Origin: Poecilobothrus nobilitatus | Taxonomy: Eukaryota; Arthropoda; Insecta; Diptera; Dolichopodidae | Direction: 5' to 3' | Length of the DNA stretch: 64,000 nucleotides | Assembly (NCBI GenBank): GCA_947095535.1 | Contig: OX352773.1 | Span: 109,623,950-109,687,949 of the forward strand | Shown here: positions 1-64,000 of the stretch, one piece after another | Layout of the letters: every line of letters starts with the position of its first letter | How positions within the stretch are numbered: the first letter of the stretch is position 1 | Notes under the pieces: model-generated | Seen by the model: only the letters and a program-made list of their open reading frames with translations | What the model was told of the DNA's origin: nothing | The model's database searches: none | Translations under genes and position numbers: made by a program

Positions 1-1330
1 CTATATCGCTTTTCGGTTCATTAACCCATTGCGGCCCGAGAGCATTTTAAAGCGTTTTGGTTTTTTCGTTGTTCTGCCTAAACGGTTTGAGCGATTGAGT
101 TGAAAATTTGCACAAATGTCCTTCTCATTTTTAGTGGTGTACCCAAGAAATTAAGTTGCCATATGTCACTCGGGTTAGGCCCAGCGGGCTTCCAAAAAAT
201 TTTTTGTTTCCGATTTATGTCCAATTTTGTATGGCGGTTTTATGGTCTAAAAAAATCCCTGAGACGAATTTTTGTAAAGTTCTGGTAACCCGTTTGGGTA
301 CGAGAGCCGAACGAAGTTCATTAAATTTTTTTGATGTCCTGCTTAAACGGTTTGACCAATTGATTTGAAAATTTGCAAAACTGTTGCTCTTTAGAAGAAA
401 AGCTTACTAGATTAATTTGGTTAGGATCCATTAACCCGTTTCGGCACCAGAGTTCAGTGAAATTTTTTAATTTACCTTAATGTCGCGCTTAAACGGTGTG
501 ACCAATTTAGTTGAAAATTTACAAAAGTGTAGTTCTTCACTCCAGAAGCTCACTCAATTGACTTGGTTACGATCCATTAACCCGTTTCGGCACCATGGCC
601 CAATGAAGTATTTTAATTTTTTTATTGTCGCGCTTAAAAGTTTTGACCAATTGAGTTGAAAAATTGTTACTCTTTAGCACAGAAACCTACTGAGTTGAAT
701 TGGTTACAATGCATTAACCCATTTCGGCACCAGGCCTCAATGATATTTTTTAATTACTTTGTTGTCGAGCTTAAAAGGTTTGATCAATTGAGTTGAAAAA
801 TTACAAAAGTGTAGCTCTTCACCACAGAAGCCCACTCAGTTGATTTGGTTACGATCCACTAACCTGTTTCGGCACCACGGCCCAATGAAGTTTCTTAATG
901 TTTTTCTTGTCGCGCTTAAACGGTTTGACCAACTGAGTTGAAAATTCACAAAAGCTCTAGCTCTTTACCACAGAAGCTTACTGAGTTGAATTTGTTACGA
1001 CGCATTAACTCATTTCAGCATCAAGCCTCAATGAAGTTTTTCATTTTTTTGTTGTCGTGCTTAAACGGTTTGACCAATTGAACATTGGCACAAGTACTGC
1101 AATGTACTTATCAATGCAATGTACAATATCAAGGCAGAAGCTCATTTAAGTTATTCTGCGGTGATACATTAACCCATTTGTACGATAGCCTTTCAAAAGA
1201 AAATTTTGTTTCTAATTTTTGTCTAATTTGGCAGGATGAATTTACGGTTCTAAATAAAGCCTGTGATAAATTTTTGTTAACGTTCGTTAGCCCATTTCTG
1301 CACGAAAACCTTTTAAAAATATTCTGCCCA
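1..1330 (+). repeat. ~146-bp tandem satellite array inside the Helitron-like element
   Basis: The landmark CGGCACC (or a close variant) recurs at 442, 588, 725, 870 and 1016, giving spacings of 146, 137, 145 and 146 bp. Degenerate units extend back to position 1 and forward to about 1330. Each unit carries 'TTAACCCGTTTCGGCACC' followed by a 'CGCTTAAACGGTTTGACCAA'-like segment. The short reading frames inside are by-products of the repeat, not genes. Confidence 0.85.
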
Positions 1331-2412
1331 ATGTTTGGTATAGTTATTATTATTAAAAAGATATTTCCAACACTCTTTACTTTTATCTACACTGTTTTTA
1401 ATATTCCATAAAAACCTTTCAATGCAAATTTCTAATATATAACAGTAATTAAAATAACCTTATTAAGTATTTTAAGAATACTGTGTTTAAGTCTTAACAA
1501 CATAACATTTTCGGCCGTTAAAAAACAGAAAAAATCTCCTACATACGACAGTCATCATGTCATCATCATTCAGAAATACATGTGCGGTCTAGCTTTATAG
1601 GATGCATGTGTATAACATATTTCCCATAAAATATCATTGAAATATGTACATATAGTATGTATAACGTGCGTATATTTAAAAATACTATATATCACATAGC
1701 ATTTAATCAAAAATGAGTACATACATATTTAAAGAACAGAAAACTTTACATTCTAATCCATGTACAATTTTTACACATATTTTTAGTCAATTAATTTGAA
1801 AACATAATTAGAAAAAGTAAACTTAAAAAAATTCTGGTAGATTTATAAAGGTAAAAAACAATCATGTATTTTTTATATTGAAAATATGTTAAACAGAACC
1901 TGAAATGTATGCATTTAAAAAGAAGTTTTTCAAAATTTGAAGAGCTGTCGATGCTGTAGGATGTGAGGGTACATAAAAAAGTTATTTTTCAACATTACTC
2001 TTTTAAAAGACCTATGCATAGTTAATATTTTATTGCTCCTTATTAAACAGTATATAAGGTTTGTAAACAGACGCAGGGATAGAGCGAACCTAATAGCAAA
2101 TTTTTCAAAATGTGCTTAAAAGGATAATTCACAAAAACATGAAGTGACATTACTTACGAAAAACAATGTATTACATTATGGTCTTTTATAATTGAAATGC
2201 GATTTTATGTTTCGATATTAACGAATATATTGTGAAAACTCATTTCGCCGTAATTGCGTACTCAATAGATTAGTGATTCCTTTAAAGATTTTTTGTAATA
2301 AAAATAGAATATTAACTACCAGCATCTGTAAATGCATAGTAATAAGTTAACTATAAATTAAATTAACGCAGAAATAAAAGTTAATAATTTTTATTTCATA
2401 AAACCAATAAAA

Positions 2413-2443
2413 TACTCCGGGCAACGCCGGGTACTCTGCTAGT
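2413..2443 (+). other. Helitron 3' terminus: GC hairpin followed by CTAGT
   Basis: A short GC-rich inverted repeat (CCGG, 6-nt loop, CCGG) at ~2417-2430 lies in otherwise very AT-rich DNA. It is followed by TACTCTG and CTAGT, and the next base is T. Helitrons end in a hairpin ~10 nt before CTRRT and insert between A and T, which fits this site. Confidence 0.65.
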
Positions 2444-4903
2444 TATTTTATAAACTTCAATTTTATAAAATAATAAAACTTACACACCAATTTAAACATC
2501 CACTTAATAGCAAAACAAATCATACGAATCGAACTTTCTTTATGCACTATTTTTCTTTTTATACTCTAGCAGGAAATTAATTACCAAAATCTTTAGAAAC
2601 TAAAAATTACAAAAATTTAAGGCAAAATAAATTGGAAAAACTAAAAAACCTTTTACTCAATATTAATGCAAATATGTGTTTTAAGAATTATTTGTTTTTT
2701 TCTTTTAAATTATCTTTTAATTTTAATACTTAATGAGTTTTACAATATTTTAAGCGATCTTTTATTTCATTTATTTTATTCACTTTTTTCTAATTTCGGT
2801 TTTTCGAATATTGATTTTTCCAACGACAACCCAAGGTGGTATACGTGGTGTTGTAATGCCCCCTATTTTACTGTTATACAGTTTTTTTTCAGATACTTTT
2901 GTTTGTTTTTTTTTTAAATTGAATGTGCTCGCAAATCGTAATTTCACGTATTTCACTTTAATGGTGGTGTTCTTTTTTTTAATTTAAAGTACTTCTATTC
3001 GCCCCCTTTTTTTTATTTAAGGTGCTCGGAATATCCGCTACTTCACTTCCAGATTCGTATATTCTGAATCATGTGGCTTGGGATATGGAAATACCGGTTG
3101 AGCCGATATTCCTAATTTTAAATAAGGCACTGTGAAAACAATAATGATAACTGCACTTACTTTACCATTTAATTAATGATTATTTAAATTCTAATAATTA
3201 ATTATTTGAATTATTTATATTCTAATTAATGGCTTCTGAACTTAATGGCTAGTTTCTTCTTACAAGCACAAATTGAAATTAACAAATTATCTTTTTCTAG
3301 AAAGTTCGATTTTAAGCGAGAGAGAATTCGTTAAGAAAATGGTGTTCGTCAAGAGTTCAAAGTGGTGTAGTATAACAGTTTGTATTATAACATGTTATAT
3401 CCATTACTGGCATTCTACACCGGCATTCAAAGCGACGACCACTTCTGGTTGTTTTATGCCCATTTCTCACAGTAATATAAAAGAAACATTTTTTTTAATT
3501 AATGTAAGCATCTTTTGTAAGAAATTCCAAAGAAGAATAAAGATTTGCAAAAAACTTACCGAACAAGAATTACGTGCATATTTTAGTGCGTTATTTATTA
3601 TAAAGAGTCATTAATTCCACTTTTGAGTGGCTTGAAAAGTTTTTCCAAAAGAATGCACACCCCATAGACCAAATAATTATATCAGCAAGACGCTTTATAA
3701 ATCTTACACAATTTATACAGTTCAATGAAGAATATAAGTTAATTAAAAGACTTTGTTTTTAATTTTTAGATTAATCCTATTTTATTAACAAAATAAGACT
3801 ATTTTTTAAAACAAATTATAGAAATATTAATATTAAAAATTTATCATTGGAATTACAATTTTTATTATTTTTACAATTTTAGTTATAATTTATTAAACTA
3901 AATTCCATGATCTAGATTCTTTATTATTTAGTTAAACTTCTTTCCCCAATTTCTTTATTTATTGACTTAATCATCAATATTTTGTTCAATAAGCAGAATT
4001 TCCAAAGTAAACCTTGAATATTTAATAATTGAAACTTCCTCTTACTGGACAAAACAAAGAAAATAAATAATTTATTTTTAAGTATTATTCTTAATTATTA
4101 TTAAGTACTAAATCAGTTTTATTCATTAATACAATACAAATTTTATAATATTTTTTGTTTACAAACATTAAAATATTTACAATTCTGTTTATAACCAGAA
4201 TTGTAAGTTAGCATTTCTTTTTAAAATTACATTAAACCTTATTTATTATAATATGCTTATTCGACAATTTTAGAACCAAATAATAATTAAATAATCAAAT
4301 AATAATAATCAAATAAAAATTCATTCAAGTTTCAGTTTATTAACAAATTTTATAGTATTTCAATTACTGTTTACAATATTTTGTTTATTTTATTTTATCA
4401 ATTAAATAAATTTTACAACTTATAGTATAATAATGCTTACTAAGCAGAAACAGTATAAAATATAAAAAAGAAATAATTTTAAGTTTTAATTTATTGATAA
4501 TTAACATATGATTTATTCAATGTACAGCATTATAAACATTGTAGCTGAAACAACTGTATGCATTGTTGAGAAACATCATTCGTTAATAAATTAATCAATA
4601 TAATTTGTTAGCTTATACAAGAAAAATAACAGTGGAACTCGACAATGCAGCAACTATCAATAAAATTTCCATGGAATTTCAACACTACTAGAAAAATGCA
4701 TACAATGCTAGAAACCTGTGTTTACTGAACACAACTTTTTAAAAGTATGACATAACCATATGATTTAGCATTTATTAATTTACGGTCTACTAAATAATTT
4801 TTGTAGACTATTTAATGTAAAATATTTAATGAAATGAGTAAATTTTTAGATTTAATAATTTGAGTAATTTTAAATTTGAGTAATCACTTAAATATCTACT
4901 TAC
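2444..4903. other. AT-rich DNA without a recognised gene
   Basis: About 2.5 kb of A/T-rich sequence with homopolymer runs. Short reading frames at 2666-2917 and 3273-3614 show no recognisable domain and have the composition of chance frames. Because it lies 3' of the receptor exon on the minus strand, it could be intron of that gene, but I see no second exon here. Confidence 0.5.
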
Positions 4904-5097
4904 CTCACCAGAACGGCGATTAGAAGCATTTTGGAAAAATAATCCAGCAATTAGGGCTGCAATATTGGCAGTATAAGATGCAATAAAAATGACAGAAAAT
5001 CCACCCCAAACATTTATTAAAAATTTATTAGGCCAAGATTTCGGTGCTTTGAAAGCCACTAAATGTCCACACAATAAGCCCCACATTACCCAAAGCG
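4904..5097 (-). CDS. Ionotropic glutamate receptor exon (pore loop to M3), likely NMDA-type
   Basis: A 194-bp exon of a ligand-gated cation channel at the neuronal membrane. The minus strand has an acceptor (pyrimidine-rich tract, TATAG at 5098-5102) and a donor (GAG|GTAAGT, GT at 4903-4902). The translation begins with the pore-loop residues LWVMWGLL and continues into the third membrane helix, which carries SYTANIAAL, the invariant M3 gating motif of ionotropic glutamate receptors. The 'KAPKSWPNKF' linker and 'IAALIAGLFF' suggest an NMDA-type subunit, but other classes are not excluded. The exon starts with two bases completing a codon from the previous exon. No flanking exons are recognised, so its introns must be longer than the visible flanks or run out of the window. 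This is the only confident host gene segment here. Confidence 0.8.
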
Positions 5098-6194
5098 CTA
5101 TAAATAAAAAAAAAAATATTTAAATTAAAATATGATACAAATTATTAACCATTAATAAAAAATATCAAAATAAATCTTAAAAATCCAAAAAAGGATCATG
5201 TTTTCAGAGTTCTTACCAACGTACATAAGATAAATATACACGGTGAATGAAATATTGAAATATTTCTTAAATTAAGTCTAAATTAAGTTCAAATTGATAC
5301 TAAATTAAACTAGAAATACAAATTAGGAGACAGTTTGAATTAAACCAAGAAAGTTAAACTAAATATTATCACGAGTTAAACTAAACATTAATATAGTTTT
5401 TCTTAGAAAAAAAAAACTACATACCTAAATATTAAAAAAATAAAAATCTTAACAATTAATTTTATATCTTAAAGTAAATCAAAAATTGAAGAAAAAAGGT
5501 ATTGGTTACATTATAATGTACGAAGTCAGAAATATCAAAACACATTGCTTTCTGCAATTAATTGCAAAAATATGTGATGTTTGCGCTCAAATTCAAATGT
5601 AAGAGTAATATAAAAAGTTTTGTTTTCGCTTATTCTTATCAGATTTGCTTTTCGCCCATGTAATTATGTTAAATTGTGTTTTAGATGTTGTGTTGTGTTG
5701 CTGAATATTATCCGTTCTAATTATTTAACCTCGATAGTAAAAATTTATTTTTTTTATAATAGGTAATCCTTTACCTCAAATGAAATTATCTTGAACTAAC
5801 ACAGAATCTATAATTACTCATATTATTGATTTACATTATATAAAATTTTAACCCCTATAAAGGGAACTGTTAATTATCAGTACTACTCCAAGCGGTGTAC
5901 CTGGACAACGTGATCTGCCGTCCTAAAATTCTTAAATATTTTTCGATTATTATAGATGTACATTCAAGCCAAGGAGTGAAAGAAAACCATGCCGAGATCT
6001 GCATGGTACCAGCTGTATAAAGGTGGTATTGCTAACGGTTTCCTTCGGGACGAAACGCCACCACATTGCCATTCATTTATGAGAGCATATGTATGGGAGC
6101 TCTGAACATGTCGACCGTTATTTCTCGCCATACTCGTGTGATCAAAAATGAAAAAATCAAATAAAACTAAAAATAAAAATAGCACAAACTCGTG
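5098..6194. other. Non-coding flank; small more GC-rich patch at ~5940-6140
   Basis: 5098-5940 is AT-rich and featureless. From ~5940 to ~6140 base composition becomes noticeably more GC-rich, abutting the LINE A copy that follows. A 73-codon minus-strand frame covers the patch but I recognise no domain. It could be an older transposon fragment, a LINE 5' region or a host exon remnant. Confidence 0.35.
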
Positions 6195-7285
6195 CAGTTC
6201 TTTAAGCTCTTAAAAATTTGGATACAAAAAAGGCCGCCGGTGCGGTTCGCATTACTGCCACAGTTTTAAAAAATACTTTTCTACTATTGCGCAACCATCA
6301 CGCAATCTCTTCCAATTATCCCTCTCTTCGGCTAGATATCCTACCCAGTGAAAAACAGCACACAAACATCCTATCCCCAAAAAGGGAGTAAAAAGTGATC
6401 CTTCAAACTACCGCCCTATTGCTATCACTTCGGTCCTCTCCAAAATAATGTAAAATTTAATAAGTAGAAAGCTTTTGAAATATCTACATAACAAAGGATT
6501 GATTCATGATCGTCAATATGGGTTCCGAACCCATCGATCAACAGGTGATCTCATGACATGCCTCTGTGAAAGACTCAACATCAGCCTCCATTATACAGAG
6601 AGTCCGATGTTGTCGCTTTGGATATTTCTAAAGCTTTTGAAAGAGTTTGGTTTAATTTGCTTTAATTGCTAAATGCACAGCAATGGGCCTCGGTGCTGTA
6701 TTTGTAAAATAGATTGCAGATTTTCTTTCGAATCAATTGAAAATTAATGCTAATGTCCCTCAAGGATCTGTTCTCTCTCCGACACTTTTCTTAATATTTA
6801 TAAACGATCTTTTAATTATAACCTCCAATCCAATCCATAGTTTTGCAGACGACAGTACGCTCGTTGCTGCTTATGAAGACAACGACAGTAAATATCCTGC
6901 TTCGCTTGAGCTAAGTCTCGACTTGTAGGATAAATTCGTTTGTAGTACGAACATCGCGAATGTGGAACCATCTTCCACCTCATATGTTCCCCAGAATTGG
7001 TGATGATTACATTTACAATGTGCAAAGATTCAAAGTGAATATTAACAACTTTGTTCATAATATGTCTGCCAATTTGAAATCTATTTTCATTCCTTAACTA
7101 AACTTCCTATGACGAGGCAGTACAGTAGTACTAAAGGTTGTATAACCTATTGTTTGGTCAAAAAATTGAGGTGGTGTTTAGTGGGTTAAAGTCCCACACG
7201 CTCATAGAGGAATCGTGCTCGTTTTCACTCCTCTATAGTGACTTTCGATGATTCCCACCTACCCTCGCAAAAAAAAAAAAAAAAA
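6195..7285 (+). pseudogene. LINE family A, copy 1: truncated, internally deleted reverse transcriptase
   Basis: Non-LTR retrotransposon fragment. In shifting frames it shows the RT fingers motif (DTKKAAGA near 6222), SNYRPIAITSVLSKI (~6400-6447), YGFRTHRSTGDL (~6517), VPQGSVLSPTLFLIFINDLL (~6751) and the catalytic SFADDSTLV at ~6839-6865. It then jumps directly to the C-terminal NSFVVRTSRMWNHLPPHMFP (from ~6929), so roughly 200 codons present in the copy at 44 kb are missing. A 3' UTR shared with that copy ends in a 17-A tail at 7269-7285. Stops and frameshifts make it inactive. The 5' end is truncated near 6195. Confidence 0.85.
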
Positions 7286-7985
7286 TCATCATCTGACGAT
7301 GAGTTACTTGCCTCCATCCAGGACACAATTATTGGTACCAGCAGCATATAAGCCAGGAGTCAGTCGGGTTAAGGAAAAATTTGCTTAACACCTATTGGTG
7401 GAGGAATTACCAGCCATAGTGCTCCAAAACCATTAGCATCTAAGGAAGGGAAGGGAAGGGAAGTACTAAGAGCATTACCTCTACTACATGAAGAAAATTA
7501 AGAGAGGCCTCGTATCCGCTTACGTGAAACAATACCAGAAGACTAAATTCATATGATAGCCCAGAATGAAGCCCTTTGTTGTTCCTCACGAAAGGGATCT
7601 TGAGAATAAAAAGCGTATAACTAGGTTGCGCGAGTTATGTATAAGTATATAACTATGTAAAAAAAAAAATATATATATATATATACATTATTTAACCAAA
7701 ACAAAAAAAATAATAATATGTAATATTAATATATATATGGAATTTTAATTATACAAAATTTTGTAACTTTGTATTTACTGTAATTTTGAATGAAATAAAA
7801 AATTAAAAAAGTTAGTCTTGGAATAACTTGCTATATAACAATCTGCTGTATTTTTGTATTAAGAAATAAAGTAAGAAATAAAGATAAAATAAAAAAGGGT
7901 GTTCCTGTGTTTTTTATATATTTAAAAAAAAATAATAAAATATTAATAAGAAATTTCTATTGAACAAGAGTTACAATATTTACAA
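7286..7985. other. Unassigned DNA between LINE A and the gag relic
   Basis: 7286-7610 is of more balanced composition than its surroundings and in one frame reads as a broken coding-like stretch (SSSDDELLASIQDTIIG, then interrupted). I cannot assign it to a family. 7611-7985 is very AT-rich with TA microsatellites and could include the 5' LTR or leader of the following LTR element, but I cannot identify a matching 3' LTR. Confidence 0.35.
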
Positions 7986-8960
7986 CTATTCAAAGGAGAA
8001 AAAGGGACTTTGCCGAGTTTTATCGATGTAGTGGACATCATTTTGGAGAACCATCCAAATCAAACGGCATTGGTGCTTCAAGTGGTGTTATCAAGAAAAA
8101 TAGAAGGAACAGCAAAAGTGGACATAATTTTACAGAACCATCCAAATGAAACGGCGTTGGTGTTTCAGTTGGTGTTATCAAGAAAAATAGAAGGCACAGC
8201 AAAAAATTTATTAACTGCAAGCCCTCCAAGTGATTGGAATGATTGCAAAAGTAAACTGAAGCAACATTAAAAATCTTCTAAAGATCAAATGACGTTAACC
8301 AGACAAATCAACTCATTAAAAATAAGTAGAAATTTTGATTTAGATAATAAAATAAGATATTGTGTAGAAGATATAATAGAATTTGTCGCTTTTAATGAAA
8401 ATAGTCAGACTAAGAAAGATATATTTTGGGGAATGTTAGTGCAAAGAATTAAAAAATTAGTGTCAGGATCTTTAGCATTTGCTATAATGAATAAGTATAA
8501 TCTAACAAAATTAGGCAAATTGTTAACAATTTCATAGGTCTGGATAATAGTAATTTAAATTTAGCGTATAAAAAAAACAACAGCAATTTAAATAAAAATA
8601 ATAATAAAAGTTTCAGCAATAAAAACGACCATAACAATAGTAATTTTAATTGTTATAGAAAATATAATAACTATAATGACCAATATAGAAAAAACAATAA
8701 TTTAAATAGGTTTGATAATAATAATTACTATAACTACAATAATAATAATAATTATAACAATAACTTCAATCAAAGATCAGTACAAAGTAGGTCTAACCAA
8801 AGGTCAGGAAATTCTAGAAATAACTCAGGCCAATATCGCTATAAACAGAGTTCTTTTAGGCAAAGAAAGGCAGAACCTATGGAAGTTGAGTATAGTCAAA
8901 AGAATAACATAACATCTAATAATCACAACGAAGTTAATAATTCCGAGTTTTTTATGAACT
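7986..8960 (+). pseudogene. Errantivirus-type gag relic
   Basis: Capsid-like domain (~8115-8535) with an internal stop at ~8268 and a frame change near 8535. It is followed by a low-complexity, Asn-rich and then Arg/Gln-rich tail whose end reads RQRKAEPMEVEYSQ (~8860-8900), typical of errantivirus Gag C-termini that lack CCHC zinc knuckles. The stop near 8960 is followed directly by the protease region. The N-terminal part carries an 87-bp duplication (separate entry). Family membership is inferred from domain order and the PMEVEY-type tail. Confidence 0.7.
8031..8204 (+). repeat. 87-bp in-frame tandem duplication within gag
   Basis: Two adjacent copies begin with GTGGACAT at 8031 and 8118. 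The 87-bp period equals 29 codons. Both encode a DIILxNHPNxTALV-like peptide and differ at about ten positions, so the duplication is old but the frame was kept. Confidence 0.85.
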
Positions 8961-8974
8961 AGCCTCTGATGATC

Positions 8975-10011
8975 TACCAATGGTAAAATTAACTATAGAT
9001 AATATAAATTTTCTAGCCCTTGTTGATACAGGAGCTACATTTAGTATTATAGAATAAAGATAATAAAGTGACAGGTTTTAAAAAGTAAAAATTATACCAT
9101 TACAGTTCTCTACAATAAACGGAAAAAACACTAAATACACTAGAAACACTAGAATTTTTGTTGACTACAGAAGGCTAAATGTGGTTACAGTGGATAACAA
9201 ATTTCCCCTACCTAATATTGATTCAATATTAGACAAATTAGGTAGATCCCAATATTTTACAACCATAGACTTGGTGAAAGGGTACCACCAAATAGAAATT
9301 AACGAAGAAGACTAGAAAAAACTGCATTTGTAACACCCCACGGTTTGTACGAATTTAATAGAATACCTTTCGGCTTAAAAAATGCCCCAGCCACATTTCA
9401 AAAGATGATGAATGAAATTCTGAGTGATCATATTAATAAAATATGTGTTGTTTATCTATATGATATTCTCATATTCAGCACTAGCTTAAAGGACCACATA
9501 AAAGCAATAACAACTATATTTAAAATTTTAGAAGAAAAGCAATTGAAAATATATACAAATAGACAAATGTAATTTTTTGGAAAAAGAAACCGAATTCTTA
9601 GGTTATATTTTGACTGAAAACGGTTTGATTTAAATCAAATCTGAATAAAATCGAAGCTATAAAAACTGTAGAGTTACCTAGAACAGAAAAACAGATAAAA
9701 AGTTTTTTAGGATTGACCGGATATTATCGTAAGTTTGTTAGAGATTTCGCTAAAGTAGCTCAATTAATTACGAAATATCTAAAAGAGAATACTAAAATTA
9801 ATAACAAAGATCCGAACTATATAGCTGCTTTTAAAAAACTGAAGAACCTTATAATTTCGCATCCTATTCTAAGATATCCCAATTTTGATAAGTCTTTTAC
9901 TGTAACAACAGATGCTTCCAACTACGCTATAGGAGCCGTTCTTTCACAAGAAGGTCACCCTGTATGCTTCATATCTCCAACTCTTAACAACCATGAGAAA
10001 AATTATTCGAA
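8975..10011 (+). pseudogene. Gypsy pol relic: aspartic protease, reverse transcriptase, RNase H start
   Basis: The protease active site LVDTGATFS is at ~9019-9045 (DTG at 9025-9033), with a stop soon after. RT follows in two frames: [36 protein letters not shown], then after a stop/frameshift near 9312 TAFVTPHGLYEFNRIPFG and LKNAPATFQKMMN. The catalytic box at 9453-9464 reads YLYD instead of YLDD, so one metal-binding aspartate is lost. Thumb/connection (FLGLTGYYRKFVRDFA) and RNase H start (TTDASNYAIGAVLSQEG) follow after a frameshift near 9570-9710. A short deletion at ~10,000-10,015 removes the central RNase H segment. Confidence 0.9.
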
Positions 10012-10793
10012 AGAAATTTAAAATTTATACAGATCATCAACCTATAAAGTTCTTACATGCCAAATATAAAGGAAAAGACTTATCTCCTAGACACCAAAAA
10101 TGGATACTTAAACTAGGTGAGTATCAATTTGATATCGAATATATAAAGGGAAGGAAAAATAAATTTGAAGATTTTCTTAGCAGACTAGAACCCAATGAAA
10201 ATATTAAACCGGAAGAAAAAAATAGGGAAACAGTTATGGCAACTGAAAGTGAATCTAATTCTAACATAATATTTAACATTGAAAATGAAAATGAGAGTAT
10301 TACAATGGTAACAATCCATTCCGCTGAAGAAGAACTTCTATATCAAATACCAATTATAGAGGAAATTGTTAATAAATATAAAACACAATTAATAATAACA
10401 AATAATAAAATTGTAGAAAAAGAAATTATTTCTGGAAGAACCATCCCATATATAGCAGAATATGACTTTAACAGACTAACAGAAATATTTAGGAAAATAC
10501 CACAAAAAGGCAAAGTAGACACATTTTCAGAAATTTCTGACCATAAATATAACATAGTTCAAGAAAAATTAATAGAAATATTCTCAAATAACAATCAATT
10601 GAAATTTATAAAATGTTATTATCGAGCTAAAGAAGTTAGAACTGAAGTAGAAGCTGTGAAACAAATTTCTTTATATCATACAAAAGAAATCTGTCACTCA
10701 GATATTCAGGAAACTTACAATCAAATAAAAAGTAAAATTTATTTTCCAAAGTTATTAGAATTAGTTCAAAATGTTATTAATCAGTGTCATTAA
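10012..10793 (+). pseudogene. Gypsy pol relic: RNase H C-terminal part, linker, integrase zinc domain start
   Basis: A 260-codon open stretch. It begins with KIYTDHQPIKFLHAKYK (end of the RNase H fold) and LSPRHQKWILKLGEYQFDIE, then FLSRLEP, the usual RNase H exit. A ~130-residue acidic/Asn-rich linker leads to the integrase HHCC region (HTKEICHSDIQETYNQIKSK ... INQCH), which stops after the first cysteine pair element at 10,793. The frame is unusually long for this decayed element. Confidence 0.85.
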
Positions 10794-11225
10794 TCAAATT
10801 AATTGTTATTATTTATTATTATTTATCAAATATAGCGAAAATGCTACAAATATTAATGACATAATACATGTAGGTGTATTTGTTTAATAAAGATTAAATC
10901 CAAGGTGTTTCTTTTAATATTTTAAGATTGAAGTTTTATTCCAATAAATGTTACAATTTTTATTTTATGTTTAAATTCTTTTAGATATATGATTTTTTTC
11001 CAAATAAGATCTTTTAACAATAATTAATTCAAATTTTATTTTAACTTTAATCTTAATTACAGTAAATCGTAATATTAAAAAGGTTTTTTTTTTACAGGCA
11101 AAATCTAATTATTACTCTATTCATCGACAGTTATAGCAAGAGTGCTCTTTTTTTTATTCATTCAATTCAAATGTGCATGTCATCTGTTTACGACATCTGT
11201 TTAATCAAAATGGCAAGACTACAGT
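10794..11225. other. AT-rich segment interrupting the integrase
   Basis: The integrase zinc domain breaks at 10,793 and catalytic-core sequence resumes at ~11,230. The ~430 bp between have no coding resemblance to integrase and are very AT-rich. This may be an inserted non-coding element that replaced part of the gene; I see no clear terminal repeats. Confidence 0.45.
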
Positions 11226-11560
11226 GACCAGCGAGCTAAATTTCTACATACATATAGACACATACATAATTATGAAGACTAATTTTTTAACAGTCATAGA
11301 TAAATTCTCCAAATTCGGAGCAGCTTACTTTTTAACGGACAAAAATCACTTAACTTTAATAGAACAATTAGAAGATCACTTTACCAAATTAGGAAAACCA
11401 AGAAAAATAGCAGCAATTCAAAACTATACAAATAAAACAATTTCTGCAAAATGAAGAAATTACTCTACATCTTACAAAACCTAATAATCATACAGGAAAT
11501 AGTGATATAGAAAGATTCCACAACTCAATAGCTGAATTTTAATTTTAAATAGACAGATAG
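11226..11560 (+). pseudogene. Gypsy integrase catalytic core relic
   Basis: Reads HIDTYII then FLTVIDKFSKFGAAYFLTDK, the first catalytic aspartate region of retroviral-type integrases, and LIEQLEDHFTKLGKPRKI. The second catalytic block is damaged (AAIQNYTN where ADNxxFTN is expected) so that Asp is missing. The third block survives as HLTKPNNHTGNSDIERFHNS with its Glu at ~11,508, in a different frame. The rest of the C-terminal domain is deleted. Confidence 0.8.
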
Positions 11561-11614
11561 ATTAATTTTAAATAGTTTAGAATTTTAAATAGATAGTGAA
11601 ATAATTAACATTCA

Positions 11615-11729
11615 GGCCAAAATTAAATTTATTATTCCATCAACTATCCATAGAAAAACACGAGGTTTAATAAATGTAGTAGGAACTGCAAGCAAGTGGT
11701 TATTTGGAACTATGAATAATGATGACCGC
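11615..11729 (+). pseudogene. Errantivirus env-like (F-protein type) fragment, cleavage/fusion-peptide region
   Basis: A short stretch with a basic furin-like site (R-K-T-R at 11,652-11,663) followed by GLINVVGTASKWLFGTM, which matches the conserved post-cleavage segment of baculovirus-F-like envelope proteins in errantiviruses. Everything upstream of the site is deleted (it lies only ~70 bp after the integrase relic), and the frame ends where the Helentron-like repeat begins. Non-functional. Confidence 0.75.
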
Positions 11730-13005
11730 TAGATATGCCTTCAAAGGTATGGATCGGATCAGAATCAAATTCTGAGTCGATTAAGCCATGTTCGTCCGTC
11801 CGTCCGTCAGCACGCTAACTCAAAAAATAAGAAAGCTAGAAGCTTGAATTTTACACAAAATATTGTGGGAGCAATTTGTAGGTTCCCAATTTTTTTTGGT
11901 TGAGTTAAATATATACTTTTGCTATACGGTGTCTTAATTTACCGTTATGCGAAAGTGAATTATTGCAAAATCCTTTAAACCTTCTATCTTCTAAACGGTT
12001 TAAGTTGGAAACTTGGAATTTATACAGATGTTAGATCTTTGAAAATAAGTATGAGTCATTTCAGACATTTTTTTTGTACCACCCCCCATTTAGGAGCTGT
12101 AAGGGGTCAAAAACTGAAAATTTCCTATTTTTAAACACCTGTAACTTGAACACCTGTTTAAATTTTTTTGAAGTAAAACATAAAAATTAAAGCTTCAACA
12201 TTATACTCTTATTTCTATTAACAACTTGTTTTAATAATATAGGGTTACTTTATAATTGACGAAAGTGTTACTAGATTTTTTCAAATTTTCTAACAAATTT
12301 CTTTAACGAATTTTTTGAATTTTGTTTTACTCGATAATTTGAAATTGTTGAGGATATTCGATAATTTGAAATTGTTGAGGATATAATGCGTAGTACAAAA
12401 AAATGTAAATAAATAAACAACATAACGGTTGCTGGAAGAATTTTTATTTATATGATATTGATATACATACATACTTATATAATATCATGCTATTTACATA
12501 TCGTATATGTCACTGATGAATGAATGATAAGAGTATAGATGTATGTATATTATATAGCGTTGTATTTACGTACATATATGTATTTTACTGTACTTATAAG
12601 AAATTATTCTATGAATGGAAATGTTTTTAAAGAAATATTGCAATGTATGGCGATATACTTATAAAACAATATAAATATACTATGTGCACATTAATATAAT
12701 ATAAGATTTAAAAAATTATATTTACTATTTTGTAATTTAATATACATTTACCGCTTGGTATTAAATGGTACTATAGAATATTTGAAAAAGTTTTGGTTTG
12801 ATAATCGTTATGTTGAAGGTTAGAATCTGCTTTTGAAGAATGTATAAACATATAGTTTGAATATATGTACTAGAAATTATAAGATTCACCCAAATTATTT
12901 TAAAATACTAAAATATTAAAAAAATAATATTGTAAGCAGAGTGACATGCTGTGAACATACTAAAGGTTCGTACGGGTATCTAAGAGTTGACAAAGGCAAC
13001 TGTAT
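11728..13005 (+). mobile_element. Helentron-associated (DINE-1/HINE-like) repeat, copy 1, inserted in env
   Basis: Non-coding repeat with GTCCGTCCGTCCGTC at ~11,793, then GCACGCTAACTCAAAAA, then imperfect ~450-bp blocks, ending with the sub-terminal motif TTCGTACGGGTAT (12,967-12,979) and a small hairpin AGTTG/CAACT (12,985-13,001). The same sequence occurs at 13,826-14,708 and, inverted, at 57,248-58,882. This copy lacks ~95 bp at its 5' end and an internal segment of ~300 bp. Subterminal inverted motifs plus a 3' hairpin without target duplication are typical of non-autonomous Helentrons. Confidence 0.75.
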
Positions 13006-13049
13006 TCTTTCTCGTTTTAATAATAATTCTAAGTTAAGATTTAATAATA

Positions 13050-13554
13050 AACGAGTATGGAAATTTTAGATGACGAAACAATTTTAATAAAAAATGTAAA
13101 AGAAGAAAATTTAATTTAAAATTACGATAATAGAGATATTATTTTAAATAAAAATTATTTAATAAACGTTTATAATTGCCAAATAGAAATTTTTAAACAA
13201 AGATTGTCAATTAAAATTGTAACAATACAAGCAAAGTATTATATGCCAAATAAAAATTTAAATATCACATTTGAAAGAAATTTAAGCTTTGAAAACACAG
13301 CAATTAAACATTTAGAAAACGTTAAAGAAATTAAGGAATTAAAGTATCATAAAATTGTTTCGTATAGTTTGATGAGTATAACAATAGTTCTAATTCTAAT
13401 ACTAAGTATAGTTGTAATATTATTGTGGTTAAGATACAAAAAACATAATAATATATGTATAACTCAAAAAACAGAAAATTTTACTTTGAATCCAAAAACA
13501 ATTGAATCAAATATTTTTCAGTCAAATAAAAGTTCAACAACTGATGTACCATAA
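13050..13554 (+). pseudogene. Errantivirus env-like C-terminal part with transmembrane anchor
   Basis: The reading frame resumes after the repeat and carries one in-frame stop near 13,117. It ends with a strongly hydrophobic helix (YSLMSITIVLILILSIVVIL, ~13,363-13,425) followed by basic residues and a ~35-residue tail, then TAA/TAG at 13,552. A single membrane helix near the C-terminus is the standard layout of F-like envelope proteins. Its position downstream of the fusion-peptide fragment supports one env gene split by the insertion. Confidence 0.65.
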
Positions 13555-13825
13555 TAGCTAATTCAAGTAAAAGTATAAAGTCATTAATTTTTTAATTATT
13601 AACTTACAAAATTTTTTACTTTTTATGAACAAATTTTTAGTAGAATGTAATGAAATGTATTTGAATAAAATGTAATCAAATTTCAGCGTTTTTTAATTTC
13701 AATTTCAATGTCAATGTCAATTTTTTTGTAATGTAAAATATAACAAAAAAAAAAAATTGTAAAGTTTTTTTATGTAATTCAAAACCTCCAACTTAGAATT
13801 TATTATGTTTAATATTCTAATGTTT

Positions 13826-14708
13826 ATACCCGTACGATAGGATCGGGTATAATAAAATTACTCCTCCGTTTGTAACACCTCGAAATAAGCGAGCTAGATA
13901 TACCTTCAAAGGTATGGATCGGATCAGAAAAAAATTCTAAGACTTTTGAGCCATGTCCGTCCGTCCGTCCGTCCGTCCGTCAGCACGCTAACTCAAAAAC
14001 TAAGAAAGCTAGAATCTTGAAATTTACACAAAATATTTTGGGAGTAATTTGTAGGTTCCCTAATTTTTTTGGTTGAGTTTGGACCAAGCCTTAGGGTAGC
14101 TCTCGAACACCTAACTTTTAGATCTCCACATTTTTTTTGCAATAGAGCTATGAAATTTTAACTACTGATAGATCTCACAAAAATATTAATTTTATTTTTA
14201 ATAACTTTTTTTTGTAGCCCCACCCGTTACGGAGCTACAGCTCCCCAAGGTTCAAAAAAGCTCTATATTTAAATTGTTATAGCACAAGTTCTATAAAGTA
14301 TATCTTCATTTTGAAAACGCCAAACGATTACTACTTTCATTAGCTTTAAAAGTATATATACAATAAATATATATTTGTGGCATACGGTGTCTTAATTTAC
14401 CGTTATGCGAAACTCAAATTTTGCAAAATTCTTTAACCCTTCCATCTTCTAAACGGTTAAAGTTGGAAACTTGAAATTTTGACAGAAGTTAGATCTTTGA
14501 AAATTAGTATGAGTCATTTCAGAAATTTTTTTTGTATCACCCCCCGTTTAGGAGCTGTAAGGGCTCAAAAACTGAAAATTTCCTATTTTTAAACACCTGT
14601 AACTTGAACACCTGTTAAAATTTTTTTGAAGTAATACACAAAAATTAAAGCTTCCACATCATACTCTTATTTCTGTTAACAACTTTTTTTATTTTAATAA
14701 TATAATTC
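13826..14708 (+). mobile_element. Helentron-associated repeat, copy 2 (3'-truncated)
   Basis: Begins with the subterminal motif ATACCCGTACGA at 13,826 inside a near-palindrome (TATACCCG...CGGGTATAA), followed by GTTTGTAACACC, GCGAGCTAGATATACC and an expanded GTCC run (~13,955-13,980). Homology to the 57-kb copy continues to ~14,700, where sequence diverges before the 3' subterminal motif and hairpin. It lies ~0.8 kb from copy 1 in the same orientation. Confidence 0.8.
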
Positions 14709-15250
14709 TTATTAAACTCATTATTCTATTATTAAACTCATATGAGCCATAAAGCTCGTATAGAGTGTTTTATATTGAAAATATACAATTCATTCAGTGC
14801 AATAAAATATAAATTTCATGCTTCATACAATTCAAATAAGCAAAACTAACTTTATGTAACTATAATATCTAAAACAAAAAATATTAATGTGAACTTATTT
14901 CTGATAACTTACTATTCTAATTTCCTATTTCAATTTTTCTATTCATATCTTTAAAATTAAACAATAAATATTCTACATACATACATATATAAAATATACT
15001 AGTAGATAGGATATGGTGATTCTAGTCCACTTTTGACAGGTGCCGTGACGTCAGAAGATTTTGACAGCCGTTATTTTGAATGTATTTACATAAATGTAAT
15101 GCAATATTATTGAACCATCGACTACCAAGGCCATTATAGGTTTTTATACTATTATTAAATTATGTACTAATATTATTTATTTTGTTTATATTAAATACTA
15201 TATATTTTCATTATATTTGATCGTATGGGAGGTATGTAAAGAAAAAAACA
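14709..15250. other. AT-rich DNA, nothing recognised
   Basis: No coding or structural RNA signal. A slightly more GC-rich patch at ~15,010-15,065 (GGTGCCGTGACGTCAGAAG) is not assignable. Confidence 0.4.
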
Positions 15251-15254
15251 CTTA

Positions 15255-15345
15255 CGACCTGTGCAGGGATCGAACCCACACTCCTTCGGTTAATACGCCA
15301 CACGCCTACCTAATACGCCGAAGCCCTTATATTTTGAATGCAATG
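15255..15345 (-). repeat. tRNA-Asn-like sequence (tRNA relic or SINE head)
   Basis: On the minus strand the segment contains a good RNA polymerase III B-box (GGGTTCGATCCC), preceded by a TTAACCGAAGG stretch that resembles the anticodon stem-loop of tRNA-Asn (GTT anticodon replaced by ATT), and a weaker A-box-like GGCGTATTAGGTAGGCG. The acceptor stem does not pair well. This looks like a tRNA-derived SINE head or tRNA pseudogene, not a functional tRNA. Confidence 0.5.
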
Positions 15346-15350
15346 GGGGT

Positions 15351-15448
15351 TATTTTGAATATGAAAAAATCTTGCATACTTTTAGGAGGATTTGGCTGTT
15401 ATTTCAAATATGTAAAAAATCTTGCATACATTTAGGGGGATTTATTTT
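15351..15448. repeat. 49-bp direct duplication
   Basis: TATTTTGAATATGAAAAAAT... at 15,351 and TATTTCAAATATGTAAAAAA... at 15,400 form two adjacent ~49-bp units, each with CTTGCATAC and TTTAGG(A/G)GGATTT. They lie next to the tRNA-like segment. Confidence 0.7.
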
Positions 15449-16678
15449 ATATCTATTATTATGGCAGTACCTGGTAGTATACCAGTACCTAAAATTATAT
15501 ATATATATATAGATAACGCAAGCAGAACAAAAAATGTCAATAACAATTAACAAAATTTTTTCAGATTTCAAGTGCCCCATTTGCTCTCTAATTTTTTCCT
15601 ATGCTTTTTTTCTCTTTCTCAATAGTTGTTTTAAAAAAATATCATCGTGAATATTTGATTCAATTTTAATTTTAGATATGTAGGTACATACATGATAAAT
15701 ATTTTTTTTTATTTTGTTTCTTTTTTTCTTTTTTTCTTCAAAAACTTTAAAACTTCTTTTTAGAAGAATGCATTTGAATAAAACACAATATTGCCATATT
15801 ATTTGTATGATTCACGAAATTTTTTTTGAAACTAAAGTTTTAAAATTTTGTTAAATATTTATTTTTACCTATAATTTGTACAACTCGAAACCATTATTAG
15901 ATTATTTACCATTATAAAACTATTTTTAAAATTATTTAGGTAGTACTCGAATTTAGCAACTGATTTCTTAAGTATTCTATTTTGGATGGACTGATTATGT
16001 GTTGATCATGTGTATATAATGTTTATCTATGTATGCGTTAGTATTTAATATTTTTTTTTTTATATCAATAGAATTAGCATGAATAGCATGAGTAGTTTTT
16101 ATTTAAAATGAAAAAAAAAAAAATATGTGACTGTTAACCCTAGTGACTTGTGCTTTTTTTGTGAAATTACCTTTCAAAATATAGTTTCTGATATTATGTG
16201 GTAAAAGAATTTTAACGTAAGCAATTTATAAAGAAAATTTAAATTTAAATTTGAGCGGTAAGTTATCCAATGTGTAAAACTTGAATTTTTTTTATTAAAA
16301 TAAGTTAATTTTTTTATAAAAGTGAAAAATTAAAAGTTGTTTTACAAGTTTAATAAAAAGTTAAAGTTAAGTTCATATACATATGCGAAATATATAATGC
16401 ACAAGTTCTTTTGTACTAAATCATTCATCAATCAAGAAGTTGGAACATAATTTCTATTTTGAATGAAGTAAGAAAACATTTTTTTTATTATTGTTTAGAA
16501 TTTGTTTCCAAATTTATTTGATTGTCTCAATTATTTTATTCATTAACTTGTTGCAAAACTTATAATTAAAATTTTCTATTTTTCTGACTCTTTTATTTAT
16601 CTACATACTTTTATTATCTTTTCCATCTCTTTTGCTTTCATTAGCATGAACATATAAGAAATTCATCCTCTGTTTAGA
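15449..16678. other. AT-rich non-coding DNA
   Basis: Homopolymer- and TA-rich sequence with no coding, repeat or RNA signal that I can support. Confidence 0.4.
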
Positions 16679-16882
16679 ATGTTTCAAAATATAAAATCAG
16701 ATTCCCGCAAATCAGGTAGAACCTGCGCCACATGCAAAAATAGTAGGCTGAATTTTAATGGAAGGCTCTACAGATTACCAAAGGATAGCAGCTTGTTTGA
16801 TATATGGGCTTCAAAATGTATATATTTATCTTACAATTTTGTTTTACAAGAGTTTTTTATGGCGAATGGAACGTTTAATTGA
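16679..16882 (+). pseudogene. Possible THAP-type zinc finger fragment
   Basis: A 67-codon frame whose middle reads TCATCKNSRLNFNGRLYRLP then KDSSLFDIWASKC. The C-x2-C-NSR start, the (Y/F)RLPKD segment and the following tryptophan match the N-terminal half of THAP DNA-binding domains, found in P-element transposases and in host regulators. The C-terminal Cys/His pair is absent. It may be one exon or a transposase relic. Weak call. Confidence 0.35.
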
Positions 16883-17351
16883 ATTCAAGGCTTTTTTTTA
16901 TTTTGAAACTTCAATTCGGCTTTTTCCCTTTTTTTAAAATATTACATCAATAAAAATTAAATTAGGTCAAAGTTTTCAGATAAAATTATAATTTTTTCAT
17001 ACAGTATAGAATTTTATACAGCACACGAGTTTTTAATCTACATACCTTATTTATAATTTGTTTGCAAAATTCCTAAATTCATAAAAAAGTAATAAAAAAT
17101 TTACCCTCAGAGGTTAACATTTCGATGGGTATTTATGAAATGTAAAATTTTCTAAGCAAAGAAAAAATTAATATGCATATACATATACATATATACATAT
17201 ATCTATATATATATATGGCTGGCTATACTACTCTATACCCTCCATTCATTAATAATTTTTTTGGCTACTTCTTTTTATAAATTAAAGTAAAGTGACTGAA
17301 AATTAAAAAAAAATATAAACTATTCATAAATTATATGACAAAATTTTTAAA

Positions 17352-17910
17352 AAATTAAGAAAATTTTGCATAGCTAAATTCAAAATTTAAATAAAAATAT
17401 TGCAATTTTATAATGTTCTTTATTTCCACTTAAAATGCGACTCTTTAAAAACTTTGATTCATACACTGCCTTGTTTTTTCTTTCTTTTATAGCAGGACAT
17501 TTTAATATTTCTTTTTTTCTATCTGTTATGTGTGTAAATATCAGATGTGCACATATACATAAGAAATAGCCTTTAAAAATATTTAAAAACAATCAAAGTA
17601 ACATTTTTTGTTCTCTTTTTTTCTATTCGTTTTTATTTTTCTTCCAGCATTACATTATACTTTTTTTTTCTGTTATTTAGGTACGCTAAGAACTTATTTT
17701 TTTTTTTTAATATTAAATTTATGCATACAGTCTATTTAAAAAATAGAAATTATTAGCTATAGAACATTCTGAATTTTTTTTTTGTTCGTTTATGTTAACG
17801 GTCCATTCATATGCATACATAAAATTTTTTTTTTGTGCGTTTATGTTTACCGTCCATTCATTTAAATGTAATTGTTGCCTACATATTAAAAAATAATAAA
17901 TCTATAACTA
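17352..17910. repeat. Direct duplication, unit A (uninterrupted)
   Basis: The ~560-bp stretch from AATTAAGAAAA (17,352), through TTGATTCATACACTGCCTTG, TTAAAAATATTTAAAAACAATC (17,575) and the TTTATGTT(A/T)ACNGTCCATTCAT repeats, recurs at 17,966-18,275 plus 20,298-20,620. The offset at the left side is 614 bp. No gene is seen; this copy preserves the pre-insertion structure of unit B. Confidence 0.8.
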
Positions 17911-18279
17911 CATACATAAATAGCCATATATTCATTCATATATATATGTATCTATATTATGAGCTAATTAAGAAAACGTTGCATAGCTAAATTCAAAATT
18001 TAAATAAAAATATTGCAATTTTATAGTGTTTTTTATTTCCACTTAAAATGCGACCCTTTAAAAACTTTGATTCATACACTGCCTTGTGTTTTCTTTCTTT
18101 TCATAACATAACATTTTAATATTTTTTTTTATCTGTTATGTACGGAAATATCAAACGTATGTTTCTTTCTTTAAAATCATAACATTTTAATAGTTCTTTT
18201 TTTCTATCTGTTATGTGGTTAAATATCAGATCTGCACATATACATAAGAAATAGCCTTTAAAAATATTTAACAAGTAAA

Positions 18280-20297
18280 TGTAACAGTAAGTCGATGCAA
18301 CCGACTTATTAATACCCTACACCTGAATAATTCGATTTAAATTAAAAATCCATAAGTGTTTTTGGCAGCTGCTTGAACTTCTTCCCTTTTCTGTCTTATT
18401 CAACTCGAATTTCAAGAACGTAAAAGAGGCATCCGCTTGGGATATGTTTGACACCCTTGTATAAAATTTTAAGTTTCTATCTTAATTATTTTCGAAGATT
18501 GGTAGTCCTTGGGAGGTTTGTGTCAGCTACCCGAATTGCCACTCCAATTCATCGAATCCATCTCAGGAACATAAAGAAAACTTGCCAGAACACCATTCTA
18601 TTAAATTTAAAGGTTCTACTTTTGTTGGTTTTGGAGATATGCTCGTTGCTCTTGTGCTCGTCCGGAAGTTTCTAAAATACGAACCCATGGTTCAAATTCT
18701 TTCAAATATCAGTTTCCAATTTTACAGAAAAGGAAACATAACAGAATACCTTTGTACTAAAAATAAAAGTTCTATCTTTGTTGGTTGTGGAGATATACTC
18801 GTTTGCTCTGGGGCTCGTCCGGAAGCTTCCAAGATTTGAACCCATGGACCAAATCCTCACAAATTTCAGAAACATAAATCAAACATGAAGGAACACCATT
18901 CTGCCTAATTTAAAGGTTATATCTTTGTTGCATTTGGAGATAATATCATTTGCTCTGAGGCTCGTTCGGAAGCTTTCAAAATCCGAACCCAAGGACCAAA
19001 TCCTCTTAAATTTCAGAGGCCTAAATCATACATGAAAGAACACCATTCTGCCAAAAGTAAAGGTTATATCTTTATTGGTTTTGGAGATAACCTCATTTGC
19101 TCTGGGGCTCGTTCGGAAGCTTCCAAAACCAAACCCATGGACCAAATCCTCTTAAATTTCAGAGACATAAATCAAACACGAAAGAACACCATTGCACCAA
19201 ATTCAAAGGTTCTACCTTTGTTCGTATTGGATATAATCTCATTTGCTCTGCGGCTCGTTCGGAAGCTTCCAAAATTCGAATCCACGGTTCAAATTCTTTC
19301 AAATTTACCCATGCCCAAATCCCCTCAAATTTCAGAGACCTAAATCAAACATGAAAAAACACCATTCGGCCAAATTTAAAGGTTATATATTTGTTGTTTT
19401 TGGAGATAATCTCATTTGCTCTGGGGCTCGTTCGGAAGCTTCCAAAATCCAAACCCATGGACCACATCCTCTTAAATTTTAGATACATAAATCAAACTGG
19501 AAGAAACATCATTATAAAAAATTTAAAGGTTCTATCTTTATTGGTTTTGGAGATAATCTCGTTTGCTCTGGGGCTCGTTCGGAAGCTTCCAAAACCCGAA
19601 CCCATGGACCAAATCTTCTCACATTTCAGAGACTTAAATAAAACATGAAAGAACACCACCCTGCCAAATTTAAAGGTTATATCTTTGTTGGTTTTGGAGA
19701 TAATCTCATTTGCTCTGGTGCTCGTTCGGAAGCTTCCAAATCCAAACCCATGGACCAAATCCTCTTAAATTTCAGAGGCCTAAATCATACATGAAAGAAC
19801 ACCATTCTGCCAAAACTAAAGGTTATATCTTTATTGGTTTTGGAGATAATCTCATTTGCTCTGGAGCTCGTTCGGAAGATTCCAAATCCAAACACATGGA
19901 CCAAATCCTCTTAAATTTCAGAGACATAAATCGAACGGGAAGGAACATCATTGTACAAAATTTAAAGGTTCTATCTTTGTTGGTTTTGGAGATAATCTCG
20001 TTTGCTCCGGAATCATTCGGAAGCTTCCAGAATCCCAACCCATGGACCGATTTTGTCCAGATTCGAACTTAGCCTTTCTTTCGTAATTAGTAACCTACTA
20101 TATAAATTTCATCAAGATAGCATCATTATTTTTTGAGTTATCGTGCGTACGGACGGACGGACGGACATCGCTAAATCGACTCCGGCGGTGATCCTGATTC
20201 GGAATATATATACATGTCTATACCTAACTCGCTTCCTTTTGGTGGTTACAAACACCATACCAAAGTTAATATACCCTATACTTTAGGTGTAGGGTAT
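18280..20297 (-). mobile_element. Helentron-associated (HINE-like) element with minisatellite core
   Basis: The ends carry inverted motifs: ATACCCTACACCT at 18,312-18,324 and AGGTGTAGGGTAT at 20,285-20,297. Outside the left motif lies a 7-bp-stem hairpin (TAAGTCG, 7-nt loop, CGACTTA at 18,288-18,308). Read on the minus strand the order is subterminal motif, GTTTGTAACCACC, GCGAGTTAGGTATA, (GTCC)n, CACGATAACTCAAAAA, ~147-bp array, subterminal motif, hairpin. This is the module order of the 57-kb family, with different sequences. The intact neighbour site at 17,575 shows where it inserted. Confidence 0.8.
18560..20050 (-). repeat. ~147-bp tandem minisatellite array (about ten units)
   Basis: The landmark TGGAGATA lies at 18,632, 18,788, 18,935, 19,082, 19,228, 19,401, 19,548, 19,695, 19,841 and 19,987, giving spacings of 146-147 bp with two longer ones (156, 173). 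Every unit contains GCTCGTTCGGAAGCTTCC and ATGGACCAAATCCTCTTAAA. Reading frames in it are repeat artefacts. Confidence 0.9.
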
Positions 20298-20620
20298 AAC
20301 AACAATCAAAGTAACATTTTTGTTCTCTTTTTTTCTATTCGTTTTTATTTTTCTTCCAGTATTACATTATACTTTTTTTTTCTGTTATTTAGGTACACTA
20401 AGAACTTTTTTTTTTTTTTTAATATTAAATTTATGCATACAGTCTATTTCAAAAATAGAAATTATTAGCTATAGAACATTCTGAATTTTTTTTTTGTTCG
20501 TTTATGTTAATCGTCCATTCATATGCATACATAAAATTTTTTTTTGTTTGTTTATGTTTACCGTCCATTCATATAAATATAACTGTTGCCTACATATTAA
20601 AAAATATTAAATCGATAAAT

Positions 20621-22814
20621 CAACTAAATAATAATAGTTGGGAATTTGGGAATTTGGTGTGACTGTGTTAGCAGATTTTTAATAGTACAGCACTCATAAA
20701 AATATGCATACCATTTTTGTACATGTTTGTACCTACATACATATGTAGTAAAAAAATTTCGTTTTAAAAGTATGTAATTGAGAATATATTAAATTGCTTA
20801 CTTCTAAATGCTAATGTTTTTGAATTAAAAAAAAATTATTTTGCTTTTTCTAGACGATGTAGATATACATATATGTACATAACATATATTTTATGATTAA
20901 TTCATAATTATTGTTATTGAAAAGAAAAATATTGTTGTTATTTACTATTTTTAAAAAAGACTCGATTTCTTATTTTTAATATATTCTTTTTGTTGTTTAA
21001 TGTTTTTACATAATTGGAAATATATTCTTAGTTTTTATACTTCAGAAAAAGGCATTAGTGGTGCAGATCATCATTCCCTAATAGATCTTAATTTAAAGGC
21101 AGCTCCCAATTTAGATATCAATGTTAGGGCCATAATATGCCATTTTAATATGTTCAGAGTTTCGAAAGAAAAGCCATATTTTAATTATAATTAAGAAAGG
21201 AAAAACACATATCTATATAAATATTATAAATAAACACATTGGTTTTATAAATAAAAATGTATACTAAAAATCAATTGATTTGATGAAAAAAAACTTAAAT
21301 TTAACACTTGCTAACTAAATTTTAAGTAAATGCATATTAAGTTTTACACAGTGTTCTCAAGTGCGGCACATTAATTTGTTTACACATTCATATCTTTCAA
21401 ATTCATCGCTTTCAAACCAAAAATATTTTCGAAGCACTTATTATTACATATTTTTAAGTATGTACCTATATGTATATGTACACATACAATGCAATGGTCT
21501 CTATAAAAAACAATAGTCTTTTATAGAAAAAAAAAACATTTATGTATTACGTATACGTATTGGTATTGGTGAGTTTAATAAATTTAGATAAATGTTTTAT
21601 TTTGGTTCTGTAATAATTCTGTAATAATTCTGTTAAAAATTCTGTTATATCTTTGTATGAAAATTTAATTTTGAAATTAAGCTAATTTCTCTAATGTTTT
21701 TCGATATTATTATTTTAAAATCATGTATTGTCATCGGGATCTGATCTAATGAAGAAAATTGCAAGTCTCTAGCTCAACGGGAAGTGTGTTTAAAATGGGT
21801 TGTAAGATCCCATCCTTTACCCAACCAAGTTAATAAAAAGCTGTTAAAAAATAATAAATCTAACAGCCCACATACTAATAACATCTTAAATAAAAAAAAC
21901 CTTTACATTTGTTTGTGACTTGTTTGATTTTTCGTTAGAAAAATAAAATAAATAAATTTGAAGAATGAAGAATGAGAAAGAACACAACAGAAGAATATGT
22001 TCATTTTTTAATGCAATATTTTTCTCTTTCTTTGGGGCACTACAAATTAAAAAAAATTGTAAGAGATTTTTTGTTCTAAATTCTTGCGTTATCTATATAT
22101 ATATAATTTCTGCCAGTACTATGCCAGTTGTGTGATACTTTTAGCATTTCCCGTCGGCAAAACATAAAAATTACGTCACTGTAAAAAAAAAAATATACAA
22201 AAACTTAAAAAAAAAAAAAAATTTAAAAACTTTCTTAAAAATTAATAACTCAAAAACAAAGTTGAAAATGAGAATTAAGTGTAAGGTATAATGAAATTGA
22301 TTTAAGGATTAGAAGGTTGAATAATTCAATGAAATTTGAGAATGTTATTTGTTGAAGTTTTAGTACCTAGAGCTGCCGCAGTTGTTACTTCAGATCATAC
22401 ATCAATGATGTTAGATTTTAAATAGACTGTATTATAATTGTAAAAATATAGTGTTATGAAATTATCAAAAATATACTATTGTAGTGAATACCACATATTT
22501 TGGTTTTGCGATAAGAGTTAAAAATTTAAATTTAGAAATTTGTTTTGCTCTTTTAATTGTTTTATTATTTAAATGGGCGAATAATGGATGTTTGGGTGTA
22601 TGTGTGTATGTGTGTGGGTGTGTTCGGGGTGTGTGTGTCATTTTGTTAATATATATTAAAAGAAAAGAATCAAGAACATTACAAAGTTGAAAATGAGTTT
22701 TATTTAACATAATTTAAAAAAAAAATTCTTATCATGAAAAAAGAAAAAAAAAATCTTATGAAAAAAAAAAAATATAGTTGAAAAATACCAGAAATAGAAA
22801 AATTTATAGAGTTG
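20621..22814. other. AT-rich DNA with microsatellites and possible LINE endonuclease scraps
   Basis: No gene. A TG-rich microsatellite occupies ~22,590-22,640. Two short plus-strand stretches, ~21,045-21,170 (ISGADHHSLIDLNLKA) and ~22,350-22,425 (VVTSDHTSMMLDF), resemble the 'SDH' C-terminal motif of LINE endonucleases, but each is too short to assign. Confidence 0.4.
21735..21835 (+). repeat. tRNA-like (A-box/B-box) sequence
   Basis: CTAGCTCAACGGGAAG (~21,767) fits the pol III A-box (TRGCNNARYNGG), and GGTTGTAAGATCCC (~21,800) is a degenerate B-box at tRNA-like spacing. There is no convincing cloverleaf. Possibly a SINE or tRNA relic. Confidence 0.3.
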
Positions 22815-24150
22815 TATTTAGCGCGCCTATACAAATTTTAAACTATCTAAAAACAAGGTAGAATGTAAACCAACGGTTTTTAAAAGCGCACATTTCCAAA
22901 ACTCAATACAAACTGTTTAGAAGTGTGACTTACACAAAAATTTGAAAATTTCATGTAATAAGAAAAAATGTGAAAATAGGACATTTTTGAAATTTTGAGG
23001 GGCCGTAATTCCGGAATCCTATATAACTAAGAAAAGCCATTAACATACGTAAAAACATAATATTGAACCTTTAATTTTCATGTCTTGGCGAAGAACAATT
23101 TGTACAGGTGCCTAAGTTACAGATGTCTAAAAATAGCAAATTTTCAATTTTTGAGGCGTAATAACTCTTAAAGAGAGGGTGCTACCAAAAAATTTTCGGA
23201 GAAAACTTATACTAATTCTAAAAGTTCTTTCTTGTCTCAAAATTTCAAGTTCCTATCTAAAGGCGTGTCGAAGTTATGAAAAAAGAAATTTCATGCAAAA
23301 TGTGGTTTTCACATAACGGTAAATTTAAATAGTAAATTACAAAATATTACATAATTTTGATATTGTTTTATATAGATAATAAAATTTTCGATCTTCTGGC
23401 GGTTTTAGATTGCAAAACTATTACGCAGAGCCTGAGATATATACATCTGAAAATGGGGCTTTTTTGCAATTTTGAAGAGCTGCAACTTGGGAACCCTTTA
23501 CAACTAAAATCAACCTTTAACACACGTAAAAACATATTACTGTAGCTTTAATTTTTATATCTTGCAGAAGTAAAATGTGTACAGGTTCCTAAGTTACAGG
23601 TGTTTAAAAATAGCAAATTTTCAATTTTTAAGCCCTAGTAGCTCATAAACAGGGGGTGGTCCAAAAACATTTTCTGAGCAAACTTATACTAATTCTAAAA
23701 GTTCTTTCTTGCCTCAAAATTTCAAGCCTCTACCTAGAAGCGTACCGGAGTTATGAAAGTAGAAAAATCATGCAAAATTTTGTTTTCACATAACGGTAAA
23801 TTTAAATACTAAATTTAAAAAAATGTATAATTTTGATATTAATTTACAAAGATAAAAGAAATACCTGTCGAATAACGTTTTCCGATTGGAAAAATCTTAA
23901 GCAGAACATAAGATATATGCATTTAAAAATAGGGCTTTTTCAAAGTTTGAGGGGCTGTAGCTCCGTAATGGGAGGGGCTACATGAAAAAGTTGTTCCACA
24001 AAATTATTTTTTTTATGAGACCTACCCATGGTTAAAATTTTTCTCTATCTTTAACGGTGTAGAAGTTTTGTAAACAGACGGACGGACGGAGGGACAGAGT
24101 GAAACCAATAAGCACATTTTTTCAAAATTTTTTTGGAAATGTGCTAAAAA
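22815..24150 (+). mobile_element. Helitron-related repeat with 477-bp internal repeats
   Basis: CACATAACGGTAAATTTAAATA recurs at 23,310 and 23,787 (period 477 bp), with flanking text repeated (ACTTATACTAATTCTAAAAG, TTATGAAA). The last part (~23,900-24,130), with GGGGCTGTAGCTCCG and GTAAACAGACGGACGGACGG, aligns to ~1900-2130 of the element at the left edge. The CTAGT terminus is not seen; the element stops just before the Polinton end at 24,174. Confidence 0.65.
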
Positions 24151-24173
24151 TAAATAGAAATTAAAAATGGTGT

Positions 24174-24215
24174 CAGGGGATTCCTTTTCTTAACATAAAA
24201 AGAAAAAAATATATA
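24174..24215 (+). repeat. Polinton left terminal inverted repeat (remnant)
   Basis: Starts CAGGGGATTCCTTT, followed by a TTAA and an AAAAAGAAAAAAA tract. The mirror image is at 41,290-41,332 and, as an internal copy, at 39,842-39,887. The outside 6 bp are TGGTGT. Confidence 0.7.
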
Positions 24216-24699
24216 AAAAAATTTATAAAAATATATACTACAAAGTTTTTTTATTTAATTTTTAATGTTTTTCGATATTTATAATTGTCTTCTTTAAATT
24301 CCTTTACAATTGTAGCTAATCGTAATATCTCTTAGCAAATTCTATTAAATTCAAAGTAAATAAATTTGTTAATTTATAATCTTGATCCTATTTCAGTGGA
24401 TTAAATTGAACCAATGTTGACTCAGCATAATTCCTCAGAAACTTAATAATATACTTTATTCCCTTCTTGTATTTCTTTCTGAAAAGTTTTTTATTTTTCA
24501 AATAAAATTGGTTAACCATAAGAATTGTTTTTGCAAACTCCATGTTTTGGTTAAAACTAAAGAAAACTAATTAAGCAGATAATTTAGATATAAAATATGA
24601 AAATAACAAGAATTAACTAAATCTTCTATGGTAGGATGTAAAGTTTATTAGTTAACCTTAAGAACAAAAATAATTCTAAAACAATAAAATAAAACTTTT

Positions 24700-26088
24700 T
24701 TTATAATAATTTTTTTTATTTATCCAGGAATTATGATCAGAAGAAAATCCTAACCATTTAACAAAAATGTTATTATCTCTAGTTTTAAGAATCTTTTCAA
24801 TCAAAAACACTTTTTTTCAGTTTTTAACAATTCATATTCATAGAAGCTTCCTTGTATGGGTTGACCTTGCTAAATTCAGTAAATATGTGACAGGGATAGT
24901 AATTTGAACTTTTCTTATCTTAAATATTTCTGTTGTCCAATTTGGTGTGTAACCTTTTTCAAAAACATGTTTATACTTGCTTATACGAACTGAGTCACCA
25001 ATTTTAAATTTAGCTGGTATAATTAAATTAATAAATTTTAAATTTAGCTGGTAAATTTAGCTGGTTAGCTGGTAGAAATTTTAATATGATTATAAATAGT
25101 AGCTAACAATTCATCAGCATTTTTTCTGTTTACCTCTGTTGACTTCTTTTGAATAGTGCGATGTTTAGAGTTATTGTATTGGTTGACTAGTTTTGAAATA
25201 AAATTAACCCATTTGTAACTCCCATTGAAATTGAATTTTTTCCACATTTTTTCTTTTAGAGTACGATTAAAATGTTCTACTATGGAAGCTTTTAATTTTA
25301 ACGAACTAATTGTTGAATAATGATTTATTTGATATTTGTCCATTAAATTTTTAAAAATTTTATTGTAGAATTCTTTTTCATCAACAATTTCTAAATTTTG
25401 GGGATATCTTTTAGAATTTTCAAAAATATTTTGGATTGCTTCTGTAACGTTCTCTGAAGTTTTTGTTTTTATAGGAACTGCCCATGCATACTTAGAAAAG
25501 GTATCAATCACAGTTAACAAAAATTTAAAACCTTTGTTCTCTTTAGCACATAAATCCATTTCTACTAAATCAGCTTGCCAAACATCATCAAATTCTTAAT
25601 TATAACTCTACGTTGTTTGAAAATTTTCCGTTCCAGCTTATGAAGCTCTTCAACAACCTGTACTCTTTTTAAACAAAATAAAATAGATGTACGTAATTAT
25701 TATGTATAACTAAATAGAAAATCTTTGATTGAAAATGAATTTCCGGTCATTACTAGCTAGAATCTTAGAAATAATATCAGCAGTAATTTGAATTCGTTGA
25801 TTAAATCTGTAGCGATCCAGTGCTATAAATTCCCAATATTTTTGTCGAACTTACTTATATGCTGTACTCCATTTGTATAATATATGTATTTGAGGCTTTA
25901 ACATAAATTTGACTCTCTTTTTTACTTTTTTTTATAAACCTTATCATAATCCTCTTCCTCATGGTTCCCTTCAGCTGAATCTAAAATATCGTCAAAAGCA
26001 ACTGAAATATCATCTTTTCTTCGCTCTCATTAAATGAATCTGAAGCATCAAGCCAATTGAATAAATCTACAACTTTGTTCTTACTCAT
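24700..26088 (-). pseudogene. Polinton integrase (rve/DDE core plus C-terminal chromodomain)
   Basis: Integrates the element by DNA strand transfer. The ATG is at 26,088-26,086 (MSKNKVVDLFNWLDASDSF). A degraded N-terminal region reaches EELHKLERK (~25,650). The core has DVWQADLVEMDL (first Asp), LTVIDTFSKYAWAVPIKTKT, VDEKEFYNKIF (second Asp) and VEHFNRTLKEKMWKKF (catalytic Glu), so all three acidic residues survive. It continues with VNQYNNSKHRTI, then a KFKIGDSVRISKYKH SH3-like strand (~25,000) and a chromodomain-like end (FLIEKILKTRDNN, FVKWLGFSS, ~24,720-24,815). Several frameshifts and stops interrupt it. The central 164-codon stretch (25,065-25,559) is open. Confidence 0.85.
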
Positions 26089-26119
26089 CTTGAAAATAAC
26101 TAGATGAGTAAGAACGAAG
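26073..26119. repeat. 18-bp inverted repeat at the integrase start codon
   Basis: The left arm 26,073-26,090 and right arm 26,102-26,119 are reverse complements with one mismatch, separated by 11 bp. Each arm contains ATGAGTAAGAAC, so both strands carry a copy of the integrase start (MSKN-). Confidence 0.85.
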
Positions 26120-26220
26120 TAAGCCTCTTACACTCATTTATAAATAAAATAAATAAAGCAAACAATAATTGTTCAAATTGTAAAATTTGTATTTTTTATT
26201 TTATATAATAATTTACAAGT

Positions 26221-26830
26221 ATGTATACTTTTATTATAACATATTTTCTATTCTTTTATATAATTTCATTAGTTTGGTACAGCATTGTTCTGCTGAATGG
26301 CATATGCAAGTATCTGGAAAACTTTCAACATTGTCTGATGTATAGAGGCAGAAAAAAAGTAATTAAAGAAGGTTTATCTATTGATATAAGCGAAAGTGAC
26401 ATTGAGAAATGTTTTCTGAAGAAGAGCAAACAAAAGACAGCAGAGAATAACAACAACAACAACATTCTTAACAATAATGATAGCAATAGCAGTATTAACA
26501 ACAAAACTGCAAGTAGGCAAATTATATGTACAAAATTTAAAGAAAGTGCTACAAAACAAAAAATTATGATAGCAAAAAGGAAAAACAACAAAAAATTAAA
26601 TACAGAACTTTTTGGAAATATATATATACAACAACAATAATAGAAATAAAATTTTTATAAATGAAAGTTTAACTAACTATAATCTAGATTTATTTATGGA
26701 AGTCAAAAAATGAAGGGAGAAAAGGACTACAAATATCCTTGGTATAAAAATTGTAATATATTTATTAGAAAGGATGAAAACAGTGCAATCTTCATAAAAA
26801 GATAATTTGATGACTTACAAAATATTTAAA
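26221..26830 (+). pseudogene. FP25-like / LINE ORF1-type protein relic with Asn-rich linker
   Basis: 139 open codons: an N-terminal hydrophobic segment, a central Asn/Ser-rich stretch (~26,440-26,510), then ICTKFKESATKQKIMIAKRK, then in another frame NKIFINESLTNYNLDLFMEV and KDYKYPWYKN...FIRKDENSAIFI. The last part matches the C-terminal domain seen in baculovirus FP-like proteins and in many insect LINE ORF1 proteins (INExLT...LF..AK; KDEN.). It may be a separate LINE insertion or a Polinton cargo gene. The upstream start is uncertain. Confidence 0.5.
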
Positions 26831-26984
26831 GGGTATATATTTTTTTTTCTACTTTACATCTATCTAATTTATAAAAGGTGAACCATATAATTAGTTAACA
26901 TTTAGATAATAAGTAAATCAATTGACAATTCATTAAGTGACTTGTAGTCAGAAATCCATTGATATCTACCTTTTTTCTGTATTT

Positions 26985-29567
26985 ACTCTTTCAGCAAAGT
27001 GTTCATTGTTTTAAAACCTTGAAACGAAATTAAAATGAGTGAATCGTTTTAGCCTGTGGTGCTCAGGGTTTCTTGCTTTAAGTTTTCTGATCAGTAGATT
27101 TGGATGGTTGTCTAAAGTATTTTCTACTCCGCAGGCCTACCTCTTCTTTGATGGAACAAATTTGTAAATCATTTCTGATTGTTTAGTTGCGTACATAACA
27201 CGGTGCGTTTGTTATTAATCTAAGTGTTTTAGCTTGGAAACGCTCGATTATCTCTATATTTGATACACTGGTTGTACCCCATAGTTCAATACCATATGTC
27301 CAAATTGGTTTCAGTATACATTTGTAAATCAAAGCTTTATTTTGCAATGATAGCAACGATATTTTACCTAGTAACCAGTGCATACTATTTAGTTTAGTTC
27401 GAAGCTGTTTAATTTTGTTAAAAATATATGTACGCCATGTTAGCTTTTGATCTAGGTGAAGTCCAAGGTATTTAGCTGAATTTGCCTGTGGAATGTCGAT
27501 GCCGATTAATGTGACAGGTGGACAGGTATATTTTTTTAAGGTAAACCTGACATACACTGATTTGGCTTCATTGGCTTTAATTCTCCACTTTTTCAACCGT
27601 AGCTGTATATCGTTCAAGGCGAATTGCAGTTTTGCAGAAGCATTTTCTGAAATTGTGCTAGAAGCTAATAACACAGTGTCGTCAGCATAGGTTACCATGC
27701 TTATTTCACTATTTTTGGGAAGATCTGCTGTGTATATTAGGTACAGTATTGGTCCCAGTACACGGCCTTGTGGTACTCCAAAAAAGATGTCGAGTAGCGG
27801 TGTACATTTTCCATTATATTTGACAGCGAATTTTCTGTTAGTTAAATTAGAACGTAAAATTTGGTAGAATATAGCTAATTTATTTACAAAATTACATGTA
27901 CAAAATTCCTTGGTATCAGACTTTGTCGAACGCTTGACTAATATCCAAAAAAAACTGCAGCGCAATATCTTTTGCTCTCTAGATCTGTTCTTATATAATC
28001 AACCACTCTATGTACCTGTTCAGTTGTTGCATGGTGTTGCCGGAAACCAAACTGATGATTAGGTATGGCTCTCTTTTCATGTAATGTCGGTTTTAATCTG
28101 ATCATGAAGAGCTTTTTAAAAATTTGTGAAAATGTTGAATACAGGCTAATCGGCTTATAAGAGGATACTAAATTCATATCTTTCCCAGGTTTTGGTATCA
28201 TTATTATTTCGGCAATTTAGCATTCAGCCGGAAAATAGTTTGTTCTGAGAATAGCATTGAATAGATAAGTAATGTTTTCCTCTTGCTGATCCCTTTGAAA
28301 ATATTTTCAACTTCCTTTGTAGAAAAGCTTTTGATTGACACACTCATTTGATATGGTGTTGATAAAAAATTAATAATGTCATTATTATCTGCATCAAAAG
28401 ACTTGAATACGTTTCTAAGATACTCCGCAAAAGCTAAAGCTTTATCAGCATCTTGCCCCATCTCCATTATGTTTTCTTATTGGCGGAATATGTATTTGCG
28501 GTCTCTTAAGATTTTTCGTTGCCTTCCATAAAAAAAGTTGGTATTCTCAGTAGGTGTTAGATTTTTTAAATAATTTGCAAACGATTTATTTTTGATTTTA
28601 TGTAGCAGTGTTTTGATATTTTTCGTAGCCATATTTAATTTTGCCTTATCTGCAGGAGATCTAGTTTTTTGCCAAATTTTCTTAGTTTTCTTTTTAGCTC
28701 TATTTCTTGTTTAATGTCGTCTGGCTAAATATCTTGCCTTTATGTTTGGGTGTTGCAAACTCAAGAGCTTCTTTTACGATGTCACTAAATTTAGTGATCG
28801 CTATCAAGATCTCATTTTGTGTTTTAAGAGGTATGTTTAATGACAATTTACCATCTGCTATGGTTCTAAATTTGTTCCAGTTGGGGTTGCTTGAATGCAA
28901 CCTTGTAAATGTGGTTGTTGTACAGATGGTTGCCTTAGTAGATACGATTACTGGACTATGATCGGATGAAAGGTCAAAGCATGGCTCTACCAATAGATGG
29001 TTACTACAAATTCCTTTTGTGATGCAGAAGTCTATAACATCTGAAATTTTACTTAAATCTGTGGGCCAATATGTTGATTGACCAAAAACAATTGCCTGCC
29101 TCTGTGAGTGATAATTCTTGAGCCCCAATGCATGTGTTTACAGTTGTAGTCACCTCCAGCTATGAATTTGTTACCAAGTGTTTTGAAAAATTCGACGAAC
29201 TGTGTTGATCTAATATTATGTTTTGGTGGACAATATAGAGCCGATATCGTAATAGAGCCATTATAAGTTTCCATCGACAAACTTGTTGCTTGCAGATAAT
29301 CTTTATTATATTTGTTTAATTGAAAAGGTTTTAGTGAACTTCTGATGATGATTGCTGATCCTCCATGAGCTATTCCATCCGTGTGTTATTATAGATGTTG
29401 TAATTTTTTATTTTAAAATAACTTCTATTAGTATAATGTGTTTCCGAAATTAGTAGTATATCAATTTTGTTTTGACTTAGAAATAATTTCACTTCTTGCG
29501 TATGTTGTGCTAGGCCGTTGGCATATGTTGTGCTAGGCCAGTAAGCTAGTTTAAGTAGTTGAGACAT
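26985..29567 (-). pseudogene. J1 ORF2 (APE endonuclease and reverse transcriptase)
   Basis: The endonuclease spans 29,567-28,700 in pieces: LAYWPSTTYANGLAQHTQEV, SALYCPPKHN, FIAGGDYNCKHMHWGS, SDVIDFCITKG, SSDHSPVIVS. RT follows: MIPKPGKDMNLVSSYKPISL (~28,200), VPQGRVLGPILYLIYTADLP (~27,780) and catalytic VTYADDTVLLAS (~27,690; both Asp intact), then KYLGLHLDQKLTW and the C-terminal IWTYGIELWG. The longest open stretch is 27,183-27,965 (260 codons). Frameshifts at ~27,950, ~28,205, ~28,700 and ~29,100 make it non-functional. Confidence 0.9.
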
Positions 29568-29569
29568 GA

Positions 29570-30650
29570 CTAAATTTGTTTGTGACTGTGGATAGTATAT
29601 TTAACATTATGCTCATTTGTTGTGTGAAGTTTTTTAAATTCTGTTATTTGATTTTGCAGTGATTTTTGATTTGTTGTACAAGTTTTTTTTTTTTTATTAT
29701 CAATAGTAGTTTTTACCATATCAGCAAACGTGTGGTTAGATTGTACCGCTTGACCAGCTGTAGTTGGTACAATGGGTAAAACGTTATTTATTGTTTTTCT
29801 TGCGCGTAATGGTGGAAAATTCCTTTGCAGGTTTTTGTAGTGGCTGCAGCCTTTGCAATTAGCTGTATGATTTTCAGGACATAGTACACCTTTGACTAGG
29901 TTATCTTTACTTACTCTTTGGCATTCAAAGGAGTAATGATCTTCTGCACATTTTACAGATCTAGGGTTCTTATGGCAATATTTACTGGTGTGACCACAAC
30001 GCTGGCATGATATGCATTGCGGAATTTCCTTTTTTGGATGTGGTGGTTCGAAGGATACTATTGTATGTAGCATTTTTTGTATGGATTATATCTCTTTATT
30101 GCTCGTATTTAGGCTTAAGACTATATAAAATAATGGCAGATGTTTTTTAGTTGTACGTTGTTTAACATTGTACACGTTTGAAACTGTGTGTCCAAAAGTT
30201 TCTAATTCATCTTTGATAGATTCTGGCGATGTAGAAGGATGTAACCCTCGAAGAACCACTCTAAAGCTCTTTTCTGGTTTAATTTTGTACATGTGGTACT
30301 CTTGATTTTTATCCGAGAGAGCTTTAACTATTTCTCTATATGTTTCAGGTGCATTAGCTTGGACTTTAACCTCTTCACTGTTTATCACTTTAATTTCGTG
30401 CTGACCAAGAGCTATATCTTTAAGTAGTTCCGTGAGAGAAAACATATTTTGTACTTTGGCCACGAATATTGGTGGTGGTTTGGCTGCTTTTTGGTTTACT
30501 TTTCCTTTTTGCTGATTTACCGTTTTGACATTTGGTATGTTGTTTTTATTTTCAGTTTTATCTGGTAAACCAAACTATACACACAACTTTTGATGCTTGC
30601 CATTTGGTTCTTTTACAGCACTATCGAGTTTTCTTTTGATAATGGGAATT
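29570..30650 (-). pseudogene. J1 ORF1 (Gag-like RNA-binding protein)
   Basis: Nucleic-acid chaperone of the jockey clade. The first part (30,086-30,463) has an RRM-like region: KVINSEEVKVQANAPETYRE, then FRVVLRGLHPSTSPESIKDE. The second part (29,570-30,073) has the tandem zinc knuckles CQRCGHTSKYCHK, VKCAEDHYSFEC and C-PENHTANCKGC, followed by a FADMVKTT tail. The two parts are in different frames, joined by a frameshift near 30,080. Upstream sequence to ~30,650 reads in frame with a stop. Confidence 0.85.
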
Positions 30651-30659
30651 AACTGGAAA

Positions 30660-33600
30660 AGGCATATTTGTTAGTTAATAAACAAATATATTTTTTGTTT
30701 TTGTTTTTATTATGATTCTAAAAAATTATCTTGTTGCAGATTGCAATAATAATAATTTTCTTGTAGTTCAAAACTTAAGTTTGAGACAAAATTTTGACGT
30801 TTTTGTTGCAAATCTTGAAGCCTTAGCAAATATTCCTGACTTTATTTTCATATCTGAAATTTGAATTTAAGATTTTGAGGTAAATGCTTTCAAAATACCG
30901 GGTTTTATTTTTTTTTGCTTGCACTAATAATACATACACAACGGGCGGTGTAGGTGTTTTTGCAAAGAACGAATATGATTGTGTAGTAGAAAATTTTAAC
31001 TTTTTATAAAGAGATATTATAAAAATTAGTTGTAATATTAAAAGTGAACCATTCACTTTTATGTGTATTTATAGATTTCATCGACAAAACGTACAATTAT
31101 TTCTTGAAGGATTTTCAAAATTATTAAGTGATGTAAGAGCTAATAATCTTTTAGTGTTATGGGACTTTAATTTAGACCTTTTAAATTGTTGTGAATATGT
31201 GGAATCATAGCTCACAGTTATAGCGGAATATGGTTTAACATCTTTCATAAATGAAATTACAAGACCTAATTCTGGTACATGTATAGACCATATTTTAGGT
31301 AGGTTTAATAAAATACGACTAAATTGTTGTGAAATTGTCAATATGGATCATTGCAAATTTCGGATCATTGTATGACAAGCCTGTTAATAAAAGTACTTAA
31401 AAAACAAAAACCAGAAAAATATATCACTTTACCAGGCAAGAAAGAAATTCATTTCAAAAAAACTTAATCAAAAACTAAAGTTTAAATTTTGAGAAAATGT
31501 TTATAATGACATTGATGTGTCTTCAGCTTTTAAGAATTTCATAAAAATTTTACTTGGTCATATAAAAGAGTGGTATACAGTGAAAGAGCCAAAAAAGGTG
31601 AAAAAATATTTAAAAATTTGGATGAATAAGAAATTACTTAAAAAAAATTAATTTAAAAAGCAAATTAAGGGTTAAATGTTCTAAACATCCATCAAATAGC
31701 AGAATTAAACTTAATTTAATTAAATTTAATTAAAAAATTAAAAAAGATATTTCGAATTGTCGTGATAACTATTATCAAAACAAATTCTCTGAATGTGAAG
31801 GGAACCTAAAAAAAGAATGGAAGTAAATTAATAATATAGCAAATAATTAGGCTCGCTTAGACATAAAAATAAGTTTTTTAACTAATAGTTCGACTATAAT
31901 TGACTCAACCGAAATAGCAAACAAATTTAATAATTATTTTACTTCGATAGCAGAAAATTCCATTCCTCCTGATTACTCTTTATTATGTAACTGCTGCAAA
32001 AATGTAAACTTGGTAGATGTTGCATATTCTGAAAATAGTTTCTTTTTTAACAATATTATTACATTAGAATTACTAAAAATCATTAAATCATTAGATGACT
32101 GTGATTCTAAAGGTTCAGATGGTATATCTAGTAATATTCTGAAAAATATTGCGTTTAACATTGTGGGTGTGTTGTCATATATCTTTAATCATAGCATTAT
32201 GTCGGGAGTATTCCCGGAAGATTTGAAATGTGTTATGGTAATACCTCTCTTTAAAAAAGGAAGTACTAAGGAAGTTAATAATTACAGACCAATTTCGTTA
32301 TTATCCACATTTTCTAAAGTGATTGAGAAAGCGGTGAAAACTAGGATAGTAAATTTCTTAAATAAAAACTTGTTTTTTGACTCTACTGGACTTTTGTTAT
32401 AACGTTCAACAAGGTTTAGATATGAAAAAATGTTGTGCAGGACCCTTCGTAGACATAGCATTCAACATGTTAAACCATAATATTCTTTTGAAAAAACTTT
32501 TAAATGGCGGATTTAGAGGACAAATACTTGACTGGTTTAGATCATATTTGGACAATCGTACTCAAAAAGTAAAGTTGAAAACCAATTTAGCAATCTTAAA
32601 GCATTAAAACATAGGGTACCCTAGGGTCCGGTTTTGGGTCCAATCCTGTTCTCAATATATATAAATTCGTTATTTAACCAGCCTTTCCATAGTAAGGTGA
32701 CAGCGTTTGCTGATGATTTGGGGTGTACACACACATCTGATTCTCCATTAGATATGGAAAGCACTTACTATGGAAAGTGCTATTGATAATGATTTATTTG
32801 TACTCAGAAATTGGTTTACGGAACATAAATTGATTATGAGTAACAAAATCAAGAACATGTTTTTCAACCTTTCTCACAAGAATCTGCCTGATTTAAATAT
32901 GTTATTTCACTCTTCTGAGTGTAAAAAGTTTAAATTAATTAATACTTTGTGTACCTCAAATGTTAATGTAACTTCCTTTTGTAACAACGAAGTCTGTAGC
33001 ATTAACTGCTTTAGTATCGAGATAGTGAAAAAATTCAAATATTACTCTAGATTGTGATATGCATTGGTCGAACACACTCTAGAATTAAAAAATATCTGCG
33101 CACTACATTACGGAATTTTTATCGTTTGAGCCAAGTTTGTTCAAAAAAGTTAATGAAACAATTCTACTACGGAATATTCCATTCGAAAATTCAATATGGG
33201 ATATCTTGTTGGGGGGGAGCATATCTAAATAAAATTAAACCAATACTTGTTATTCAAAAGTGCGTAATAAGAAAAATAAGTAAAAAAGTTGATTACATCC
33301 TGTCTTTGCTTTGTTTACTGAAATTAAAATCCTACGGGTTAGGTATTTATATTATTAAAAAGTTTTAAAAATATTTTATAATGGAGCAGGCTACTTAACG
33401 AGCAGATCTTCTACTAGATATAACCTGAGAAATAATGATAGTTTAGTTAACGTTCCTACTTTCCGAACAATAAATTTCCGAAACTCATATACTGTGGTAT
33501 ATTGCCGTTTATTTAACAAGCTACCTGTACCAATAAAAAATATAAGAAATCCAAATAAATTTTTAAATAAAGTTAAAGCTTGGTTGCTATAATTCAAACA

Positions 33601-34175
33601 CAATGAAATCGAAGATCTATTAAAAGTTATGATTTAAATTTTCTTTTTATTTTTTTTCTAACATTTCGAATTTTGTTTTATTTTATTCCTACTCCTTATC
33701 TTATATCATTATAAACACTTTAAAATTGATATATTACTTACATTTTCTTCCTTCTCTACATGATTTTAATTGAGTTTTGTAATATTTCCTTTCGCTTATT
33801 TTTTTGGCTTTATAAATCTTAAGCTTTGTTTTTTTCTCTACTTTTTATATTTAATTAATTAATTGATATTAAATAATATTATATAAAAGTTGTACTTACT
33901 TTTTTTTTTACCTTTTTATTATTAATTTCGATTATGTATTTTTTAGTTGATGATAATATATAATGTAATACAATAACCCCACAATAACGTATTAGTACAT
34001 TTTTTAGTATTTAGTTTATTGTGAAATGGCATTGAACACAAGTTTCTGTAATTTTTAAATGTCATTAACTATTCTCTCATACAATATTATTGTACTTATT
34101 AATGAACTATATTATTGTATATTGTTGGAGAATAAAGACTTATTTAAATAAATAAAAATAAAAAATAAATATATC
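30660..34175 (+). mobile_element. CR1-like LINE C (5' truncated), decayed
   Basis: Non-LTR element. The endonuclease remnant (30,780-31,370) has FIFISEI, PGF, TGGVGVFAK and LLVLWDFNLDLL, where GDFN has become WDFN. RT spans 32,010-33,600: SKGSDGISSNIL, SGVFPEDLKCVMVIPLFKKG, VNNYRPISLLSTFSKVIEK, then after frameshifts FVDIAFNMLNHNILLKKL and VTAFADDLGCTHT (catalytic Asp pair intact, ~32,700). The C-terminal region includes YNLRNNDSLVNVPTFRT and RLFNKLPVPIKN (to ~33,590). The tail ends in TAAA-type repeats at ~34,150-34,175. No ORF1 present. Confidence 0.8.
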
Positions 34176-34384
34176 CCGATGATATCCATACTCCTTTGTT
34201 TCAATTTGTAGAGAATTTTTAAATAAATTTCTTCCAATAAAATATGTTCTTCCAATGTTCTTCCAATAAAATATCTTCATATTTATTTAAAAAAATATTT
34301 AAAGAATATCCGATTTGATGTATATCCATTATGGAAGTTGAATGAAAACTAACCACAATTATTTCCTTGAATTATTAATTAAAT

Positions 34385-34860
34385 CTAATACTGATTGAGC
34401 TTTAGCTTCAGGGTTTTGTAGTCGTGCATTATAAATCCAATTAGTTTTTTAACTTGAAATTCAATAAAATCATTCATTTTTGAAAATTTTTCCTTTAACA
34501 TTACAGAAAATTTGATCTGGATTTGCTCTAAACTATCTTGCATTCTTTCTTCCAGTATTCTTAATTTTTCTTCTCCTATTTTAAGTTCTATAGACCTTGC
34601 TTGCTTTCTCTGTGTGATCAAACATTTCTCTTATCTCGTTTTGCAATAGTTCTTTGTGAAAGAAAATTTAATTATTCACAAATGTTTGTGTTGCTGCATC
34701 ATATCCGTTAACTGGGATCTTGAACATTTGATAAAATTTTGTTATCTAAATCATAATTTCGATCAGAAGTTAGTTTGAAACCAATACCCGGAGGACCTTG
34801 AGTATGCAGTTTTTTTAGAAGAAGCTGTACTACGTCATCAAGTGACTTATCAAGTGACAT
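34385..34860 (-). pseudogene. Conserved Polinton protein (coiled-coil type), truncated
   Basis: Start ATG at 34,860-34,858. The frame reads MSLDKSLDDVVQLLLKK, then GPPGIGFKLTSDRNYDLDNK and LSNVQDPS, stopping at 34,709. It continues in another frame as YDAATQTFV and then as a helical, charged stretch (EEKLRILEERMQDSLEQIQI and onward) predicted to be coiled coil. I recognise GIGFKLTxDxNYD-xxNK-LxNV as a conserved Polinton-encoded protein of unknown role, probably virion-related. It sits directly downstream of the next gene on the same strand. Confidence 0.55.
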
Positions 34861-34879
34861 TTTGATTTTTACTAATTGC

Positions 34880-35894
34880 TAATGTAAAATACTATTGAAT
34901 TATAGTTGCTTCTCTTAATTCTTCAATTATAGATACAATTTCATTATGATGATTATTGTTACCAGCTGATTGTGATGAAATTAGAAGGCGTATTCTATCA
35001 ACTAACTTGGATTATCCCAATAAACATATTGATTTGATTGATTTGTATAATTTAATTGGGTTTGTGGTTAAAGATTTATAAAAAAATAGATTTATAAAAA
35101 AATTGAGTAAATTTTTTTTTCGAATAACCTGATCCAGTTTTTTTATGCCTAGTGTCATAATCATGTTCATATAATTTTCTTAACATATTCTTGAATTTCA
35201 AACCTGTGTTTCTTTTTATTTGTTCTAAAGGATTATAATTTCTTCTATGTGCATTCGTTTTGTTAAGAATTTGATGATATGTACTTAAATCACTTTCAGT
35301 ATATTTTAGAGATTTTTTTTTTAAATATTAATTCATATAAACCATCTGTACGTTCAAAACTTCCTTATCAATCAAAATATTTTTATTAATTTCATCTATT
35401 TCAAAATTAGCATTGCCAAGTTTTCGCACATTTAATGATTCATCAAAATAAGGTCCATTAGTCTTATCGAGTTCTGACTTGTTTAGAAACAAAAATTGTA
35501 ATATTGATGGTGATTCATCATTATCAAATTTTATAGTATTCGGAGTTGAAGTTTTAAGTTCATTGTAAGTATTACTTCTGTTGCTAGGTGTTTTAACTTC
35601 CGGCCTAAATGACCTCATTAACTTACAATTTTTATCATTATCATCAGCCCATTCAATTTTTGGTTTGATATCTGAAATTCGTTGTTGTTTAACAATATTT
35701 GTTAATTCTTTTAATGGCTTTGTAATTGGAGTACATTTTTTTTCCCGATTATGATCTTCTGAAAGCTTCTTAATTTTTAAAGATTGAAATTTTCTTTTTA
35801 AACTTTTACGAGTTTTAATTAAATCTTTCAATTGGAATTTTGTTTTTAAACTTTTACGAGTTTTAGTTAAATGTGTCATAAGTGGTTCATCCAT
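34880..35894 (-). pseudogene. Conserved Polinton protein with Lys/Arg-rich N-terminus
   Basis: The first 188 codons (35,328-35,894) are open: a basic, repetitive N-terminus (two TRKSLK(T/R)KFQ units), then LNVRKLGNANFEIDEINKNI. After a frameshift near 35,330 it reads KYTESDLSTYHQILNKTNAH, LEQIKRNTGLKFKNMLRKLY and finally LVDRIRLLISSQSAGNNNHH then NEIVSIIEELREATII. These blocks correspond to a protein that recurs in insect Polintons; its function is unknown to me. Three breaks make it inactive. Same strand as the integrase and opposite to the protease. Confidence 0.6.
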
Positions 35895-35909
35895 TTTTTA
35901 AATGGAAAC

Positions 35910-36030
35910 TAATCTGTTCAATTATTAACGGCAAATTAACAGCCGAACTATTCTATTGCTAACTGGTAACAGCTAATTACTAACTCCTATCGCTAAATGA
36001 TCCGTTCAGTTAATAACTAACTGCTGGATG
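35910..36030. repeat. Degenerate GTTA/CTAACTG short-repeat cluster (foldback-like), copy 1
   Basis: A patch of repeated TAACTG/TAACAG/CTAATTAC words with CGCTAAATGATCCGTTCAG. The same words and the ATGATC(A/C)(G/A)TTC landmark recur at 39,399-39,490 (opposite orientation) and 41,515-41,625 (same orientation). Confidence 0.6.
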
Positions 36031-36041
36031 TTAAAGGGCAA

Positions 36042-36880
36042 TTAGTGGGAAGATTGGAAACGAATCCATAAAGATTCGTTTTGAATTTTTGCAGAAGGGA
36101 ATTTGACAGAAGGGAACACATTAGGTGGAAGAACGTTCCACATCTTAGCAGTTCTCACAACAAATGAGTTTCCATAGCCAGTTTTAAACATTCTTGGAAT
36201 TTCCACAGTGTAGAAATGAGCACTTGCTGCTCCTCTGGTGTTACTGTGGAATTGTTTAAGAGGAAGCATAATTGATTTAAGTTCAATAGAGCAAGTGTCA
36301 TTACCTACAAGATATCTTAACAACATATTACCCCATAGATATCTTAATAACAGAGAAATAGCTCCAATATTACGACGAGAGTTAAGTGGAGTAAGTGTTA
36401 CTTGTTCGACTGGGTCGCCTATTAGGCGTAAGGCGCGGTTTTGAATTTTTTCGGGGTAACTCAGAGAAGTTTGGGATGCGCCAGCCCAAATGTGAGAGTT
36501 GTACCCCATCTTAGGTCGAATGTAGGCTTTATAAATATAGATATAGATAGATAGATAGGTGAGAAATATGTTTTGCAGCGGGACAGAAAATCCAAACATT
36601 TGGCAGCACTTTTAGCTATAACAAAAATATGCCATTCCACAGCATTTTTTGATTTAGCTGCAAACCTAAAATGCTTAGACTTTCTGATCACTCTATATTT
36701 TCTCCTTGGAATCGCAGAATTGGGTTAAACTGATTTCCTTTGCAGGAAATCAGGCAGCTTTAGTTTTTGAGGTATTAAATTCAACTCTATTAGTTTTACC
36801 CCAATCGGCTATTTTAGCTAAATCATGGTTAACTAAACTAACCATGATATTTCTTTTCGAAAATGATAATGAAAAAAAAT
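36042..36880 (-). pseudogene. LINE family A, copy 2 (C-terminal half of RT ORF)
   Basis: The minus strand reads LAKIADWGKTNRVEFNT (~36,835), then SAAKCLDFLSRCKTYFSP, YIRPKMGYNSHIWAGASQTS, IQNRALRLIGDP, RGAASAHFYTVEIPR and NSFVVRTAKMWNVLPPNVFP. It is colinear with the C-terminal part of the 44-kb copy. 185 codons are open (36,042-36,599). A TATA-rich tract (36,536-36,560) replaces part of the sequence. The RT active site is absent. It lies inside the Polinton. Confidence 0.85.
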
Positions 36881-37560
36881 GGCGCATTGATTATTGAAGT
36901 GCATTGCATGAGCCAAAGGCTACATGCAAGTGCATTGAATATGACCCAAACGACATTGAGGCTATTTCAGTAAAGTACGATATATGTTTATTCCAGAAAA
37001 GGATAAACGAATTTCAAAGAACCATTGGTGGTTATACATTTCGTAATTAATACAAAAAATTAGCCTTAGAAATATAATATTAGAATAGGCGTAGGTTAAG
37101 TTAGGTAAGTTTTAGGTTAGCATAATCTTAAGTTAGTTTATTTATAAAATATTAAGGTTAATAAGGTTTTATTTATAAAATTTAAATTAATTTTGGTTTT
37201 TATTACAAATTTTCCAAAATTAAATTCTCTGATAAAAAATTCTCTTAGAAAAAGGAAAAAAAAAAAAAATATAATAATAAAACAAATTAAATAAAGAAGA
37301 AAACTGAAACACTAAAATATAGTTTAAGGTTTTAGTTCTAAGTTCTGAAATAAATGTTAGTTTTGTAAGCTTTTTTACTAACCCAATGTAGCCAAAAATG
37401 ATTAAAAAGAAAAATAAAAAAGTATATAAAAAAAATTAATAGAAAACCATAATTATCAATCCAACAGCATGCACTCAACCTTTTATATGTTTTAAATTTA
37501 AATTATCTTGTTTGCTTTGGAATTCTTGTATAAGACTGACATAAATAAAAGCTATCTACA
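36881..37560. other. Polinton interior without a recognised gene
   Basis: A plus-strand stretch (~36,900-37,050) reads open for ~50 codons (KATCKCIEYDPNDIEA) but I cannot assign it. The rest is AT-rich with GTTAGGTAAGTT-like low complexity near 37,090. Confidence 0.4.
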
Positions 37561-37564
37561 ACTT

Positions 37565-38120
37565 AATGCCGTCCTGGCTATATACCTGGCTATAATTATT
37601 GTGGACCGGGAATAAAATTAGCAAAACAATTAGCTCGTGGTGATAAAGGGATTAATCGTTTAGATGAAGCTTGTAGAGAGCAGGTTATTCAAAAAGTTCT
37701 GATCAAAATTAACGTCATGTATCTGACAATAAATTAGCAGAAAAAGCTAAAGCTTGGCAAATAGTTAAAGCTAAAGGCGCAAGTTTTGGTGAAAGGTTAA
37801 ATTCATATCTAGTTATATACGCAATGAAAGCTAAAGTTAAACTTGGTATGGGTTTAAAAAGGAAACAAAAAAAGTTCAAAGAAAAAAACCTTTGAAAATG
37901 TTATAAAAGAAGTTAAATTAGTTATTAAAACTACAAAGAAACCAATGAATGATAAAAATATTATAAAAATTGCTTCACATCGAGCTCGAAAGTTTTCTTA
38001 GGGTCAGAAAAAAAAATTGATATCCCTCGAATAATTTCGGTACCAAAAATTGGAGGAGTTTTACCTTTAATCCCAATATTTGCTGGTTTGCCAGAATTGC
38101 ATTTAAAACCGCATAAAACA
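37565..38120 (+). pseudogene. Polinton phospholipase A2-like (parvovirus VP1u-type) protein
   Basis: The start region reads GYIPGYNYCGPGIKLAKQLA, with the YxGPG calcium-loop signature of parvovirus VP1-unique PLA2 domains, then RGDKGINRLDEACRE. The catalytic His-Asp that should follow is lost in a short deletion/frameshift at ~37,683. It resumes as ADNKLAEKAKAWQ-like text (here SDNKLAEKAKAWQIVKAKGA), AMKAKVKLGMGLK and, after another frameshift, IPRIISVPKIGGVLPLIPIF, a hydrophobic membrane-active-looking segment. In virus-like Polintons such a protein presumably helps virions escape endosomes. Immediately precedes the protease. Confidence 0.7.
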
Positions 38121-38130
38121 TACCGAGTTT

Positions 38131-38525
38131 ATGTCTGTTTTTGAACACAAAAAACCGTTAAACGAGCTACCCAAAAGAGCACTCAACAATTATGAGATAG
38201 AAGAATTTGAAAGTAAATATTTAAAATATTTTCGCGGAGCTTTTATGAGAGATATATTACCGGCAGATAAACTTCGGAAATATGAAGGTATAATAAATTT
38301 GGATAATTGTAGCTTATTGGTAGCTTATTACAAGAAACCGTAAATTGTGCAATATTTTGACAGTTTTGGAAATTTAAAACTCCCATTAGAAGTAATTCAA
38401 TATTTAGGAGATAATCTTATGTATAATTACAAAAAATATCAAAACTTTAATTCATATAATTGCGGTCATCTATGTTTAGATTTTTTATTTCATATTGTTA
38501 ACAAAAAAAAAATTATCAGTAAATA
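38131..38525 (+). pseudogene. Polinton adenain-type cysteine protease (virion maturation)
   Basis: Adenovirus-protease/Ulp1-like fold used to mature capsids. Visible blocks: KRALNNYEIEEFESK, FRGAFMRDILPADKLRK, GIINLDN, LVAYYKKP, then a stop at 38,341, and VQYFDSFGNLKLPLEVIQYL and NFNSYNCGHLCLDFL. The catalytic Cys region (YNCGHLC) is intact, but the GTHW stretch with the catalytic His before VAYY is missing, so the gene is dead. The length (~130 codons) is close to family size allowing for the gap. Plus strand, just after the PLA2-like gene. Confidence 0.8.
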
Positions 38526-38800
38526 AAACATGCATAAAACAAAAAAATTTTTTCTTTATTATTAGTCTGACTTAATTAAAAAAACTCACTTACATTAATA
38601 ATTTTGTTCAAGTTCAAGGGTAAAAGAAACAAAAAGTCCTGATAAAGAATAGTTAGAATTACAAAAGAAATTTAAAGAAAAATTTAATTAAATTGAAACA
38701 TATTATATACATATACATATTTTTATTGTGATAAATCAACCTTGAAAATCTATAAAAACCGAATGCATTTCTGAAATACCTCATTATTTCAATTAAAGAT

Positions 38801-38986
38801 ATGTCAATAACATTTACTTTAAACGGAAACTCTTCTATATTGTCAACTAATTATTTTTTTCATATAGACCTAAAGGAGAAAGAATATACGTGTGGTTTAG
38901 CAGATTTCCAGACATATTATTCAATACCGAATATAAATGAGGAGAATAAGAGCCCCATTAATATGAGAATAATTTTTTTCTTATAA
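38801..38986 (+). pseudogene. Polinton virion-associated protein, N-terminal fragment
   Basis: 61 codons starting MSITFTLNGNSSILSTNYF, with DLKEKEYTCGLADFQTYYSI and PNINEENKS. This is the recognisable start of a conserved Polinton protein (F-L-x-GNSS ... Y-x-x-GL-x-x-F-x-x-x-x-SIPN) that I believe is structural, but I cannot say which capsid component. Truncated at 38,986. Probable start at ATG 38,801. Confidence 0.55.
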
Positions 38987-39398
38987 AATTTATGTTAATA
39001 TAAACATATCAATCAAAAAATACTCTTCTACGTTACTTTTACCATACTATATCTACTACATTGTTTTAAAAATTTAATAGCTCAAAAACATATATACACA
39101 TACTCTTCTACATTACTTTTATGTTGCATGAATTAAATTTTTTTTAATGAAATATTATATATATGTATGTGTGCATAAGTAAATATATATATACTACTAA
39201 CCTTATTAGTTGTTATTAATTTACACAAATTTTTTTATATCAGTGCTAGTGGTAGTGTCGTTGTACTATACAACTTACATGTCCTTCTTTACAATCAACT
39301 ATATTAAGCTAATATGACAACACTAAAAAATAAATTTTTTGTCTCTATATACAATTTGTTTAAAAAAGTGTTCCAGAACCCTTATATTGCTATAAACG

Positions 39399-39490
39399 GA
39401 ACTGATCATTTAGCAGTAAGCAGTTATCAGTTAGCGGTTAGCAGTTATCAGTTAACAGTTATCTGTTAGCGGTTACCAGTTAGCAGATGA
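39399..39490 (+). repeat. GTTATCAGTTAGC short-repeat cluster (foldback-like), copy 2
   Basis: Tandem ~10-bp words (AGCAGTTATC, AGTTAGCGGTT, AGTTAACAGTT) start just after GAACTGATCATTTAGC. The reverse complement of this start and of the words is at 41,515-41,625, so the two clusters form an inverted pair 2.1 kb apart. Confidence 0.75.
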
Positions 39491-39841
39491 ATAGTAAAAA
39501 TAACTTTGGTAATGAGCATCATACCATAGAACATAAGAAAATAACATTTATCAAAAATGATTACGTAATTCAAATTTTTTAACTTCAAACTTTTAACACT
39601 TAATAATCTAATTCCTTGAATTATCATGTGGTTACCATACGTTATCAGTTTTCATATTCACTCTTTTCATACCATTATAACATGCTATCACTCTCATTGA
39701 ACATAAGTTGATTCAAATCCAAATTGTAGAGTACCTATTTTTGTGGTTTACTTTTTAATCCTAAAATATATCTATCACGATTTACTAAAATTGTAAAGAA
39801 ATTTCAAGAAAATATTGTAAATATGGAAACCATTAAAAATA

Positions 39842-39887
39842 AAAAATTTTTTTTCTTTTTATATATTTTAACTAAAGGAATCCCCTG
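39842..39887 (-). repeat. Internal duplicate of the Polinton right terminus
   Basis: TTTCTTTTTATATATTTTAACTAAAGGAATCCCCTG is repeated exactly at ~41,297-41,332 in the same orientation, 1,445 bp further right. The right-flanking bases here (TGAGGT) match the left flank TGGTGT less well (4/6) than those at 41,333. Confidence 0.75.
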
Positions 39888-40039
39888 TGAGGTTGTAAGA
39901 TGTCATAAGTCGACAGAAATCATGAAAAATTATTATCTATAAAATAAAATAAAAAATTATATATATTTTTTTTAAATAAAATTCTTTATTATACATATTT
40001 TTATTATAATTTTTTTTATTATTTATTTTTATTGGCCTA

Positions 40040-40365
40040 ATTAAATTTGCTACATAATTCAATAAATAAATTATTAAAATTACTAATTTTATGATATTTT
40101 GATTTTATTAAATTTTGTATAATTATTATTTTATTTTTATTTTCATCTAAACATTTTTTGTAATCACTAAATTCTATTTCTTTTTGTACATTAGATTTTT
40201 TAACACTTTTAATTATTTTATATATTCTTAATTTTCAACTTTAATTGTATACATTTTTGATCTTAAACCAATAAATTCTATAATATTTTTACTTTAATTA
40301 TATCATATATGTATATTTTTGTTATTAATTTCTAAAATAAGACTATCAGCATCACTGTATAAAAG
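40040..40365 (-). pseudogene. Polinton DNA polymerase B C-terminal relic
   Basis: Minus-strand text starts with LLYSDADSLILEI (40,335-40,365), polymerase motif C of protein-primed family B polymerases (canonical YxDTDS, here DAD with both Asp kept). After stops it continues with EFIGLRSKMYTIKVEN, QKEIEFSDYKKCLDENKNKI-like text and HKISNFN, the pattern seen after motif C in Polinton PolB. Exonuclease and palm motifs A/B are not found, so only the last ~110 codons remain, with several stops. Position near the right terminus is normal for POLB. Confidence 0.65.
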
Positions 40366-40399
40366 ACTACAATTCTGTTGTAATTTTAATGTATTCTTC

Positions 40400-40640
40400 C
40401 TTGGAAATTTTCTTCCAAGTATAACATAAAACTTCACATCGTGTTTTCGCCACAAATGTTTCTATATCTCTTTTTTCAGACATTCTGAAAAATCGCTCAT
40501 CAGTAATTACTGGAATTTTCTTACAATATCATTCCGATTTTCACAGCACCTGGGTTGTTGATGGTGACACAACTATTCGGATATCCTCTGAGTTCATCTT
40601 ATTTTATGTTATTATGTTTAGTAAGATCTTAATAGAACAC
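40400..40640 (-). other. Broken coding-like stretch upstream of PolB relic
   Basis: The minus strand reads KIPVITDERFFRMSEKRDI and TFVAKTRCEVLCYTWKKISK over ~75 codons with two upstream stops. It runs directly into the PolB relic but does not resemble PolB. The function is not recognised; it may be a different Polinton gene joined by deletion. Confidence 0.35.
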
Positions 40641-41289
40641 GAATTTCTTTCAATGTAATAAGCTAATTGTAAATTATCCTTTTATATAAATTTTTTTATT
40701 TGTGTAGAGGAAATTTCAGCATTTCGGCAGAATTTTATTAATATTTTATTAGATATGAATTTTTTATTATTTTTATAATGTACAAAGTAAGTGTGTTTTA
40801 TATTAACAAAGAAAAAAGTTTAGTCAATTATAACGATGTTGTTGCTGTTTTTGTAATAAATTTTGAACTAGCTGTCAGCGTTATCGGCTTGAATAAAATA
40901 TATGAGAGACAGCAATTAGCGCTAAGGTTCATAAATAAAAAAAAACATTTGTTTATTATAATCAAAACTGTAATTATTAAAAAATAATAATAATATACTA
41001 TAATAATATGCACAAGATCATTTCTAGCTAATATAAAGAATTTACCATTTACCACAAAAATTTTCATTATCACATTTAAATTATTTTCGTAGACAGCGTT
41101 AAGGTTTTTCCTATTTTACTATTGAGCTATAAATTTATGATAAGGCTTTTTCTTTGTTAATATAAAAAACACTTACGATGTATATTATAAAAACAGCAAA
41201 AATTTCTTATTGTAGAATATGATTACAAAACAAATAAAAATTAAAATACTAAAATGTATTAAATTTCAATATTAATATACATACATATT

Positions 41290-41332
41290 TTGGTTTTTTC
41301 TTTTTATATATTTTAACTAAAGGAATCCCCTG
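41290..41332 (-). repeat. Polinton right terminal inverted repeat (remnant)
   Basis: Mirror of 24,174-24,215; ends AAAGGAATCCCCTG and is followed by TGCTGT, a 5/6 match to the left flank. Confidence 0.7.
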
Positions 41333-42107
41333 TGCTGTCATTTTAGTCGAAACTTCATGCTATTCTAGTAGTCTTAGTTCTAAGTTTGAAATGAAATAAT
41401 GTAATATGTAATAGATATTAGTTACGCTTTGTGAGTGTATTGAAAATATTGAGTGAATAAAAAACTATTGTAAAGGAGTACCACAAGGTTCAATTTTAAG
41501 GCTACTTATTTTATAGAATTACTGCTAAATGATCAGTTCCGTTGTTATGATCTTATTTCCTTTTCGCAACTGATAACTGCTAATTGATAACTGCTTATTG
41601 CTAAATGATCAGTTCAAATCATCTCAGCTTACAATAGTCTGACGGTAAAACACATTTTTGTGATATCATTAATTTTTAAAAAAATTTTATATCCAAGCAA
41701 ACAAAAATTTATGTTAAAGGAGAAGAAAAACAATCTTGAATTATTAACATATTGAAAACTAATAATGTTTTTGATTTGAATAATAGTGATTCTACATGTT
41801 TAAAAATATTGAAGAATTAACAAATTTGTAGTATTCAAAAATGCAATTTTTATCCCGTTTGTGCTTTGGAAAATATTTATTTAATAAAATTGCTGATTTA
41901 AGCAATTTAAAAGTATTTAAGAAGAGAAATTATTAAAAACACATCCATTTTACTATTATCAATAAGTCAATATGGATGAAAATAGTCTAATATCACATAT
42001 TTTACCACAATGAGGAATACATTAAAAAGGTTTTGCGCACGGGATTCATAGCCCCTGAGCATTTTATCTTCTTAGATAAAAATGGTTATATTCAAAACCA
42101 AAATCAA
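41333..42107. other. Intervening DNA with a short LINE RT scrap and foldback-like cluster copy 3
   Basis: 41,475-41,498 reads GVPQGSIL, the RT motif of LINEs, with nothing else of the gene. 41,515-41,625 is the third short-repeat cluster (TTGCTAAATGATCAGTTC). 41,680-42,100 reads in broken frames (CSIQKCNFYPVCALENIY) but I cannot assign it. Confidence 0.5.
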
Positions 42108-42124
42108 ATTTTTTTTTTTTTTTT

Positions 42125-43565
42125 GTAGGTCAGTGGAGATCTTCAAAAGATACTGTAGAACCCGTGTTCTGCTACAACATGCCGGATTCTTACCGGCTAA
42201 AACCACCTTTCCTTGTGTCAACACCAATCTGTTTGATCGACTATAGACTTTCTCTTCTTTTTATTTGTTCACGTGTACTGGATTATATATAAAATTATTA
42301 TATAAAATATTTTTCCATCGCTCATTGTTTTGATCTCTTCAGTTACCAATTTGATCTGTAGATCCTGATGTAGGTCTTTGTTACGTATATACCAAGGGGC
42401 GTTTACAACTCCGCGTTGTACTTTGTTTTGGAAAGTTTGTAGTATATTGATATTTGATATTTTTGCACAGCCCCATAGTTGGATACCGTACGTCCAGACT
42501 GGTTTCAATACCTGTTTGTATAGCAAGATTTTATTTTCTACTGACAACTCGGATTTACGTCTTAGTAACCAGTACAATTTCCTGTATTTAATGTTTAGCT
42601 CCTCTTTTTTTTCTTTATGTGCTCATTCCACTTTAATTTAGCATCCAAGTTCATACCCAAGTATTTGGCAGTGTTAGCATAAGGTAATTTGGTTATTTAT
42701 GAATACAGGAAGATTGGCTATAGCATAAGGTATAATTTGGTTATTTATGAAAACAGGAAGATTGGCTATTCTTTGTGAGCGTGAAATTTATGTGTGTTGA
42801 TTTAGTTTCGTTTAACTTGATTCGCCATTTTTGCTTCCAAGTTGTTATTTTACATATTGCGTTTTGCAATTTATTTGTAGCGTCAGCAATACAATTTCCG
42901 ACGGCGAGAATCGCAGTATCATCTGCAAATGTCGCTGTAGTAACATTATAATCTTGAGGGATATATCTTGTGAAAAATAGATATAATACAGGCCCGAGAA
43001 CACTTCCCTGCGGAATACCTGCCGTTATCGCTTTTAGATCTTAGTATTCAGTTCCATACGAACTCTGAAGTATCTATTGCTTAGGTATGAGTCAAGCACT
43101 TCAAAATATTGTCTAGGTAGGTCTCTGTGAAGTTTAAACTTGAGTTTTTTGTGCCATACTTTATCGAATGCCTGGGCAACATCCAAGAAGACAGCAGAGC
43201 AGACTTTCTGTTATGCGATGGACCTGATATAGTGTTGAATGGTTATTTCTGAATTCAAATTGATGTGATGGAACTAGATTTCTTTACTTAATAATTAAGC
43301 CTTTTCAGCAATATTTTCTCAAAAATCTTTGACATTATTGGCAGTAAAGATATTGGGTGATAAAATGTGACTTCTGTTAGAGGTTTGCCTTGCTTAGGTA
43401 TAACAATTACTTCGGCTATTTTCCAAATACGAGGTACGTAATTTAATTTGAAGCAAGCGCTAATAATATACTGTAGTTTTAGAAAACCTTCATCAGGCAG
43501 TTCTTTTATAATTTTCCCGGAAATACGATCATAACCTGGACTTTTCTTGTTACTGAGGTTATTTA
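42125..43565 (-). pseudogene. J2 reverse transcriptase
   Basis: Starts at LSNKKSPGYDRISGKIIKEL (~43,555), then YVPRIWKIAEVIVIPKQGKP, SLLPIMSKIFEKILLKRL, GIPQGSVLGP-like text (~43,015) and catalytic TATFADDTAILAV (~42,930; Asp pair intact). The C-terminal part reads LYKQVLKPVWTYGIQLWGC and FQNKVQRGVVNAPWYIRNKD (42,269-42,577). A 46-bp tandem duplication at 42,675-42,766 shifts the frame, and frameshifts lie near 43,040 and 43,230. The ORF stops near 42,269, followed by a ~150-bp 3' UTR and the A-tail. Confidence 0.85.
42675..42766. repeat. 46-bp tandem duplication in J2
   Basis: TAGCATAAGG starts at 42,675 and again at 42,721. Both units contain GGTTATTTATGAA(T/A)ACAGGAAGATTGGCTA. The second has a 2-bp insertion (TA). 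Disrupts the RT frame. Confidence 0.85.
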
Positions 43566-43931
43566 ATTATTTTTTTTTTCTTTTTTTACGAGGGACGGTG
43601 GAAAACATCAAAAGTCACCCAAAGGAACTGCACGAGGTTCCTCTGAGTAGTGTTGGACTTTAACCAACCAAAACCACCCCCTTTAAAACCAAACTATAGG
43701 ATTGGTCCTTTAATACATAATAATATAATGTACAGCTTGGTTTTGAGGAAAAGGATGGGCGAAGGAATACTTGGGTGTTTGAATATAGGAAAATTGGGAT
43801 TATGGAGGATGAAGGGAAAAATTTGGATAGTTATTTTGAAGAAAGATGTTAGTGTTCTTCTTGAATTTCGATATATCGTACACAAATGAATTACCAACTT
43901 TTGGGAACACATGTGCGGGCATAAGGTTCCA

Positions 43932-45110
43932 TTAACGCGACGTGCGCATGACAAACGAATTCCCGAATGCTGTATTGCGCCATCTTGACAGTTCGACAGT
44001 ATATGGGTGGGCATCTGTTGCACTCCTCGTTTCACGTTGGAAAACTTTGAGTGGAGGCATCAATTGTTTTATTTCTTTAGAACAGGTGTTCACCCCTACA
44101 AGGTATCTATAAAAGAGGGTCAATGACCCAACAGTACGGCGATGGCAAAGTGGAGTGAGCGTTGAGGTACCACTGGGGTCGCCAATAAGGCGAATAGCTC
44201 TGTTTTGCACTTTGTCGAGAAAACCCAGCGCTGTTTGGGGCGCTCCAGCCCAAATATGTGCATTATACTCCATTTTGGGCCTAATGTACATTTTATAGAT
44301 GTTGAGAAGATCGGAAGGAGAGAAGTAAGCTTTACAGCGGTACAAGAAACCTAGACATTTAGCAGCATCTTTAGCTATACCAAAAATATGATTTGACCAG
44401 GTAAATTTCTGATTTAACTCGATGCCCAGAATGTTTAAATCTGTTGAGTGCTGCAAAACCTCACCCTGAAAAGTCAGGTTGGGTGTAGTAGTAGCTACTT
44501 TACGCGAGATTAAACAGCATTGCGTTTTTTTGGTGTTGAAATCAACTCTGTTGCTTTCACCCCATTTTTGGATTTTCGCTAAATCATTATTTAGCTCACT
44601 GATAGTGAAGTTTCTTGCTGTTCTATTAGTTTGGTGATTAATACCACAGCGGCTATGAAATTCATAGGAAACTACAAGGGTGCTGTCATCTGCGAAACTA
44701 TGGATTGGATTGGAGGTAATTGAAAGTAGCTCATTGATAAATATTAAGAAGAGGGTGGGAGACAAAACCGATCCCTGAGGGACACCAGCATTAATTATAA
44801 AATTGTCAGATGAATAACCATCGACAAGTACCCGAATCATGCGATTCGAAAGGAAATCTCCAATCCATTTTAGAAAGACCCTACCTAGTCCTAACGCTTT
44901 GCATTTTGCTAATAAAGCATCATGCCAGACTCGGTCGAACGCTTTAGAAATATCCAAAGCCACTACATCAGATTCACCAGAATGGTGAAGGCTGATATTC
45001 TACTTTTCGCAAAGGTAAGTCATGAGATCACCGGTTGAACGACGGGCTCAGAACCCGTATTGTCGATCATGAAGCAAACCTCTACGATCCAGATATTTCA
45101 AAAGCTTCTG
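43932..45110 (-). CDS. LINE A reverse transcriptase core (best-preserved copy)
   Basis: A 344-codon open stretch (44,963-43,932) includes VVALDISKAFDRVWHDALLA, FLSNRMIRVLVDGYSSDNF, GVPQGSVLSPTLFLIFINEL, the catalytic IHSFADDSTLVVSYEF and the thumb region LNDLAKIQKWGESN-like text, YIRPKMEYNAHIWAGAPQTA, VQNRAIRLIGDPSGTS and NSFVMRTS. Upstream (to ~45,110) GLLHDRQYGF(E/*)PVVQPV-like text is interrupted by a stop. All RT catalytic residues are intact, but the C-terminus ends early compared with copies 1 and 2, which continue MWN-LPP. No ORF1 or endonuclease. Confidence 0.85.
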
Positions 45111-45274
45111 GTTTATTATTTTTTCTATTACTTTTGAAAGAACCGAGGTTATAGCAATAGGACGGTAGTTAGAGGGATCGCTTTTATTACCTTTTTTTGG
45201 AATTGGGAAAACATGCGCAACCTTCCATTGGGTAGGGTGAATACCCGAAGTAAAGGAAAGATAGAAAAGGTTGC

Positions 45275-45324
45275 GTAGAGGTTTTGAAATACTTGAAGTA
45301 CTTCAAGTATTTCAAAACCTCTAC
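45275..45324. repeat. Perfect 50-bp palindrome (24-bp arms, TA centre)
   Basis: The left arm 45,275-45,298 and right arm 45,301-45,324 are exact reverse complements separated by TA. It replaces the RT fingers segment (the DTKKAAGxD region) expected between VTLKGLKDVCINL and FTLPNGRLRMFSQF. Confidence 0.95.
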
Positions 45325-45679
45325 ACAGATTTATACACACATCCTTCAGTCCTTTCAAGGTGACGTACGGTATTTTCTCTACATCAATTTTTGCTATGAG
45401 ATCTGTATTTCCATCAGCTGCACTTTGCGGGAATGGTTTGAAGAAATTTGACAGGTGTTCAGAAAAGATTCTGGCTTTGTCTTTTGAATTTTCAATCCAT
45501 GTCCCACCTTCGGTTTTCAACGGTGGAAAACTTATTAATTTTTTTTTTAGTCTATTGCTCAGCTGATTTAGATGGGCTTTATCACCCGGAAACCTTCTTA
45601 TTTTGCCATTTCCTTCTACCCCTTCTTTTTTACTGTATAAGTTCAATGATTTCTCTTAACTTCTGTATTGCATGCTTGC

Positions 45680-46748
45680 ACACACTGACGGTGTACTCTA
45701 CTCTGCTGCCGTTTGAATTTCTGATGTGAAATATTCGATTTCTCTGTCTATTTGTGTTCTTGTTTCTAGCAACGATCTTTGGTTTATTTGAAGTTTCCTT
45801 CTAAATTTATTCCAATCGGTTTTTTTGTTTGCTAGACTTCGTATATTTTCCCTTTGTTTTACATCTTTACCACACGTTAAAATTACTGGAGTGTGATCAG
45901 ATGATACATCACTTTGCACATCTATTTGATGACTTGTCATTCCTTTTATAACAAAAAAGTCTATAAGATCAGGTGTTTTTGATGGATCTGTAGGCCAATA
46001 GGTTGGTGAACCAGATAAGAAAAAGTCGCATCTATATTTTTGGGCCTGTCTGTAGAGCTCCTTACCTTTTGCAGATGTTAGTCTCGAGCCCCAGTAGGTG
46101 TGTTTAGCATTAAAATCGCCTTCTACAATGAAGCTATTTCCTAGTGACTTGAACAAGTTAAAGTAATCATCTGTATTTAGCGAGTGATTTGGCGGACAGT
46201 ATATGACTATTATCTTAAAGTTTTTATTTTTAGTCCATATACTAATCGTTGTTGTTTGCATTGCGCAATTTGCTATATTTGATTCTTCATGGTGCTTAAT
46301 ATTATTTTTGGTATCAGTATGGTGAGCAGTATGATTACATTCATAACCGGGTATTTTTAGATTTGACTCTTTTTTTAGGTCTGCTTCAGAAATTAGGTAT
46401 ATGTCAATATTTTCATTCATTAGAAATATTTCAAGTTCCGGAACATGTTGGTAAATCCCGTTTGCATTCCATGTGGGAATTTTAAGAGTACATATTAGTC
46501 GTTTTTATTTTTGTTTGGCACTCGTTTGCCTGCTTTTTTTCTTTATTTCCGCTATCCCGTTCCGTAGTTTTTTGGAGAGAATTGTCTTGGTCATACATTT
46601 TCTGCAAAATAGTGTTTAGCATTTCTTTCATAGAGGTTTCTTCTTGTTGTTTGTTTTTAGCTATCTGTGCATATGACTTACTATTCTCAATTTGTATATT
46701 TGGAGTAACTGGTTGTTTTGATGTATTTCCTTTACCTTCTTTGCCCAC
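45680..46748 (-). pseudogene. J2 end of ORF1 and ORF2 endonuclease
   Basis: The ORF1 C-terminal piece (46,748-46,484: SYAQIAKNKQQEETSMKEML, TERDSGNKEKKQANECQ) is followed by LKIPTWNANGIYQHVPELEI and the endonuclease ORF 46,420-45,698 (240 codons). Visible catalytic blocks: IYLISEADL, VIYCPPNHSLN, FIVEGDFNAKHTYWGSRLT, TPDLIDFFVIKG and SSDHTPVIL. This APE-type nuclease nicks target DNA for target-primed reverse transcription. Residues Glu, GDFN and SDH are all present. The frame stops at 45,698 near the LINE A insertion. Confidence 0.85.
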
Positions 46749-49700
46749 GACTATTTTTATTTATTTATTTTATTTAATTTCAGACAATTTAACATTGTGT
46801 ATAAAAAATTAAATTAATCCTAATATCTAAATTAATGTACAATTAACCTAGTAATAATAAAGCTATAGATTATACATTTATAAAATATACATTTTTTTAA
46901 CTAAAATTTAACTTATAAATTATGCTCTCACTCTTATTTTCTTTTATGATAATATGCTTTTTTAGAGATGATTTGAACTGTTCAGCAGTTTTGTAATTCT
47001 TTATGTAATCCGATAAACTGTTATATAATTTAACTGCGCTATTTTTCAGGCTATTGTGTTTAGTCGACCTTCTAGCTTTGGGTATTGTTTAGTTTAAATT
47101 TGTTTCTTGTGTTATAATTATGTATTTCGTTTCGTTTATTTATTATCCAATTTGACTTTAGTTTTTTATTTACAATATTATGAATATATTTACACTTTTC
47201 GAAGTAGATTAGTTGATTAATATCTAATTCTTCTGTCACCATGTATAGATTTTTTGTGCTACATCTCTCATATCCATCTTATATAAGATTTTTAGTGCTT
47301 TATTCATTATTGTACCAATTTGTTTTAGATGAAAACTTGAACATTGGCCCCAGCTAGTAATGTTAAATCTAATTTTGGAAAAATATGTCCATTATAGATG
47401 AGTTTAACTACTTTCTTAGGAACTCCACACGATCTCCTGATGACCATTACTATAGGAATTACACTATTTTTAATTTGCTTATGCCATTTTAGATTTTCAT
47501 CAATAGTGGCTCTCAAATATTTTATATCATGTGCTCTGATTAGTGACTGATTGTTAATTTTTATGTTAATTTCATCACCGCTTCTCAGATCAGCCTTAAA
47601 AATCATATAATTTGTTTTTTTTTATATTCACAAATTTTAGCCAATTACAAAATTTTTCCAAGTCCTCATTTAGTACAGTTTCTAATCCAGAAAGAGTGCT
47701 TGCCTTAACAACAATATTTGTGTCATCAGCATGAATATTATATTTTGACATTATGGCGCACAGTTAGCCATATTCATGATGTATAGTAAATATAATAGAG
47801 GGCCCATTAGTGATCCTTGTGGTACTCCAATTTTTATAGGCAGATTACCACTCAGTGTATTGTTAATTCTCGTACATTGCGTTCTATTTTTTAAGTAATC
47901 TTTTAATAAATCTCTTGCTACACCTCTTATTCCTATATCCTCTATAATATTTAAGAGTTTTTCATGATTTACAACATCAAATGCTTTAGTTAAATCTACA
48001 AAGAATGCTGCTACATATTTTCCTTCATCAAATGCTTCTTGTATTTGTTCAATTGTATTAGTAACAGATGATTCGGTCCTACTACTTTCTAAAAAACCAT
48101 ACTGATTGTTGTCAAATCCAATTGTTTTGTTTACAAAGGCTCTTATTCTCATATTAATTACTTTTTCAAAAATTTTACTTAATGAGTTTAGTATGGATAT
48201 TGGTCTATAATTTTCACAATCCGTTTTCGATTCACTTTTGTAAACTAGGGTTATTATAGATTCTTTCTAGCAGTTAGGAAATATATCTATCGATAAATTT
48301 TTGTTTACTATATTTGACAATGGCTTTTTGATTACTGATGCAAGAGCTTGTATATTTTTCACTGTAATTGTATCCAATCCTGCTGCGGCATTTTTATTTA
48401 GGCCCATTATTATATTAAATATTTCATTTTCATTTGTAGGCTCTAAAAAAATTGACTTATGATTAATTATATTACTTATTGCAGTATAATTAGTATAAGT
48501 CGCCTTGTTATTTGTTATTGTTTCCTCGTCTATTTGATTGAAAAATTTATTCATAGTTGTTGCTATTTCATAATCATTTTCTGCATAATTTCCCGTATCC
48601 ATTCGTATAGTGTTTATATATTCCCTTTTTTCATTGTTCATGTTGGTCCTTATTGTGTTGTTTATTACTCTCTACAGTTTTCTTGAATCGTTACCATCTT
48701 CCGCTTTTTCTTTCTAGTTAATTTTTTAGATTTAAAATATTTGTTTTTTTTCTCTGTTATTTTTATCTTTCTTGTAGGCATCATATAATTTGCTCCTCCT
48801 TGTCATATTATATAGTATATTTTCATTTATCCAATGATTGTTTCTTGTTTTTATAGAATAACTTTTAAAGCTCAATTCCTTCGCTGCTTGTATAATGTCT
48901 ATTAATTGATGAATTTGATCGATATTCTCCTTTTAAATTTTAGATCTTACAATTTCAAGCATATTATTATAATCTATTTTCACTTTAGTTATTTTTTGGA
49001 TTGGTTTTTTACTTAGTTTAACTGATTTCATATGCGCAATGGTCATTTTATGATCTGAGAGGTCGGTATTTTTTAATTTATATGATATATCTATCTTATC
49101 ATTGCAATTAGTGATAATATGATCAATTAAAGTATTTGTATTCACAGTTTCTCTTGTTCCATCAGTTTCATTTATAATATTATATCCTGAACATGTCTAT
49201 GTACTTTGTTGTAGTATTAGTATTTTCAAATAGGTTTATGTTTATACTGCAAATATTGTTAGATTTGTTATCTGGTCTATTTGTCTTTTCATTTGTTCTA
49301 TAAATAGGTTGTTGTTAATATTTGGAGCTTTATAGAGTGTTCCTATTTTAAGTTTAGGTGTTGTGTTAATTAACTCAATGATGGTTAGATTGTCTAATTC
49401 CTCTTGAACAATTATGTTAACATTAAGTTCTTTTTTTATATATATAGCAGTACCACCACCTCGGTTTTGATTTCTACAGTTAAAATTTTATAATTTTTAT
49501 TAATTGGTAAATTAAAGTAAGTATTTTCATTATCGTAAATCCAAACTTCATTTAATATCACTATATCAATATTGTTAATTTCCTGTATAGTCGCTTCCAG
49601 TTCATAAAATTTGTTTCTAATACTACATAATATGTTTACGTATAAAATTTTTAATTCACTTATATTTTGTTCTTTTATGTGTTCCATCATTTTGCTATTA

Positions 49701-50209
49701 AATAGTTTTTCCACGAATCCCTTATTTTCTGAAAATACTCCCTGTATTTGTTGTATATATGGCTTCTGTCTTTTGCTACATCTTTGGCTGTTATTCCTAT
49801 ATTTTCGTGATATTTATCATATAATTTACGTAAGTCTTCATAATTTGTAGGAAGTCCTTCTTGACTGATAAGTACTATTATGTTAGTTTTTGTCATACCA
49901 TCGTAAAATATATCATCCTGATCATGGAAAAAAGACAAAAATAACCTCACGTTAGTATATATTCTATGATCACGTAATCTTGAAAGTACATATATGCTAT
50001 CCCCATTTTCTACTGCTTTTTTTGTTAGTCTAACAATTGGAGGAACCATTGGATCAATGTAGTTTTTTTGGTTATCTTGAAAGTTGTTGCAGTTACTTCC
50101 CTCCACATTACTAGCTTTTTGATTCCATGTTTCTCCTTTCTTCCAGTTGAAATACTTAGAATTAGTGTTTGTTTGCCCATTATGACTATTAACACTACTG
50201 ATACTATTA
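46376..50209. repeat. Large tandem duplication, unit 1 (~3.83 kb)
   Basis: The sequence from TTAGGTCTGCTTCAGAAAT (46,376) to AACACTACTGATACTATTA (50,209) is repeated at 50,210-54,237 with few substitutions (for example 4-bp and 1-bp indels near 46,490 and 46,625). It contains the start of J2 ORF2, the end of J2 ORF1, and LINE B from its 3' end to the middle of its ORF1. Confidence 0.95.
46750..50209 (-). mobile_element. CR1-like LINE B, copy 1 (5' truncated by the duplication junction)
   Basis: Runs on the minus strand from the ORF1 middle to a TAAA-rich 3' tail (AAATAAAATAAATAAATAAAAATA at 46,750-46,775). Contains the ORF1 C-terminal domain (49,687-50,106), endonuclease (49,690-48,930), RT (48,641-47,700) and C-terminal tail (to ~46,896). 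RT motifs: NKNAAAGLDTITVKNIQAL, NNQYGFLESSRTESSVTNTI, FVDLTKAFDVVNHEKLL, IGVPQGSLMGPLLYLLYIMN, NIHADDTNIVV (Asp pair kept). Frameshifts and stops throughout ORF2. Confidence 0.85.
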
Positions 50210-50725
50210 GGTCTGCTTCAGAAATCAGGCATATGTCAATATTTTCATTCATTAGAAATATTTCAAGTTCCGGAACATGTTGGTAAATCCCGTTTGCATT
50301 CCATGTGGGAATTTTAAGAGTATTAGTCGTTTTTATTTTTGTTTGGCACTCGTTTGCCTGCTTTTTTTCTTTATTTCCGCTATCCCGTTCCGTAGTTTTT
50401 TGGAGAGAATTGTCTTGGTCATACATTTTCTGCAAAATAGTGTTTAGCATTTCATTTCATAGAGGTTTCTTCTTGTTGTTTGTTTTTAGCTATCTGTGCA
50501 TATGACTTACTATTCTCAATTTGTATATTTGGAGTAACTGGTTGTTTTGATGTATTTCCTTTACCTTCTTTGCCCACGACTATTTTTATTTATTTATTTT
50601 ATTTAATTTCAGACAATTTAACATTGTGTATAAGAAATTAAATTAATCTTAATATCTAAATTAATGTACAATTAACCTAGTAATAATATAGCTATAGATT
50701 ATACATTTATAAAATATACATTTTT

Positions 50726-53718
50726 TTAACTAAAATTTAACTTATAAATTATGCTCTCACTCTTATTTTCTTTTATGATAATATGCTTTTTTAGAGATGA
50801 TTTGAACTTTTCAGCAGTTTTGTAATTCTTTATGTAATCCGATAAACTGTTATATAATTTAACTGCGCTATTTTTCAGACTATTGTGTTTAGTCGACGTT
50901 CTAGCTTTGGGTATATTTTTAGTTTAAATTTGTTTCTTGCGTTATAATTATGTATTTCGTTTCGTTTATTTATTATCCAATTTGACTTTAGTTTTTTATT
51001 TACAATATTATGAATATATTTACACTTTTCGAAGTAGATTAGTTGATTAATATCTAATTCTTCTGTCACCATATATAGATTTTTTGTGCTACATTTCTCA
51101 TATCCATCTTATATAAGATTTTTAGTGCTTTATTCATTATTGTACCAATTTGTTTTAGATGAAAACTTGAACCTTGGCTCCAGCTAGTAATGTTAAATCT
51201 AATTTTGGAAAAATATGTCCATTATAGATGAGTTTATATACTTTCTTAGGAACTCCACACGATCTCCTGATAACCATTACTATAGGAATTACACTATTTT
51301 TAATTTGCTTATGCATAAATATTATAAATATTATGCATAAATATTATATTTTGACATTATGGCGCACAGCTAGCCATATTCATGATGTATAGTAAATACA
51401 ATAGAGGGCCCATTAGTGTTCCTTGTGGTACTCCAATTTTTATAGGCAGATTACCACTCAGTATATTGTTAATTCTCGTACATTGCGTTCTATTTTTTAA
51501 GTAATCTTATGCCATTTTAGATTTTCATCAATAGTGGCTCTCAAATATTTTATATCATGTGCTCTGATTAGTGACTGATTGTTAATTTTTATGTTAATTT
51601 CATCACCGCTTCTCAGATCAGGCTTAAAAATCATATAATTGGTTTTTTTTTATATTCATAAATTTCAGCCAATTACAAAATTTTTCCAAGTCCTCATTTA
51701 GTACAGTTTCTAATCCAGAAAGAGTGCTTGCCTTAACAACAATATTTGTGTCATCAGCATAAATATTATATTTTGACATTATGGCGCACAGCTAGCCATA
51801 TTCATGATGTATAGTAAATATAATAGAGGGCCCATTAGTGATCCTTGTGGTACTCCAATTTTTATAGGCAGATTACCACTCAGTGTATTGTTAATTCTCG
51901 TATATTGCGTTCTATTTTTTAAGTAATCTTTTAATAAATCTCTTGCTACACCTCTTATTCCTATATCCTCTATAATATTTAAGAGTTTTTCATGATTTAC
52001 AACATGAAATGCTTTAGTTAAATCTACAAAGAATGCTGCTACATATTTTCCTTCATCAAATGCTTCTTGTATTTGTTCAATTGTACTAGTAACAGATGAT
52101 TCGGTCCCACTACTTTCTAAAAAACCATACTGATTGTTGTCAAATCCAATTGTTTTGTTTACAAGGGCTCTTATTCTCATATTAATTACTTTTTCAAAAA
52201 TTTTACTTAATGAGTTTAGTATGGATATTGGTCTATAATTTTCACAATCCGTTTTCGATTCACTTTTGTAAACTAGGGTTATTATAGATTCTTTCTAGCA
52301 GTTAGGAAATATATCCATCGATAAATTTTTGTTTACTATATTTGACAACGGCTTTTTGATTACTGATGCAAGAGCTTGTATATTTTTCACTGTAATTGTA
52401 TCCAATCCTGCTGCGGCATTTTTATTTAGGCCCATTATTATATTAAATATTTCATTTTCATTTGTAGGCTCTAAAAAAATTGACTTATGATTAATTATAT
52501 TACTTATTGCAGTATAATTAGTATAAGTCGCCTTGTTAATTTTTATTATTTCCTCGTCTATTTGATTGAAAAATTTTTTCATAGTTGTTGCTATTTCATA
52601 ATCATTTTCTGCATAATTTCCCGTATCCATTCGTATAGTGTTTATATATTCCCTTTTTTCATTGTTCATGTTGGTCCTTATTGTGTTGTTTATTACTCTC
52701 TACAGTTTTCTTGAATCGTTACCATCTTCCGCTTTTTCTTTCTAGTTAATTTTTTAGATTGAAAATATTTGTTTTTTTTCTCTGTTATTTTTATCTTTCT
52801 TGTAGGCATCATATAATTTGCTCCTCCTTGTCATATTATATAGTATATTTTCATTTATCCAATGATTGTTTCTTGTTTTTATAGAATAACTTTTAAAGCT
52901 CAATTCCTTCGCTGCTTGTATAATGTCTATTAATTGATGAATTTGATCGATATTCTCCTTTTAAATTTTAGATCTTACAATTTCAAGCATATTATTATAA
53001 TCTATTTTCACTTTAGTTATTTTTTGGATTGGTTTTTTACTTAGTTTAACTGATTTCATATACGCAATGGTCATTTTATGATCTGAGAGGTCGGTATTTT
53101 TTAATTTATATGATATATCTATCTTATCATTGCAATTAGTGATAATATGATCAATTAAAGTATTTGTATTCGCAGTTTCTCTTGTTTCATCAGTTTCATT
53201 TATAATATTATATCCTGAACATGTCTATGTACTTTGTTGTAGTATTAGTATTTTCAAATAGGTTTATGTTTATACTGCAAATATTGTTAGATTTGTTATC
53301 TGGTCTATTTGTCTTTCCATTTGTTCTATAAATAGGTTGTTGTTAATATTTGGCGCTTTATAGAGTGTACCTATTTTAAGTTTAGATGTTGTGTTAATTA
53401 ACTCAATGATGGTTAGATTGTCTAATTCCTCTTGAACAATTATGTTAACATTAAGTTCTTTTTTTATATATATCACAGTACCACCACCTCGGTTTTGATT
53501 TCTACAGTTAAAATTTTATAATTTTTATTAATTGGTAAATTAAAGTAAGTATTTTCATTATCGTAAATCCAAACTTCATTTAATATCACTATATCAATAT
53601 TGTTAATTTCCTGTATAGTCGCTTCCAGTTCATAAAATTTGTTTCTAATACTACATAATATGTTTACGTATAAAATTTTTAATTCACTTATATTTTGTTC
53701 TTTTATGTGTTCCATCAT
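50726..53718 (-). pseudogene. LINE B ORF2 (endonuclease and reverse transcriptase), copy 2
   Basis: The ATG at 53,718 overlaps the ORF1 stop. The endonuclease has ISELKILYVNILCSIRNKFY, IDIVILNEVWIYDNENTYFN, IGTLYKAPN and SDHK. RT blocks as in copy 1: NKNAAAGLDTITVKNIQ (~52,400), FVDLTKAFHVVNHEKLL (~52,030), IGVPQGSLMGPLLYLLY (~51,850), ADDTNIVVKA (~51,745). The C-terminal YNARNKFKLKIYPKLER and SAVKLYNSLSDYIKNYKTAE lead to a stop at 50,726. In-frame stops and frameshifts (for example at 52,295 and 51,520) plus the 199-bp insertion disrupt it. Confidence 0.8.
51310..51508. repeat. 199-bp insertion in unit 2, copied from nearby RT sequence
   Basis: Absent from unit 1. About 165 bp of it (from TTATATTTTGACATTATGGC to TTTTTTAAGTAATCTTATG) match ~51,768-51,935 just to its right. 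It is preceded by a short AT-rich repeat (TATGCATAAATATTATA twice). This is a local templated duplication. Confidence 0.9.
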
Positions 53719-55939
53719 TTTGCTATTAAATAGTTTTTCCACGAATCCCTTATTTTCTGAAAATACTCCCTGTATTTGTTGTATATATGGCTTCTGTCTT
53801 TTGCTACATCTTTGGCTGTTATTCCTATATTTTCGTGATATTTATCATATAATTTACGTAAGTCTTCATAATTTGTAGGAAGTCCTTCTTGACTGATAAG
53901 TACTATTATGTTAGTTTTTGTCATACCATCGTAAAATATATCATCCTGATCATGGAAAAAAGACAAAAATAACCTCACGTTAGTATATATTCTATGATCA
54001 CGTAATCTTGAAAGTACATATATGCTATCCCCATTTTCTACTGCTTTTTTTGTTAGTCTAACAATTGGAGGAACCATTGGATCAATGTAGTTTTTTTGGT
54101 TATCTTGAAAGTTGTTGCAGTTACTTCCCTCCACATTACTAGCTTTTTGATTCCATGTTTCTCCTTTCTTCCAGTTGAAATACTTAGAATTAGTGTTTGT
54201 TTGCCCATTATGACTATTAACACTACTGATACTATTATTGTTGCTCTTACTATTATCGCAAAATGTGTTAACATTTTTTTTATCATTACAATTATTAATA
54301 TTTGGGTTTTTAAACTCGTGATTTTGATTGAATGAAGAGCTTCTTTTTGACCATAATTTAGGAATATAACTAAATATATTATTTGAATTTTTGTTTTGTT
54401 TTGGTTTTTTGAATTGTGTGCTTTTATGCTACTATCATCTTTAATTTTATAATTAATATCTTCTTTTAATTTAGAGCCAGTGTTAATAGTGTTATCTTCT
54501 TTTAAATTTTTGGCATTATGATTAATTCTATCGTTAATTATATAATGTTTTAGTTCATAATTATTTTTATTTGTATTTTCTTTATGGCTTTGCATACAGT
54601 TTTCATGATTTATTTGATCAACGACTATGTTCTTGAATTGCTAGTATCCAATGGCTGTTTTTTTAAACCTAATTTATATTGATATGCTGGACATAATTTA
54701 CTAAGTGTCCTATTATTAATATCCATATTTAGTTTTCATATTTATTTTCTCGTTGTATTTTATACAATTTATGCATTTATTTATTTCCTCTTTGTTACAT
54801 TCGTTAGTTTTATGTTCTTGGTGACATTTTAGACATGTTTCTTGTTCTTCAAATCCACTGATTTATGTTTGAACGCTTTACATTTGTAGCAACTTCGTAT
54901 ATTTATAGCATCAAACACCTTGCATCTTTCCCATCCTAAACATAATTTTTCGTTCGCAAGTATTTTTGGGAAAATTTCTTTATCTACTTCAATTACTGCA
55001 TTGTATACTACTTTATTGTATTTGTTCATCTCGTATGTTTTTATCACTTTAATATCACACATTTCCATAAACGAGTTCTGCTTTTTAAGTTTCTCTATAA
55101 TTTCAGCATTACTAAATTTATTATTCATATGAACTTGAATCAATTTGTGGTTTAATGACCGTTGGCATTTTTATTTTGTAACTGTCTGTCATTTTTTTTT
55201 CTAATTCGATTTTCCGTTCTTCAATTGTGTCTGTTTCAATTAATATTGCGCCGTTTGGTTTATTTTCAATGTTCTTAATTTTAAGATCTTTTGCATCAAC
55301 CTTTGTATTTAAATCGCTTTTCTTTTTTTCACTTTTTTGTTTGTTTTTTCGCTTAACAATCAAAAGTAATTCTTTTTTCTTTTTCATTCCAATATTTTTC
55401 GTATTTTTTACCATATCAGCAAATGATACAGTTTGACCCACATTTATATTATTGTCGTTAATTACATTATTCATTTTTTTTCAGACCTCATTATTTTTTT
55501 TTATTACATTAATAACGATTCATTTACCTTATCGCTTTGTATTCTGAAGACTTCAGTAATTTTTTCCATCTTACGTAGCTCCATTTATTGTTCACTCTTA
55601 ATATCTTCCAATCTTTTCGTAAAATCCGACTCAATAGCTCTCAGTAAATTTATGACTTCACTTTCGTTTAGCAGCTTCAAATTCACTTTTATACTCCTTT
55701 AAATGTTCATTATTTTTTGTTACTGTAGAATCCATGTTTTGTAGAACCAAATCCACATTTTGTATGTATAACATGCAATCGCCCAAATGAATCTCACATT
55801 GTTGTTTGCATACACATTATTAATCGTCGATTGATCCAATCCTGAACATTTCCAAGCTTCATGAAAAACTTTTTACACACTCCCGAACATTGAATTCCCG
55901 TTTCTCCTTTTATTTTAGCTTTGCATTTATTGCAAGACA
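53715..55939 (-). pseudogene. LINE B ORF1 (PHD-like finger, Lys-rich, zinc knuckle, Asn-rich linker, C-terminal domain)
   Basis: Starts MVSCNKCKAKIKGETGIQC at 55,939: a Cys-rich PHD-like finger (C-x2-C ... C-SGV-C ... FHE-x-x-x-C, with a 1-bp frameshift in the F run). Next come a Lys-rich stretch (KKKKELLLIVKRKNKQKS) and an RRM-like part (NGAILIETDTIEERKIELEK). A single knuckle region (RSCYKCKAFKHKSVD) follows, then an Asn-rich linker (54,595-54,180). Last is the conserved C-terminal block PMVPPIVRLTKKAVENGDSI ... RDHRIYTNVRLFLSFFHDQD ... EGLPTNYEDLRKLYDKYHEN. A homologous C-terminal block occurs in LINE D. PHD-type fingers are known in CR1-clade ORF1 proteins. Confidence 0.75.
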
Positions 55940-56159
55940 CCATTCTAAAAAGATATTTTTTTTTTTTTTGTTTTATATGTTTTGCAACATACAAAATATT
56001 TAGCACTTAGAATATTTTTTTTTTAATTTGTTTTTTTATGTTGTATACATAATATGATACATTATAAAAGTTTTTTTTTTTTAATATTTTTTTCTGATTT
56101 ATTTTAAACTTGAGTTGTATTGTTTTAAGTAATTTTAACCGATAAGTAAAAACACGTCT

Positions 56160-57235
56160 GTACTGATGAACAGTTTGATTAAAATTTATTGCGTGTGTTT
56201 GCTTGCTGATTTTTCCTTTGTTGTTGATTTTTTGCGATGGAACAACCTCTATAACTTGCAGGGTGGACAATTTGCACCACGACAATTAACACATTTAAAA
56301 ATTGTTGTTCTTTTTTTAATGTGCAAGCTGATGTCGCGTCTTTTCCAGCGCATTTTACACAGACAAAATCCTCGTTACAATATGCCTGTGTGTGACCGAA
56401 AGCTTGACATCGTTTGCATTGTGGTATAAGTGTTGACTTTTTTCTCAGTGGTTTAATTTTAACTACTATACTCATTATAAAAGTGATTCTATAGATTTTT
56501 TCTAAGTTTTCTTGGTTATGAAATGTGAGCATAAATAATGGTAAGCCCCTTTTTTTAGTTGTTATAGCACCAGTACTATCCTCACATTTTTCTGTTTTAA
56601 TAATATTAACTGCTTCTAGAATTTTGAATCCCTTTTCTTTCAAATCTTCAACTATATCATTAACATTGCAAGAAGGGTGTAATCCTCTCACCATTATTTT
56701 AATTGACCTAGAATTTTTGTTCTCGTATATGTGCCATTGTACTTCTTTTTTGGACAATTCCTTAGTTATTATCCTATACGCATTACCATTTCCTACGTTA
56801 ATCTTCCAAACATTATTGTTGAGCGATTTGTACTTACATTCCTTGTTTGTTGTTTGGTTGATAATATTTTTTAGTTCATTAATATATGCAATACCCGAAA
56901 ACATTATAGGTGGTGGTAATATGTTAATATGTTTTCCCGGTATTTTTTTTGTTAGAGGTTTTATTTTCGGGTGTTCCGGATGCTGCCGTTGCATATATTT
57001 CAGGACTAGCTTCAGTTTTATGTTTTTCTGTTTTCCTCATTAGGATCCAGGCGGTTTCTCTTGAAAGCTCTTCCTCATCAGTTTCATAGGTAGTTGGTGT
57101 AGGTGGCCTTTTTTTCATCCATATGAGTCATTTTTTCATCTAGAGCTTTAATATGTTGCTGTAATATACTTACCGTTTCTTCCAGTTGTTTTCTAGCTTG
57201 TACTTCTTTTTGTCAAATAATTTATAAAATGTACA
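56160..57235 (-). pseudogene. J2 ORF1 (Gag-like RNA-binding protein)
   Basis: The N-terminal coiled-coil stretch (EVQARKQLEETVSILQQHIK, ~57,210-57,130) leads into MKKRPPTPTTYETDEEELSR (57,118) and then, in another frame, a 271-codon block with KYKSLNNNVWKINVGNGNAY, IKIMVRGLHPSCNVNDIVED (RRM-like) and two intact zinc knuckles (CKRCQAFGHTQAYC and CVKCAGKDATSAC). The third knuckle is frameshifted (NHPASYRGC split). The sequence ends close to 56,160, after which LINE B 5' sequence follows. Confidence 0.8.
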
Positions 57236-57247
57236 AAAAGGAGGAAG

Positions 57248-58882
57248 AATACAGTTGCCTTTGTAAACTTTTAGATACCCGTACGAACCGTTAGTATATT
57301 CACAGCCTGTCACTCTGCTTACAATATTATTTTTTTAATATTTTAGTATTTTAAAATAATTTGGGTGAATTTTATAATTTCTAGAACTATGGGTTGTACA
57401 TATATTCAAACTACATGTTTATACATTCTTCAAAAGCAGATTCTAACCTTCCACATAACGATTATCAATCCAAAACTTTTTCAAATATTCTATAGTACCA
57501 TTTAAAACTAAGCGGTAAATGTATAATGAATTACAAAATAGTAAATATAATTTTAAATATTATATTATATTATTGCGCACATATATATATATTGTTATAA
57601 ATATATCGTCATACATTGCAATATTTCTTTAAAAATATTTCCATTCATAGAATAATTTCTTATAAGTACAATAAAATACATATATGTTTATGTAAATACG
57701 GCGTGTAAATACATACATCTATACTCTTATCATTCATTCATCAGTGACATATACGATATGTAAATAAACATGATATTATATAAGTATGTATGTATGTCAA
57801 TATCATATAAATAAAAATTCTTCAAGCAACCGTTATGTTGTTCATTTATTTACATTTCTTTGTACTAAGCATTATATCCTCAACAATTTCAAATTATCGA
57901 GTAAAACAAAATGCAAAAATTCGTTAAAAAAATTTGTTAGAAAATTTGAAAAAAATCAAGTAACACTTTCATCAATTATAAAGTAACCCTATATTATTAA
58001 AAAAAGTTGTTAACAGAAATAAGAGTATAATGTTGAAGCTTTAATTTTTATGTATTACTTCAAAAAAATTTTAACAGGTGTTCAAATTACAGGTGTTTAA
58101 AAATAGGCAATTTTCAGTTTTTGAACTCTCAAAGCTTCTAAACGGGGGGTGATACAAAAAAATTTTTTGAAATGACTCATACTTATTTTCAAAGATCTAA
58201 CTCCTGTCAAAATTTCAATTTAAAACCGTTTAGAAGATAGAAGGGTTAAAGGATTTTGCAATAATTCACTTTCGTATAACTGTAAATTAAGACACCGTAT
58301 AGCACAAGTATATATTTATTATATACATGTTTGAAGAACTCATAATAGCTAACTCATAATAGCTATATACGTATCATTTGGAATTCAGATTGAAGATATA
58401 CCTTATAGATATTGTGTTACAACAATTTAAATATAGAGATTTTTCGAACTTTGGGGAGCTGTAGCTCTTTAACGGGTGGGGCTACAGAAAAATTAATATT
58501 ATCATAAAATTAATATTTTTATGATATCTATCAGCAGTTAAAATTTGATGGCTCTATTTCAAAAAAATTGTGGAGATCTAAAAGTTAGTTGTTCGGGAGC
58601 TACCCGAAGTTTTGGTAGCTCCCAAACTTCGGAACTCAACCAAAAAAAGTAGGGAACCTACAAATTGTTCCCAGAATATTTTGTGTAAAATTCAAGATTC
58701 TAGTTTTCTTAGTTTTTGAGTTAGCGTGCTGACGGACGGGCGGACGGACGGACATGGCTTAATCGACTCAGAATTTTTTTCTGATCCGATCCATACCTTT
58801 GAAGGTACATCTAGCTCGCTTATTTCAAGGTGTTACAAACGGAAGAGTAATTTTATTATACCCGATACTATCGTACAGGTAT
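57248..58882 (-). mobile_element. Helentron-associated repeat, copy 3 (most complete)
   Basis: Inverted relative to copies 1 and 2. Read on the minus strand: ATACCTGTACGA (58,871-58,882), near-palindrome, GTTTGTAACACC, GAGCTAGATGTACC, GTCCGTCCGCCCGTCC, GCACGCTAACTCAAAAA, internal blocks and finally TTCGTACGGGTAT (57,275-57,287) plus a small AGTT/AACT hairpin (57,253-57,269). About 1.63 kb, no coding capacity. It abuts the 5' end of J2. Confidence 0.8.
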
Positions 58883-58985
58883 AAAAAATGATTTAAATAA
58901 AAAACATTAGTTGTATTATAATGCAATACAATAAATGTGCTATGTTTAAAATTATATCATAATTAAAAAAAGAAAAGTTTTTTTG
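58883..58985. other. Short AT-rich spacer
   Basis: Between the Helentron-like repeat and the 3' end of LINE D; nothing recognised. Confidence 0.4.
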
Positions 58986-58999
58986 CTTTAGTAAGAATT

Positions 59000-61740
59000 A
59001 ATTGTCTACTAAGGTCATTGAATTGGAAAAATATAGTTGTACAATGTATTTGACAGTATTTCTGGAGATAGATGTAGAATAGAGATGACTAATTTTGTTA
59101 AAAGTAGTACAACATCTATTAATGGGTTCATTTCTACCGTACTCTGTATTATGTTTGTAATCCATTAAAAATTTAGTATTTCTAGTTTGTCTAACACTAT
59201 CGTAAAGTCTAAACTTGTTATTAAGAGATTGGATACAAATACTTATTATTCAAAATATCAAAAGTAAAGTATGATGACAATAGTTGTCTCATAAAAATAA
59301 AGAAAGCAAGTTTAATGAATTAAGTCTTGTAGTGTAACTAGGTAACTAGGGTTATATTGATTCCTTAATGCAAACAAAATAAATTGCTTTTGAACTGAAC
59401 GATTCTATTGGAATGAACTGCAAAAGCTGGATCCCAAACAATGTTACCGTATTCTAAGATAGATCGAACTAAGAAACAATAAAGAGATTTTGTCACAGCT
59501 AAGTCGCTAAATTTTTTAGGTCTTCTCTTAATGAAACCTAACATTTTATTAGCCTTTGAAACTACTATGTCATAGTGAAGATTATAATTAAGTTTACTAT
59601 CGAGAAGAATTCCTAAATCAGTAATGTTAAAAGCCCTTTCAAGAGTTACATTATCTATTTTGTAGTCATATATTAAAGCAGACTGTTTACGTGTAAAGCT
59701 AATAACCTTACATTTCTGTATGTTGAGTTCTAATTTATTTGACGTGAACCAAGCTTGTAACACTGATAAGCTTGATTGAAGTTTAGCTGCATCAGAATTA
59801 TCTTTGAACACTTGATATATTTTTAGCTCATCAGCAAACGAAATGTGAGGTATATTGTTTAGATGGCTTAATGCCTAGCTTGTGGTACACCGGAAGTGAC
59901 CCCGATGGTGTTGGATAATACACCACGAAATTTAACATTTTGAGTTCTTTCTGAAAGATAATTATTAAGCCACCCAAGAAATGAACCCGAAATATCAAAA
60001 GTTGATAGTTTGTTTAGCAAAGTGAAGTGCTACACGATCGGAAGCTTTGCTAAAATCAGTTTAAATTGTATCAACTTGGTACCCTTTCTCCATTTTATTC
60101 AGGATTTCAGATGTATAAACCATCAGGTTCGTTGTAGTTGAACGACCTTTTCTGAAACCATGTTGTTGTTCATTTAGTTTTGCATTTATGATAGGAGTAA
60201 TTCTATCAACAACAATTTTTTAAAATAATTTAAGTATAGTCGAAAGGATTGCTATACCTCGATAATTTTGCACCGATGCTCTATCCCCTTTTTTAAAAAT
60301 AGGGGTTAAGTGGGAGGATTTCCACTTTTGTGGGAAAATCCCAATTGAAAGTGACTTATTGAAAATAAAATGAAGAGGGAAGATTAGACTGTGAGAGCAA
60401 TTATGTAAAAAGATTGGAGGAATTAAGTCCGGACCAGCACCCTTTTTTATATCAAGGTTCAAAATTGCTTCAAGAATATCGTTTTCAGAAAGATACACGT
60501 CTGTAAATAGCAAAATTGAACTATTAGATAAGGAGTTAGTCGAAGTGGTAACTGGTGCTGTTGGACGATAAACTTGTTGAAGATGATCAGAAAAGAAGTT
60601 ACAAATTTCTTTTGGGCAATCAGAAACCACATTGTCTTTTGACATCATTGAATTGGGATACCCAAATAATTTCCGTTTTGTGTTAACAAAATCAAAGAAT
60701 TTTTTAGGATCAGTAACAAGTTTGTTGCCAATATCCGTGACATATTTTTCATATGCTGCATTGGCTTTTTGTTTAAGTTCAATTGCAAGTTGCTTATACA
60801 TATTGAATAAGTCGTCGCATCGTGCTTGATGATGTTTAAGTTTTTTGTATATTTTATTGCGCCAATTTCTCAGTTCCCAAGATTATTCAGTTAGAATAAG
60901 ATCTCTATCTACCTATGGTTCTGCTGTTTTATGCTTTTTGCGAATTTAGGAACAAAGGCATCAATAATTTGAAACAGATTTGAGTAAAAGCTAGAGATTA
61001 GTAAATTGATATCCTGTTGAACTAACAGTTAGTGCCATGTGAGTAATGACAAAGCATAATTAATACTTTGATAGTCAGCATTAAAAAAATCGTATACAAT
61101 TTCATTATTGTAATATTTGGCCGAGAGTGGGATAGAAGTGGAGGACTCGAAAATAAGTGACGTTATGATGAGCAGAGTTGGTAAAAAGATTATCAACATC
61201 ATCAGCGAGTTTAATCGACACTCTATTATATGCATTTTAAAATGCAAGATCTAACCACTTATTATTACTATTAGGATAACTGATAATTTGTTGTAAATCA
61301 TTATCGTAGAACTCGCTAATAAGACCGAAGTCAATTTCGTCATGAAAGTTAACCGGTAATAACAAATTATCAGCGTCGTCAACAATAAAAGAAGTAGTAG
61401 TATGAGAAATTGTCAGAGTTCGGAGGGAAATAAACAATACCTAGTTATAAATTATTTGTACCTAAATTTATTTTAATAAATTGATGATCGAAAGATTAAC
61501 GTGTACCAGTGATTAATGGTACACTAGATAAGTTATTCTTTACAGCAAGTAGAACACCACCTCCTCGCGAACAATTTGTAGATAGATAATCACGATCCTT
61601 TCTGTAAATGGACCAATTACCATCAAGAATTTCCTCGCTTGTAAACGATTCGTTGAGCCATGTTTCAGTTAAAACTAATACACTGAAATTACACGACTTG
61701 GCATCAACAAAAAGCTTCTTGAGCTTGCCTCTCATACGAC
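59000..61740 (-). pseudogene. LINE D ORF2 (endonuclease and reverse transcriptase)
   Basis: Endonuclease start: MRGKLKKLFVDAKSCNFSVL, VLTETWLNESFTSEEI, RDYLSTNCSRGGGVLLAVKN (61,735-61,500), then QIISYPNSNNKWLDLAF. RT part 60,801-60,220: ILNLDIKKGAGPDLIPPIFL, FPQKWKSSHLTPIFKKGDRA, VQNYRGIAILSTILKLF. At 59,827-59,838 the catalytic box reads FADE instead of FADD. 59,811-59,365 gives NKLELNIQKCKVISFTRKQS, FNITDLGILLDSKLNYNLHY, LVRSILEYGNIVWDPAFAVH. The C-terminal NEPINRCCTTFNKISHLY lies near 59,100. Several frameshifts. Confidence 0.85.
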
Positions 61741-61869
61741 TACAATTGTGGTAAACGTTTCAAAGTTGTTTATGTTGTTGAAAGCTTAAGAGGTTTTTTT
61801 AGAGTAAGTAACATTAGATAAAGAGATAAGATTTGAAGTTTGGTTGAAACTTGAGTAATTACTTAAAGT

Positions 61870-63043
<1,174 letters not shown>

Positions 63044-63060
<17 letters not shown>

Positions 63061-63141
63061 AACTATCGGTAAATTATTTGAACAATTACAGACCTATTTC
63101 CTTACTGCCAACTATAGGTAAATTATTTGAAAAATTAATAA
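63044..63141 (+). repeat. 49-bp tandem duplication at the start of LINE E
   Basis: CTATTTC(T/C)TTACTGCCAACTAT begins at 63,044 and 63,093, with AAATTATTTGAA in both units. 49 is not a multiple of 3, so the frame is broken. It encodes the RT segment around RPISLLPTIGKLFE. Confidence 0.9.
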
Positions 63142-64000
63142 AAACTGGAATGTTGAATTTTCTATTAGAAATCAAATTTTTTAACAGTAAATAATATGGT
63201 TTTTTTGCCAGGCAAATCTACAGAAGAAGCTATCTTAAAATTATGTTCTGAACTACATACAATTTTAAATGAAAATAATAACACTGTTGCTTTGTTCATC
63301 GATATAACCAAAGCTTTTGATACTATTGACCACTGCATTCTTATTAAAAAACTTAAAAACGCATGTTTTAGAGGTTTTGCACTTGATTTTTGATTTGTTA
63401 TTTAAAAGATAGAAAACGGCGATTTAAGTTAAAAAACAACTTTAGCGAAATCAACAATATTAACATTGGCGTACCACAAGGTTCTGTAATGGGTCCGTTG
63501 TTGTTTCTAATATATATTAACTCTCTTTTTTCACAACCGTTAAAAGGAAAAATCGCTGGTTTCGCTGATGACTGCGATCTAGTATACAGTGATAAAAACG
63601 TGGATTTGGTTAAACAATCTTTGGAATATGACTCAAACTTACTTAAAAATTGGTTTTCATGCCATAAGCTTATTATAAGTGACAAAACTAAATTAATTGT
63701 ATTCAGTTTAAGAAATTCTAAGCTATACGACATTAATATTAAGTTTCATAATGGTGATTGTCCTTTGTCTATGGGTGATAATGGATTAAACTTTTGCTTG
63801 AACGCCCCAGTTTTGCATAACTCCTGCTCAAAACATTGCTTTTATATTGAGTCGGTATCCAATTATAAATATTTAGGTGTAACTATAGATAAGAATTTAA
63901 ACTGGAAATCTCATATTGACAAGTTGTACAAATATTTACTTTTATGCATAAGAAAATTCTATTCGCTAAGGCAATATTGCTCTAGAAAACTTTTGTTAAA
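63062..64000 (+). pseudogene. CR1-like LINE E reverse transcriptase, continues past the window
   Basis: 5'-truncated RT. Reads ISLLPTIGKLFEKLIKTGML, YGFLPGKSTEEAILKLCSEL (one stop before it), NTVALFIDITKAFDTIDHCI. After a frameshift near 63,390 it is open for ~200 codons to the window edge: INIGVPQGSVMGPLLFLIYI, KIAGFADDCDLVYSDKNVDL (catalytic Asp pair intact), LLKNWFSCHKLIISDKTKLI, YKYLGVTIDKNLNWKSHIDK, IRKFYSLRQYCSRKLLL. Similar to LINE C (SLFNQP/SLFSQP, FADD-LG/CD). The 3' end lies outside the window. Confidence 0.85.

What the first reader, a model, noticed from the sequence alone, without database searches (positions are those of the whole stretch)
24174..41332. A complete-span fossil Polinton/Maverick recognised through nested LINEs
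The inverted termini (CAGGGGATTCC...) and near-identical 6-bp flanks (TGGTGT/TGCTGT) are 17.2 kb apart and bracket integrase, protease, PLA2-like, PolB and two conserved Polinton proteins that otherwise look like unrelated scraps. The genes are on both strands as in known Polintons. Three LINEs inserted later account for about 7.9 kb.
Basis: partly seen in the sequence, partly recalled or inferred. Interest (0 to 1): 0.8.

Follow-up and report, generated by a model that had tools for sequence, protein, structure and literature searches.

The report
Broken mosaic of two dead Polintons
The stretch really is a dead Polinton (a large virus-like DNA transposon) broken up by later jumping genes, but it is not one complete element: its right part comes from a second, rearranged Polinton, and the proposed ends and flanking duplication lie inside the elements.

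Summary
The Polinton call is right; the "complete span" is not. Integrase, PLA2-like, protease and PolB fragments are there, on both strands, split by LINEs. Of the 150 scored protease hits in the window's own genome, 52 have an integrase 3.8-5.0 kb upstream on the opposite strand, so these blocks belong together. But CAGGGGATTCC is not a terminus: in relatives the homology runs on about 190-830 bp outside it, and the "6-bp duplication" TGGTGT/TGCTGT is family sequence. The motif occurs three times (24174 +, 39877 -, 41322 -), each closest to a different group of copies elsewhere. The first element (E1) starts near 22115; a 1.3-kb insert splits its terminal repeat. Its homology stops at 38952. 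From 38955 to 41984 lies a second Polinton-derived piece (E2) with the PolB remnant; its order recurs elsewhere. An empty-site copy shows that 26351-34168 (7,818 bp, LINEs on both strands) is one later insertion; a third, LINE-like insert adds about 1.3 kb. The capsid gene of relatives and a right terminus of E1 were not found. Ordinary fossil; in passing, the host holds a seemingly recently mobile Polinton group, 100% identical over 10 kb compared on two chromosomes.

The parts
22115..22172 (+). E1: outermost terminal repeat; left terminus at about 22115
   Evidence: 22119-22172 is 81.8% to the outer terminal repeat of the Polinton C1:98476755-~98494229. Of the 41 matches, 7 start at window 22115-22122 and 28 others end at 22112-22122 (an adjacent flank repeat); 2 end at 22128 and 22144, and 3 near-identical copies (the L002-L004 loci) run across the junction, that is, share flank and element.
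22189..22856 (+). E1: rest of the outer terminal repeat (22189-22561 and about 22696-22856)
   Evidence: 82-90% to L094; 22736-22856 85% to L060 and 84% to L061; 89-91% to L002, L003, L005.
22857..24145 (.). later insertion of about 1.29 kb inside E1's terminal repeat, with an internal direct repeat (22968-23482 / 23445-23957, 79%)
   Evidence: window 22856 and 24146 align to neighbouring bases (246 and 242) of L060; direct repeat.
24146..24636 (+). E1: inner terminal-repeat region with the CAGGGGATTCC motif at 24174
   Evidence: 74-86% to L060, L062-L066 and L068-L070 (L070 only to 24543); 41 matches in the genome, the window's own included (40 of 612 candidates scored).
24838..25595 (-). E1: integrase fragment (rve core open in 25068-25595; C-terminal part in another frame, 24841-25056)
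   Evidence: PF00665 E 8.4e-10; 603 homologues among 640 candidates, best 76%; the alignment shows a near-invariant Asp of the core replaced.
26351..34168 (.). 7,818-bp later insertion at one site: LINE frames on + (RVT_1 in 31851-32399) and on - (RVT_1 in 27186-27998, endonuclease in 29056-29385)
   Evidence: empty-site copy L005 joins window 26350 to 34169; Pfam (the + strand RVT_1 match, E 7.9e-4, is below Pfam's own cut-off).
34169..35997 (-). E1: conserved Polinton stretch with minus-strand frames (34388-34630, 35079-35327, 35331-35897) and the start of an internal minisatellite
   Evidence: 34169-34360 83.9% to L005; 34296-34738 89.6% to L093; 35123-35997 93.3% to L096 of the young group; no Pfam match.
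36026..37433 (-). third insertion, about 1.3 kb, LINE-like (frame 36045-36611)
37580..38150 (+). E1: PLA2-like / minor-capsid protein remnant
   Evidence: 37580-37875 87.5% to L096; frames read; the open frame in a genome copy matches Phospholip_A2_4, E 7.9e-15 (L022).
38107..38526 (+). E1: adenain-like protease remnant (in-frame stop; segment with the presumed catalytic His missing)
   Evidence: 150 scored matches of 2,615 candidates, up to 95% identical; compared with L022 by eye.
38756..38952 (+). E1: start of the gene that follows the protease (penton position); homology stops here
   Evidence: 38328-38952 90.6% to L054; junction read.
38955..41144 (.). E2: second Polinton-derived piece, with a CAGGGGATTCC motif at 39877-39887 (-)
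   Evidence: 38954-40656 79.6% over 1,792 columns to L099, next to a match to the Polinton terminus there; 40096-41004 85.9% to L092.
40040..40461 (-). E2: PolB C-terminal remnant (two pieces in different frames, 40040-40234 and 40306-40461)
   Evidence: both pieces match the PolB end of L051 (E 2e-08 each); that L051 piece has 606 homologues; of the 120 listed, 6 are named DNA-directed DNA polymerase and 1 carries PF03175.
41144..41520 (-). E2: PolB-side repeat with a CAGGGGATTCC motif at 41322-41332; homology continues 188 bp outside the motif
   Evidence: 10 of 11 copies of this type align 186-250 bp beyond the motif; PolB-like frames lie inside the motif in L095 (by eye).
41521..41984 (+). 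E2: minisatellite, then a fragment of the gene that follows the capsid gene in relatives
   Evidence: 41616-41984 75% to L054 2945-3320; 41562-41942 90.7% to L097, 41719-41981 89.6% to L098.

Best explanation
The locus is a mosaic of two dead Polintons. E1 is an integrase-bearing Polinton inserted with its left terminus near 22115. It kept its left terminal repeat, integrase, the minus-strand genes, the PLA2-like protein, the protease and the start of the next gene; the rest (capsid gene, its own PolB, right terminus) is gone. After E1 came a 1.3-kb insert in its terminal repeat and the LINEs. At 38952/38955 it is joined to E2, a piece of a rearranged Polinton derivative that carries the PolB remnant and both minus-strand copies of the motif; E2 lacks about 80 terminal bases, so the join looks like deletion or recombination, not a clean nested insertion. 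While alive such elements would copy themselves with protein-primed PolB and integrate by their rve integrase with a 6-bp duplication (recalled; a 6-bp duplication with one mismatch was seen in one relative here). Shown: identities, homology outside the motifs, empty site, junctions. Inferred: order of events and how E1 and E2 were joined. The integrase and protease remnants here are broken.
For: Integrase, protease, PLA2, PolB identity. Co-occurrence: 52 of 150 scored protease hits have an integrase 3.8-5.0 kb upstream on the other strand; mean 1.2 pairs of any orientation within 20 kb in 200 random placements. Homology outside the motif and true terminus. A relative with both ends: C1:98476755-~98494229, terminal repeats 96.5% over 342 bases, flanks TCTATG/TTTATG, sitting in another Polinton. 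E2 copies. Empty site for the LINE pair. Each window motif groups with other copies, not with another window motif: 93% to L005, 91% to L087, 94% to L075 and L071, against 63-80% among themselves (32 rows of relatives).
Against: No right terminus was seen for E1 or E2, so their full former extent is not known. The region just inside the motif is not part of the terminal repeat in every relative (L060/L061, two ends of one element, are 80% alike there; L066/L067, if a pair, 60%), so the grouping alone does not prove two elements; the outer homology and E2's copies carry the case. Copy counts are lower bounds, because only the best candidates are scored. Genome searches with the two right ends and with the PolB piece did not complete. 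The region right of 41984 was compared only with five relatives.
Confidence: 0.83

Rival explanations
1. E2 is E1's own PolB-side end, brought next to the protease block by an internal deletion and inversion, so there was one element.
For: E2 holds what E1 lacks (PolB, a PolB-side repeat); inverted minisatellite copies inside 39395-39490 and 41519-41615 (48 bases, 92% complementary) could mediate an inversion; the C8 copy has the piece beyond the minisatellite in the other arrangement.
Against: The E2 order occurs at C1:256.42 Mb and partly at C8:75.69 Mb and C1:173.50 Mb, at C1:256.42 with a Polinton terminus on the 38955 side and an integrase piece beyond the 41984 side; a terminus on the 38955 side faces the wrong way for E1's right end.
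Confidence: 0.12
2. One reading: one complete Polinton from 24174 to 41332 with termini CAGGGGATTCC and a 6-bp duplication.
For: Inverted exact motif and similar hexamers; matching gene set on both strands.
Against: Homology runs past both motifs in relatives; the hexamers are family sequence; a third motif at 39887; the E2 order recurs as its own unit elsewhere.
Confidence: 0.03
3. The junctions are assembly artefacts between similar Polinton copies.
For: The genome holds very many similar copies, and raw reads were not available.
Against: Junctions inside E2 recur at other loci at 77-91% identity, so they are old; I saw no second copy of the 38952/38955 join in what I fetched.
Confidence: 0.02

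Closest known systems
Polinton/Maverick (polintovirus) elements of insects
   Same: rve integrase (with chromodomain in some relatives), adenain-like protease by place, PolB, PLA2-like protein, double-jelly-roll capsid in relatives, genes on both strands, long terminal inverted repeats and a near 6-bp duplication in one relative. A PLA2 domain is named in a figure legend that also shows T. castaneum and A. pisum fragments (PMC3671162, passages).
   Different: This copy is truncated, frameshifted, split by LINEs and fused to a second piece; the capsid gene and a right end were not found.
Young group of the same genome (C1:15.69 Mb, C2:156.17 Mb, C8:3.40 Mb)
   Same: 86% integrase protein identity, 93.3% DNA identity over 877 columns, 90.5-90.9% over the protease region.
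   Different: Open integrase and protease frames, copies 99.5-100% identical to each other; no match to E1's terminal repeat was seen in its left part.
Adintoviruses
   Same: Polinton-related animal elements (recalled; papers seen as search listing only).
   Different: Not compared; no adintovirus sequence was at hand.

Membership tests
Polinton/Maverick | rve-family integrase | tested here: met
   PF00665 8.4e-10; best homologues are 306-aa rve proteins, some with a chromodomain
Polinton/Maverick | adenovirus-type cysteine protease | tested here: inconclusive
   Same gene place and 150 scored genomic relatives; no Pfam peptidase match for the open frame of L022, weak hit to ASFV S273R protease, E 0.17
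[quoted passage not shown]
   Met for a C-terminal remnant in E2 only; family B by homologues, protein priming not testable; not found in E1
Polinton/Maverick | double-jelly-roll major capsid gene | tested here: not met
   PF21738 in relatives L054 and L061; the window's homology jumps from L054 632 to 2945 and no piece matched it. Read as loss
Polinton/Maverick | FtsK-type packaging ATPase | not tested
   No ATPase profile turned up among the frames scanned; no dedicated search was made
Polinton/Maverick | terminal inverted repeats at both ends | tested here: not met
   Left repeat present; no long inverted partner in the part of the hit list shown (list cut). A relative has both, 96.5% over 342 bases
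Polinton/Maverick | 6-bp target site duplication | tested here: not met
   The claimed TGGTGT/TGCTGT is element sequence; in the relative at C1:98476755 TCTATG/TTTATG, 5 of 6

The most novel reading that the evidence does not exclude
The genome around this fossil carries a recently mobile animal Polinton group: the C1 and C2 copies are 100% identical over 1,497 + 8,541 bases compared (99.87% over 757 more, partly overlapping), share about 16 kb, and have unrelated flanks; 20 of 150 scored integrase hits have one and the same top score below the window's own, beside many more distant groups. The window's E1 is a decayed cousin, so one genome holds the series from young to dead.
Probability: 0.72. 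Interest if true: 0.45.

Novelty: new member of a known kind. Interest (0 to 1): 0.22.

Why it matters
It shows how a true but short inverted motif inside a terminal repeat can make two Polinton pieces look like one complete element, and that homology outside the supposed end in sibling copies exposes it. The host may be of more use than the fossil: a recently mobile Polinton group in an animal would allow direct tests of whether Polintons move as transposons, as viruses, or both.

Tried and rejected
Rejected: (1) CAGGGGATTCC as a hAT-like or other transposon end: relatives continue outward, in one case to a terminus starting with AG. (2) The AACTGATAACTGC repeats as LINE tails, my first idea: they are Polinton-internal, present in the young copy L096 at 831-1006. 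(3) Pairing 24174 with 39887 as the true ends, which I considered because the regions just inside share 74 columns at 81%: rejected because 39887 lies inside E2, whose copies run on past it. (4) Calling the gene after the protease PY, as I did in my notes: PY is the capsid protein (PMC4028283, passages), so I call it penton position, by place only.

Led nowhere: Pfam, PHROGs and NCBIfam for most small fragments; integrase scan of viral contigs (8 pattern matches, none confirmed). Genome searches with DNA 41080-41345, DNA 39640-39930, DNA 38953-39394 and the PolB piece did not complete; what lies at 38953-39394 was settled by a piece fetched for another reason (L099).

Against or limiting my reading: L066/L067, if they are a pair, do not match outside the motif beyond a few bases; L060/L061 are only 80% alike just inside it; L071 follows the 41332 type only 47 bases outward; three near-identical copies share both flank and element with the window at 22115. 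Rows dropped: L069, L077, L084 and the near-duplicates L003, L004, L006, L007, L009, L010, L052 were not put into the grouping.
Full report
What was checked. Three exact copies are far above chance: mean 0.01, maximum 1, in 200 Markov-1 resamplings. The two right-hand copies are identical over 41 bases.

Genes. The integrase piece 25068-25595 (-) matches rve (PF00665, E 8.4e-10) and 603 proteins in the large collection (of 640 candidates); the best are 306-aa rve proteins at up to 76% identity. The alignment with 23 of them shows a near-invariant Asp of the core replaced. The protease is broken: compared by eye with a relative with an open frame it has an in-frame stop and lacks the segment with the presumed catalytic His. 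That relative's protease has only a weak hit to the ASFV S273R protease (E 0.17) and no Pfam peptidase match, so protease identity rests on place and on a motif recalled from adenain. The frame upstream in that relative matches Phospholip_A2_4 (E 7.9e-15). PolB is present as two C-terminal pieces at 40040-40234 and 40306-40461 (-), each matching the PolB end of relative L051 (E 2e-08); that L051 piece has 606 homologues, and of the 120 listed six (from a beetle, ants and a wasp) are named DNA-directed DNA polymerase and one carries PF03175. Pfam itself named none of the PolB pieces scanned.

Do the blocks belong together? In the window's genome (944 Mb, 84 contigs) I compared the 150 scored protease hits (of 2,615 candidates) with the 150 scored integrase hits (of 8,540). 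Of 66 pairs within 20 kb, 59 have the order and strands seen in the window, and 52 protease hits have an integrase 3.8-5.0 kb upstream; random placement on the three large contigs gave a mean of 1.2 pairs and a maximum of 5. In the window the distance is 13,276; taking off 7,818 and about 1,325 for the inserts leaves about 4.1 kb, within that range.

Inserts. Relative L005 joins window 26350 directly to 34169, so 26351-34168 (7,818 bp) entered at one site. It contains reverse-transcriptase frames on both strands (RVT_1 6.9e-13 on minus and 7.9e-4 on plus, endonuclease 4.1e-08 on minus); that the minus-strand LINE lies inside the plus-strand one is my inference. The third insert, 36026-37433, is missing in the young copy L096 (83 bases against 1,408); its frame gave no Pfam match and is called LINE-like by eye.

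The termini. In relatives the homology does not stop at the motif. Of 20 printed rows of related ends (19 places), 17 read TGACGT or a one-base variant before it and 3 near-identical copies TTATGT. The window's TGGTGT is that family sequence, decayed; on the right, 11 of 11 copies of the 41332 type read TGATGT where the window has TGCTGT. So the near-identical hexamers are not a target duplication. One relative, C1:98476755 to about 98494229, shows both true ends: terminal repeats of 342 bases at 96.5%, beginning about 314 bp outside the motif, with flanks TCTATG/TTTATG; it sits inside another Polinton. In the L002 copy the terminus lies about 830 bp outside the motif. The outer repeat of this family is found in the window at 22736-22856 and 22119-22172. 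Of the 41 matches of a search with 22060-22200, 7 begin at 22115-22122 and 28 end at 22112-22122, which marks the junction of flank and element; 2 run a little further and 3 near-identical copies run across. Between 22856 and 24146 the window has a 1.29-kb insert that L060 lacks.

The right side. E1's homology ends at 38952 in the gene after the protease. From 38954 or 38955 on the sequence matches L099 (C1:256424200-256426750) at 79.6% over 1,792 columns; there it starts about 20 bases after a 58-base match to the Polinton terminus (window 22117-22174, 86%), and those terminal bases are missing in the window. Parts of 39438-41004 are at C8:75.69 Mb at 77-86%. Around 41332, 10 of 11 copies of its type align 186-250 bp beyond the motif. 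Window 41562-41942 lies in the same arrangement beside the motif at C1:173.50 Mb (90.7%), and 41719-41981 at C1:256.43 Mb (89.6%), followed there by an integrase piece. So I read 38955-41984 as a Polinton-derived unit of its own, E2. The capsid gene of relatives (PF21738) falls in the gap between L054 632 and 2945 and was not found in the window. Of the 979 frame pieces compared with five relatives, those beyond 41933 that matched did so in other parts of two of these loci, L051 and L067.

Pairing test. Over the 150 bases inside each motif the 24174 copy is 93% like L005, the 39887 copy 91% like L087 and the 41332 copy 94% like L075 and L071; among themselves the window copies are 63-80% alike (32 rows of relatives). 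This alone is not decisive, since L060/L061, the two ends of one element, are only 80% alike there; it agrees with the outer homology.

Age. E1 is 93.3% identical to the young group over 877 columns and 87.5-93.4% in other stretches. That is a moderate age, perhaps of the order of ten million years with insect rates recalled from memory, so "fossil" is right but not deep.

What else the genome shows. Copies at C1:15.69 Mb and C2:156.17 Mb are 100% identical over 1,497 and 8,541 bases and differ at one base in 757 near the left edge; the C8:3.40 Mb copy is 99.5-100% identical to one or other of them. The C1/C2 match ends near C1:15707.7 kb, while C2 and C8 go on matching to the end of the fetched stretch (9,946 columns, 99.8%). 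Eight pairs of 201-base samples in register at C1 and C2, four on each side, show no similarity, so the copies are dispersed; the left edge lies between C1:15691200 and 15692000 and the C1/C2 shared span is about 16 kb. The stretch between integrase and protease was not compared base by base between these copies. In one search, 20 of 150 integrase hits have the same score, the best after the window's own.

Literature. PMC4028283 (passages): Polintons are 15-20 kb with PolB, integrase, ATPase, protease and jelly-roll capsid proteins. PMC3671162 (passages): PLA2 in a figure legend with T. castaneum and A. pisum fragments. PMC6035795 (passages): many Maverick/Polintons in a braconid wasp. PMC2836005 and PMC4642659 were seen as passages. 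Protein priming of replication in this family is in PMC4028283; the 6-bp duplication as a family trait is recalled. I make no claim that this host's Polintons are undescribed.

Noticed in passing
G000 C1:15691200-15710500, C2:156.17 Mb, C8:3.40 Mb (L053-L054, L056-L059, L096, L100-L118): Seemingly recently mobile Polinton group: copies 99.5-100% identical where compared on three chromosomes, unrelated flanks at C1 and C2, open integrase and protease frames.
   Followed up: partly
L096 831-1006; window 35957-36025, 39395-39490, 41519-41615: A minisatellite (AACTGATAACTGC-like) lies between the minus-strand genes and the PLA2-like gene of the Polinton and recurs at rearrangement junctions in the window and relatives; it may promote the rearrangements.
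   Followed up: partly
window 22857-24145: 1.29-kb insert with similar inverted ends (GCACATTTCC / GGAAATGTGC) and an internal direct repeat offset by 477 bp (79%); family not determined.
   Followed up: no
G000 C1:98476755-98494229 (L060, L061, L089): A Polinton inserted inside another Polinton; window 35242-35614 is homologous to the host element at that site.
   Followed up: yes
window 46500-50200 and 50300-54500: Two long, near-identical LINE-like stretches in tandem (for example frames 47751-48266 and 51779-52294, seen).
   Followed up: no
window 4826-5119 (-): Frame that looks by eye like a transmembrane part of an ionotropic glutamate (NMDA-type) receptor, so the window may lie in or near such a gene; not tested.
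   Followed up: no
window 7950-13554 (+): Gypsy-like LTR retrotransposon frames (reverse transcriptase / RNase H / integrase appearance by eye); not tested.
   Followed up: no
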